Source: Truepera sp. bin119 (lineage in GTDB: Bacteria > Deinococcota > Deinococci > Deinococcales > Trueperaceae). From it: a stretch of 45,867 nucleotides of DNA. Location of the stretch: NCBI GenBank assembly GCA_002239005.1, contig MPNL01000028.1, positions 1-45,867 of the forward strand. Reading direction: 5' to 3'. Positions 1-45,867 of the stretch are shown one piece after another (positions within the stretch are counted from its first letter, which is position 1; every line of letters begins with the position of its first letter). The notes below the pieces were generated by a model. That model was not told the origin of the DNA. It made no database searches and worked only from the letters and a program-made list of their open reading frames with translations. The position numbers and the translations under genes are program-made.

Positions 1-1
1 A

Positions 2-18
2 CGGACTCTTCGGGTCCG
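2..18. repeat. Palindrome copy A (GACTCTTCGGGTC)
   Basis: The core GACTC-TTC-GGGTC can fold into a 5-bp stem (with one G.T pair) and a 3-base loop. The 17 bases are identical to those at 27589-27605 and are nearly the reverse complement of 28058-28074. It sits at one broken edge of the transposase fragment 18-174. Confidence 0.6.
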
Positions 19-174
19 CCACCGGTAGTGGTTTGCTGTCGATCAGATGGATCCGGTCATCCCCCAGCACCGATAGAGCGAGCTTGGCCACTAGCCTCTC
101 GGCATTCCGCAAGATCCGGTGATAGCGGCTGTAGTGGGGCAGCTTGGGGACCCGAAGCAAGAACCTCCAAAAAC
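18..174 (-). pseudogene. Transposase fragment (DDE type, IS982/IS4-like)
   Basis: Read on the minus strand, about 50 codons give a continuous transposase-like segment: WRFLLRVPKLPHYSRYHRI, then a helical stretch and HLIDSKPLPVADPK. The pattern 'LPxYSR...' followed some 35 residues later by 'IDSxPLP' is that of DDE transposases of the IS982/IS4 type, the Asp of IDS being the first catalytic acid. There is no start, no second or third catalytic acid and no stop. The segment is cut on both sides by the same short palindrome (2-18 and 175-189), so it is a fragment rather than a gene. The family name is uncertain. Confidence 0.5.
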
Positions 175-175
175 A

Positions 176-246
176 GACTCTACGGGTCTACGGGCCCAAC
201 GGAGCCACAAAGGCGGACAAGGACGGCTTCGTTGGAGCTACGGGTC
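176..246. repeat. Hairpin repeat, copy B
   Basis: The left arm is 176-206, a loop of 18 bases is 207-224, and a right arm starts at 225. CCAACGGAGCC (196-206) pairs with GGCTTCGTTGG (225-235) through 11 bp with one G.T pair. The outermost 13 bases, GACTCTACGGGTC, are the dispersed palindrome. The 31-base left arm recurs inverted at 814-844 with 29 of 31 matches. The loop with its flanks recurs directly at 794-824. Beyond 235 the right arm has decayed or been rearranged to AGCTACGGGTC. An intact element would be a hairpin of about 80 bases with 31-bp arms. Confidence 0.6.
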
Positions 247-247
247 T

Positions 248-355
248 TGTCCGTCTGGAACAGATCTTCTAGCTTATACTGGTGTCGGGGATGGGGATTC
301 ATAGAAACAACCATTCCCCTTTCTTTGCCTGCAGATCAAGTGGCAAACGACGTAA
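248..355 (+). repeat. ~105-bp direct repeat, copy 1 (partner at 28071-28178)
   Basis: Starting at GTCCGTCTGGAACAG and ending near GGCAAACGACGTAA, this stretch matches 28071-28178 in the same order with small gaps. Both copies share GTCCGTCTGGAACAG, TCTTCTAGC, CGGGGATGG, CCTTCCC-like pyrimidine runs and CAAACGACGTAA. No convincing protein is encoded. It looks like the non-coding end of an insertion sequence or of the repeat element beside it. From here to the small ORF at 572 nothing else is recognisable. Confidence 0.55.
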
Positions 356-522
356 TTCCCAATCTAAAGGTGGAAAACTCCAGTTCGCAATGGCCCGGTT
401 TTCGGGGGAAGGGTCAGAAGCCCTGCTTATTCACCCTGGCTCGGGGGATCAATCCCTCACCTTGGATGGGTTTTTGTATTCGCAGGTAGCCCGACTCGCG
501 GGAAACCTGGAGTACTTGCAAG

Positions 523-551
523 TTCCATTATAGCCACAAATGTTCTATAAT
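523..551 (+). promoter_or_regulatory. Likely -10 box ahead of small ORF
   Basis: A perfect TATAAT lies at 546-551. The hexamer 17 bases upstream (TTCCAT, 523-528) is a poor -35. The box sits 20 bases before a good ribosome binding site and the ATG at 572, which is the main reason to believe it. Confidence 0.4.
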
Positions 552-571
552 CGGCTTAGTCGGGAGGGAAA

Positions 572-724
572 ATGAACAAGACAACGGTGAGCACCAAACG
601 CCCCCGCCCCTCCAAGCACGACGAACCGATCAAAATCGACGCCTCACCTGAGGCGGTCGCACGCTCGCTCTTTAATGGGAAGCCGAAGAAAGAGTGGCGT
701 TATCTAAAAGAGGGTGGGAAGTAG
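572..724 (+). CDS. Small basic protein, 50 aa, unknown function
   Basis: The ATG at 572 is preceded by GGGAGGGA (562-569) at normal spacing and opens a 50-codon frame ending TAG. The product begins MNKTTVSTKRPRPSKHDEP, continues with an acidic helix (SPEAVARSLF) and ends in a Lys/Trp-rich tail (NGKPKKEWRYLKEGGK). The charge pattern, the strong Shine-Dalgarno sequence and the TATAAT upstream argue for a real gene. I do not recognise the family. It lies between two inverted copies of a hairpin repeat (176-206 and 814-844), inside a zone made of transposase fragments, so it may be cargo of a small mobile unit. A small DNA- or RNA-binding protein is possible but unproven. Confidence 0.5.
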   Translation: MNKTTVSTKRPRPSKHDEPIKIDASPEAVARSLFNGKPKKEWRYLKEGGK

Positions 725-793
725 GTTTCGTGGTAAGGTGGCTCTAGATTTGAAACGCCGGGGACGACGACACCAACCCAGCCAGGCAAAGGT

Positions 794-846
794 CCACAAA
801 GACCGACAAGGGCGGCTTCGTTGGGCCTGTAGACCCGTAGAGTCCG
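794..846. repeat. Hairpin repeat, copy C (inverted partner of copy B)
   Basis: This contains the loop region (CCACAAAG...) and an intact right arm ending in GACCCGTAGAGTC. The arm 814-844 is the reverse complement of 176-206 with two mismatches. The left arm is missing. The element abuts the truncated end of the IS5-type transposase fragment at 847. Confidence 0.6.
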
Positions 847-1005
847 TCCTTGGTCAGTCTTGCGGGGACGTCCCCTTCGGTTGGGCGACGGAAACAGCGA
901 TGCTATGGTCGCCCACTCTGCATCGGTAAGGTCACTTTCATAGCGCACCGCTTCACGCTTATACTGCTCGCGAGCGGTCTGATTCCAAGGCATGTGGCCC
1001 TCCAA
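847..1005 (-). pseudogene. IS5-family transposase, N-terminal fragment
   Basis: The minus-strand reading (best start ATG at 993) gives MPWNQTAREQYKREAVRY followed by SDLTDAEWATIASLFP and GRPRKTD. This is the characteristic N-terminal DUF4096 region of IS5/IS427-group transposases, in which 'L(T/S)DAEW' precedes a 'GRPRxxD' motif. The homology stops right after GRPRKTD, where hairpin repeat copy C begins. The frame runs on to 700 only as unrelated sequence, and no DDE catalytic domain follows. It is a truncated remnant. The TTG at 1005 could also be a start, but that makes no functional difference. Confidence 0.75.
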
Positions 1006-1334
1006 GTCTGGTCTGTCGAACTACTTGGAATACCACGCCTTGGGCGGCCACTCGATATTATGGAACAGATTCCAAGAACGCCTGCTAACGACACATCGTC
1101 GATTCCACCCTGTTCACAGCGCTCGTATCGGAATGGATCTCGCTCACACTTCAGCTTACGACTGAAGTTCACGGTTCGCTCTAAGGGTCCCCTAAAGCTC
1201 CCCCGCTCCGGTAGGAGTCTGCCGGACGGTCACGGGGGCGGTTTCGGGTTACCCTTGCCAAGGGCAGGTTCCCGCTTCGGCGTGCACTGCCCCTCTCATG
1301 CAATCAGAGGAGGTCTGCTACCCGGGCTGCCAAT
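1006..1334. other. Intergenic, no gene recognised; leader of the lipid operon
   Basis: No coding sequence is convincing here. A very good Shine-Dalgarno sequence (GAGGAGGT, about 1306-1314) lies 20 bases before the ATG of the reductase gene, further than is usual, and no in-frame start codon lies between. Promoter elements for the operon are not obvious. Confidence 0.4.
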
Positions 1335-3026
1335 ATGAGCGAGATTGCCGAGTTCTTAAGGGGTAAGACCCTCCTGATCACCGGTGCCACTGGTTTCCTC
1401 GCCAAGGGGATGGTGGAGAAGATCCTGCGCGAGGTTCCAGACATTGGGCGGATCTATCTACTCATCCGTTCCAAGGGCCAGGTGAATGGGGTCGCACAGG
1501 CTCCGGAGTACCGGCTGGAGCGAGAGGTTCTTGGCTCGAGCGTCTTCAGCCGGCTGCGTGAACTGCACGGCCCAGAGTTCCTCGGATTTGCGAAGAGGCG
1601 AGTCGTAGCGCTGGAGGGCGACCTCACCCAAGATCACCTCGGCCTCGGCCCGAAGGACTACCTACGATTAACCAGCGAGGTCCAGGTAATCATCAACAGC
1701 GCGGCCACAGTGATCTTTGACGAGCAACTCGACAACGCCATCGAACTCAACAGTCTGGGCCCTCGGCGCCTCCTGGAAATGGCGTGGGCTTGTCGGCAAA
1801 GGCCCCTATTCTTGCATGTGTCAACTGCCTACGTGAGTGGCCAACTCCGTAAGGCGTTCGCGGAGAAACCCCTCCCTGTCGACCGGACGATTAAACAGCT
1901 GATGGGCCGGGGGGACAATGAGCCCTTCGATCCGGAGAGGGCCATCCGGGAGATGCTGAAGGTTTGCCATGAACTCTACGAGGCGTCCCGTCAACCGCAA
2001 CGCCTCAAGGCGTTCCGTCGAATGCTCGCTAGGAGGAAAGGCAACGAGCAGTCTAGGGGGGCAAAAGATAGGCAGATCGAGAATCTGCGGCTCCGCTGGA
2101 TCAGGAATCGGCTAGTGCGCGAGGGGATGCGCCGCGCCCGACTCATGGGCTGGCACGACAGCTACACGCTGACCAAAGCCCTAGGGGAACAGCTGATAGC
2201 CAGGAACTGTGGTGACCTAGCCACGGTCATCATCCGCCCCTCGATCATCGAGAGTAGCCTCTCTGAACCGGAGCCCGGTTGGCTCGACGGTCTCAAGGTG
2301 GCTGACGGCATGATTGCACCGTTTAGTAAGGGGCGGCTGCCAGACTTCCCGGGCAACCCCAGGACCATCATCGACCTGATCCCGGTCGACTTCGTCATCA
2401 ACGCCACGTTGGCAGCGCTACCGCGGGCTGCACGCGAGGGCGGGCTCCGGGTCTACCACGTCGCCAGCGGGGTGCAGAACCCACTCCGGCTCAAGACCTT
2501 GGTCGACCTGTGCCACAACTACTTCAAGCGCTTCCCGATGCGGGGGAGGCAGGGCGAACCCCTGCGCACCGGGCGCTGGACCTACCCGTCGCCGTGGCTA
2601 TTCCGGCGTTGGGTCTGGCTCCGTTACCAGTTCCCTCTCGGTCGGCTCCAGTGGCTTTTGGAATGCTCCCCTAGGCTTTTCGGCGCCATCCACCGCCTGA
2701 AGCGCAGGGTGGCACTCCTGCGAGCGATCTATGACAGGGCGGTCTACTATTCGCGGATCTACAGCACCTATACCCGTTTCAACTTCGAATTCCTGACCGA
2801 CAACACTACAGAGCTATTCGGGTCGCTCTCCCCCGAGGATCGAGAGGCGTTCAATTTCAACGTCCAGAGGATCCAGTGGCGTGAGTACATCCAGGAGGTG
2901 CACATTCCGGGCCTCAAACGTCATGTGCTATTCACTGGAAGCGGTAGCCCCACCGCTGACCGGGGATCACGGCCGATGCCGGAGGATGCCACCCCGAGCA
3001 AGAATGTGTCGACAGGAAGAGGCTAA
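1335..3026 (+). CDS. Fatty acyl-CoA reductase (alcohol-forming, FAR type)
   Basis: The 563-aa product reduces a long-chain acyl-CoA (or acyl-ACP) to the fatty alcohol with NADPH. The N-terminus (residues ~8-30) has the extended-SDR nucleotide fold GATGFLAKGMVEKIL. LHVSTAYVSG follows near 155-165 and the catalytic YTLTK is at 277-281, as in animal FAR1 and marine bacterial FARs. The C-terminal ~170 residues match the FAR 'sterile' domain region (DFLTDN-type segment: NFEFLTDNTTELFGSL). Positively charged helices near 215-260 are longer than in many homologues. The stop overlaps the start of the next gene (TAATG), so translation is coupled. In this context the alcohol is most likely the alkyl donor for the alkyl-DHAP synthase two genes on. 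Wax-ester synthesis is an alternative, but no wax synthase is present here. Confidence 0.88.
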   Translation: MSEIAEFLRGKTLLITGATGFLAKGMVEKILREVPDIGRIYLLIRSKGQVNGVAQAPEYRLEREVLGSSVFSRLRELHGPEFLGFAKRRVVALEGDLTQDHLGLGPKDYLRLTSEVQVIINSAATVIFDEQLDNAIELNSLGPRRLLEMAWACRQRPLFLHVSTAYVSGQLRKAFAEKPLPVDRTIKQLMGRGDNEPFDPERAIREMLKVCHELYEASRQPQRLKAFRRMLARRKGNEQSRGAKDRQIENLRLRWIRNRLVREGMRRARLMGWHDSYTLTKALGEQLIARNCGDLATVIIRPSIIESSLSEPEPGWLDGLKVADGMIAPFSKGRLPDFPGNPRTIIDLIPVDFVINATLAALPRAAREGGLRVYHVASGVQNPLRLKTLVDLCHNYFKRFPMRGRQGEPLRTGRWTYPSPWLFRRWVWLRYQFPLGRLQWLLECSPRLFGAIHRLKRRVALLRAIYDRAVYYSRIYSTYTRFNFEFLTDNTTELFGSLSPEDREAFNFNVQRIQWREYIQEVHIPGLKRHVLFTGSGSPTADRGSRPMPEDATPSKNVSTGRG

Positions 3027-4975
3027 TGGCAGTCGAGGAAATCCCCGTCCAGGGGCCGCCGCCACAGGTTGTGAGGCCCCTGGGAAGCTACGACGAGGCC
3101 GCGCAGGCGATCATCGAGGCGCTGAGCCGGGCCCGCTGTTTTCAGGGTTGGGACCCCACAGAACTCGTCTGGCCGGTAGCCGGCACGACGGGAGGTGAGG
3201 TCGATCTTGCGGGGCTTGAGAGGCGCCTCGAACTAGTCTCCGCCATCGACCGGGGCATGCCAGCGCTCCGCAATCGGCGCCTGAAAGAGGCCTATGGGCA
3301 TTTCAGTCAAGCAGAGGCTGCCTATCACGAGGGGACGCGGATCTACCTCCGGCTCAAGAAGAGGTTTGTCGACCTTGGGCTCGGGGACGAGGAGGGGTTC
3401 CTGCACCTCTATCAGTCGCTCCTAGTCGACACACTAGCGAAGGTAAAGCCGAGCGCCCCGGCCCCCGGTGAGGGCGTTCTTCACGACCTCGGGTTGGCTC
3501 GGCCACCCTTGGAGCACGCGCACCGGGCGGCCCAAGCGCTGCCAACTACCGCCCTCGACGACCCCCGCTGGTCGGAGTGCTTCACCATTGTGTCTGGGGG
3601 GATCGAGACCGAGGTGTCGCTCCTCGAGGGCCTCTCCGAGGTGGTGCAACGCACCCTCGATCAACTCGCGGCCGGCGATCTGCTGGCGACGCACTACAAC
3701 GTCTACAGCAACTTTGCTTGGTTCGGGGGTTCGGTGTGGAAGGTAATCGTCGAGGCGGATCTGCTCCGACGGCGCCTCGCTGGCTCCAACGATGTAGCGG
3801 AAGCGATCCTGGCAGCCCTCGCCACGGACATTCGGCTCGGCGAGGAGATGTTGCTTAAGTTCTTCCGGGCGCACCTAGAGGAGCCAGCTCAGATCAGGCC
3901 GGTAGCCTTCTGGTACGGTCAGCCCTACAGCTACCTGACGCGCGATCTGATCGACACTGTAGTGAGGGTGGTCGACCGTTGCGAGCAACTGGCTGGCAAG
4001 GTGGCCAGATCCAGGCTGTCGAGCCCCAAGCTCCCACCACTCCTGACCGGCCAGACCGAGGGGTGTTTTCTGGAGTACCCGGACTCGGGTCGACAGGGAA
4101 CTCTCAGCGGCTGGCAACGAAGGGTAAGTATGGCCCGCTGGCTGCTGTCCTCATGGAAGATAGGCGGGCTCAAGAAGAGTCTAGCCCGCGCCAAGATCGG
4201 GCGGAGTGCCCGGCTCGAATTGGCGTGGCGACAGTGGCTCGACTGGGCCGACACCACGCTGCGACACTTCAGGATTGAGGTGAAGACGCGGATCGACCCG
4301 GCCTTCTTTGGGATCGCCCAGGACCTCGACCTCGCCTCGGGCAAGCACAAGGTTGTGTTCTTACCAACCCACCAGAGCCTGCTCGATCACCCGGTAATGT
4401 ACCGCGTGCTCAGTTCGCTCGAGCTGAGAGAGGCCATGGGTTGGGCGGGTGTCCAACCCTGCGTGATGCTCGCCCGGACCAATCTAGCCAGGGCTGGTGT
4501 GAAGTTCGGCCCCTGGTCGATGACGATGTTTGGCGCTCCCTCACAGGCCTTTGACAGGCTACTCGAGGAGGTCGACGGCTACGTGACGCGGGATCTTGCC
4601 AGCGAGGCTGGCTCGCCGCTCAAGCGGGTGGTGGCGATGCTCGCCGAGAGGCCCGCAGTGATCTATCCGATGGCAACCACTGCTGCCTTCGGGACACAAC
4701 TGTTTCCGCTGCAGCATCTGCTATTCGCGGGGCTGCCACAGGACGTGATTATCATCCCGATCGCGTTGCGGGGCATCCACTCGCTGTGGCCGAAGATACC
4801 CAAGGGCAACCTGAATCTTAACCCCGGAGTCGTTGAGGCCGTGGTATCACCACCGATGCTGGGCGAGACGACCCTGATGCCCAAGAGGCGCTCCCTCCGA
4901 TTCCAACTGGAGACGGCCTCGCTTGTGCAGGCTGTCCACATCACCAACCTACTGAACCCGGAGGTGAGGGTGTGA
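3026..4975 (+). CDS. PlsB/GNPAT-type glycerolipid sn-1 acyltransferase
   Basis: The 649-aa product carries the acyltransferase HX4D motif HQSLLD at residues 449-454, preceded by VVFLPT. Later blocks follow the order of glycerol-3-phosphate and DHAP acyltransferases: a glycine/phenylalanine-rich segment (GVKFGPWSMTMFG), AVIYPMATT, and IIIPIALRG near the end. At about 650 residues it is closer in length to animal GNPAT (DHAP acyltransferase) than to PlsB (about 800). The first ~340 residues are helical and not recognised. The gene overlaps the reductase by one base and the alkyl-DHAP synthase by four (GTGA). That position makes DHAP the likely acceptor, giving 1-acyl-DHAP, the substrate of the next enzyme. 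Glycerol-3-phosphate acylation cannot be excluded. Confidence 0.82.
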   Translation: MAVEEIPVQGPPPQVVRPLGSYDEAAQAIIEALSRARCFQGWDPTELVWPVAGTTGGEVDLAGLERRLELVSAIDRGMPALRNRRLKEAYGHFSQAEAAYHEGTRIYLRLKKRFVDLGLGDEEGFLHLYQSLLVDTLAKVKPSAPAPGEGVLHDLGLARPPLEHAHRAAQALPTTALDDPRWSECFTIVSGGIETEVSLLEGLSEVVQRTLDQLAAGDLLATHYNVYSNFAWFGGSVWKVIVEADLLRRRLAGSNDVAEAILAALATDIRLGEEMLLKFFRAHLEEPAQIRPVAFWYGQPYSYLTRDLIDTVVRVVDRCEQLAGKVARSRLSSPKLPPLLTGQTEGCFLEYPDSGRQGTLSGWQRRVSMARWLLSSWKIGGLKKSLARAKIGRSARLELAWRQWLDWADTTLRHFRIEVKTRIDPAFFGIAQDLDLASGKHKVVFLPTHQSLLDHPVMYRVLSSLELREAMGWAGVQPCVMLARTNLARAGVKFGPWSMTMFGAPSQAFDRLLEEVDGYVTRDLASEAGSPLKRVVAMLAERPAVIYPMATTAAFGTQLFPLQHLLFAGLPQDVIIIPIALRGIHSLWPKIPKGNLNLNPGVVEAVVSPPMLGETTLMPKRRSLRFQLETASLVQAVHITNLLNPEVRV

Positions 4976-6750
4976 CCCAGCCTGTCCATGACCGGGCTAC
5001 GGGCGTTAACTACGATCCCTCCGGAGGCGAGCGCCACGCGCACAAATGGGGGTTCACCGACACCTACTTCGAGTTCGATAGTCCCTCCACCGTCCGCCTA
5101 GCGGGCAATCGTTACCCCCTAGCGGGCCACACCCTACCCGCCTTCATCCCATTCGTGGAGGCGATGCTCGGTATCCCGCTCCGGGCCGAGGACCGCCAAG
5201 AGGAGAGGGTTGATCCTGCGGTCCCTGACACGAGCGCCACTGGGGACCTCCTCGAGGCCTTAGAAGGAGCGCTCGATGCTGATCAGGTGTCGCTGGATGA
5301 CCGAGAACGCCTGATCCACAGCCACGGACAACTGAGCGTAGACGAGGTCTACCGAATCCTTTACCGTGACGCGCTCGAGCGCGTTGTCGACGTGGTGGTC
5401 TACCCGCAGAGCGAAGAGGACGTACGGACCCTGGTCGAGCTAGCGGACCGCTTCGATATCGTATTAATCCCTTACGGCGGGGGCACCAACGTTAGCGGCG
5501 CCCTGGCGATCCCCTCCCAAGAGCGGCGGACGGTGGTCTCGGTCGACATGCAGCGCATGAGCCGTATCCTGTGGATCGATGAGGTGAACCGGCAAGCCTG
5601 TGTGGAGGCGGGGATCTCCGGCAAGGAGTTGGAGATGGCGCTGGGAACGAAGGGCTATACCTCGGGTCACGACCCAGACAGTGTGGAGCTGTCGACCCTG
5701 GGTGGCTGGATCGCAACCAACGCCAGCGGGATGAAGAAGAATCGCTACGGCAACATCGAGGACATCGTCCTCGAGGCCACCCTGGTGACGCCAGCGGGCG
5801 TGGTCGAGACCCTTCACATCACCCCTCGGAATTCGACCGGCATCCAGCCGCGCGCACTTTTATTCGGCAGCGAGGGTAACTTCGGAATCGTAACCAAGGC
5901 CGTGATCAAGATCCACCCTCGACCCGAAGTGCAGAGCTACGGCTCGCTGGTCTTCCCCTCCTTCGAAAAGGGGGTTGAGTTCCTTCATGCGCTCCGCAAA
6001 ACCGGGGTGCTGCCAGCCAGCATCCGACTTGTCAACAACAATGAGTTCCGCTTCGGCCAAGCTCTGCAGGGGGAACCTACCTTCTGGGGATCTTTGCGGA
6101 GGAGGCTGCAGAGGTTTGTGCTGTTCCAACTGAAGAATTTCGATCCAAAGAGCCTGGCCGCCTGTACCATCGTGATGGAGGGGACAGCCGCAGAGGTCGC
6201 CCAGCAGCGAAGGACGATCTTCCCGCTCGCCCGAAGTTACGGTGGTATCAGTGGAGGGTCGAGCGGCGGCAAGCGCGGTTACATGCTAACCTTCAGCATC
6301 GCCTACATCCGCGATTTCTTCAACCAGTACCAGATCCTGGGCGAGACCTTCGAGACCTCGGTGCCCTGGAGCCGGATCCACGACGTGACCCGGTCGGTAA
6401 CGGAAGAGTTGGAGAGGCAAACGAAGGTCCACGGGGTCGCAGGTCGACCCTACCTCTCATACCGCCTCACTCAGACCTACCACACAGGCGTCTGCATCTA
6501 TTTCACAATGGGCTTCAGCGGCGTCGGCCTCGACCGTGCCGACGAGGTCTACCATAAGATCGAACAGTGCCTGAGGCAGGTTATCCTCGATCAGGGCGGT
6601 TCGCTCTCACATCACCACGGGGTTGGCAAGATCCGCCAGCAGTTCCTGCCCCAGATTCAGACGGAGGGCAGCATCAAGGTGTTACAGGAGCTAAAGAAGG
6701 CGGTCGATCCCAAGAACATCTTCGGCGCTCGAAACGGCGTCTTCGATTGA
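4972..6750 (+). CDS. Alkyl-dihydroxyacetonephosphate synthase (AGPS type, FAD)
   Basis: The 592-aa flavoprotein is predicted to exchange the acyl chain of 1-acyl-DHAP for a fatty alcohol, forming the ether bond. The FAD-binding (PP-loop) domain shows YGGGTNVSGAL at about 168-178. HDPDSVELSTLGGWIATNAS then SGMKKNRYGNIEDIV from about residue 233 is the AGPS signature, distinguishing it from glycolate or lactate oxidases. The active-site histidine cluster SHHHGVGK is at 546-553 and the C-terminus DPKNIFGARNGVF is typical of the FAD-oxidase fold. The start is GTG at 4972, overlapping the preceding stop, with GGAGGTGAGGG just upstream. The length agrees with eukaryotic AGPS without its peroxisomal presequence. 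This is the key call that defines the operon as ether-lipid synthesis. Confidence 0.9.
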   Translation: MTQPVHDRATGVNYDPSGGERHAHKWGFTDTYFEFDSPSTVRLAGNRYPLAGHTLPAFIPFVEAMLGIPLRAEDRQEERVDPAVPDTSATGDLLEALEGALDADQVSLDDRERLIHSHGQLSVDEVYRILYRDALERVVDVVVYPQSEEDVRTLVELADRFDIVLIPYGGGTNVSGALAIPSQERRTVVSVDMQRMSRILWIDEVNRQACVEAGISGKELEMALGTKGYTSGHDPDSVELSTLGGWIATNASGMKKNRYGNIEDIVLEATLVTPAGVVETLHITPRNSTGIQPRALLFGSEGNFGIVTKAVIKIHPRPEVQSYGSLVFPSFEKGVEFLHALRKTGVLPASIRLVNNNEFRFGQALQGEPTFWGSLRRRLQRFVLFQLKNFDPKSLAACTIVMEGTAAEVAQQRRTIFPLARSYGGISGGSSGGKRGYMLTFSIAYIRDFFNQYQILGETFETSVPWSRIHDVTRSVTEELERQTKVHGVAGRPYLSYRLTQTYHTGVCIYFTMGFSGVGLDRADEVYHKIEQCLRQVILDQGGSLSHHHGVGKIRQQFLPQIQTEGSIKVLQELKKAVDPKNIFGARNGVFD

Positions 6751-6790
6751 GTCAGCTGCCCAGATTCACCGTGTCACCAGTAGGGTAAAC

Positions 6791-7597
6791 GTGCTCGCCG
6801 GAAGAACCGCAATCGTCACGGGCGCATCGTCCGGACTAGGCGCCGCACTAGCTCTCAAGTTCGCCCGCGCCGGGGCCCGATTGGCTCTTTTCGGCCGCCG
6901 CAAGGACCAGCTTGAGGAGACCGCTCGAAGCTGCGAAGCGGCCGGAGCCGAGACCCTTGTCGTGCGCGGTGATGTCACCCGGCCCGGCGACTGCGAGGCG
7001 CTAGTGGCCCGCACCGTGGAGCGCCACGGCACCCTCGACTATCTCGTCGCCAACGCCGGCATGAGCATGTGGGCGCGGTTCGACGAGATTAGGGATCCCA
7101 CCCTGTTTCGGAACCTCATGGAGATCAACTATCTAGGCGTGGTCCACTGCCTGTTGCCCGCGCTGCCACACCTGAAGAGGAGTCGAGGCATGTTGGTGGC
7201 AATCTCCTCGATCCAGGGTGAGATCGGAGTGCCTCTGCATAGCGGCTACGTCGCCTCGAAGCACGCCCTGCAGGGGCTAGTGAAGACCCTGCGGATAGAG
7301 CTGCAGGGCAGCGGGGTGGACATCCTCACCGTACTCCCACACTGGATCCGTGGGACCGGCCTGCGCGCGAACGCCTCCGGCCCCGACGGTCGACCCCTAA
7401 GCCGGACGGCGCAGCGACACAGCAGTGAATCGATCTCGCTCGAGGCCTGCAGCGAGGCTGTCTTGAGAGCGGTCGCCCAGAGGCGCAAGGAACTGGTCAT
7501 CCCCTGGAAGTTGAGGCTCCTACCTTGGCTGGAACTGATCGATCCGAGGCTGGTTGCCTTTTTCGTCGGCCGGGCGGTGCGCGAGCAGCGCAACTAG
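6791..7597 (+). CDS. Short-chain dehydrogenase, probable acyl/alkyl-DHAP reductase
   Basis: The 268-aa classical SDR has GASSGLGAALA at the dinucleotide site, NAGMSMW, a catalytic Ser in AISSIQGE, and YVASK with Tyr153 and Lys157. The C-terminal part (PWKLRLLPWLELIDPRLVAFFVGRAV) is hydrophobic and amphipathic, as in membrane-bound DHRS7-type SDRs. The start is GTG at 6791, after a 40-base gap from the synthase on the same strand. In animals the third step of ether-lipid synthesis, NADPH reduction of alkyl-DHAP to alkyl-glycerol-3-phosphate, is done by an SDR (PexRAP/DHRS7B). This gene completes the same pathway by position. The SDR assignment is firm; the substrate is inferred from context. 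Confidence 0.8.
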   Translation: MLAGRTAIVTGASSGLGAALALKFARAGARLALFGRRKDQLEETARSCEAAGAETLVVRGDVTRPGDCEALVARTVERHGTLDYLVANAGMSMWARFDEIRDPTLFRNLMEINYLGVVHCLLPALPHLKRSRGMLVAISSIQGEIGVPLHSGYVASKHALQGLVKTLRIELQGSGVDILTVLPHWIRGTGLRANASGPDGRPLSRTAQRHSSESISLEACSEAVLRAVAQRRKELVIPWKLRLLPWLELIDPRLVAFFVGRAVREQRN

Positions 7598-8239
7598 GCC
7601 CGGGTGACAGCACCCGGAGGCCGGGGCCGGTTCTCCTGCCCCGACCGTTGTGGTGGTATATCAGGCACTCGGGCAGTGGGTAGCGTAAGTAGACCCAGTG
7701 AGACGTGCTGTCATGGGGCCTCGAACCCTCTGAGCCGGTCTCACCTGCTCCATCATAAGTGAGGCCGGGGCCGCACTATCACACGCTGCATCATCCCTTC
7801 CTGGGCGGGGGCGGTCCCACCCTAGCAAAGAGGACACATGCTGCGCTATCTCCCCTCTCTGGCCGACAGGTATCGATGCCCTTCGTGCAGTGGCTGGCGT
7901 CTCTCGTGGCGTGGAACTGGAGCCATGAACATAAGGCGCGCAACTGTAACGACGCTGCGACCAAGGTTGGGAGCCCATTCAGACCGGATCCCGATACCGC
8001 TCAGGGCCCCTTCGACTGCTAGCGGGAAACGCCCATTGGCGGGGGAGTGAGATCCGAGCCAGTTGCTGGTGTGGAACGTCGGCTGCGTGGCGGTGACGGA
8101 GATCGGCACCCTGGCTGCGGCGGTGCTGCCCTTGCTCAGCCTCGGGAGCAGCGAACTCCGGCGCCGGACCTACCGATCCCGACTCCGTGCTACCATGGCC
8201 TGATGTCAGAGGGAGGCGGCAAGCGGTGCACCACCAGAG
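7598..8239. other. Intergenic, 640 bases; possible coding remnant near its end
   Basis: Just after the reductase, CCGGGTG-ACAG-CACCCGG (about 7599-7616) forms a GC-rich hairpin without a T-run, perhaps a weak terminator. Most of the rest has no recognisable gene. From about 8063 to 8203 one frame reads as a hydrophobic segment (LVWNVGCVAVTEIGTLAAAV) followed by an Arg-rich tail ending RATMA and a stop. That resembles the end of a membrane protein but has no proper start. Confidence 0.3.
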
Positions 8240-9283
8240 ATGTTAATTAAGAAGCAACCCTTCGAGCCCTGTCCGACGGGCACCTACGCAGAACTTAAAG
8301 GCTGGATCCGGGCACAGGGTCTGCTTGAGAAGCAGCCTGGCTTCCTGAATCGCAGGATCCTGGTTACGCTGGGCCTGCTAGCAGCCAGTCTGACTCTCCT
8401 GTTCCTCTCCGACAGCCTCTGGTTCCAACTTCCGAACGCGGCACTCATGGCCTTCACCTTCGGCCAGATCGGCTTCATCGTCCACGATACCGGTCATCGG
8501 CAGGCCTACCGAAGCCAAGCCAGGAACAACTTGATCGGCGTACTGCACGCGAATCTGTTGCTCGGCATGAGTTTCGGCTGGTGGGTAGGCAAACACAACC
8601 GCCACCACGCCAACCCCAATCAGCACGATCTCGACCCCGACATTGGCATGCCGATCTTTGCGTTTACCGAGGAGGACGCGCTCGCGAAGCGCGGCTTTTA
8701 CCGGTTCATGGTCCGCTATCAAGCCCTCTTCCTCTTCCCGCTCCTGTTTCTTGAGGCCTGGAGCCTGCGAATCGGGAGCATCTACTTCCTGCTCCGCCAC
8801 AGGTCACGCTACCGGGCACTCGAGATAGGCCTCATGGCGCTGAACTTCGTCTGGGTCGCAGGCGTGGCGGTCACGACGCTCGGGGTGGTGAAGGGGCTTA
8901 TCTTCCTCGCCGTCCAACAGGCGCTGTTCGGCTTCTATATGGCCTCGGTGTTCGCACCGAACCACAAGGGCATGCCGGTGTTGGACAAGGGTGTGGAGAT
9001 CGACTTCCTCCGGCTGCAGGTCCTCACCGCACGCAACATCCACCCCCACCCGCTGACCGACTACTGGTACGGGGGCCTCAACTACCAGATCGAGCACCAC
9101 CTGTTCCCAACCCTGTCCCGGAACCGACTCCGGGCGGCCCACGAGATTGTCAAGCCGTTCTGCCACAAGCATGGCATCCCGTATCAGGAGTCGAGCATGC
9201 TCGGCTCCTACGCTGAGATCTTTGGCCATTTTCACAGGGTCAGTGCGCCCTTGAGGAGGGGGTTGCGGAGGGCAGACCGGTAG
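8240..9283 (+). CDS. Membrane fatty acyl/lipid desaturase (three His boxes)
   Basis: The 347-aa di-iron desaturase of the FA_desaturase family has all three histidine boxes: HDTGH at 82-86, HNRHH at 119-123, and QIEHH at 283-287. The glutamine at the third box is typical of front-end (delta-5/6-type) desaturases. No cytochrome b5 domain is fused, so it would need a separate electron donor. Hydrophobic pairs surround residues 40-75 and 160-240, giving the usual four membrane helices. It follows the ether-lipid genes on the same strand, separated by 640 bases, so it probably has its own promoter. It may desaturate chains of the ether lipids or of ordinary phospholipids. It lacks the pattern of the CarF/TMEM189 plasmanyl desaturases, so vinyl-ether (plasmalogen) formation is not indicated. 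Confidence 0.88.
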   Translation: MLIKKQPFEPCPTGTYAELKGWIRAQGLLEKQPGFLNRRILVTLGLLAASLTLLFLSDSLWFQLPNAALMAFTFGQIGFIVHDTGHRQAYRSQARNNLIGVLHANLLLGMSFGWWVGKHNRHHANPNQHDLDPDIGMPIFAFTEEDALAKRGFYRFMVRYQALFLFPLLFLEAWSLRIGSIYFLLRHRSRYRALEIGLMALNFVWVAGVAVTTLGVVKGLIFLAVQQALFGFYMASVFAPNHKGMPVLDKGVEIDFLRLQVLTARNIHPHPLTDYWYGGLNYQIEHHLFPTLSRNRLRAAHEIVKPFCHKHGIPYQESSMLGSYAEIFGHFHRVSAPLRRGLRRADR

Positions 9284-9320
9284 GGCTCGCGACGGCAAGG
9301 CAGGTATGTTGTCCCACGAC

Positions 9321-9349
9321 TTGTTTTTGCACCGCTGATGGCGTATAGT
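9321..9349 (+). promoter_or_regulatory. Promoter of the cold-shock gene
   Basis: TTGTTT (9321-9326) and TATAGT (9344-9349) are separated by exactly 17 bases. Transcription would start near 9356, leaving a leader of about 98 bases before the cold-shock start codon. Confidence 0.5.
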
Positions 9350-9355
9350 TAGTAC

Positions 9356-9453
9356 CGTTCCGAAAAACCTCACTAGGCTTTTTCGTGACGCGGGCAGTTG
9401 CCCGGTAATGCAGTTGGCTGGACCCGGATCCGGCGGTAAGGAAACAGGTAAAT
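9356..9453 (+). promoter_or_regulatory. Structured 5' leader of cold-shock mRNA
   Basis: Three potential stems follow one another: CGAAAAACCT/AGGCTTTTTCG (9361-9385, one bulged G), CGGGCA-GT-TGCCCG (9391-9404) and CCGGATCCGG (9424-9433). A purine-rich AAGGAAA (9438-9444) then sits before the ATG at 9454. Long, foldable leaders are known to control cold-shock mRNAs by temperature-dependent refolding. A similar role here is inference. Confidence 0.4.
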
Positions 9454-9684
9454 ATGATTGCAGGAAAAGTGAAGTGGTTTAGCGACGAAAAAGGCTACGG
9501 CTTCATTGAGCAGGCCGACGGCAACCCGGATGTATTTGTACACTTCTCTGCTATCCAGGGCCAAGGGTTCCGCAGCCTCAATGAGGGCGATGAGGTCGAG
9601 TTCGAAGTCGAACGCGGTCAGAAAGGTTTACAAGCGACCAACGTGGTGGTGACCAGCGCAGCGCCGCAGAGCCCCCGCTACTGA
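9454..9684 (+). CDS. csp: Cold-shock domain protein (CspA family)
   Basis: The 76-aa single cold-shock domain begins [15 protein letters not shown], which includes RNP1 (KGYGFI), and continues with RNP2 (VFVHFSAI). The aromatic surface residues that stack on single-stranded nucleic acid (Trp8, Phe/Tyr of RNP1, Phe and His of RNP2) are all present. Such proteins bind single-stranded RNA and DNA and melt secondary structure in the cytoplasm. The C-terminus after NVVVTSA is a short Pro/Ser tail. The gene is monocistronic, with its own promoter and structured leader upstream and a terminator downstream. Confidence 0.95.
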
Positions 9685-9722
9685 CGAACGGCTCCCACAA
9701 AACAAAATAGTCGATGTTGCCA

Positions 9723-9748
9723 GACCGCTTGGCTCAAGCTGGGCGGTC
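9723..9748. terminator. Terminator between convergent genes
   Basis: GACCGCTTGGCT and AGCTGGGCGGTC form a stem with a GC-rich base and several G.U pairs, followed by GTTTCGT. It lies between the cold-shock gene and the oppositely oriented gene ending at 9773. Confidence 0.5.
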
Positions 9749-9772
9749 GTTTCGTACTGGGCTTCCTCAGGT

Positions 9773-10270
9773 TTAGTTGCCAAGCCGATTCGTGACCTCG
9801 TCGAGCCGCTTCATCCAGACCGAGGCGCTCCTGCGGAGCGCCTCCAATTCGCTCTGAAGCTGGGACGTCAGCGTCCGGGCTGCGGCGCTATCTCCACGAC
9901 CTAGGGCCCCCTGCTGTTCGGTGAACATCTTGTGGTAGCCATAGAGCCTGCCCCGAATCTCCTCCAACTCCCGTTCGACCGTCCCCTTAAGCTCCCGCCA
10001 GGAGCGGTCGTGCGCGCCGACACGGGCAAAGATCTCCTCCAGCCTAGCGACTCCCTCCTCGAAGCGGACAAAAACTGTATCGAACCTAGCATTCAACAAC
10101 CCCTCCACGGCCTCGCTGATGATCTCGGAGACGCCGTAGCAGATGCTTGAAAGCCCCTCCAGATAGGGGGCGGAGAGGGCCCTGGAGCCCCTGCGAAACC
10201 CTCTAATGACCCGCCACGACAGCCACCAGATGAAGGTGCCAACCAGGATTAGGATCAGGAATCTTACCAT
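9773..10270 (-). CDS. Membrane-anchored coiled-coil protein, unknown function
   Basis: The 165-aa product opens with one strongly hydrophobic helix (VRFLILILVGTFIWWLSW, residues 2-19). A basic patch (RVIRGFRRGSR) follows, so the remainder is probably cytoplasmic. From about residue 60 to the end the sequence is rich in Glu, Arg, Leu and Ala with heptad spacing (EEGVARLEEIF, ELKGTVERELEEIRGRL, LQSELEALRRS), suggesting a long helical or coiled-coil domain. I do not recognise a named family. An IS5-type element is inserted only 15 bases upstream of the ATG, which has removed the native promoter. The gene may now be silent or driven from the element. Confidence 0.6.
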   Translation of the reverse strand: MVRFLILILVGTFIWWLSWRVIRGFRRGSRALSAPYLEGLSSICYGVSEIISEAVEGLLNARFDTVFVRFEEGVARLEEIFARVGAHDRSWRELKGTVERELEEIRGRLYGYHKMFTEQQGALGRGDSAAARTLTSQLQSELEALRRSASVWMKRLDEVTNRLGN

Positions 10271-10640
10271 TGCATCCGCATTATGAGCCTATCCTAAAAA
10301 CCAGTGGGATGTTGCAGGGCGTTGCGGGACGGGAAGCTGGGATAGCGTCTAGACTGTGGCAATGAGCAGAAAGACCCCAAGCCGGGCCGTCCGAAGCGGG
10401 CTGGCCCTGCCACCAAGACCGATCCCACCACCGGCGCGTTCCAGGTCTCCGAAGAGCTCTGGGAAGTGCTGGAGCCGTTGATCCCCAAGCATGTGAACAC
10501 CCATCGGTTCGGCGGCGGCCGACCCCGGGTTCCCGACCGCACCTGCGCCACTGGCATCTTCTAGGTGCTGCGCACCGGCTGCCAGTGGAAAGCGTTGGAC
10601 GCCACGGGAATTTGTTCCGGGTCCACCGCCCACCTGCGCT

Positions 10641-11131
10641 TTCAGGAACGGAATCAGTAGTTAGGGGCTAGAAAAGCTGCTGAGCTAATCTCTGGAGGAC
10701 GTGGCCCGGTGGCTGCTCAGTCGGGAGCTTCTCGAGCACTTTCCCCAAGGTCTTTAGCCTCGAAGCGCCGAACAGGATCCTCCACGGCGAAGTCCCAGAT
10801 CGGGGAAAAGTCGCGCGACTTTTCCCCGATCCCCAAGTTCTGAGGTTCGATTGCTAAGCTGCAACCCCCACCCCGAGGCGGTGAGGCCGAGGTAGAGAGT
10901 CACGGCATTGGCATATCCGTCGATCTCAGCTGCCCGGACCATCGCCTGCTCGAACGTCTCCCCGACCCGGAGTCGGGCGCGGGGCAGGCCGACCACCGGG
11001 GGCCGATCTGTATCCGGCAGACAGGCGACCACGTGAGCGAATGATCGAGCAGGGTGACAAAGAGGTTGTTGGCTGGCTGAACAGGACCATATCTATCTCC
11101 CTAGCCCCTAACTACTGATTCCGTTCAGGAA
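10641..11131. mobile_element. 475-bp miniature element with 23-bp TIRs and 8-bp TSD
   Basis: The insert runs from 10649 to 11123. Its ends are perfect 23-bp inverted repeats starting CGGAATCAGTAGTTAGG (10649-10671 and 11101-11123). TTCAGGAA is duplicated directly outside both ends (10641-10648 and 11124-11131). Removing the insert plus one copy of the duplication restores the reading order of the interrupted IS5 transposase. Inside there is no transposase. There is a 34-base perfect palindrome and a fragment of an unidentified protein on the minus strand (about 10835-11090). An 8-bp duplication fits several families (IS6, IS66, ISL3, IS256), so the mobilising transposase is unknown. Confidence 0.88.
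10798..10831. repeat. 34-bp perfect palindrome
   Basis: GATCGGGGAAAAGTCGC is followed immediately by its exact reverse complement with no spacer. It lies inside the 475-bp miniature element. It could form a cruciform or act as a binding site for a dimeric protein. Confidence 0.8.
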
Positions 11132-11808
11132 TGGGGTGCCGCTGGGGTGTTCCTGGAACTGTGGCGAGTGGGACTGGAGCGCTATGACGAACTGAAGGGT
11201 CTGGACTGGAGTTGGCTGAGCATGGGCGGCGCCATGACCAAATCGCCCCTGGGCGGAGGGAAAAACCGGCGCCAGCCCCACGGACCGAGGCAAAGGCGGG
11301 GTCAAGCGCAGCCTGTTGACCGAAGCCCAGGGCGTTCCGGTGGGTCTGGTGGTGGACGGGGCCAACCGCCACGACATGAAACTGGTGCGGGCCACGGTGG
11401 ACAGCCTGCCCGTGCCGCGACCGGCACCCAGTTCGGACCAAGACCAAGGGCTGTGCCTGGACAAGGGCTTACGACTTTGAGGAGGTGCGCCGCATCGTGG
11501 ACGAGTTCGGCTTCACCACCCACATCCGCAGTCGGGGCAAGGAGGCGAAGGCCATCAAAAGAGAGGCTGGGTTCAAAGTCAGGCGCTGGGTGGTGGAACG
11601 CACGCACAGTTGGCTGAACCGTTTCCGGCGCATCCCGGTGCGCTGGGATAAATCCCCCGAAAACTACATCGCCTTTCTGCTTTTTGCCTGCGCCCTCAGA
11701 ACCGCTGGGTTATTAGGATAGGCTCTATGTCCCGACCGAACCGCTCACAGATGTTGGGAGCGGGCTCGACGCTGATCGGCGTATTCTGCCACGAGTTGCC
11801 GAATGGTA

Positions 11809-11863
11809 TTGACAACCTAGGTTCAAACCCCGCATCTTGCAAAACCTATTGAGTATACACTCA
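11809..11863 (+). promoter_or_regulatory. Promoter/operator ahead of TetR remnant
   Basis: A perfect TTGACA lies at 11809-11814, with only weak -10 candidates after it. At 11850-11863 the 14-base dyad TGAGT-ATAC-ACTCA has the size and form of TetR-family operators, especially those of lipid-related regulators. It lies about 60 bases before the HTH-coding region and suggests autoregulation before the gene decayed. Confidence 0.45.
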
Positions 11864-11921
11864 GTGAAATCCATCGGATCCCACCTCGAAGCTGGAGTGT
11901 CACATCAGGGGACCTAGCCAC

Positions 11922-12463
11922 AACGAAGACGAGATCCTCACTCAGCGCCAGCAGCGGGCGCAGGCCCGGGTTGAGCAGATCCAGAGGGTCGCGCTTGAAC
12001 TCTTCGCCTGCCAGGGGTTCGCCGCCACCTCGACCCGGCAGATCGCCGAGAGAGCGGGAACCGCCGAAGGCCTCATCTTCCACTACTTCACCAACTAAGG
12101 TGGATCTACTAAAGGCTCTCGCCACCCAGAGACATACCCTGGCTGGCGAGATGAATGTGATCCTTGAGGAGGCCCAGGACACCCCCATTCGCGAACTGCT
12201 CCGAAGGACCGCCGAAGGCTGGCTTCGCCTCATGCGGCAGGAAGATCATCTCGTCTCTATAGCTCTTAGCGGAATCACTGACCCATCCCGAACTGCAACA
12301 GGCATTCAGCGAAATCACCGAAATGCAGATCGGGAAGCTCACGGCCTATCTACAGACGCGGGTCGAGGCAGGGGAACTCCGGGAGGATCTCCCCGTGCGG
12401 GCCAGCGCCATGATGCTAACCTCACCTCCCTCCGGGATCAGCTCCTGCGGGTCCCCCGGATGA
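11922..12463 (+). pseudogene. TetR-family regulator, frameshifted
   Basis: The N-terminal helix-turn-helix is complete: QIQRVALELFACQGFAATST, RQIAERAGTAEGLIFHYFTN. Normal members continue 'K-x-D/E-L-L', and an extra T at about 12098 creates TAA here while KVDLLKALATQRHTLAGEM continues in the next frame. A second shift near 12277 is needed to reach LTHPELQQAFSEITEMQ and RVEAGELREDLPVRASAMM, which is typical of the ligand-binding domain. No in-frame ATG or GTG with a ribosome site is evident at the 5' end. The 3' end overlaps the convergent methyltransferase. It was probably the repressor of a neighbouring lipid or efflux gene. Confidence 0.75.
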
Positions 12464-13388
12464 CGATGAGCGGGTCGGTGAACACCTCCATGACCTCTTT
12501 GACCCGGGAGGGCTCCTCCTGAAGGTGGGCCATACGAGCACGCTTGAGGTCCAAAAGCTCCTCGAACTCCGCGTCACCAAAGCCAGCAGCGGCGAGTTCC
12601 TCCCCATGCTCCCTCCGCCACAACAGGAGGCGCTCAAGGTTCTGTCGGTGCATTGAGAGGGCGTAGTCCGCGCCCGCCTCGACCGGAATACGATCATCAC
12701 CGGGCGCTGCGAGCATCAGGTGACCGTTGACCTGGATATCCCCTAAGCCCTCATCACGGAAGCCCCACACCAGATCCTGATTGACGATACTGTGATCTAC
12801 CTGCAGTAGCTGCGGACGAACGGTCCGCCGCCACACCCGCCACAGCCGATGGTTCAACTCGTCGATGCGGTGGTCACCGGGCAGCGGGTAACGACCATGG
12901 TAGTGAGGCAATCCATCGGTATGACAAAAGCAGACCACAGCCGAGACCACGCCCCCCTTCCGGACGACCCGGATCTGCTCGCGCAACCCCGCCGCAGGAT
13001 CACTCATGATACATAGCACCGTGTGGCTGGTCACCATGTCGAACGACTCGTCTGCGAACGGAAGCTGGTAGGCGTCCCCGCACACCACCTCGACACGATC
13101 ATCGAGATTTTCCCTCTGGAGTTCCCTACGAGCCTGGGCAATCAACTCCTCATCCGCGTCCAGCCCGACAATCTGGACTCTTTCTAGTGTGCGGGCCAGG
13201 AGCCGGGTCAGGAACCCGGAGCCGCACCCTACGTCGAGGATGCGAGTCCCAGGGCGGGCGCCCAGGTATTCAGTGAGGAGGGGAATAAACTCGGGCCGAT
13301 ACATGTAGCGCCGACCGACCTCTAACCGCTCGCCCTCCCAGTGGCCGACCCCCGGCGCTGGCATCTCAGAGGCTCCGTCTTGGGTCAT
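12438..13388 (-). CDS. Class I SAM-dependent methyltransferase
   Basis: The 316-aa product has motif I ILDVGCGSGFL at about 50-60, the acidic end of strand 2 (IVGLDADEEL), GDAYQLPFADESFDMV and a post-motif VVRKGGVVSAV. This is the Methyltransf_11/25 type, in which D of GLDAD contacts the ribose of SAM. The C-terminal ~130 residues (DGLPHYHGRYPL, MHRQNLERLLLWRREHGEEL) are helical and would set the substrate, which I cannot name. The start has GGGAGGGAG five bases upstream. It faces the TetR remnant and overlaps its last ~25 bases. Confidence 0.82.
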   Translation of the reverse strand: MTQDGASEMPAPGVGHWEGERLEVGRRYMYRPEFIPLLTEYLGARPGTRILDVGCGSGFLTRLLARTLERVQIVGLDADEELIAQARRELQRENLDDRVEVVCGDAYQLPFADESFDMVTSHTVLCIMSDPAAGLREQIRVVRKGGVVSAVVCFCHTDGLPHYHGRYPLPGDHRIDELNHRLWRVWRRTVRPQLLQVDHSIVNQDLVWGFRDEGLGDIQVNGHLMLAAPGDDRIPVEAGADYALSMHRQNLERLLLWRREHGEELAAAGFGDAEFEELLDLKRARMAHLQEEPSRVKEVMEVFTDPLIVIRGTRRS

Positions 13389-13577
13389 TCGCTCCCTCCC
13401 CCTTCATCACAGGCTGCCCTAATCGCCGCCGGGTCCCAGGCGGATTCGGGATATGACCTGTCTGAAATCCACCCTCGTTCTCACGATAGCCGACCTTGGC
13501 CATCCCAAATGAGGCAGGGCCGTGAGGGAACCCGGATTGGGGTTGAGGACCTATCACCGCCACCAACCCCCTTCCAA

Positions 13578-13778
13578 CTAGCAGCCGGAATAGCGGCGTA
13601 CCCTGTAGTACCCGCTCTCCACCAACAGCCTCAAAGCGGAACGGCTGGCCACGCAGGCGGAATCGGTACCGTACACGGCAATCTGTTCACTTGGTCTCGG
13701 CGTGGCGGTTTTGACTTCAAAGACTAAAGTGTTGAAGAGGGCCCGGAATGTGCTTAGGGTGGCATGTCCAGCCACCAA
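13578..13778 (-). pseudogene. Rhodanese-like domain fragment
   Basis: The minus-strand frame reads ATPRPSEQIAVYGTDSACV, then ASRSALRLLVESGYYRVRRYSG. This fits the second half of a rhodanese domain, usually 'IVVYCxxxxCxxSxxAAxxLxxxGYxxVxxYxGG'. The position normally held by Cys after VY is Gly here. The frame stops right after YSGC, before the conserved 'G-x-x-x-W'. No N-terminal half is seen upstream. It is a decayed piece; sulfurtransferase activity is not expected. Confidence 0.45.
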
Positions 13779-13977
13779 GTATTATTACCCGCTCGAGGCA
13801 ATGAGAAATTTTACGCTTTGTACCGGAGTGAACTCCCATAGACTAAGCTATTGGCTTCAGTTCTGCTCGTACGAGCCAAGCGACTTTCGTCGCAGGGTCC
13901 CGGAACGAATCCTAGCATTCGGCGGGACCCACTTTCTTTCCTTGTCGAAGAGGGACGTACGGTGCAGTGGATGCCTT

Positions 13978-14186
13978 AACAGCCCTATGCTCAAGGACTT
14001 GATTCACCAAGGCGTTTACGAGACCATCGGTTCGGATCGGAGTCGAGCTACTTCCCGCGAGGCTTCGTACTAGGCCACCTCCAGGATCAACTCCGCATCT
14101 GCTACCAACTCAACCCCCCTGAGGAGGACATCGGTGCCATCTTCGGCGGCAACGCTGCCCAGCTCCTCGGGCCTGAGGCCGAATGA
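13978..14186 (+). pseudogene. Amidohydrolase (TIM barrel) C-terminal remnant
   Basis: In one frame LKDLIHQGVYETIGSD is followed, after a one-base shift, by GSESSYFPRGFVLGHLQDQL, then a helix and IFGGNAAQLLGPEAE before TGA. The order 'FGSDSSYFPRGF' ... 'I-x-GGNAxRLL' is typical of the end of amidohydrolase-2 proteins (the Asp of GSD binds metal). The catalytic N-terminal barrel is missing or unrecognisable in 13780-13977. It is a truncated, frameshifted relic. Confidence 0.55.
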
Positions 14187-14264
14187 GTGAGGGGGAGCGC
14201 TTCCACAAAGTTTACCGAGACACCGTCTTGCACCGCTCCAGCAGAGGGCATAGGGATCCCCCCG

Positions 14265-14840
14265 TTATTCCCTCTTCACGGGCACAACTCCGGTCTCAGT
14301 GGCAAGGTGAGTCACGGCGATGTCCCGCACGGCGGTGGGAAGCCTCGGCACCACCAGTGCTCGGACCACAAGGCCGACCCGCGGTACCGCCGGGTTCAAG
14401 AGTGGGAGAAGCCTGTCGTAGTAGCCGAACCCGTATCCGAGCCGTCCTCCCAGACCGTCGAAGGCAAGGCCGGGAACCAGGGCCAGTTCGATGACTCCGG
14501 CATCGACTTTTGGCTCGCTTTCAAGCGGTTGCAGGAAGCCGAAGGGGTGGTGCTCAAGGCAACTCCTCTCGTGACGGTGGATGCTGAGGTGGCGCCCCGG
14601 CCCTGGCCATGTGCGAGTGACGAAGAAGGCCTTGCCAGAGTCCGCTTCGAGAGGGGCAGGATCCGGCTCTGAGTCGAACGCTAGGTAGGTGAGGACATGC
14701 CGCGCCTCGCAGTAGGGTCCCCAGGTTTGAAGGCCAGCCACGATGCCCGCAACGGCCGCTGGGCTCGTCGCCTCGCCCCGAGCGCGCCTAGCCCAGCGGC
14801 GCCAGGTCTCTTTGGAGGCGTCGGTGGAGGGAAGGTCCAC
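14265..14840 (-). CDS. 5-formyltetrahydrofolate cyclo-ligase
   Basis: The 191-aa cytoplasmic enzyme converts 5-formyl-THF to 5,10-methenyl-THF using ATP, returning a storage folate to the one-carbon pool. The diagnostic region is PGLAFDGLGGRLGYGFG then YYDRLLP (about residues 123-148), the conserved nucleotide/folate loop of the MTHFS/YgfA family. The N-terminal KETWRRWARRAR corresponds to the usual 'K-x-x-x-R-x-x-x-R' helix that binds ATP phosphate. Length is normal for the family. The gene stands alone on the minus strand, surrounded by decayed sequence, and appears intact. Confidence 0.88.
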   Translation of the reverse strand: MDLPSTDASKETWRRWARRARGEATSPAAVAGIVAGLQTWGPYCEARHVLTYLAFDSEPDPAPLEADSGKAFFVTRTWPGPGRHLSIHRHERSCLEHHPFGFLQPLESEPKVDAGVIELALVPGLAFDGLGGRLGYGFGYYDRLLPLLNPAVPRVGLVVRALVVPRLPTAVRDIAVTHLATETGVVPVKRE

Positions 14841-15356
14841 ATCCCAAAGCTTACATGGAGCGAAGCACAGGGAGGCAAAGCAGGACCTGTGCTGCCCCCA
14901 GAAGATTTGATGGGGGAGCAGTCGTTTGCATGGATGGGGCTGAGGCGACTAGGAGCGGTTAGCGCGATTGGTTAAAGAGTTTACGAGCGGGTGCCGGAGT
15001 TGAGCAGGCCCGGAAGTGCCCGCCAACCCCCGTACCAGTTTGTAAACGCCTGTAAACGGCGATGGCTCATCAAGATGAGCAACTTGCCTAAGACTGGTGT
15101 GCTTTTGGAAGCTCTAGCTATCTCATCGACACCACCTCTAGGGTCATCGTGCCGTCGGCTAGTGGCGCATGTAGCCCAGGTCAGAGTGTTGGAACCCTAG
15201 GGATCCGCAAAGAGTCCGGCTCGGGAAGCTCATGAGTACGAGCAGTACAGTATCGGGCAACTTCCTAAACTCCTCTAGTCCCGAGCACCACAGTCCTCAC
15301 AGACACCGATCAAAAATCGTAGACACACATCATTACTCTCTTGCCACCATGTTAAG
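14841..15356. other. Intergenic, about 500 bases, nothing recognised
   Basis: Between the divergently placed cyclo-ligase and the next small gene I see no convincing ORF, RNA or repeat. Short AT-rich stretches near 14970 and 15305-15345 could hold promoters, but no pair of hexamers stands out. Confidence 0.3.
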
Positions 15357-15371
15357 GTGGATCTCGATACA

Positions 15372-15626
15372 GTGAGCAAGGACGTCATTGAGGCTTTTCT
15401 CAACGAGATGCGCAGGCTCCACAAGCGTGAGGTTGGGGCGGTGAACCTGCCAGAGGGGACTCGTGAGTACGTAGAGGAGCGGCTCCACGAGGGTGACATT
15501 GAGACGGTGATGTTCATGCTCAAACTCGGCTACCTCATGGGGCTGCAGACGGGCTTCGCCGCCGCACAGGCTGGGGAGCGGCAGGTACCCCCTGCCTCGT
15601 CGACGCGGGGGCCGCTCCAGGCCTGA
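15372..15626 (+). CDS. Small conserved-looking protein, unknown function
   Basis: The best start is GTG at 15372, 12-13 bases after AAGGTGGATC (15353-15362), which matches the 16S anti-Shine-Dalgarno pairing. A longer GTG start at 15357 overlaps that site. The ~84-aa product has an amphipathic helix (KDVIEAFLNEMRRLHKREV), a short acidic middle (PEGTREYVEERLHEGDIET) and a Met/Leu/Gly-rich helix (VMFMLKLGYLMGLQTGF), then a Pro/Ser tail. Codon use and composition look genuine. I do not recognise the family. The hydrophobic helix is too broken by Gly and Gln for a confident membrane call. Confidence 0.5.
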   Translation: MSKDVIEAFLNEMRRLHKREVGAVNLPEGTREYVEERLHEGDIETVMFMLKLGYLMGLQTGFAAAQAGERQVPPASSTRGPLQA

Positions 15627-15664
15627 CCCACTTGGACACTCGAGGGATTCCCATCAGCCCTTAG

Positions 15665-16090
15665 GTGCCTTTGAAGTACCTTCCCCGTGCAGGGGACCAG
15701 AGGCCGAACCCCTCCCTTGACGCGACTCATCGACTGAAGATCGTGCGGCCGTTCCCGCTCAAGAACAGTGGGGTTCTATTGGGACTCCCGAACATCGGCC
15801 CTGGGATCCTAGGCAGAGATCGGTACAGGATCGGAGTCGTCGTCGAGACCGACACCAAGGTGGTGATCGTGAACCCGACTGCGACCAAGCTCCACTAGGT
15901 GCCCGGGGGCTGGACCTCTCATCAGTACCTCTCCCTACAGGTTGAGGAGAGGGCTGAACTCGAGGTCTGTCCCGAACTCACCATCCCCTTTCCCGAGAAC
16001 GATCCTCGCCAGCACATCGAGGCGAAACTGCACCCCGCAGCGGTGTTCACCATGGCAGATATGGTTCATGGGTCGGGTCGAGCGGGGTGA
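15665..16090 (+). pseudogene. Unknown protein interrupted by an in-frame TAG
   Basis: One continuous frame reads about 77 codons to TAG at 15896-15898, then 63 more codons before the next stop. Protein character is kept on both sides: PLKNSGVLLGLPNIGPGILG, YRIGVVVETDTKVVIVNPTA before the stop, and VPGGWTSHQYLSLQVEERAE, PFPENDPRQHIEAKLH after. The beta-rich first part and the proline-containing second part look like one ~140-residue protein with a nonsense mutation. I cannot name the family. There is no good ribosome site at 15665, so the true start may be elsewhere. Confidence 0.4.
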
Positions 16091-16477
16091 AGCGTTCGCC
16101 TTCCGCCAGCTCTCGACCCGCCTTCAAGTCCTCCTAAGCTGTAACAGCACCCCTACCCATGTACGCCGACGCACTCGGACTCGGCGGGGCAGAGGGGCAG
16201 GGAAGAATGGATCGTCACTCCTACCTCGCCTCTGGACTCCACTATGGGCGGTCGCCCTAGGCACCGGCGACCCCGGAGACGGCTGAGGCCATCCTGGTGG
16301 TCGACCACACCGGTCCGTCCCAACTATGCCTGGACCCCAGCCCACAGCGTTCTGGCCTATGGTGGCTCCAACCTGCTCGACCGATTCATGTCCTGGGGCC
16401 GCTCACGCAGCCACCCAGATCCCCAGAGAGGACATGGGGTATGGATCCTCCAGCACTCACGGGGTACGCTTCCAGGC
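16091..16477. other. Intergenic, no gene recognised
   Basis: Open frames run through this stretch, one of them joined to the next gene from 16244, but their composition (His/Pro/Arg-rich) is not protein-like. The family boundary of the downstream gene puts its start at 16478. Confidence 0.35.
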
Positions 16478-17788
16478 ATGGCGGCCCTCCTACTTGTCCT
16501 CGCCCTGATCATCGCCAACGGCATCCTCGCCATGTCTGAGATCGCTGTGGTATCGGCCAACCGGGTACGCCTAGGGCAGGCGGCTGAGGCGGGAAGCGCA
16601 GGTGCCAGGCGAGCGCTCGAACTGGCCGAGAACCCTAACCGTTTCCTCTCAACCGTCCAAGTGGGAATTACGCTGATCGGCGTGTTCGCCGGTGCCTTTG
16701 GTGGCACCACCCTCGCTGTACCGGTCAGCGAGTGGCTTGCACGGTTACCTCGGCTCGCACCCTACAGCGAGGGTCTCGCCCTGATCCTCGTGGTGGCCGT
16801 CATAACCTATCTGTCACTGGTCGTGGGTGAGCTGGCACCCAAACGCATCGGACTCGGCAACCCCGAGGTGGTTGCCACAGCGGTGGCAGGCCTTATGCAC
16901 GGGCTCTCCGTTGCGACCGCCCCCGTCGTGGCGTCTCTCTCGGCCTCGACCGAGGCGATCCTCTGGCTCCTCCGCGCGCAGCCCCGGACCACCCCGCAAG
17001 TGAGCGAAGAGGAGATCGCTACGCTGGTGGAGCAGGGGCGCCGGGCAGGCCTCATCGAAGCAGTGGAGCAGGAGATCATCGAGAAGACCTTCTGGCTCGG
17101 CGAGCGGCGCGTCAATGCCGTTATGACCCCGCGGACCGAGATCGCACAACTCGACCTCGCCGACAGGCCGGAGGCACTGGCACGAACGATAGCCGAACGT
17201 CCCTTCAGTCGCTACCTAGTCACGGACGGGAGGATAGATGAAGTCGTTGGAGTAGTACACTGCCGGGAGCTACTGGCGCAGGTGCTCTCCGGCAACACCC
17301 CTACCCTACCAGCCGCCACCCAGGAGGCGCTGTTCGTGCCTGAGACCCTGCCCATTTTTGACCTTCTCGAGCGCTTCCGAGAGGCCAGCAGCCACTTCGC
17401 AGTCGTGCTCGACGAGTACGGAGGTGTCGAGGGTATCGTGACCATGAGCGATATCGTCGAGGAACTCGTCGGGGAGGTCGCTAACCAGGAGCCAACCGAC
17501 GAACCTGAGGTGGTCCACTATGAGGACGGCTGTCTGCTCGTCGACGGACGCTACGATATTGAGGCCCTCACCGAGTCGCTCGACCTGCCGGACTCGTCCG
17601 GCCTCACAGCGGAGGGCTATCGGACGCTCGGGGGGTTCATCGCCACCCGCCTAGGGCGCCTGCCACAGATCGGGGACTCCCTCGAGTTCGGTGGCCACCG
17701 TTTTAAGGTGATCAACATGGACCGCCTGCGCGTGGAACGGATACTCATCAGTCCCGCTCCCGAAGGTGAGGAGGAGAAACAACCCTGA
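16478..17788 (+). CDS. HlyC/CorC-family membrane protein (DUF21-CBS-CorC_HlyC)
   Basis: With the ATG at 16478 the protein is 436 aa, the normal size. The N-terminal ~190 residues form the DUF21/CNNM membrane domain. There is a first helix LLLVLALIIANGILAMSEIA, the signature NRFLSTVQVGITLIGVFAGA, then VVAVITYLSLVVGELAPKRI. Two CBS modules follow (VNAVMTPRTEIAQLDL about 210-270, and a second around FAVVLDEYGGVEGIVTMSDI). A C-terminal transporter-associated domain contains GYRTLGGFIATRLGRLPQIG. Relatives transport or regulate Mg2+/Co2+ across the inner membrane. A frame open to 16244 would add a non-conserved N-terminus and was rejected. It stands alone upstream of the deaminase-like gene. Confidence 0.88.
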   Translation: MAALLLVLALIIANGILAMSEIAVVSANRVRLGQAAEAGSAGARRALELAENPNRFLSTVQVGITLIGVFAGAFGGTTLAVPVSEWLARLPRLAPYSEGLALILVVAVITYLSLVVGELAPKRIGLGNPEVVATAVAGLMHGLSVATAPVVASLSASTEAILWLLRAQPRTTPQVSEEEIATLVEQGRRAGLIEAVEQEIIEKTFWLGERRVNAVMTPRTEIAQLDLADRPEALARTIAERPFSRYLVTDGRIDEVVGVVHCRELLAQVLSGNTPTLPAATQEALFVPETLPIFDLLERFREASSHFAVVLDEYGGVEGIVTMSDIVEELVGEVANQEPTDEPEVVHYEDGCLLVDGRYDIEALTESLDLPDSSGLTAEGYRTLGGFIATRLGRLPQIGDSLEFGGHRFKVINMDRLRVERILISPAPEGEEEKQP

Positions 17789-17882
17789 CGTTCGAACCGC
17801 AGCCAAAGACCCCCTCTACCTCGGAGCGATCCCCGGCCTACGCCGGCCGCGTCCCCTCCCAAACCCCAAGGGGACACAGCTC

Positions 17883-18473
17883 ATGACAGCACGCCTGATC
17901 GACCGAATGTTGGCCGTGCTCGAGCACGACATTCTGCCTCTAACCAGGGAGGGAGTCGGCCAGGGAAACAAGGTGTTCGGGGCGGCGGTCCTGCGCAAGC
18001 CCGACTTGGGGCTGGTGGTCGCGGGCACCAACGAGGAGACCAGAAATCCGCTCTGGCACGGTGAGATCTCCTGCCTGAATCGGTTCTGGGCCCTGCCTCA
18101 GGAGTCCCATCCCGCGCCGACCGAATGCCTGTTTGTGTCGAGCCACGAGCCTTGCTCACTGTGCCTCTCAGCCATCACTTGGAGCGGGTTCGACAACTTC
18201 TACTACCTGTTCCGCTATGAGGATACGAGGGATGTCTTCGGCATCCCCCACGACCTAGAGATCCTGCGGGAGGTGTTCCGCTGCGAGGATGGTGACTACG
18301 CGGCCGACAATGCCTACTGGAGGAGCTACTACCTCGGCGACCTTATGGCCGAGGGGACCGCGACTCAACGGGAGGCTTGGGCCGCGCGGGTGGAGAGGCT
18401 CCGCAGCGCATATGGGGTCGTTTCAGAGCGCTACCAATCCGGAAAAGGTGACCAGAAGATTCCCCTGGGGTAG
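17883..18473 (+). CDS. Cytidine/guanine deaminase-like zinc protein
   Basis: With the ATG at 17883 (AAGGGG upstream) the product is 196 aa. The zinc site of the cytidine deaminase superfamily is complete: WHGEISCLNRF gives His59 and catalytic Glu61, and SHEPCSLCLSAI gives Cys91 and Cys94. The spacing is that of nucleoside deaminases. The C-terminal half (YLFRYEDTRDVFGIPHDLEI, then many Trp/Tyr/Glu) is longer than in tRNA- or guanine-deaminases and may define substrate. An alternative start at 17766 would overlap the previous gene and adds a non-conserved basic stretch. The exact nucleobase substrate is unknown. Confidence 0.8.
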   Translation: MTARLIDRMLAVLEHDILPLTREGVGQGNKVFGAAVLRKPDLGLVVAGTNEETRNPLWHGEISCLNRFWALPQESHPAPTECLFVSSHEPCSLCLSAITWSGFDNFYYLFRYEDTRDVFGIPHDLEILREVFRCEDGDYAADNAYWRSYYLGDLMAEGTATQREAWAARVERLRSAYGVVSERYQSGKGDQKIPLG

Positions 18474-18505
18474 GGTGGCAACCGAGCCGCCCGTGAAGAG
18501 GAGAG

Positions 18506-19273
18506 ATGACCCACGCCTTCGACCTATCCAGCCGCACCGCCCTCGTGACCGGAGCAGGCCGCGGCATCGGGCGCGAAATAGCCCGGACCCTGGCAGGTGC
18601 TGGGGCCAACATCATCGTTGCGGAGATCGATACCCAGACCGGTGAGGAGGCTGCACGCGAACTGCGGGAGGCCGGCTCCACCGCCTTCGCCCTGCCATTC
18701 GACGTGCGCGACCCTGGCAGCGTGCGCTCCATGGTCGACGCCGCCTTCGAGCGGGCCGGGGAACTAGATATCCTGGTCAACAACGCCGGGGTCGCGATCA
18801 ACACCCCTGCCACAGAAACTTCGGACGAGGAGTGGAGGAGCGTCCTGGATGTCAACCTGAACGGCGTCTTCTGGTGCTGTCGCGAGGTCGGTCGGCGAAT
18901 GCTGGTTCGCAGGCGGGGTGCCATCGTCAACATTGCCAGTATGTCTGGGATGATCGTCAACAAACCCCAGCCGCAGGCCCACTACAACGTTTCCAAGGCC
19001 GGGGTGATCATGCTCACAAAGTCGCTAGCGGCGGAGTGGGCGAGTCGGGGCGTTCGAGTGAACGCGGTATCGCCCGGCTATATCGGAACTGAGATGACCC
19101 GCTCTGGAATGAGCAACGAGGAGTGGCGACAGACTTGGCTTGAGATGACCCCCTTAGGCCGGGTTGGAGAGCCGTGGGACATCGCTCATGCCGTCTGGTA
19201 TCTCGCCTCTGATGCTTCCCGGTTCGCCACCGGTACCAACCTAGTGGTCGACGGCGGCTACACCTCCTGGTAG
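18506..19273 (+). CDS. SDR-family oxidoreductase (FabG/GDH-like)
   Basis: The 255-aa classical SDR has GAGRGIGREIA as cofactor loop, acidic Glu at the end of strand 2 (IIVAEIDTQT), which favours NAD(H), and NNAGVAINTP. Ser is in NIASMSGM, the catalytic pair is in YNVSKAG, and the C-terminus FATGTNLVVDGGYTSW is typical. It has GAAGAGGAGAG directly before the ATG. These enzymes oxidise or reduce sugars, polyols or 3-oxoacyl groups; the family alone does not give the substrate. It follows the deaminase-like gene by 32 bases and may be co-transcribed. Confidence 0.88.
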   Translation: MTHAFDLSSRTALVTGAGRGIGREIARTLAGAGANIIVAEIDTQTGEEAARELREAGSTAFALPFDVRDPGSVRSMVDAAFERAGELDILVNNAGVAINTPATETSDEEWRSVLDVNLNGVFWCCREVGRRMLVRRRGAIVNIASMSGMIVNKPQPQAHYNVSKAGVIMLTKSLAAEWASRGVRVNAVSPGYIGTEMTRSGMSNEEWRQTWLEMTPLGRVGEPWDIAHAVWYLASDASRFATGTNLVVDGGYTSW

Positions 19274-19339
19274 GGGAAGCCGGAGTCGAACCGCGCGATG
19301 GCATTCGCGCCTCCTCACCCTTGGTGATGCCGTAATCCC

Positions 19340-19530
19340 TTACTCACATACCTTTCCATCCCCATCTCTGTCATCCATGTACGGGTAGGCCGGGTCCTCG
19401 AACGTCACTACCGGAACACCCTGCTCCTTAGCCTCAGGGCAGGTGATTCGACCGTTCCCATCGCTATCCCAGATGGACAGATCGAAGGGCAGAGTTAGCT
19501 CGAGACTCGAGCAATTCGAGAGAACCTCAT
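19340..19530 (-). pseudogene. Excalibur-type calcium-binding tail, shifted out of frame
   Basis: Directly downstream of the HNH nuclease, in a different frame, the sequence reads LPFDLSIWDSDGNGRITCPE, AKEQGVPVV, then PYMDDRDGDGKVCE and TAA. The last part is the excalibur signature (D-x-D-x-D-G-x-x-C-E with an upstream Cys), a short extracellular calcium-binding motif. The first part (DSDGNGRITC) is a second acidic loop. Joining it to the nuclease needs a single frameshift near codons LQPQ/DEV (about 19525-19535). This looks like a recently lost C-terminal domain. Confidence 0.6.
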
Positions 19531-20016
19531 CTGCGGCTGCAGCTCGAGCTCATCGATGGTGAGGCCGTACTTGCGGCGGATCTCGAGAGAGCGATCGACG
19601 TACCAGCAGCGGTTGTACTTGGGTAGCCATTCAGCCAGGTCCCGGCCTGACTTCCCGCTGTTGATTCGCCGAGGCGTAAGGGTGAGGTTCAGGGGGTCGG
19701 AGGCGAAGTGTTGCCTCGTCTCCGGGCTGGCGGCGCAAAGCCCGCTGTCGTGAGCCTCAGCGAGCGAGACGATGTGCTCGATGGTGAGATCTACGCCCTG
19801 TGTAAAGACCGTACCGGTATAGATGTCGTAGATGCCGCTACGGTGGTCGAAGGCGACGGTGAGCTCGAGCGGCTGCCGATAGGGGTAGAGAGCTCGATCG
19901 TAGTCGCTGCAGCGGCTCTCTGGAGCTAGCTCGAGGCCGAAAGACGATTGCTGAGCGAGAGCGAAGCTCGGAGCGAAAACGAGGATGGCAAAGAGAACGA
20001 ACAACCTTGTGTGCAC
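19495..20016 (-). CDS. Secreted HNH endonuclease-like protein
   Basis: A signal peptide is clear: MHTRLFVLFAILVFAPSF followed by ALAQQ, with cleavage likely after ALA. The mature part contains TIEHIVSLAEAHDSGLC, then HFASDPLNLTLTPRRINSGK and a WLP motif. That is the HNH/DUF1524-like nuclease pattern (E-H-I-V, D-P-x-N-L, N-x-x-K-S), in which His and the two Asn positions form the metal site. It is probably an extracytoplasmic nuclease for nutrient or foreign DNA. The last ~12 residues before the stop come from a frameshift that cut off an excalibur domain, so the domain core is intact but the protein is shortened. Confidence 0.72.
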   Translation of the reverse strand: MHTRLFVLFAILVFAPSFALAQQSSFGLELAPESRCSDYDRALYPYRQPLELTVAFDHRSGIYDIYTGTVFTQGVDLTIEHIVSLAEAHDSGLCAASPETRQHFASDPLNLTLTPRRINSGKSGRDLAEWLPKYNRCWYVDRSLEIRRKYGLTIDELELQPQMRFSRIARVSS

Positions 20017-20060
20017 TGCTTTTACCTCCTATCCCTCTGAGAGTCGAGCTTCTTTGAGCG

Positions 20061-21026
20061 CTACCCCGAGATCGCCGAGCGCTCCTCCCCCCTCTCTGCG
20101 AGGGTCGATCCCACCGCTGCAACACTGATGAGCAACAGTGCCGCTAACTGCTGCAGGCTAAGCCGATCCCCCAGGAACGCCACACCGACCAGCGCCGCGA
20201 CCGCCGGCTCGCTGCTCAGCAGCACCCCGAAGGCACGAGGGCTCATGCGGCGCATGGCCTCAAACTCGAGCGAGAACGGAATCACGGTCGAAACGAGCGC
20301 GACTGCAAAACCGATGACGAGCCACTTAGGCAGCAGGAGCGCAAGGCCGCCGCTCGCGAGACCGGAGGGGAGCAGCACTAGCGCTGCGACCGTCATGGCC
20401 AAGGCAAGGCCCTCACCGCCGGGGACCTGACGACCGAGCCGCCCCCCAAAGACGATGTAGGCGGCCCAGCAGACCCCTGCTGCCAGTGCAAAGGCGAAAC
20501 CGACCCCGTCGAGCCGGATCTCCCCCAGCGGGGCCAGCAACAGGATACCGCCCACGGCCAGAACGACCCACAGGTACTCCCGGGCACGGCGAGATGCGAC
20601 CACCGCAACACCTAGTGGCCCCAGGAACTCAATCATGACCACCACCCCGAGCGGCAGCCGCGCTACCGCCTGATAGAAGAAGAGATTCAGGCCTGCGATA
20701 GCGAACCCCGTTAGCACTACCCAGAGCAAGCTGCCGCCGCTCAGGCGGCTAGGGCGTGGCTGTGACAGGGCGAGCAGCACCAGCGCCGTGAAGGCGATCC
20801 GGACGAACGCGGATCCCACCACCCCAAGGGAGAAAAATAGCGTGGTGGCGAGCGCCACCCCCAGGTGGATGAACACGATCGCCAGGAGCACCAGCAGAGG
20901 GGCGGGGGCCGCGTGGAGGACCACCCGAAATCCCAACTCAACCCGCCGTAGGGGCGCTGCGGCCAGCCGGTAGAGGCGGCAGAAGAGCACCATAGCGCCG
21001 TTCGCAGCCCTTCCGCTCTCAGACAT
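20061..21026 (-). CDS. EamA/RhtA-type drug/metabolite exporter
   Basis: The 321-aa product has ten hydrophobic segments in two EamA-like halves: PLLVLLAIVFIHLGVALATT, AFVRIAFTALVLLAL, LLWVVLTGFAIAGLNLFFYQ, GVVVMIEFLGPLGVAVV and so on to QQLAALLLISVAAVGSTLAE. The pairs NLFFYQAVARLPLGVVVMIE and ISTVIPFSLEFEAMRR-like (here VSTVIPFSLEFEAMRRMS) are typical of the RhtA threonine/homoserine exporter group. It sits in the inner membrane and would export small amino-acid-like solutes. It starts with ATG at 21026. It lies next to the HNH gene on the same strand, with a 44-base gap. Confidence 0.85.
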   Translation of the reverse strand: MSESGRAANGAMVLFCRLYRLAAAPLRRVELGFRVVLHAAPAPLLVLLAIVFIHLGVALATTLFFSLGVVGSAFVRIAFTALVLLALSQPRPSRLSGGSLLWVVLTGFAIAGLNLFFYQAVARLPLGVVVMIEFLGPLGVAVVASRRAREYLWVVLAVGGILLLAPLGEIRLDGVGFAFALAAGVCWAAYIVFGGRLGRQVPGGEGLALAMTVAALVLLPSGLASGGLALLLPKWLVIGFAVALVSTVIPFSLEFEAMRRMSPRAFGVLLSSEPAVAALVGVAFLGDRLSLQQLAALLLISVAAVGSTLAERGEERSAISG

Positions 21027-21224
21027 GCATCACCGCCCACGCAGTAAACCCCAAACGTAACCGGGGGTCAAGCCAGCCCCAGCGGCACCGACGCCCGGCA
21101 CAGCAGACCCCTTTAGAGCGGCTACCAGGCTCGTCCCAACTCGCTCTCAAGCAGCCCAAGGCTACCCCGAGACGTTTGGGATTTCGAGGTGGAGTGGGAC
21201 CATTCAAGAAACTCCACCTAACAG
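21027..21224. other. Intergenic before the excalibur remnant
   Basis: No gene is recognised. The pieces GAAACTCCACC/GGTGGAGTGGG near 21188-21220 could form a weak stem. A protein N-terminus that once preceded the excalibur remnant is not readable. Confidence 0.25.
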
Positions 21225-21329
21225 GCGCAAGCAGAGGCGAGGGAGCGCGGCATCGCGCCGATGCCCAGAGATCATCCAGTCTACCGGTTCATGGGTGATG
21301 CCGACGGAGACGGGGTGGTCTGTGGGTGA
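21225..21329 (+). pseudogene. Excalibur domain remnant
   Basis: The frame reads AQAEARERGIAPMPRDHPVY, then RFMGDADGDGVVCG and TGA. This is a nearly complete excalibur module ('CAEARAAGxxPIxRxxPxYxxxLDxDGDGVxCE'). The first Cys has become Gly (GCG-CAA reading) and the final Glu has become Gly. A stop precedes it and no start or signal peptide is in frame. It is the second such module in the window and unrelated in position to the first. Confidence 0.5.
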
Positions 21330-21499
21330 AGACCTGCAACTCAACCCGCCGGGGGCTAGCACCGCTATCAGTGTCGCCAGCCAGATCCGCCCTGACTACT
21401 GCTCGTGTGATCGCGTAGTCACCAACCATGTCACAGGTAGATAGCGTCCTTGTGCTACCCTTTGACTGGACCCGGAGAGTCTTACCTTGAGCGCAAGGC

Positions 21500-21504
21500 G
21501 GAGG
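21500..21504 (+). promoter_or_regulatory. Ribosome binding site deciding the ankyrin start
   Basis: GGAGG lies six bases before the ATG at 21511. It shows that translation was meant to begin there and not at the GTG at 21643 that follows the nonsense codon. Confidence 0.6.
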
Positions 21505-21510
21505 CAAAAG

Positions 21511-22500
21511 ATGAGATACCTACCGGTTTGGGGCGTACTCTCGCTAGCGGCGCAGGCATTTGCTGCAGAGTGGAGCACGTTAGATCTCTTTAGATCAGCC
21601 ACGCTGGAGCCGGTGGTTGACTGCCTTACTGTTGGAGCGTAGGTGAATACTCGGGACGAGGCCGGCTCTACACCTCTGCACGGTGCTGCGGCCAACGGTG
21701 ATCCCGCCGTCATTAAGGCCCTGATAGAGGCGGGGGCAGAGGTAGATGTCCGGAACGAGTACGGCCTCACTCCCCTGCATTTTGCGGCCTGGCCCAACGA
21801 CAATCCAGCCATCATCGAGGCCCTGATAGAGGCGGGGGCAGAGGTGAATGTCTGGGATAAGGACGGCGACACCCCCTTACACCGTGCCGCTTGGCTCAAC
21901 GACAACCCCGCCATCATTACAGCCTTGGTGAGTGCCGGGGCAAGGGTGAACACTCGGGACGAGAACGGTGACACCCCCCTACACCGCGCCGCTTGGCCCA
22001 ACGACAACCCTGCCATCATTGCTGCCCTGGTGAGCGCTGGAGCAGAGGTGAACGCCCGGGATGAGGACGGACGCACCCCCCTGTACTTTGCGGCCGGGCT
22101 CAACGACAGTCCCGCCATCATTACAGCCCTGCTGGACGCTGGAGCAGATGTGGCCGCCCGGGGCGAGGATGGCTACACCCCCCTGCACGCTGCAGCCGGG
22201 CTCAACGACAACCCTGCCATCATTGCTGCCCTGGTGAGCGCTGGGGCGGAGGTGAATGCCCGGGCGGAGTCGGGGGAGCAACCGAATGTTTGGAGTACGG
22301 ACGAGGATGGTGCTACCCCCCTGCACTATGCGGCTCGGGACAACAACAACCCCGCCATCATCGCAACCCTGCTGGACGCTGGAGCAGATGTGGCTGCCCG
22401 AGATACCGATGGAAAGATACCCTGGGACTACGCCAAGGACCGAGAAGAACTCAGAGGTACAGCTGTCTACTGGCGACTAAACGAAGGGCGCTTCAGGTAA
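21511..22500 (+). pseudogene. Secreted ankyrin-repeat protein broken by a TAG codon
   Basis: ATG 21511 begins a signal peptide, MRYLPVWGVLSLAAQAFAAE, then about 25 residues leading to VGA-stop-VNTRDEAGSTPLH. The TAG (21640-21642) stands exactly where every later repeat has GAG in 'GAEVN', so it is a one-base change. After it come seven ankyrin repeats of 33-34 residues (consensus VNARDEDGxTPLHxAA, xxNDNPAIIxALVSAGAE) and a capping half repeat ending KIPWDYAKDR. One repeat has a 12-residue insert (AESGEQPNVWST). Intact, it would be a ~329-aa exported protein-binding scaffold. Readthrough of TAG or restart at GTG 21643 (which would lose the signal peptide) is possible. Confidence 0.82.
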
Positions 22501-22675
22501 TTCTCTCCCACCTGCCTGCTACAAACCGGATTGAGACGGTGCTCCACTCCCAGGGTAGACTGAAATCCAGACGGCGCCAGCGAGACGGGGAAGGTGCTGC
22601 TGACCAACCAAGCCGGGTGAACATCGCGGTGCCGAGTCCGATTACCACCGCCTGAAGAGAGGAAGAGAGGGAACC

Positions 22676-23554
22676 ATGGGAATGACCACACAACAGCTCG
22701 GCTTCAACACCGCCTCGCTCGCAGGCATGTCGATTCAGGAAGCTGTGGAGACAGGGCGTCGCATCGGGGTGGGGAGCCTAGAACTGCTCGGTTTCGACGG
22801 GCAACGGCACTCCCAGGGGACCTTGGCAGGCTTCTGGTTCGATCGCCTCAGCGATCGCGAGAGGGCGCAGCTCAGAGCCAGCGTTGCCGATTTTCGGCAC
22901 CGCTCGATTCACGCGCCCTTTCTCGATGTGCCGCTGTTTACCGTCAATCCCGAGGTGAAGGCGCTGGCGATCAAGCAGATGCAGGAGAGTGTGCGCGCAG
23001 CCGCCTACCTCGGGGCGCAGACGGTCACCGTCCATACCAGCATCAAGCGCGGCTTCGCAGTGGAGGAGTATTGGGACGAAATGCTCGACACCTATCGGCA
23101 GTTGGGCGACGATGCGCAGGACCGTGGGGTATGGGTCGGCGTGGAGAACCTCAACCTGCCCGACAACGCCGACGATTACGTGCGCCTGATCCGCGAGATC
23201 GACCATCCCAACGTGGGCGCGACCGTCGACACCGGTCATGTCATCCACTTCGCACCTCGAGAGCTTATCGGCACCGCTGAGGGCGTGGCACGTTACAACG
23301 ACATCTTGCAAGACCTGACGGTCCGGCTGGCAGACAAGATCGTTCACATCCACCTGCACGACGTGCGCGCCAGCGACTGGCGTGACCACTGCGAAGTCGG
23401 CACCGGCATCATCGATTTTGCGCCCTTCTTCCAGATCGTGGCGGCGTCGGGATACGATCGAGCGATCTGTCTGGAACTCGAAGAGCCCGACAAGTTGGGA
23501 GCGCTCGAGCGCAGTGTAAGCCGCGCCAAGGACTTTCTCCCCAGCCCGGCTTGA
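22676..23554 (+). CDS. Sugar phosphate isomerase/epimerase-like TIM barrel
   Basis: The 292-aa product has the xylose isomerase-like / AP-endonuclease-2 fold. Metal-binding residues lie at the ends of the strands: VTVHTS (His), VGVENLNLP (Glu), ATVDTGHVIHF (Asp, His), KIVHIHLHDVRASDW (His, His), CLELEEP (Glu). This arrangement is shared by sugar epimerases, myo-inosose dehydratases and related enzymes. The start is preceded by GAAGAGAGGGAACC. It ends 7 bases before the convergent permease gene. With the sugar importer next door it probably acts on the imported sugar or its keto-derivative; the exact reaction is not readable. Confidence 0.8.
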   Translation: MGMTTQQLGFNTASLAGMSIQEAVETGRRIGVGSLELLGFDGQRHSQGTLAGFWFDRLSDRERAQLRASVADFRHRSIHAPFLDVPLFTVNPEVKALAIKQMQESVRAAAYLGAQTVTVHTSIKRGFAVEEYWDEMLDTYRQLGDDAQDRGVWVGVENLNLPDNADDYVRLIREIDHPNVGATVDTGHVIHFAPRELIGTAEGVARYNDILQDLTVRLADKIVHIHLHDVRASDWRDHCEVGTGIIDFAPFFQIVAASGYDRAICLELEEPDKLGALERSVSRAKDFLPSPA

Positions 23555-23561
23555 GGGTCGC

Positions 23562-24407
23562 CTACTCCTTCATGCCGGTGAGCGCAATGCCCTTGATAAA
23601 GGCTCGCTGGCTTATCAAGAAGACGAGCAGCACGGGCAGGATGCTGATAAACGCCACCGCCATGGTGAAGTGCGGCTCGGAATAGTATTCCTCGTTGAAG
23701 CGGGCGAGGCCGAGCGGCAGCGTGAACTTCCCCTCCGAACTCAGGATGACGAGCGGCCACAGGAAGGCGTCCCAGGATCCCATGAAGCTGAAGATGGTGA
23801 GGGCAGCGAGGGCGGGTCTGGTCAGCGGTAGGACGATGCGCCAGTAGATGCCGAACTCGCTACATCCATCGATCCGGGCTGCGTCCAGCAGGCTCGAGGG
23901 GATCGAGGTGATGTACTGTCGCATCAGGAAGGTGCCGAACCCTGACGCGGTCAGCGGCAAGATCACTCCGAGCCGGGTATTGATCAAGTCGATATCACGG
24001 AGAAACAGGAACACGGGGATCAGGGTGATCTGTTCGGGGATCATCATGGTCGAAATGACGACGACGAACAGGATGGCGGCACCGAAGAAGCGCAGCTTGG
24101 CGAAGGCGTAACCCGCCAGCGTCGACACCGCGAGCACGATCAGGGTGGTGACGGCGGAAACGAGAAAGCTGTTCAGGAAGAAGCGGTTGAACGGGCCCGA
24201 GCCCCAGGCGTCGGGGAAATTGTGCCATTGGGGTTCGGCCGGGAGCAGCACCGGCGGCACCAAGATGATCTCGCCAGGCGTCTTCAGAGCGGTGACGACC
24301 ATCCACACGATGGGAAAGGCCATGACCAGACTCGACACGATGAGGAAGGTGTAGACCAGGGTCATCACGAGGTTGCTCCCCAGCCTGATCGGTTCACTCC
24401 GTGCCAT
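23562..24407 (-). CDS. ABC sugar permease, MalG/CUT1 type
   Basis: With the ATG at 24407 the protein is 281 aa, normal for the family. The frame stays open upstream to 24701, but that part is Arg/His-rich and overlaps the other permease gene. There are six membrane helices, the first being LVMTLVYTFLIVSSLVMAFP. The cytoplasmic EAA loop reads SSLLDAARIDGCSEFGIYWR then IVLPLTRPALAAL, which docks on the ATPase. The gene follows the partner permease with an 11-base gap. No ATPase gene is present, so a shared MsiK/UgpC-type ATPase from elsewhere is likely. Confidence 0.9.
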   Translation of the reverse strand: MARSEPIRLGSNLVMTLVYTFLIVSSLVMAFPIVWMVVTALKTPGEIILVPPVLLPAEPQWHNFPDAWGSGPFNRFFLNSFLVSAVTTLIVLAVSTLAGYAFAKLRFFGAAILFVVVISTMMIPEQITLIPVFLFLRDIDLINTRLGVILPLTASGFGTFLMRQYITSIPSSLLDAARIDGCSEFGIYWRIVLPLTRPALAALTIFSFMGSWDAFLWPLVILSSEGKFTLPLGLARFNEEYYSEPHFTMAVAFISILPVLLVFLISQRAFIKGIALTGMKE

Positions 24408-24418
24408 CAGGTCCAACC

Positions 24419-25318
24419 TCAATAATAGTCGCTGCGCAACAGCCGCAGCTGAATCAGCGAGAGCAGCAACAGCCCGAGGAACAGGACCACGGCTACCGCC
24501 GCGGCGTAGCCCATGCGGAAGTGCTCGAAGGCGCTTACGTAAATGTAATACACGAGCGTCGTGGTGCTGAAAGCTGGACCGCCTTCGGTCATCACGAAGA
24601 CCTGGGTAAACACTTGAAACGAGGCGATGGTTGCGATCACGACGGCAAAGAGCAGGGTGGGACGTAGCAGCGGGAAGGTGATGTGAACGAATTGCTGCCA
24701 CACGTTGGCCCCCTCGACTCGAGCAGCTTCGTGGTACTCATTGGGGATGCTTTGCAGTCCCGCCAGGAAGATGACCATGTTGAAGCCCACCCCGCCCCAC
24801 AGACTGGTCACAATGATGGCGTTCATGGCGGTATCGGGATTGGCCAACCAGCGAACCGGTTCCGCGCCAAAGGCTTGCAGGATCTGATTGACGGCCCCGC
24901 CGTAAGCCCCGAACATGAATCCCCAGATCATCGCCACCACCACCCGGGGAATGATCACGGGGATGAAGAAAATGGCGCGGAATCCGGCCTTGAACCGAAT
25001 CGGGGCGTCGAGCAGCAAGGCCAGGCCTAGCGAGATGGCCACCCCGACCGGCACCGTACCCACGGCGTAGTAGACTGTGTTCCAAAAGGCGGTCTTGAAG
25101 CGGCGCTCGCCGAAGAGTTCACGGTAGTTCGCCAGCCCCACGAACTCGGGTTCCTGTCCGGTGATAATCAGCCACTTCTGGAGACTGAGCATAAAGGCCT
25201 TGAAAACCGGGACGAAATAGAAGGTGGTTGCCAGGATCAGGATCGGAGCAACAAACAGAAGCGGCGTCGCCATACGCTGCAGGCTCGCCACCAACGACCC
25301 CGGTCTGTTCCTGTCCAT
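24419..25318 (-). CDS. ABC sugar permease, MalF/UgpA CUT1 type
   Basis: The 299-aa inner-membrane protein has six helices. The first is LLFVAPILILATTFYFVPVF. The periplasmic loop YRELFGERRFKTAFWNTVYY is typical of the family. The EAA loop EYHEAARVEGANVWQQFVHI then TFPLLRP is well conserved. It pairs with the downstream permease to form the transmembrane channel of a carbohydrate importer. A GC-rich hairpin (25336-25364) separates it from the binding-protein gene. Confidence 0.92.
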   Translation of the reverse strand: MDRNRPGSLVASLQRMATPLLFVAPILILATTFYFVPVFKAFMLSLQKWLIITGQEPEFVGLANYRELFGERRFKTAFWNTVYYAVGTVPVGVAISLGLALLLDAPIRFKAGFRAIFFIPVIIPRVVVAMIWGFMFGAYGGAVNQILQAFGAEPVRWLANPDTAMNAIIVTSLWGGVGFNMVIFLAGLQSIPNEYHEAARVEGANVWQQFVHITFPLLRPTLLFAVVIATIASFQVFTQVFVMTEGGPAFSTTTLVYYIYVSAFEHFRMGYAAAVAVVLFLGLLLLSLIQLRLLRSDYY

Positions 25319-25335
25319 CTCTGAAGGTTGCTTTG

Positions 25336-25364
25336 CAGGGGCGCCCCGCTAGGCGGCGCCCCTG
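25336..25364 (-). terminator. Intercistronic hairpin (attenuating terminator)
   Basis: CAGGGGCGCC and GGCGCCCCTG form a perfect 10-bp stem with a 9-base loop, without a T-run. It lies between the binding-protein gene and the first permease on the minus strand. Such hairpins usually keep binding-protein mRNA more abundant than permease mRNA by stalling or protecting the 3' end. Confidence 0.65.
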
Positions 25365-25379
25365 CGCACTGTCGGTCAG

Positions 25380-26630
25380 CTAGTTGTAGGTCGCCAGAAT
25401 CCGCTCGATCTCGGGGCCGGACTCCTCGATGAACTGGTCGGGCGTGATGACCCCCAGCGAGAGTTCCTCGAGCTTGCCCCGCAGGAACAGGTCGATCTCC
25501 GACCAGGCTGGGCTCGACATCTCGTTGAGGATGGTGGGGGTAATGCCCCTGGTCTGTTCGGTCATCAGCAGCTGCATCTTCGCGGCGTCGTCGCCAAAGG
25601 CCGCGGCGAGCGCGTCGACACCGAGGTCTTGTCGGGCTGGTAGGTTCGAGCTGATTTCGGCCAACTTGAGGACGCTTTCGGGCTGCATCAGGAATTCGAT
25701 GAAGCGCCAAGCCTCTTCGGGATGCTCGCTCTGCTCGAACATGATCAGGGGATTGGCCGTCCCCAGCGTGGTTGGCATGATCGAATAGGTCCATTCAAAA
25801 TCGACCATGGCTTGGTCGATGCTGGCTTTGGAGAAGTTTCCTCCAGCCACCTGGATGCCGACCTGGCCCGACAGGAACAGCGGCCAGATCTCTCCTGGAG
25901 TGGCCCAGTTGTCGGGCGGCACCAACTCGTCATCGAAGGTCGTCTGGATCTCGGCCAGCATCTCGCGGGTGACATCGTTGTCGAGGTTGGGTGCCGACAG
26001 GTCCGGGGTCAGGATGCTGCCACCCTCGGCGACAAGGTATTGGGAGAGGCGCGAGGGCGTGGAGTTGGGCCAGTGGCTAAAGGGGAAGCGAACCACACCT
26101 GCTTCTTTAAGTTGACGCCCGACCTCGATGAGCTCATCCCAGGTCCAGGCGTCTTCAAACGTCTGAGGAATATCGATGCCGGCTGCATCCAAGGCCGTCT
26201 TGTTGACGACCAGGGACTGAATGTTAAAGGTGAGAGGGACGCCGATGTGAGCACCTTGGTACTCGAACTCCCCCCAATGAAAGTCGAGCAATTGGGAGAC
26301 GTAGTCGTCCGGGACGCGGTCGTCCAAAGGCACCAGGACGCCCTGGCCAGCGAACGCGTTGGCCCAGCGGTCCAGCACGTAAGCGACATCCGGAGCATCG
26401 CCCCCGAGGATCCGGGTCGTCATGGTCTGCATGAACTGGTTGTAGGGAATGCCCTGTAGCTCGATTCCGATGTCGGGATTGGCCGCTTCGAAATCCTCGA
26501 TCAGCACTTCGAAAGCATCCCCATAGACACCGGCCATAAAAACGAAGCGCAACGTTACCTCTTGCGCTGCCGCCGTCGTCAAGAACAACAACGCAGCCGC
26601 GATGAAAGACTGCACCACAAACTTACTCAC
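25380..26630 (-). CDS. ABC sugar-binding protein (CUT1, extracellular)
   Basis: The 416-aa product starts with a Sec signal peptide (FVVQSFIAAALLFLTTAAAQ, no lipobox). EVTLRFVFMAG and LIEDFEAANPDIGIELQGIP follow, typical of SBP_bac_1 proteins, then ILGGDAPDVAYVLDRW. The C-terminal helix pair AWRFIEFLMQPESVLKLAEI is the usual binding-protein motif. The start codon is GTG with GGGAGG six bases upstream. It binds an unknown mono- or oligosaccharide outside the membrane and delivers it to the two permeases that follow. Confidence 0.92.
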   Translation of the reverse strand: MSKFVVQSFIAAALLFLTTAAAQEVTLRFVFMAGVYGDAFEVLIEDFEAANPDIGIELQGIPYNQFMQTMTTRILGGDAPDVAYVLDRWANAFAGQGVLVPLDDRVPDDYVSQLLDFHWGEFEYQGAHIGVPLTFNIQSLVVNKTALDAAGIDIPQTFEDAWTWDELIEVGRQLKEAGVVRFPFSHWPNSTPSRLSQYLVAEGGSILTPDLSAPNLDNDVTREMLAEIQTTFDDELVPPDNWATPGEIWPLFLSGQVGIQVAGGNFSKASIDQAMVDFEWTYSIMPTTLGTANPLIMFEQSEHPEEAWRFIEFLMQPESVLKLAEISSNLPARQDLGVDALAAAFGDDAAKMQLLMTEQTRGITPTILNEMSSPAWSEIDLFLRGKLEELSLGVITPDQFIEESGPEIERILATYN

Positions 26631-26705
26631 GGAAACCTCCCTGCACAGAACACACTCGCACTTCAGAGACTGGCGAACGACCCGCTATCCCCCCTTTCGC
26701 GTGAG

Positions 26706-26711
26706 ATTATG
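26706..26711 (-). promoter_or_regulatory. Possible -10 box of the sugar-importer operon
   Basis: Read on the minus strand, TGCATAAT includes CATAAT directly after TG, about 75 bases before the GTG start. No good -35 is seen. An imperfect dyad TCATGATGACATGATGA (about 26752-26768) lies just upstream and could be an operator. Confidence 0.25.
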
Positions 26712-26779
26712 CAGAAACCCCTGGTTTTGGAATCGGTGCCGGTAGGGGGGTCATGATGACATGATGAATAGTGAAGGGG

Positions 26780-27295
26780 CGGTTCTCGCATAGGCTTCAC
26801 CAATGTTGTATCTCAATACCAGGGGAAGTGAAGTAATGATCGAGAGACCGCTTTCCAGATGGGGACAACTTCATTAATAGAGATACAGCTTGATAAGGGT
26901 AATCACGTTAAAAACGACAACCCCCCCTTTTTTTGCTCTGGTAAATTATAGCACATTTCTCGTATCTCGTGACGTCGCGACTCCGTATGCCGGGGCTCTC
27001 CAGGAACAATCCCCTCAACTCTATACCCGACAGCGGGTACAGAGGCGTTGCGGCAAATGCCTTGACGGTGGTCGTAGGCACCGCGCGGCTACCCTGGGCG
27101 CTATGACTCCTCAAGAGCTTGACCTATTTCGAGGAACAGCGTCCAGCAAAGGACGCGCACCAACCAGGATGACAAACAACCCGGTCAGTACGCATCCTAA
27201 CAGGGTGTGTATAGACCTGCAGAGTCCAGCATATGCCACCTCGAGAGCGCCTACCTCACTGGCCTTCTCGACCTCCAGCACAAGACCCTGAAGGT
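26780..27295. other. AT-richer intergenic region, no gene recognised
   Basis: This stretch includes a homopolymer CCCCCCCTTTTTTT near 26926-26939 and several short open frames without protein-like composition. I see no tRNA or known RNA. It ends at the palindrome that opens the transposase mosaic. Confidence 0.3.
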
Positions 27296-27311
27296 CCGAC
27301 TCTACGGGTCT
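27296..27311. repeat. Palindrome copy D (GACTCTACGGGTC)
   Basis: This carries the same 13-base core as at 176-188 and, inverted, at 832-844. It lies just ahead of transposase fragment 1. Confidence 0.55.
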
Positions 27312-27588
27312 GAAATGAAACAGCAAAAGCTGCTACCTTTCAGCATTCGCCACAGCGGTGCCCTCCTGGCACGCGACACCACGCCATACCAGACTTCCCT
27401 GCGGCAACGTCTCCAGAGAGCCCTGCCAGGCGGAGTCCTCGCCGTGGACCCGCACCCGATCCAGCATCAAGGCAGCCACATCGAAGGTGTTGGTCGAATC
27501 TACAGCAGTAGCGAGAACGGAGTCATCTGGGACCACACCTACCTTTCAAGCGCCCTCGTATATCCAGGGGAAGATGCCTACCCCAGAT
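27312..27588 (+). pseudogene. Transposase fragment 1 (DDE)
   Basis: The open frame reads RQRLQRALPGGVLAVDPHPI, QHQGSHIEGVGRIYSSSENG and VIWDHTYLSSALVYPGEDAY. The Asp in VDPHPI is a likely first catalytic acid. The frame then runs into palindrome copy E (27589-27605) and stops matching. Fragment 2, just downstream, starts from the homologous point of a related but different transposase. Neither has a start codon with a ribosome site. The family is probably an IS4/IS701-like DDE group. Confidence 0.5.
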
Positions 27589-27605
27589 CGGACTCTTCGG
27601 GTCCG
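27589..27605. repeat. Palindrome copy E (GACTCTTCGGGTC)
   Basis: The 17 bases are identical to 2-18. It separates two homologous but non-identical transposase fragments. Confidence 0.6.
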
Positions 27606-28057
27606 CCCCGAGCAGAGGTTTTCTTGCAGCTGACCTGATCACCATCAAACATGAAGGGGAGAGAATTGAAGGGACCGGTCGCCACTACTCGTCATCAACC
27701 CGAGGCGTCTGCTGGGGCCACACCTTCACCAGCAGCGCCCTCGTGAGTCCTGGTCAGGATCCTTATCTCCGAGGACGGATTCGCTGGATCCGTTGCGATC
27801 CGTTCCCAGACAGCCGAATGGCCACCCGAGAGTACCCGAAGCTCATCCCCAGCGAGGCGCTCTCTAACCTCGTTGGGGACTCAATCATGGCAGGGTACGA
27901 ATTCTCGGGTCTGCTAGCCGCTGCGCAGTTCGCCACCAAGCTGTCGTTACCAAGCCTGAAGCTCTTGGGGGTCCCTTTGCTGATGCGTTACCGCACCAAC
28001 GCCAAGATCATCGTTGGTGACAAGATCATGAAGGTCCGGGAGCTGGCCGAGCGCTAT
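27606..28057 (+). pseudogene. Transposase fragment 2 (DDE)
   Basis: Starting right after copy E the frame reads GFLAADLITIKHEGERIEGT, GRHYSSSTRGVCWGHTFTSS and ALVSPGQDPYLRGRI, which repeats the motif order of fragment 1 (I-E-G-x-G-R-x-Y-S-S-S, H-T-(Y/F)-x-S-S-A-L-V-x-P-G). It then continues with LLAAAQFATKLSLPSLKLLG (probable second Asp region) and YRTNAKIIVGDKIMKVRELA. It ends at palindrome copy F. The C-terminal catalytic Glu region is missing. In the reading frames given it is continuous from about 27624 to 28093. Confidence 0.55.
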
Positions 28058-28074
28058 CCGACCCGAAGAGTCCG
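28058..28074. repeat. Palindrome copy F (GACCCGAAGAGTC, inverted)
   Basis: This is the reverse complement of copies A and E except for one base. It closes transposase fragment 2 and leads straight into the 105-bp repeat. Confidence 0.6.
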
Positions 28075-28178
28075 TCTGGAACAGGTCTTCTAGCGTATGC
28101 TGGTAACGGGGATGGTGTGTCATAGTAAACCCACCTTCCCCCTTCCCTTACCCTCGAATCAAGGTAGCAAACGACGTA
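28071..28178 (+). repeat. ~105-bp direct repeat, copy 2 (partner at 248-355)
   Basis: It begins TCCGTCTGGAACAGG and ends near GCAAACGACGTAA. It parallels 248-355 over its whole length with scattered differences. At both sites it follows a palindrome core. The sequence between here and the sulfatase (28179-28465) holds nothing recognised. Confidence 0.55.
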
Positions 28179-28465
28179 AGTTGTCAAACCCCTGCTTCTC
28201 GCTACCTTCTTGGTCGTCGGCCTCGACGTATCCGGCGCTCAAGGCCTGCCGCTGCAGGTCGCGACGACCGGCGTCGACGCATCCCGCGCCAACACTCCCG
28301 TGGGAGAGATCCATAGATGGGAGGGTCCGATCATGTTCGATGCTGCTGTGCACTTAAGCCGGTGAAATACGGACTATCCCACCGGTGATTGAGCAGGAGG
28401 TTCAAAACAGTAGCACCGATTTCAACCACTCTACTTTCACATCCCCGGGACGTCTGGGGCAATTC

Positions 28466-30709
28466 TCAGTCGAGCACATCGTGCGACCGGATCTCCTGTT
28501 CCTCACCCAGAGTGAAGACGACGCTCTCAATCCCACCGCTGAAGGGGAACCCCTTCGGGTAGAGGGAGCTCACAGGCGAGAGGGCATCGACACCAATGGA
28601 GAGACCGCCCCAGGAGATCATGTTCCGCGCCATATCCACCATAGTGGCCTCCGCCATGACCTCCCCATCGACTCGCAGTCGGCCGGTCCCGCAGTACTTA
28701 TCGGTACGATCAAACTCGAAAGCCAAGAGGCGAGTGCCTGATGCGACCGAGGCGCTCGAGGTGAGACGCTGGCGGCGACCTAGGTAGTTGTACTCGTGGA
28801 CTAGGTGGCCGTCCCGCAGGTAGAGGACGTAGCCGCCACTCACGTCACCAACGGCGACGAGGACACCCTGCTCTGTGCCCTCGAGGGGGGCAACTCGAGC
28901 CTCGATCCGGTAGGAGCGGTCGAAGATGAGCGGGGTGGCGCCGGCCGGGATCCGCTCCATACCGGGCAGGTAGCGGAAGCGCGTTCTGCGCCGTGGTGAC
29001 CCTGGCAGCTGGTAGGTCGAGGAGCGGACCGACAGGTAGCGGTCATCGAGAGGGAATACACCGTAGCGGCGGGCCTCCCGTTCCCACAGTTCGGCCAACT
29101 CGACGAGCTTCTCGGGGACCTCGACGGCAAGATCTCTACACTCCGAGAAGTCCTCCACGACGTGGTAGAGCTCCCAGGGGTCGTCGTCGAAGGGGCCGCC
29201 CTTGGTGTGGAGCGTGAGGGCCTTCCAGCCGTCATGGTAGATCGCCCGGTGGCCGATCATCTCGAAGTACTGGGTGGAGCGGGTCGAGGGGGCGTCAGGC
29301 GCGCTGAAGCTGTAGCGCATACTGACCCCATGGTAAGGCATCTGTGGGATCCCCCGGATCTCGTCTGGGGGGGTGACATCCAGGAGGTCGAAGAGGGTTG
29401 GGACCACGTCCACAGCGTGGTGGAACTGCGACCGCACGGCACCCGCCTCCCCAATCCCACTGGGCCAGGAGACGACCAGGGGGGTCCGCACCCCGCCCGC
29501 GTGGGTGTTCTGCTTCCAGCGCTTGAGTGGGGTGTTCTCGACTTGGGCCCAGCCCCAGGGAAAATTCACTTGGGAGTCGGGGCCGCCGATGGTGTCGAAG
29601 CGCTCGAGGTTGAACTCGACCGTACAGAACCCGCTCTCCTCGTAGGTGACGATGTCGCAGCCGCCGTGTGGCCCACCCTCCTGGCTGGCACCGTTGTCTG
29701 AAAGGAGCACTACAACGGTATCGTCGAGCCGGCCTAGCCCCTCCAAGAACCCCATGAGCCATCCAATCTGGTCATCAGTGTGATCCAGGAAGGCAGCGTA
29801 GGCCTCCTGCATACGGGCGTAGAGCCGCCGCTGGTCCGGGTTCAAGCTCTCCCACGGCTCCACGCCGGGGTTCCGGGGTGCCAACTGCGCATCCTCTGGG
29901 ATGACGCCGAGCCTCTTCTGGCGGGAGAATCGCTCCTCCCGGGCCACATCCCAACCGCAGTCGTAGCGGCCACGGTACTTCTCCAGGTAGGTCTCGGGGG
30001 CCTGGTGGGGGGTGTGGGCAGCTCCGAAGGCGAGGTAGAGGAAGTAGGGCCGCTCCGGCGCAACCGAGACGTGGTCGCGGACAAATCCGATGGCGTGGTC
30101 GACCAAGTCCTCGGAGAGGTGATAACCCTCCTCAGGCCTACCGGGCGGGTCGACCCGGTGGTTGTCGTAGACGAGGTCGGGGTAGTACTGATCGACGAGG
30201 GCGTCGAGGAAGCCGTAATAGCGGTCGAAACCGCGGCCGAGCGGCCACTGGTCGTAGGGGCCGGCGGCGGTGGTCTGCTCGAGCGGAGCGAGGTGCCACT
30301 TGCCAACGCACATCGTGGCGAAGCCCCGTTCGCGGAGGACCTCTGCGGCGGTGGCCGCCCTGTCTGTGATCCGGCCGCGGTAGCCAGGGTAGCCCGTGTC
30401 GACGTTCGACAGGTAGGCCATGCCGACACTGTGATGGTTGCGCCCGGTCAGCAGCGCCGCCCGCGTCGCGGAGCACAGGGGGGTCACATTGAAGTTGTTG
30501 TAGCGGAGGCCCCGTCCGGCGATAGCGTCCATGTGGGCCGTATCGATGTCAGAGCCGTAGCAGCCGAGACTGCCGAAGCCGACATCGTCGAGCACGATGA
30601 GCACCACGTCAGGTCTGCCTGCCGCGTCACTACGGGGAGCGGGCCACCAGGGAGTGGACTCGCGAAAGGTGCGACCGATAACCCCCTCAAACGCTTCGGA
30701 TTGTGGCAT
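28466..30709 (-). CDS. Arylsulfatase-type sulfatase with CSATR motif
   Basis: The 747-aa product has the sulfatase fold: VVLIVLDDVGFGSLGCYG supplies the first metal Asp pair, CVGKWHLAP the catalytic Lys and His, and VVLLSDNGAS the second metal Asp. The modified-cysteine site is C79-S-A-T-R, with Ala where the classical C-x-P-x-R has Pro; the following ALLTGRNHHSVGM is as in large arylsulfatases. The last ~160 residues (from LIFDRSYRIEARVAP) form a beta-rich, concanavalin-like domain. No signal peptide is seen, so it acts in the cytoplasm or is exported in a non-standard way. It is divergent from the iron-ADH gene with a 101-base shared promoter region. The substrate is probably a sulfated sugar or phenol ester. 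Confidence 0.88.
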   Translation of the reverse strand: MPQSEAFEGVIGRTFRESTPWWPAPRSDAAGRPDVVLIVLDDVGFGSLGCYGSDIDTAHMDAIAGRGLRYNNFNVTPLCSATRAALLTGRNHHSVGMAYLSNVDTGYPGYRGRITDRAATAAEVLRERGFATMCVGKWHLAPLEQTTAAGPYDQWPLGRGFDRYYGFLDALVDQYYPDLVYDNHRVDPPGRPEEGYHLSEDLVDHAIGFVRDHVSVAPERPYFLYLAFGAAHTPHQAPETYLEKYRGRYDCGWDVAREERFSRQKRLGVIPEDAQLAPRNPGVEPWESLNPDQRRLYARMQEAYAAFLDHTDDQIGWLMGFLEGLGRLDDTVVVLLSDNGASQEGGPHGGCDIVTYEESGFCTVEFNLERFDTIGGPDSQVNFPWGWAQVENTPLKRWKQNTHAGGVRTPLVVSWPSGIGEAGAVRSQFHHAVDVVPTLFDLLDVTPPDEIRGIPQMPYHGVSMRYSFSAPDAPSTRSTQYFEMIGHRAIYHDGWKALTLHTKGGPFDDDPWELYHVVEDFSECRDLAVEVPEKLVELAELWEREARRYGVFPLDDRYLSVRSSTYQLPGSPRRRTRFRYLPGMERIPAGATPLIFDRSYRIEARVAPLEGTEQGVLVAVGDVSGGYVLYLRDGHLVHEYNYLGRRQRLTSSASVASGTRLLAFEFDRTDKYCGTGRLRVDGEVMAEATMVDMARNMISWGGLSIGVDALSPVSSLYPKGFPFSGGIESVVFTLGEEQEIRSHDVLD

Positions 30710-30810
30710 GGATCCTCCTCACAGGGCCGATATAGAGCGGTTGGGGTGCCGCAATTCAGGCCACCATAGAATGGCATGATAGTTCCTAAAGGCACATCGG
30801 GGAGGGGCCT

Positions 30811-31965
30811 ATGACCTTCAGCTTTGCTACCGCTACCAGGGTTGTCTTCGGGCCGGGTAGTGCCCGCAAGGTCGCCAAGCTGGCAGCAGGCCACGGCCGC
30901 CGGGCTTTCGTGGTGACGGGCTCGGCGGCCGCGCGGGTGCAATTCCTGCCTGACGATCTGGCTCGCGAGGGCCTCAAGGTCGAGAGTTTCCGGGCCGTGG
31001 GCGAGCCGTCCATCGAACGGGTCGAGGCTGGGGTGGCGCAACTGCGCGCCGCCAGCAGCGAGGTGGTCATCGCCATCGGCGGTGGCAGCGCAATCGATAC
31101 GGGCAAAGCTATTGCGGCCTTGGCGTCTAATGAGGGGGCGGCCTTGAGCTACCTCGAGGTGATCGGAGAGGGACGTGCCCTGACCGCCCCTCCCCTGCCC
31201 TTCCTCGCACTTCCGACGACCGCTGGGACCGGTGCGGAGGTGACAAAAAACGCGGTGCTCGCCTCTGCGACCCACCGGGTCAAGGTGAGTTTACGCAGCG
31301 ACGCGATGCTACCCCAGGCCGCCGTGGTGGACCCCGAACTGACCGTTTCGGTGCCGCCAGACATCACCGCCGCTACCGGCATGGACACCCTCACGCAGCT
31401 ACTCGAGCCGTTCGTCTCGCATCAGGCCAACCCCTTGACAGACGCCTTCTGCCGAGCGGGACTAAGGGGTGTCTCGTGGGCGCTGCGACGGGTATACGCC
31501 GATGGGAACGATCTCGAGGCCCGTGAGGCGATGGCACTGGCGAGCCTGCTCGGCGGGCTGGCACTGGCCAATGCGAAGCTGGGCGCCGTACACGGCTTCG
31601 CCGGGCCGATCGGCGGGCGCTCCGGCGCTCCGCATGGGGCGATCTGCGCGGCGCTGGTGCCACCCACAACTGCGGCGAACGTGGCCGCGCTCCACACCCT
31701 CGACCCGCACCACCCTGCGCTGGAGCGCTACAACGAGGCGGCACAACTCTTAACCGGAAGTCCGGTAGCGGTCGCGGCAGACGGGGTGACCTGGCTGGCC
31801 GACCTAGCTCGAGATCTGGGCATCCCCCCCTTGTCGGCCCACGGCATTCGGCCGGACAACCTCCCGGAGCTCGCCAAACAGAGCGCCCGCTCAAGCAGCA
31901 TGAGAGGAAACCCGGTGGAACTCTCCCACGACACCTTGGTGGGCATCCTCGAGGCCGCACTGTAA
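30811..31965 (+). CDS. Iron-containing alcohol dehydrogenase
   Basis: The 384-aa group III ADH has a nucleotide loop VVIAIGGGSAIDTGKAIAAL near 90-110 and LPTTAGTGAEVTKNAV. The metal-site helix TAATGMDTLTQLLEPFVS carries the first ligand Asp. LGAVHGFAGPIGGRSGAPHG supplies the histidines. It oxidises alcohols or reduces aldehydes with NAD(P)+. GGGGAGGGG lies directly upstream of the ATG. The sequence is closer to maleylacetate/hydroxyacid-oxoacid-like members than to ethanol enzymes, but this cannot be settled by eye. The next dehydrogenase gene follows within 25 bases, so the two are co-transcribed. Confidence 0.88.
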   Translation: MTFSFATATRVVFGPGSARKVAKLAAGHGRRAFVVTGSAAARVQFLPDDLAREGLKVESFRAVGEPSIERVEAGVAQLRAASSEVVIAIGGGSAIDTGKAIAALASNEGAALSYLEVIGEGRALTAPPLPFLALPTTAGTGAEVTKNAVLASATHRVKVSLRSDAMLPQAAVVDPELTVSVPPDITAATGMDTLTQLLEPFVSHQANPLTDAFCRAGLRGVSWALRRVYADGNDLEAREAMALASLLGGLALANAKLGAVHGFAGPIGGRSGAPHGAICAALVPPTTAANVAALHTLDPHHPALERYNEAAQLLTGSPVAVAADGVTWLADLARDLGIPPLSAHGIRPDNLPELAKQSARSSSMRGNPVELSHDTLVGILEAAL

Positions 31966-31986
31966 CCGGGTACGGAAGGGATGAAT

Positions 31987-33078
31987 ATGGACGCTAGTGC
32001 CGAACTCCCCGCGAGCATGAAGGCGGTAATCTGCCACGGCCCTGAGGACTACCGACTCGAGGAGCGTCCGGTACCGCGACCAGGGCCTGGTGAGGTAGTC
32101 GTCCGCATCGGCAGCACCGGGATCTGCGCCAGCGACATAAAGTGCTATAGTGGCGCCCCACTCTTCTGGGGAGATGAGCACCGGAAGGGATACTGCCAGC
32201 CGCCCGTCATCCCCGGTCACGAGTTTGTCGGTGAGGTGGTCGCCCTCGGCGACGGCGCCGATGAGAGGTACGGCCTAGAGCTCGGCGACCATGCTGTTAG
32301 CGAGCAGATCACCCCCTGCTGGGACTGCCGCTACTGCCGCCGCGGGCAGTACTGGATGTGCCAGGTGCACGACATATACGGCTTTCGCCAGGCGAGCTTC
32401 GGCTCCTGGGCAGAGTATATGGTGTTCCCCGCCAACGCACTAAACTACAAGGTTCCCAAAGGCCTTCCGCTGCACCACGCGGTGTTCATCGAACCGCTGT
32501 CCTGTTCGATCCACGCCGTCGAGCGAGGCGAGATCCGTTTTGGTGATACCGTGGTGATCGCTGGCTGCGGCCCGCTCGGCCTAGGCATGGTAGCAGCTGC
32601 GCGGATGAAGAGTCCAGAGCGGCTCATCGCGCTCGATCTGAGCGACGACCGCCTCGAGGTGGCCCAGCGCTGCGGGGCTGACCTGGGTATCAACCCCGAC
32701 AGGGTCGACGCGGTCGAGCAGATCTTGAATCTCACCGATGGCTACGGCTGTGACACCTATATCGAGGCGACCGGCCACCCGGCCGCAGTAGAGCAGGGAC
32801 TGCGCATGATCCGCAAGCTCGGCACCTTCGTCGAGTTCAGCGTGATGCGCGAACCGGTCACCGTAGACTGGACCATCATCGGCGACACCAAAGAACTGAC
32901 TATCCACGGCTCCCACTTGGGGCCCTACTGCTATCCGACCGCCATCCGCATGCTCGAGCAAGGGCTGTTGCCGATGGACGAGATCGTCACCCACCGACTG
33001 CCGCTCGAGGACTTTGAGCAGGGGATCGACTTGGTCGCCTCGGGCCTCACCTCGGTTAAGGTGACGCTCGAACCTTGA
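31987..33078 (+). CDS. Zinc-dependent medium-chain dehydrogenase (polyol/uronate type)
   Basis: The 363-aa product starts best at the second ATG (31987), seven bases after GGAAGGG; an in-frame ATG at 31981 lies on top of that site. Catalytic zinc ligands are Cys in TGICASDIKCYSG and His-Glu in VIPGHEFVGEV. The structural zinc loop TPCWDCRYCRRGQYWMC has four Cys. The NAD site is VIAGCGPLGLGMVAAARM. The overall pattern matches L-threonine/sorbitol dehydrogenases and the RspB/L-gulonate 5-dehydrogenase group. It sits between an iron-ADH and an enolase-superfamily dehydratase, a setting typical of sugar-acid catabolism. The substrate is inferred only from that setting. Confidence 0.87.
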   Translation: MDASAELPASMKAVICHGPEDYRLEERPVPRPGPGEVVVRIGSTGICASDIKCYSGAPLFWGDEHRKGYCQPPVIPGHEFVGEVVALGDGADERYGLELGDHAVSEQITPCWDCRYCRRGQYWMCQVHDIYGFRQASFGSWAEYMVFPANALNYKVPKGLPLHHAVFIEPLSCSIHAVERGEIRFGDTVVIAGCGPLGLGMVAAARMKSPERLIALDLSDDRLEVAQRCGADLGINPDRVDAVEQILNLTDGYGCDTYIEATGHPAAVEQGLRMIRKLGTFVEFSVMREPVTVDWTIIGDTKELTIHGSHLGPYCYPTAIRMLEQGLLPMDEIVTHRLPLEDFEQGIDLVASGLTSVKVTLEP

Positions 33079-33439
33079 GGCCCGCCCGTGATCTGGCCGC
33101 CATCTGGCAATCGCTTTAGCGAGATCGTGCGGGACATATTCGAGGACACCCGATCCGAGGAACGGACCGTCCCGATCGGGGGCGTCTTGCAGAGACCCTG
33201 CCCACTTAGGTGCTGAGCAGGGGTTGCAGACGATGGCGTCAGCAGCCTGCGTGCATGGTTTCCTCTCCCGGTGCTGGCCGCACCCTTGACCACTCACAGC
33301 AGCCATTACACACGATCAACGGGAGTTTGCCCGCCGCGCAACAGCTAGGTCTTCGGCAAGCCCCTCGACGATTCGCGTGGCCTCTGACGGCTCGACTCGG
33401 TATGATCAGGACCGATCCTCAGGTTCCCCGGAGGTGCCG
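33079..33439. other. Intergenic, nothing beyond a ribosome site recognised
   Basis: There is no gene here. GGAGGTG (33430-33436) is the ribosome site of the next gene and decides its start at 33440. Confidence 0.35.
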
Positions 33440-34627
33440 ATGAGCCGGATCGACCGCGTTCAGATTCGCGAGTTCTCCTTCGACGTTCCCGACATCGGGC
33501 TGGAGCAGGCCGCCGCTGGCATCGGCAACATGGCCTACGTCAAGGGCGCCACCCTGACCGCGCGACGCTTCGCGGTGCGCATCTGCAGCGACGACAGCGC
33601 CTGCGGCGAGTATGTCACCCACTGGGTGGGCACGCCGGCGTCCCTGGCGCAGGCGGTGATGCTGGCGCCACTTCTGCTCGGACGCGACCCGGACCGGCGT
33701 GAGCAGATCTACGACGACCTAAAGCGGGAGCTGCGCGCCTACGACCACATGGGGCACGGCGCGCTGGACATCGCCCTCTGGGATCTGGCTGGCAAGCGGC
33801 TGGGCACCTCGGTGTCGCGGCTCCTGGGCGGCTTCCGCGAGCGGCTGCCGACCTACGCCAGCACCTACCACGGCCAACTGGGGCCCGGCGGACTGAACAC
33901 CCCGCAGGCGTTCGCGGACTTCGCCGCCGAATGCCAGGCTGCCGGCTTCGCGGGTTTCAAGATCCACGGCTGGAACGATGGCAACGTGATGCGCGAGATC
34001 GAAAACCTGCGCGCGGTCCGCGCGCGGGTGGGCGACGGCTTTCGTATCATGCTGGACCCAGCCTGCCAACTCCGCACCTGGAACGACGCCCTGGCAGTCG
34101 GCCGCACCTGTGACGAGATCGGCTGCTTCTGGTACGAGGACCCGTATCGGGACGCTGGCATCTCCGCCGAGGCGCACCGCCGCCTGCGTGAGCGGCTGTC
34201 AACACCGCTGCTGATCACCGAGCACGTCCGCACCCTGGAGCAGAAGGCGGCGTTCCTGATGGCCGGCGGCTGCGACATGATCCATGCCGACCCCGAGTAC
34301 GACCTGGGCATCACCGGCGTCATGAAGATCGCCCACCTCAGCGAGGCGTTCGGCCTCGACCTGCAGGTGCACGCCTGCGGACCCGCCCACCGGGCCGTGA
34401 TCTCGGCGCTGCGCAACACCCACCTGTACGAGCTGGCGCTGATAGGTCCCGGCATGCCCAATGTGGTCCCGCCCGTATACGAGGGGTACAGCGATCAGCC
34501 CGACGCGGTGGGCGCCGACGGCTGCGTGCCGGTCCCCGACGGCCCCGGGCTGGGCGTCGGCTACGACTGGGACTTCATCGAGCGCAACACCACCTCCGCC
34601 CACGACTTTACCGGCGACCCAGGATAG
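33440..34627 (+). CDS. Enolase-superfamily dehydratase (mandelate racemase group)
   Basis: The ATG at 33440 gives 395 aa. Metal ligands are visible in order: Asp206 (IMLDPACQL), Glu233 (FWYEDPYRD) and Glu261 (LLITEHVRT). The acid/base residues are Lys174 and His176 in FKIHGW (a K-x-H rather than K-x-K motif) and His311 in LQVHACGPAHRA. The N-terminal capping domain includes HMGHGALDIALWDLAGK. Such enzymes abstract the proton next to a carboxylate, usually dehydrating sugar acids in the cytoplasm. The gene is noticeably richer in GGC/CTG codons than its neighbours, which hints at recent transfer. Neighbouring dehydrogenases suggest a gluconate/uronate-like pathway. Confidence 0.88.
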   Translation: MSRIDRVQIREFSFDVPDIGLEQAAAGIGNMAYVKGATLTARRFAVRICSDDSACGEYVTHWVGTPASLAQAVMLAPLLLGRDPDRREQIYDDLKRELRAYDHMGHGALDIALWDLAGKRLGTSVSRLLGGFRERLPTYASTYHGQLGPGGLNTPQAFADFAAECQAAGFAGFKIHGWNDGNVMREIENLRAVRARVGDGFRIMLDPACQLRTWNDALAVGRTCDEIGCFWYEDPYRDAGISAEAHRRLRERLSTPLLITEHVRTLEQKAAFLMAGGCDMIHADPEYDLGITGVMKIAHLSEAFGLDLQVHACGPAHRAVISALRNTHLYELALIGPGMPNVVPPVYEGYSDQPDAVGADGCVPVPDGPGLGVGYDWDFIERNTTSAHDFTGDPG

Positions 34628-34877
34628 CTACCGAAATCCTAAGGATTCCACCCCGAGTAGAAACCGTTCGCTCGATTTTCCACCCCCATGAAAAATCATT
34701 AGCTTGAGCGTATGATCGGATCCCTCGACCGATACCTGACTACACAGATCCGCTCCGACCTGAGCAGGAGGGGGGTTCCGCTTAGCTCTGTAACAGCCCC
34801 GTCCCGAGCATAGGCTGGGCCGAGCAATGCAACATAGGGCCGGCACTCTGGGATCTGACGCCATATATTAGGTTGAA

Positions 34878-34903
34878 GCAGAGTGCGGACTCCCTCACTC
34901 TGC
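34878..34903. terminator. Possible bidirectional terminator
   Basis: GCAGAGTG and CACTCTGC form a perfect 8-bp stem with a 10-base loop, between the convergent enolase-family and permease genes. There is no clear T-run. Confidence 0.4.
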
Positions 34904-34941
34904 CTGCGCATATGGGTCCCTCCAGTGCACCACCCCCAGAG

Positions 34942-35859
34942 TCACCCATTTCGGGCTCGCGGGTCCAGCACGATCTGGACGCTATCGCCGAGTAGGTTAA
35001 AGGCGAGAGTGCTTAGGAAGATCATCAGTCCTGGGAACGTCGCCAGCCACCACACTCCGCTCTGCACGAACAGCCTCCCCTCGCTAACCATTGCGCCCCA
35101 GTCGGCAGTAGGGGGCTGGACGCCGACGCCTAGGAAGCTCAGGCCCGCCACCGTTATGATGGCGCTTCCCAGATCGAGGGTGGCCTGCACTAGCACGGGC
35201 GTCATGAGGTTCGGCACAATATGTCTTCGCACCACCGCAAGCTCACCTGCGCCGAGCCCCTGGGCCGCCTGCACGAAGGCGCGCTCGCTCAGGCTGATGG
35301 CCTGTCCGCGGGCGATCCGGGTGTACCACGGCCACCAAGTGAGGGCGATGGCGAAGATGGCGTTTGCTAGGTTTGGCTCGAGCACCGTGGCGACGGTGAT
35401 GGCCAGGAGGAGCGGGGGGAACGCCAGAAAGATGTCGGTGACGCGCATGATGACCTCGTCGAACCATCCACCGATGTAGCCGGCAAGTGCCCCCAGAGCC
35501 GTGCCGACGAGCAGCGCAATCAGCACAATACTAAAGGCTGCAAGCAGCGACGTGCGACCTCCGTAGAGCACGCGGGCCAGGATGTCACGGCCGAGTTGGT
35601 CCGTGCCGAAGGGGTGGCTCAGACCTGGGGGAGAGAATTTCTCGAGGATGTTGGGTTCGCCCGCACCCTGGTCGGCGTAGGGTGTGAGCCAGGGGGCGGC
35701 AACGGAAGCGAGGATGACCAACAACAGGAAAATCAGGCTGGCGGTCGCGAGGCGGTCGCGACGAAAGGTACGCACTGTCCGGTGCGACCTCAGGCCGAGT
35801 AGCGGCCCAAACAGGCGTCCCAGCAGACCGGTGGAGGGAGGGATACGGTCCTCGAGCAT
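34942..35859 (-). CDS. ABC peptide/nickel-type permease, DppC-like
   Basis: With the ATG at 35859 the product is 305 aa. The open frame continues to 36288, but that part is Arg/Pro-rich and lies over the partner gene. An N-terminal cytoplasmic stretch (RRDRLATASLIFLLLVILAS) leads to the first helix. HPFGTDQLGRDILARVLYGG is the signature of DppC/OppC permeases. The EAA loop is ERAFVQAAQGLGAGELAVVR then RHIVPNL. Other helices follow to LMIFLSTLAFNLLGD. It starts two bases after the end of the DppB-like gene. No DppD/F ATPases are in the window. Confidence 0.9.
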   Translation of the reverse strand: MLEDRIPPSTGLLGRLFGPLLGLRSHRTVRTFRRDRLATASLIFLLLVILASVAAPWLTPYADQGAGEPNILEKFSPPGLSHPFGTDQLGRDILARVLYGGRTSLLAAFSIVLIALLVGTALGALAGYIGGWFDEVIMRVTDIFLAFPPLLLAITVATVLEPNLANAIFAIALTWWPWYTRIARGQAISLSERAFVQAAQGLGAGELAVVRRHIVPNLMTPVLVQATLDLGSAIITVAGLSFLGVGVQPPTADWGAMVSEGRLFVQSGVWWLATFPGLMIFLSTLAFNLLGDSVQIVLDPRARNG

Positions 35860-35861
35860 CC

Positions 35862-36884
35862 CTATCTCAACTCGATGCGCGGGTCGACCGCGGCCTGCAG
35901 CAGGTCCACCACCAGGTTGATCAGGACATAGATGACGGTAACGATGAGGGTCACCGCGAGGATAACGGGAAAGTCGGTCGCGATGATCGCGTCGGTGACG
36001 TACTTGCCCACCCCAGGCCAGGCGAAGATGACCTCGACCAGCACCGCCCCCGTGATCGAGTAGGCGAAGGTCAGGCCGAGGACCGTGAGGACCGGCAGCA
36101 GGGCGTTCTTGAGAGCGCGCCCGAAGAGCACCCGGTGGGGAGGCAGCCCTGCGGCGCGAGCTGTGCGGATATACGGTTCGCCGAGCACCTCGATCGTCGA
36201 GGCGCGAGTCATCCTCGTGACAAGGCTCACCGGGTAGGTGGCGAGCACCACGACAGGAAGGACGAGGTGCGCCAAGGCATCCCGCCAAGCCGCCCAGTTG
36301 GCGGTCACGGCGGCGTCGATCAGGTAGAAGCCGGTCACCGGGTCGATCGGCTGACCCAGCATGATCTCGCGGCTCAGGCGCCCACTCAGAGGCAGCCAGC
36401 CGAGCGCGCTGAAGAATAGCAGCTGCAGCAGGATCGCTAGCCAGAACGACGGGATCGACACCCCGGCGATGGTGACGACCCGTGCGATCGAATCCAGCAT
36501 CCGGCCCCGCTGGGAGGCGCTCACAACCCCGACCGGGATGCCGATGGTGAGAGCCAGGAGCGTGGCCAGGAGGACGAGCTCCATGGTTGCGGGAAAGAAG
36601 GTCCTTAGGTCCTGGCTGATGGCGCGCCTAGTCTTGAACGACTCGCCCAGATCCCCGCGGAGGACATTCCCGATGTAGCGGATGAACTGGCGGGGCAGCG
36701 GATCTTCGAGGCGCAGGTGCTCACGGACCGCCTCGAGCTGCTCGGGTCGGGCGCGGGCACCCGCATAGAGTTGAGCCGGATCGTTCGGCACAACGTTCGA
36801 GACGGTGAAGGTGATAGTGATGACTCCGACGATCACGAGGAGGGCCAGTGCTAGGCGCCGTGCGATGAAGGCCAGTACGCTCAC
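35862..36884 (-). CDS. ABC peptide/nickel-type permease, DppB-like
   Basis: The 340-aa inner-membrane protein has a first helix LALALLVIVGVITITFTVSN followed by VVPNDPAQLYAGARARPEQL. The latter is the DppB pattern with a 'P-x-D-P' turn and a periplasmic helix. The EAA loop is EPYIRTARAAGLPPHRVLFG. The C-terminal helix ILAVTLIVTVIYVLINLVVD ends in the family motif DPRIELR. GTG at 36884 is the start. The gene is divergent from the hydantoinase operon, across a remnant regulator. Confidence 0.92.
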   Translation of the reverse strand: MSVLAFIARRLALALLVIVGVITITFTVSNVVPNDPAQLYAGARARPEQLEAVREHLRLEDPLPRQFIRYIGNVLRGDLGESFKTRRAISQDLRTFFPATMELVLLATLLALTIGIPVGVVSASQRGRMLDSIARVVTIAGVSIPSFWLAILLQLLFFSALGWLPLSGRLSREIMLGQPIDPVTGFYLIDAAVTANWAAWRDALAHLVLPVVVLATYPVSLVTRMTRASTIEVLGEPYIRTARAAGLPPHRVLFGRALKNALLPVLTVLGLTFAYSITGAVLVEVIFAWPGVGKYVTDAIIATDFPVILAVTLIVTVIYVLINLVVDLLQAAVDPRIELR

Positions 36885-36905
36885 GAATCGTCCCGGTCTG
36901 CCGAG

Positions 36906-37185
36906 CTATGCAGCAGGTTCATGCTCACCTGCCTGCACCTCACCCTCTTTAGAGCCATGGTGGTCCGGGTATCTGACGACGCCAGCAATAGTGTGAATGG
37001 TGCGGATAGTCTCGAGGAGGCGCTCATGATCGCGGTAGCTTAGGGTCACGTCAAAATCATAGTCGCCGGAGACGATGACAACATAGTCGGCCTCGGGGAA
37101 ACCCGGCCAGTCCTCACTCGATGTCTCGACCCCACTTCGACCTTGACCGCAACAAAGGCGGGGGCCGGAAAGTGCTGTGGTAGGG
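36906..37185 (-). pseudogene. AsnC/Lrp-family regulator, C-terminal remnant
   Basis: On the minus strand PAFVAVKVEVGSRHRV, then after a one-base shift WPGFPEADYVVIVSGDYDFD and VTLSYRDHERLLETIRTIHT with IAGVVR, is the RAM ligand-binding domain of AsnC/Lrp proteins. The GDYDF motif and the 'I-x-x-I-x-GV' end are diagnostic. The N-terminal helix-turn-helix is absent and a frameshift lies near 37115-37130. It sits between the divergent dppBC and hyuAB operons, where such a regulator would be expected to control both. Confidence 0.65.
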
Positions 37186-37435
37186 ATCGACGCGCGAAAA
37201 TTCGCTGTATCCCTCGAGTCGGGGGTAGCGGTGCTTAACGGTGCTGCCTTACCTAGTTCCAGCTTCACCAGGGCTCCCCTCCCCTGCACACCGGACACAG
37301 GGCACGGACCCGATCTCCAGAAATATACTGTGAGATTCCGAGAGATCCAAAGTGAGTTGACAGCTGCTCGGGAAGTTGCAACAATCTCTTTGCCTCAGAA
37401 GCCTTAGCAGGTGGCTGTCCGAAGCAGGGGGTCTC

Positions 37436-39490
37436 GTGAGCAGCAATCCATATCTGGCTGTCGATGTCGGGGGGACTTTCATCGACTTCGTGCACTTCGA
37501 TCCGGCACAGAGAGATCTGCTGGTGGAGAAGATCCCCTCCAGCGGTAGTTTAGAGGCCCGCTTCTTCGAAGGGATCGATCTACTCGGCACCGACCTCTCC
37601 GACATCCGGGTGATCGTCCACGGCTCCACTTTGGTGATCAACACCATCGTACAGGAGAGCGGCGCCCGGGTCGGCCTGATAACTACCAAGGGTTTCCGCG
37701 ACGTGCTCGAACTGGGCCGTGGCAACCGCCCGGAGGTCTACAACCTTTTCTACAAGCCTGTCCCTCCTCTAGTGCCCCGCTATCTGCGTTTCGGCGTCAC
37801 GGAGCGACTGGATCACACCGGAGAGATCCTTAAGCCCCTCGATGAGAATGGGCTTCGGGAGAGCCTCCTAGCCCTGCTGAATCAGGGTGTCGAAGCCATC
37901 GCCATCTGCTTCTTGCACGCCTATGCCAATCCCATTCACGAAAGGCGAGCGGCCGAGTTGGCAAGTGAGCTATGCCCCGAGGTGCAGATCTGTACCTCGT
38001 CAGAGATCGTGCGGGAGTTCCGCGAGTTCGAACGGACCAGCACGACCGTCCTCAACGCCTACACGCAGCCCCGCATGGGCAACTACCTGCGCCGGCTCGA
38101 GCGTGGCCTCACTGAACGGCGCTACCCCGGCGCGTTCGCCGTGATGCAGTCCTCGGGTGGTGTCACCTCGAGCGCTACCGCCCGGCAAGTCCCCATCCGG
38201 ACCCTGCAGTCGGGTCCCGCAGGGGGCGCTATTGGCACGAGACGGTTGGGAGAAGCGCTAGGTCTAAAGAACCTCGTCGCAGCCGATGTCGGCGGCACAA
38301 CCTTCGATGTCACCCTCATTGCCGACGGTTCCCTGCCGGAGCGCTCCCAGGCCTGTTTCAACGGACGACCTGTGCAGCAGGCAACCATCGACATCATCTC
38401 CGTGGGAGCGGGCGGCGGCAGCATCGCCCACCTCGATGCCGAGGGGGGCCTGCAGGTCGGCCCGCAGAGCGCTCAGGCAGAGCCCGGACCGGCCTGTTTC
38501 GGCCTGGGAGGGGTCGAAGCCACAGTGACGGACGCACAGCTCCTCTTAGGCCACCTCGACGCCATGAGCTACCTCGGCGAGCGGATGAGGCTCGATGTCG
38601 ACGCGGCCGAGCACAGCATTCGGGACCGCGTCGCCACCCCCCTGGGACTCTCCCTCAAGGAGGCGGCGGCAGGTATTGTGCACCTTGCCAACATGAACAT
38701 GGCTCACGCCATCCGCCAGGTCACGGTGGAGCGCGGGCACGACCCGCGCGAGTTCAACCTGGTGAGCTATGGAGGGGGCGGCGGGCTGTTCGCCTGGGCG
38801 CTCCTAGAGGAACTCGACCTCCGGGGGGCCATCGTCCCCCCCCACCCCGCCACCTTCTCGGCCTGGGGGCTCCTCCAAACCGACTATCGCGAGGACCTGA
38901 GCCGCACCTTCGTGAAGGCACACGCGGCAACAACCCCGGCGGAACTCGGCGAGCGCTTTGGCGAACTCGAGAGGGAGGCGAGGACCTGGTCCACCGATCA
39001 GCGACTCGATAATGAGAACGTCAGCCTGATACTCACCCGGTACGCTGAACTGCGCTACCAGGGACAAGAGCACACCCTGAGAATCCCCGTTCAGACAAGT
39101 GACCTCAGCGGCCCCGCCCTCGACGACCTGCGCTCCCGCTTCGATGCCCACTACGACCGGGCCTATGCTCACGCACTGAGCGACCACGCCCTAGAGTTCG
39201 TAGCGCTTCGCCTCACCGCCTCCCTTACCGGCGTGAAGCCGACGCTGGCGAGGCTCGACTCCGCCTCAGACCCCGTCGAGGAGGCTGCGAAGGGACGACG
39301 CCAGGTCTCTTTCGGCACCAGCCACGAAGTCGTAGAGTGCCCCGTATTCGAGCGAGGCCGCCTCCGGGCTGGACACCTCCTCAGCGGCCCCGCCATCGTC
39401 GAGGAGTGGAATAGCACCGTCTTGGTGCCGCCCTCGCTGAGGGTTGAGGTCGACGCGTTCGGCAACCTGCTGTTGACGGTGAAGCGGTGA
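37436..39490 (+). CDS. hyuA: Hydantoinase/oxoprolinase A-type subunit
   Basis: The best start is GTG 37436, right after AGGGGGTCTC, giving 684 aa. An upstream start at 37376 would add a non-conserved stretch. The N-terminus YLAVDVGGTFIDFVHFD is the actin-like ATP-binding signature of HyuA. A second phosphate loop is NLVAADVGGTTFDVTLIADG. The middle GAGGGSIAHLDAEGGLQVGP and YGGGGGLFAWALLEELDL are typical, and the C-terminal domain ends EEWNSTVLVPPSLRVEVD. With HyuB it performs ATP-driven opening of a lactam-type ring (hydantoin, 5-oxoproline, or the carboxylation of acetone or acetophenone in relatives). The stop overlaps the hyuB start by four bases, so the subunits are translationally coupled. 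Confidence 0.9.
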   Translation: MSSNPYLAVDVGGTFIDFVHFDPAQRDLLVEKIPSSGSLEARFFEGIDLLGTDLSDIRVIVHGSTLVINTIVQESGARVGLITTKGFRDVLELGRGNRPEVYNLFYKPVPPLVPRYLRFGVTERLDHTGEILKPLDENGLRESLLALLNQGVEAIAICFLHAYANPIHERRAAELASELCPEVQICTSSEIVREFREFERTSTTVLNAYTQPRMGNYLRRLERGLTERRYPGAFAVMQSSGGVTSSATARQVPIRTLQSGPAGGAIGTRRLGEALGLKNLVAADVGGTTFDVTLIADGSLPERSQACFNGRPVQQATIDIISVGAGGGSIAHLDAEGGLQVGPQSAQAEPGPACFGLGGVEATVTDAQLLLGHLDAMSYLGERMRLDVDAAEHSIRDRVATPLGLSLKEAAAGIVHLANMNMAHAIRQVTVERGHDPREFNLVSYGGGGGLFAWALLEELDLRGAIVPPHPATFSAWGLLQTDYREDLSRTFVKAHAATTPAELGERFGELEREARTWSTDQRLDNENVSLILTRYAELRYQGQEHTLRIPVQTSDLSGPALDDLRSRFDAHYDRAYAHALSDHALEFVALRLTASLTGVKPTLARLDSASDPVEEAAKGRRQVSFGTSHEVVECPVFERGRLRAGHLLSGPAIVEEWNSTVLVPPSLRVEVDAFGNLLLTVKR

Positions 39491-41160
39491 GCGTCGACCC
39501 TATCACCCGGCAGGTCATCCGCAACGCCCTCGGCGCAGCTGCCAGAGAGATGCAGACCGCACTCGTGAAAACCGCCCACAACCCCCTGATCTACGAGGTT
39601 CAGGACTTCGGCCTAGTCCTAACGAACCGCCTCGGCCAGATGGTGGCTGAGAGCTCCGGCCTGCCCGGCTTCCTCGCCTGCTTGCCACCCACCATCCAGA
39701 GCGGCATCCAGAGGGTACGCTTTGCCGAGGGGGACATCCTGCTCAGCAACGAGCCGGACGACACCGGGACCCACATCAGTGACACCGTGCTCTATCTGCC
39801 CGTCTTCTTCGGGGGCAAGTTGGTCGCCTTCACGGCCGTGATGGCGCACTGGGCGGATATCGGTGGTATCACCCCTGGTGGCTGGTGCCCCTACTCGATC
39901 AGCCTTCACCAGGAAGGGATGATCTTCGCCCACAATAAGCTCTATAGCGGAGGCGTGCTCAACGAGGAGTTGCTGCGCTTCATCCTGCGGAACGTCCGCT
40001 TCCCGAAACTTGTCGAGGGCGACCTTAATGCCAAGATCTCGGCCTGTAAAACGGGGGCGCGACGCTACGCCGCGCTCTGCCAGCGCTACGGTGCCGAGGT
40101 CGTAGAGCAGGCCATGTTCGAAGTCTTCGCGCTCTCCGAAGCGCGCATGCGGCGCGAGATCAGCGCCATCCCCGACGGTAGGTACCGAGCTGAAGGGAAG
40201 GTCGACCATGACGGCGTCGAGTTGGGCAAGGCCCACACCATACAGGTGAACGCCACCGTCGCTGGCGATGAGATGACGATCGACTGGACCGGTACCGCTC
40301 CGGTAGCCAAGGGCCCCATCAACCATCCGCTCGTCGGCACAGCTGCGCTCTGTGCTACGACCCTCAAGTCGCTTACCATGCCCTTCGACGCCACCAACGA
40401 CGGGCACCTCCGCCCCCTGACGGTCACCGCCCCCCCTGACACGCTGGTGAGCGCTGCCTACCCTGCGCCCTGCGACTCCTACGGCTACGTCGCCGAGGTG
40501 ATCGTGCACCTCATCGTACGAGCCCTGGCCCAGGCCATCCCGGAGCGCTGTCCCGCCGCCACCTACCAGATGTGCGCTTACAACCTGTCACGCGAGGGGA
40601 AGGACCCGTTCATCTGTGGCGAACCCGTCGACGGGGGCGGGGGTGCGCTGCCCCACGACGATGGCCCCAGCGGAATCATGTTCGCTGGCAACGGCGACGC
40701 GCCCAACACCCCGGTCGAGGTCATCGAGAGCCGCTATCCGCTGCGCGTGCTGCGCTACACCTTTAACCTCGAAAACCGCGGCATCGGCAAGTATCGTGGG
40801 GGCTTCGGGGTCATCCGTGATCTCGAGATCCTCGAGAACGGCATCTCACTGCAAACCAGCACCGAGAATAATCGTCACCCGCTATGGGGCTTGGCGGGCG
40901 GCGGCGACGCAGGCACCACCCAGATCCTCATCAACGCTGGCACCGACCACGAGGTGGAACTCGATGACCGCGTGACTTTCTACCCTGTCAGCAAGGGTGA
41001 CACGGTGAGTCTTCGGACCGCCAACGGCGGAGGCTGGGGCGACCCGAAGGAGCGCGACCGGAGACGGATCGCACACGACGTGCGCAACGGCCTCTTGCGC
41101 CCAGAGGAGGCCGCAGAGCAGTACAGTGTGGACCTAGCCGAGTTGCAAGCCCTGATATGA
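39487..41160 (+). CDS. hyuB: Hydantoinase/oxoprolinase B-type subunit
   Basis: The 557-aa product belongs to the Hydantoinase_B family. It begins VDPITRQVIRNALGAAAREM with the conserved helix. VQDFGLVLTNRLGQMVAESS and DDTGTHISDTVLYLPVFF follow. The latter contains the probable metal site, where relatives show D-P-Y-x-G-G-T-H. WADIGGITPGGWCPYSIS is the family's 'H-W-x-D-I-G-G' loop. The C-terminal SLRTANGGGWGDPKERD is the typical end. It starts with GTG inside the end of hyuA. The peptide-type binding protein gene follows 46 bases later, so the substrate is probably imported by that ABC system. Confidence 0.9.
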   Translation: MSVDPITRQVIRNALGAAAREMQTALVKTAHNPLIYEVQDFGLVLTNRLGQMVAESSGLPGFLACLPPTIQSGIQRVRFAEGDILLSNEPDDTGTHISDTVLYLPVFFGGKLVAFTAVMAHWADIGGITPGGWCPYSISLHQEGMIFAHNKLYSGGVLNEELLRFILRNVRFPKLVEGDLNAKISACKTGARRYAALCQRYGAEVVEQAMFEVFALSEARMRREISAIPDGRYRAEGKVDHDGVELGKAHTIQVNATVAGDEMTIDWTGTAPVAKGPINHPLVGTAALCATTLKSLTMPFDATNDGHLRPLTVTAPPDTLVSAAYPAPCDSYGYVAEVIVHLIVRALAQAIPERCPAATYQMCAYNLSREGKDPFICGEPVDGGGGALPHDDGPSGIMFAGNGDAPNTPVEVIESRYPLRVLRYTFNLENRGIGKYRGGFGVIRDLEILENGISLQTSTENNRHPLWGLAGGGDAGTTQILINAGTDHEVELDDRVTFYPVSKGDTVSLRTANGGGWGDPKERDRRRIAHDVRNGLLRPEEAAEQYSVDLAELQALI

Positions 41161-41206
41161 GGAGACCCTACTCTTGAGAGGGTGAAAGATCGGGATGGGA
41201 GATCAC

Positions 41207-42751
41207 ATGAACATACAGTGGAATCGACGTCTCAGCTTCGCCAGCCTCGCGACAGCGCTGCTCATAGCGGGGTTCGCGCTGGCGCAGCAGCCCCAGGGCC
41301 TGGCCGCCTTCGCCAGCCCGTCAACCCTCCCGGACCTGGACCCGAGCACCGGCTTCAGCAGCGAAAACGCCGTCATGGCAAACGTTTATGAGACCCTCAC
41401 CTTCTACACTGTCGATGGTACCGTCATCCCCAAATTGGCAGCCGACTGGGAGATTGCTGAGGACGGCCTGAGCTGGACCTTCACCCTGCGCGAAGGGGTT
41501 ACCTTCCACGACGGCTCTCCCCTCACTGCTGCGGCCGTCAAAGCCTCGCTCGAGCGCACCATAGAGCTCGGTCTAGGTGCGGCCTTCATCTACTTTCCGG
41601 TAGCATCTATCGAGGTCGTCGACGACCTCACGGTCCGCTTCAACCTGAACTACCAGGCACCCATGGACCTGATCCTGTCGAGCGGCTACGCCGCCTGGAT
41701 CATGAGTCCCACCGCCGTGACGCAGGAGGGGGCTTGGTTCAACGCTGGCAACGGCAGCGGCACCGGACCCTACATCATCGAATCCTATAGCCCCGGGGAG
41801 AACCTGGTACTGCGCGCATTCCCCGACTACTGGGGCGGCTGGTCGGAGAATCAGTTTGGCACGGTCGTGATCGACATCATCGAGGAGCCCACCCTGCGCG
41901 AGCAGATGATCCGCAGCGGCGAGACCGACTTCACCTTCAATCTGCCCTTCGACAGCTACCCTGCCCTCTCCCGCCTAACCGACGTGGTGGTCGACAGAAC
42001 CCCGTCGTTCCAGATGCTCTACGGCCTCTTGAACACCCGCAAGGCGCCCCTCAACAACCCGACCGTGCGGCGAGCGCTGGCCTACAGCTTCCCCTACGAC
42101 CTCGTCACGGAGAATCTCTACGGTGGGCTGGGCAGCCCTGCGGTGGGCGCCGTACCGAGCGGCATGTGGGGAGCTCTTACAGAGGGCGGAGCGAGCTACG
42201 ATCCGGAGAGAGCGCGGCACCTGCTCAGTGAGGCCGGGTATCCAGACGGCGGTTTCGAACTCCTCTTCACCTACGCCGCAGGTGACCTCGAGGAACAGCT
42301 CGTCGGCGAACTGTGGAGGGCGGATCTAGCCGACCTAGGCGTGGACCTGCAGATCCAGGGGCTCACTTGGGAGGCCCAATGGGACCTGGCCAAGAGCGAT
42401 CCCGCGACCGCCCAGGACATCTTCACCATGTACTGGTGGCCCACCTACATCACCCCCTATGATTTTCTGTTCAGCATGTTTCACAGCGAGGACGAGCCCT
42501 TTTTCAACCTCAGCTACTACAGCAACCCCGACTTCGACACGTTGATCGACAGTGCAGACGCCCTGAGCGGTACGAGTCGTGAAGAGGCCGCAGACCGGTT
42601 CCGAGAGGCGCAGCGGATCCTTAACGGTGACGCGGCGGCGATCTTCATGGTCGAGGTCCCCGACGTGCATGTCATCCGCAGCGATATCCGCGGCTACATC
42701 AACAACCCCGCCTACCCGCACGTGGTCTTCTGGCACGACCTGTCGCGGTAA
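41207..42751 (+). CDS. ABC peptide-type substrate-binding protein (DppA-like)
   Basis: With ATG 41207 (GGGAG upstream) the product is 514 aa; an ATG at 41195 is an alternative. The signal peptide is LSFASLATALLIAGFALA followed by QQ. The SBP_bac_5 hallmarks are LPDLDPSTGFSSENAVMANV, YETLTFYT, LAADWEIAEDGLSWTFTLRE then GVTFHDGSPLTAAAVKASLE, and GTGPYIIESYSPGENLVLRA. It binds peptides, nickel-type or related small solutes outside the membrane. It is the last gene of the hyuAB operon and almost certainly partners the divergent DppB/DppC pair. It ends at a strong terminator. Confidence 0.92.
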   Translation: MNIQWNRRLSFASLATALLIAGFALAQQPQGLAAFASPSTLPDLDPSTGFSSENAVMANVYETLTFYTVDGTVIPKLAADWEIAEDGLSWTFTLREGVTFHDGSPLTAAAVKASLERTIELGLGAAFIYFPVASIEVVDDLTVRFNLNYQAPMDLILSSGYAAWIMSPTAVTQEGAWFNAGNGSGTGPYIIESYSPGENLVLRAFPDYWGGWSENQFGTVVIDIIEEPTLREQMIRSGETDFTFNLPFDSYPALSRLTDVVVDRTPSFQMLYGLLNTRKAPLNNPTVRRALAYSFPYDLVTENLYGGLGSPAVGAVPSGMWGALTEGGASYDPERARHLLSEAGYPDGGFELLFTYAAGDLEEQLVGELWRADLADLGVDLQIQGLTWEAQWDLAKSDPATAQDIFTMYWWPTYITPYDFLFSMFHSEDEPFFNLSYYSNPDFDTLIDSADALSGTSREEAADRFREAQRILNGDAAAIFMVEVPDVHVIRSDIRGYINNPAYPHVVFWHDLSR

Positions 42752-42767
42752 CGAGCTTCCCCGCCGG

Positions 42768-42796
42768 AAGAGCCCAGCCTAGTAAGCTGGGCTCTT
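42768..42796. terminator. Strong bidirectional terminator
   Basis: AAGAGCCCAGC and GCTGGGCTCTT form a perfect 11-bp stem with a 7-base loop. The ends give short A and T tracts on the two sides, so it can serve both convergent genes (binding protein and reductase). Confidence 0.85.
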
Positions 42797-42814
42797 TGCT
42801 GGGCCGCCCGTAAG

Positions 42815-43813
42815 CTACCCGACCCGCACGATCTGCTTGCCGATCTTATTGCCGGTGAAGAGTTGCAAGAACGCCTTCGGGGCGTTCTCGACGCCCTCGG
42901 TCACGGTCTCCCGGTAGCGCACCTTGCCCTCGGCCAGCCAACGTGTCATATCTGCCTCGAATGCGGACCGGTGTGCCTCGTGGTCGCTGATGATGAAGCC
43001 CTGAATCTTCAACCGACGGGCGATAACGAGAAACATGTTGTTGGGTCCTGGCCGCAACTCGGCGTCGTTATAGCGAGAGATCGCCCCGCAGGCAACGATG
43101 CGGCCGTAGGTGTTCATGGTGGCCAGGGCAGCCTCTAGGGTCTCGCCGCCGACGTTGTCGAAATAGATGTCGATGCCGTCGGGGCAGGCGGAACGCACCG
43201 CCTTGCGGAGGCTACCGGCAGCCCGATAGTTGAAGGCCCCGTCGAAGCCGAGCTCGAGCAGGTGGGCGACCTTCTCATCGCTGCCGGCGCTGCCGACCAC
43301 GCGGCAGCCTGCGAGCTTGGCGATCTGTCCGACCACGCTGCCGACGGCACCCGCAGCGCCAGAGACATACACTGTCTCCCCTGGTCGCGGCCGACCGATC
43401 TCGAGTAATCCATAGTAGCCGGTGAACCCCGGCATGCCGAGTACTCCCAAGTAGGCAGAGAGGTGCTCCGCGTCGTCGGGGAGTCTGCGAAGACCCCTCT
43501 CAGCGGACAGGGAGTAGTTCTCCCAGCCCAGACCGGTCAGAACCGTATCCCCCTCGGCAAATCCGGGGTTGCGGGAGGCGATCACCCGGCCGACCGTGCG
43601 GCCGGGCACGACCTCGCCGACCTCGAAGTTGGCAGCGTACGTCCGCGCGGCGTTCATCCGGCCCCGCATATATGGGTCCACCGACAGGAAGAGGTTTTTG
43701 ACGAGGAGTTGCCCCTCACCCGGCGTCGGTGCCTCGCCCGTGCGCACCTCGAAGTTCTCAAGGGTGACCATGCCCTTAGGGCGACTCTTGAGGATGACCT
43801 GGGTGTTGTTCAT
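42815..43813 (-). CDS. NADP-dependent MDR oxidoreductase (CurA/PTGR type)
   Basis: The product is 332 aa from ATG 43813, placed five bases after GAGGAG; a GTG at 43819 is the alternative. The N-terminus VTLENFEVRTGEAPTPGEGQ and NLFLSVDPYMRGRM is the signature of leukotriene B4 12-hydroxydehydrogenase/prostaglandin reductase and E. coli CurA. The NADPH site is VSGAAGAVGSVVGQIAKLAG, then DIYFDNVGGETLEAALATMN. It has no zinc ligands. These enzymes reduce the C=C bond of alpha,beta-unsaturated aldehydes and ketones, often detoxifying lipid-peroxidation products. It is a single gene convergent with the hydantoinase operon. Confidence 0.9.
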   Translation of the reverse strand: MNNTQVILKSRPKGMVTLENFEVRTGEAPTPGEGQLLVKNLFLSVDPYMRGRMNAARTYAANFEVGEVVPGRTVGRVIASRNPGFAEGDTVLTGLGWENYSLSAERGLRRLPDDAEHLSAYLGVLGMPGFTGYYGLLEIGRPRPGETVYVSGAAGAVGSVVGQIAKLAGCRVVGSAGSDEKVAHLLELGFDGAFNYRAAGSLRKAVRSACPDGIDIYFDNVGGETLEAALATMNTYGRIVACGAISRYNDAELRPGPNNMFLVIARRLKIQGFIISDHEAHRSAFEADMTRWLAEGKVRYRETVTEGVENAPKAFLQLFTGNKIGKQIVRVG

Positions 43814-43819
43814 CTCCAC

Positions 43820-44216
43820 TCCTCACGTCGCGGCCACGTCGGGAGCGCCCGACCGACAACCGCGGAATGCCTGGATCCCAGATGTAACATGGACAGTCCG
43901 GGCCGCCCCCCGAACCCGCGATACACGATCCCGGCATCACCGGCGAGGGATGATGACCCAAAGATCGATGCTCGACCCCCAGCAACTTCCCCATCAACTG
44001 ACAGCGATCGCCGAACAGGCGGAGGTGTTCGTCAATCAGAGTCGGACAGCCAAAAACGGAGACGGAGTGCCCAGATCGAGCCGGAACCGGATGTCCTCGA
44101 TGACACACGATAGCGTCTGCAGGATTTAGTATCTCGACCATGCAAACCTCACAGGGTTCCAGAGAGACCAGGAGCAAAGCGGCCGAACCGATCGATCTCA
44201 CTCTGAGGCTGAGGCC
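43820..44216. other. Intergenic, nothing recognised
   Basis: This region separates two divergent genes (reductase and sulfatase). Open frames cross it but are Ser/Arg/His-rich and match no family I know. No clear promoter pair is seen. Confidence 0.3.
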
Positions 44217-45734
44217 GTGAGCGGCGGACAGCCGAACATTCTGCTCATCATGTCGGATGAGCACGGCGCAGCCTTCTCCGGCACCTACGGTCACCCGTTC
44301 ATCGCGACGCCGGCGATGGATCGACTGGCCGTGGAGGGGACAACCTTCGACGCGGCCTACTGCAATAATCCGCTCTGTGTACCGTCGCGCCTGTCGTTCA
44401 TGACGGGCCGCTACACGATGAATTGCGAGGGCTGGGACAACGCCAAGCCCCTCAGCATCGATACGATCACCTGGCCTTACCTGTTGCGCCGGCGGGGGTA
44501 CGATACCGCACTCTCCGGCAAGATGCATCTGATCGGCCCGGACCAACTGCACGGCTTCCACCGCCAACTCGCCTCCGATCTGCACGCCCAACTCATGCAC
44601 CCGGTGTTCCCGTGGGAGGACGGCATACCCGAAGCGACCGAGCCCTGGCCGGGGGTGTTCGAGGCCGGACCACGGGTGCCGGCCCAGGGGCGCCAGGCGG
44701 GCGTCCCGACGGAATCGTCGCCGGAACCGGCCATTCCCACCGGACCTGGGACTACGCCCGAGATCATCGCTGATGATGAGGCGACGGATCGGACGATCAC
44801 CTACCTCCGGGACTACGCTGCCGGCCGGGGTGAGCCTGGAACTGCGGCCTCCGCCGGACGGCCCTTTGCGCTGTGCGTCGGCCTGATCGCCCCACATTTC
44901 CCGTTCGTGGTGCCGGAGCCCTATTTCTCCCGCTACTACCCGGAGCACGCCGATCTGCCAAACCTGCCACCGGAGCACCTTGCCGACCTGCCGCCAGCCG
45001 CCGAACGGCTGCGCCGGGCGTTCGGCTTCTGGGGCCATAGTGACGAACAGATCGGTCGGGCACGAGCGGCCTACTACGGCCTGGTCACCTATCTCGACGA
45101 CAAGATCGCACAGCTGCTCGACACCCTAGACGAGACCGGTCTGACAGATCGGACCGTCGTTATCCACACGTCGGATCATGGTGAGATGCTCGGTGAGCAC
45201 GGCCTATGGAGAAAGATGTGCTTCTACGAGCAGACCGCGCGCGTGCCGCTGCAGATCCGCTGGCCGGGGCGGGCAGACGCCGGCAGGCGGGTGGCCCGGT
45301 GCGTCTCCCTCGTCGACGTCACTGCTACGATCATCGACGCAGCCGACGCCGACGACCCCGCTGCATCCCTAGACGGCCACAGCCTAGCGGGCCTGATCGC
45401 GGGAGACGAGGTGGACTGGACCGACGAGGCCTTCTGCGAGCATACCGCCCACGGAACCGATCGACCGCGGGCCATGCTCAGGAGAGGTACCTGGAAGATC
45501 TGCCTCTCCGGAAGAGATGCTGCTGAGCTCGAGACCGAACTCTATGACCTGGCCACGGACCCGGGTGAGTTCGACAACCTGGCTGGACAGCCTAGCGCAA
45601 GAGCGAAGCAGGAGGAACTGACTCACGCCCTCCTCGGCCGGTGGGACCCGGCCCAGATAGACGCGCGTATCCGCGCTTCACAGACGGAACGAGCGTTGCT
45701 GCGCGAGGCGACCGGTAGCACCCCCCTGTTCTGA
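44217..45734 (+). CDS. Sulfatase, choline-sulfatase-like
   Basis: The 505-aa product starts with GTG. NILLIMSDEHGAAFSGTYGH supplies the first metal residues (Asp, Glu/His in place of the second Asp, as in BetC-type enzymes). The modified-cysteine motif is C54-V-P-S-R58, the classical C-x-P-x-R. TALSGKMHLIGPDQLHGF has the active-site Lys and His, and VVIHTSDHGEMLGEHGLWRK has the second metal Asp-His and the BetC-like GEHGLW-K. There is no signal peptide. It would hydrolyse a small alkyl sulfate ester in the cytoplasm. The C-terminal ELYDLATDPGEFDNLAGQPS is typical. The sulfatase-maturing enzyme is not in the window. Confidence 0.9.
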   Translation: MSGGQPNILLIMSDEHGAAFSGTYGHPFIATPAMDRLAVEGTTFDAAYCNNPLCVPSRLSFMTGRYTMNCEGWDNAKPLSIDTITWPYLLRRRGYDTALSGKMHLIGPDQLHGFHRQLASDLHAQLMHPVFPWEDGIPEATEPWPGVFEAGPRVPAQGRQAGVPTESSPEPAIPTGPGTTPEIIADDEATDRTITYLRDYAAGRGEPGTAASAGRPFALCVGLIAPHFPFVVPEPYFSRYYPEHADLPNLPPEHLADLPPAAERLRRAFGFWGHSDEQIGRARAAYYGLVTYLDDKIAQLLDTLDETGLTDRTVVIHTSDHGEMLGEHGLWRKMCFYEQTARVPLQIRWPGRADAGRRVARCVSLVDVTATIIDAADADDPAASLDGHSLAGLIAGDEVDWTDEAFCEHTAHGTDRPRAMLRRGTWKICLSGRDAAELETELYDLATDPGEFDNLAGQPSARAKQEELTHALLGRWDPAQIDARIRASQTERALLREATGSTPLF

Positions 45735-45867
45735 CGCTAACAGTCTGTCGGACATAAGCCGTCCAACGGAGTTGATTATGCGTTTAAACAGCGGTTCTCA
45801 GAGCTGATGGGCAGGGGTGACCCGGGTTATTCGCTCTGGGCGGGTGTGTGTCAAGGGCCAATCAAGG

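Follow-up and report, generated by a model that had tools for sequence, protein, structure and literature searches.

The window, a 45,867-nucleotide stretch of DNA from a 3.2 Mb Trueperaceae genome (Deinococcota; genome G000), carries a four-gene operon that encodes, in order, a fatty acyl-CoA reductase (FAR), a divergent stand-alone acyltransferase (AT), an alkyl-DHAP synthase (AGPS) and an SDR oxidoreductase. The operon is real and coherent, and the unusual acyltransferase family is its most interesting part. The main reading, given a probability of about 0.7, is that the predicted activities of the four proteins make 1-O-alkyl glycerolipid precursors by the dihydroxyacetone phosphate (DHAP) route, with AT as the DHAP acyltransferase.

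The four genes and their surroundings

By open reading frame analysis of the window, the four genes are arranged in tandem on the + strand between positions 1335 and 7597. FAR (1335–3026, 563 residues) overlaps AT (3026–4975, 649 residues) by one base in the junction TAATG. AT and AGPS (4972–6750, 592 residues, GTG start) share the four bases GTGA, and a 40-base gap separates AGPS from SDR (6791–7597, 268 residues, GTG start). These overlaps and the gap agree with those given in the original prediction. Purine-rich stretches resembling ribosome-binding sites precede FAR, AT and AGPS. The prediction had extended the operon to position 9283, thereby taking in a fatty-acid desaturase gene (8240–9283, + strand; PF00487, 5e-40) 643 bases downstream. 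The desaturase was considered as a fifth operon member and rejected. It is missing from the corresponding region of a second Trueperaceae genus (genome G002) and from all 80 AGPS loci named in a scan of GTDB genomes, and is therefore treated as a neighbour outside the conserved unit.

A misbinned contig is an unlikely explanation for the operon, as GC and GC3 are uniform and the same operon lies on a 205-kb contig in G002. In addition, one gene near the operon is closest to another Trueperaceae genome, which also argues against misbinning. Elsewhere in the window, positions 1–1334 have a GC content of 0.56 versus 0.62 and contain no convincing gene or Rfam RNA, and an Rfam scan of positions 1–16000 gave no match. 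At positions 37376–41160, genes for hydantoinase/oxoprolinase A and B overlap by 4 bases, and a gene for a family 5 solute-binding protein comes next.

The protein encoded from position 4972 is assigned as AGPS on very strong sequence grounds, and its enzymatic exchange would take place on DHAP. A PDB search aligned residues 25–588 with guinea-pig AGPS (PDB accession number 4bby) at 4.7e-150, starting at residue 95 of the mammalian protein. The motifs SGMKKNRYGNIEDI and SHHHGVGK are both present. The active-site comparison proposed with the original prediction was performed by alignment: H233, D236, R352, R447, Y510 and H547–H549 are identical to mammalian H300, D303, R419, R515, Y578 and the His triad H615–H617, residues of catalytic importance in AGPS structures. 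All are invariant in five bacterial relatives, and mammalian S527 is replaced by T459. The alignments place the changes of two mutated PDB chains, 4bca and 4bc7, at Y578 and R419. Together, the full-length match and the retained active site uphold the earlier identification of the protein. The alternative of a D-lactate/glycolate-type flavin oxidoreductase can be considered virtually nil; the protein does match the glcD model, at 168 bits compared with a cut-off of 568, whereas its PDB scores are 504 bits for 4bby, 300 bits for 2uuu and 86 bits for the best oxidoreductase other than AGPS. The glycolate-oxidase reading was rejected on these scores.

FAR is securely assigned by sequence as a putative fatty acyl-CoA reductase, as had been claimed. 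It combines NAD_binding_4 (PF07993, 6e-65) and Sterile (PF03015, 5e-15) domains, matches the fatty acyl-CoA reductase 7eoz in the PDB at 1.2e-95, and contains the motifs TGATGFLAKG and YTLTK (YxxxK, residues 277–281). No further domain (acyl-CoA synthetase, ACP or LPLAT) was found in its 563 residues. The SDR scores above the cut-off of NF004825/PRK06181 (284 bits versus 215), a family without an assigned function, and its PDB matches are generic SDRs only. The comparison with PexRAP made in the original prediction is partly supported, by gene context, the protein being a generic SDR. An SDR gene follows AGPS in about 48 of the 80 AGPS loci, across many phyla, and the AGPS-trailing SDRs occupy one side of a branch with support of 97 in the SDR tree. 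From gene position only, the protein is a candidate 1-alkyl-DHAP reductase.

A divergent acyltransferase family

No curated Pfam or NCBIfam family matched AT above its cut-off; PF01553 scored 13.1 bits where 23 is required. Across the family, 9 of 16 members match PF01553 at E values up to 1, the best being 0.008. A PDB profile search with the family returned chance hits only, and a scan of IMG/VR with AT gave no match. The AF2 model of AT (pLDDT 79, pTM 0.83) yielded as its best meaningful Foldseek matches Thermotoga PlsC (5kym; probability 1.00, TM by target 0.66) and squash GPAT (1k30; probability 1.00, TM by target 0.37, E 0.011). Profile comparison by hhalign with the canonical LPLATs fused to FAR in other operons gave an E value of 8.7e-5 and a probability of 60, pairing VIYPMATTAAF of AT with LIFFPEGTRS in block III, and IIIPIALRG...WPK with IVPAHITG...LPK in block IV.

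The HX4D motif of block I is located at H449–D454 (PTHQSLLD). Its His is kept in all 16 family members, and the catalytic Asp is replaced by Glu in six of them. Block III reads YPMATT where FPEGTR is expected. The block III Glu and Arg, which bind glycerol phosphate according to mutagenesis of PlsB, are missing in all 16 members, the EGTR being replaced by M/T-[AG]TT. Because the fold is predicted and these two residues are always missing, AT is, on its model, a protein with the LPLAT fold but without a motif that defines the GNPAT/PlsB class. The earlier label of a GNPAT/PlsB-like acyltransferase therefore stands with respect to the LPLAT fold and HX4D, but not with respect to the block III EGTR or a curated family match. 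At even odds, AT is the founder of a new family with the LPLAT fold that is devoted to making ether lipids in bacteria. Such a family would bind its acceptor without EGTR and tolerate Glu in place of the catalytic Asp, and in Trueperaceae and Latescibacterota it would either have taken over DHAP acylation from the canonical LPLAT or perform a different, undescribed acylation.

Distribution and history of the operon

The gene-order comparison suggested with the original prediction showed that the operon recurs. In genome G002 all four genes recur in this order with 66–75% identity, and 14 loci labelled Latescibacterota or Gemmatimonadota, or unlabelled, share this FAR, AT, AGPS, SDR order (arrangement A). 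In arrangement B, found in Trueperaceae, Phycisphaeraceae, Hydrogenedentota and Ectothiorhodospiraceae-like MAGs, FAR is fused to a canonical LPLAT and followed by AGPS and usually SDR. Arrangement C, mainly from Marinimicrobia, comprises a separate canonical LPLAT, AGPS and usually SDR. In arrangement D, AGPS precedes FAR, as in the MXAN_1676–1674 type of myxobacteria and others; the FAR is a FAR-LPLAT fusion in the one member checked. A competing proposal is that the product of FAR and AT is something else, such as wax esters or free alcohols, and that only chance or regulation has put them in one operon with AGPS and SDR. Bacterial FAR enzymes do serve wax ester synthesis too; against this, the gene set is found in two phyla, several further phyla have it with another LPLAT, and the substrate of AGPS is a fatty alcohol, which makes the proposal very improbable.

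In the window's own phylum, two of 111 genomes have AT; in the Latescibacterota group, 46 of 64 do. In the latter, 41 genomes have both AT and AGPS, five AT only, one AGPS only and 17 neither, a co-occurrence with a Fisher p of 3e-10 (n = 64 genomes, uncorrected for relatedness). One of the five AT-only cases lies at a contig edge, and the single AGPS-only case is a fragment. AGPS homologues have been reported in 67 of 92 Black Sea Latescibacterota MAGs (PMC11868695). FAR is present in 45 of the 64 genomes. One large Latescibacterota clade carries it inside an ElbD-like protein of ~1400 residues; the one such protein scanned has FAR, AMP-binding and LPLAT domains as well as an ACP-like stretch recognized by eye; the sequence of a second is similar. 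AT and AGPS-SDR lie at separate loci in those genomes of the clade that were looked at. Many Latescibacterota genomes have such ElbD-like FAR/AMP-binding/LPLAT proteins of about 1400 residues, as at L156:3097–7317 and L157:3215–7411, both on the − strand.

Several other gene combinations were observed near AGPS. Downstream of AGPS, a Propionicimonas MAG encodes a FAR that is joined to a HAD phosphatase-like domain (L092:10157–12895, + strand). The cyanobacterium Dulcicalothrix has an AMP-binding/ACP/LPLAT protein near its AGPS gene (L090:1596–7714, − strand). A Planctomycetota locus (L079:9800–17605) contains, close to AGPS, a 2601-residue open reading frame with weak FAR and SDR similarity, perhaps a polyketide-synthase-like protein.

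The distribution bears on the step that AT catalyses. The pathway may be correctly identified while AT carries out another acylation, for example at sn-2 of alkyl-G3P or on a different acceptor, acyl-DHAP then being supplied by PlsC or an unseen enzyme. In addition to the replacement of EGTR throughout the family, this is favoured by the coexistence of AT with ElbD-like proteins that have a canonical LPLAT of their own, by AT loci that lie apart from AGPS and, as the main reason for doubting the exact step, by three genomes (G165, G166 and G169) that have AT and an ElbD-like protein without a clear AGPS. Nonetheless, AT sits between FAR and AGPS, precisely where the FAR-fused canonical LPLAT is found in the sister operons of other Trueperaceae and of soda-lake and hypersaline-type MAGs. 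Moreover, G000 encodes only one other LPLAT, a single PlsC-sized PF01553 protein, which leaves AT as the obvious source of acyl-DHAP. Another acylation by AT is thus considered rather unlikely, and the assignment of AT as the DHAP acyltransferase is preferred.

The window and G002 proteins are sisters in the FAR, AT, AGPS and SDR trees. The FAR tree places arrangement A in one clade apart from arrangement B with support of 100/100, and the AGPS tree joins the window/G002 pair to arrangement B with support of only 82. Since the FARs of A and B fall in distinct clades although both arrangements occur within Trueperaceae, the sequences suggest separate acquisitions in this family. The window's operon is related to the Latescibacterota-like set, with horizontal transfer as its probable origin, and its stand-alone AT apparently replaces the canonical LPLAT that other Trueperaceae fuse to FAR.

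Predicted pathway and comparison with known systems

In the predicted pathway, FAR would reduce a long-chain acyl-CoA to a fatty alcohol, and AT, judging from its position, would acylate DHAP to 1-acyl-DHAP. The FAD enzyme AGPS would then put the fatty alcohol in place of the acyl chain, yielding 1-alkyl-DHAP, which SDR, again judging from position, would reduce to 1-alkyl-glycerol-3-phosphate. The housekeeping PlsC and phospholipid enzymes would complete an alkyl (plasmanyl) ether lipid rather than a plasmalogen. No step uses O2, in agreement with the O2-independent synthesis originally proposed. CarF/PEDS1 (PF10520) has no match in G000 or G002; as a positive control, it was found in 8 of 9 AGPS-bearing genomes of the myxobacterial type. 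Alkyl rather than vinyl ethers are predicted for this reason, and 1-O-alkyl glycerolipids are the most likely product. Homologues do not prove lipids, since Pontiella has ElbD homologues and yet no ether lipids were detected in it (PMC11868695). A search of the open-licence literature found no report linking Trueperaceae to ether lipids.

The DHAP-type ether-lipid pathway emerges as a modular bacterial unit that occurs in many phyla with interchangeable acyltransferases, which bears on the origin of the animal pathway. Alkyl-ether lipids are predicted in Deinococcota and Latescibacterota, and the AT family provides a concrete exception to the textbook acyltransferase motif.

The original prediction regarded a coupled set of all four steps as not commonly described. 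This view is not sustained, as the Myxococcus xanthus operon MXAN_1676-1675-1674, which encodes AGPS, a fusion of FAR1-like and GNPAT-like domains and a reductase/dehydrogenase-like protein, had already been described (PMC9131029), and the FAR-LPLAT version is present in several phyla. Disruption of MXAN_1676 lowered ether lipids only slightly (PMC9131029). The two operons bring together the same kinds of domains; in M. xanthus, however, AGPS comes first, FAR and the acyltransferase are fused and the final gene carries the annotation NAD-dependent epimerase/dehydratase, whereas the window has a separate, divergent AT gene. Genomes with the M. xanthus-type arrangement mostly have CarF, unlike that of the window. 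The FAR-LPLAT fusion/AGPS/SDR operons of other Trueperaceae, Phycisphaeraceae and Ectothiorhodospiraceae (L076–L078, L081–L085, L087 and L091) have the same order, and their usual SDR is of the same family, but the fused PF01553 domain retains EGTR and their FARs, 33–39% identical to that of the window, form a separate clade. ElbD likewise includes a FAR domain and functions in ether-lipid synthesis, but unites FAR, ACS, ACP and LPLAT in one protein, whereas the window's FAR has none of the other three. The predicted reactions are those of the animal FAR1, GNPAT, AGPS and PexRAP, and AGPS is homologous over its full catalytic length; the mammalian N-terminal part is unmatched, and the sequence of AT does not identify it as GNPAT. 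Operons of this kind are thus already known from myxobacteria, and what is new is the stand-alone divergent AT family, shared mainly with uncultured Latescibacterota.
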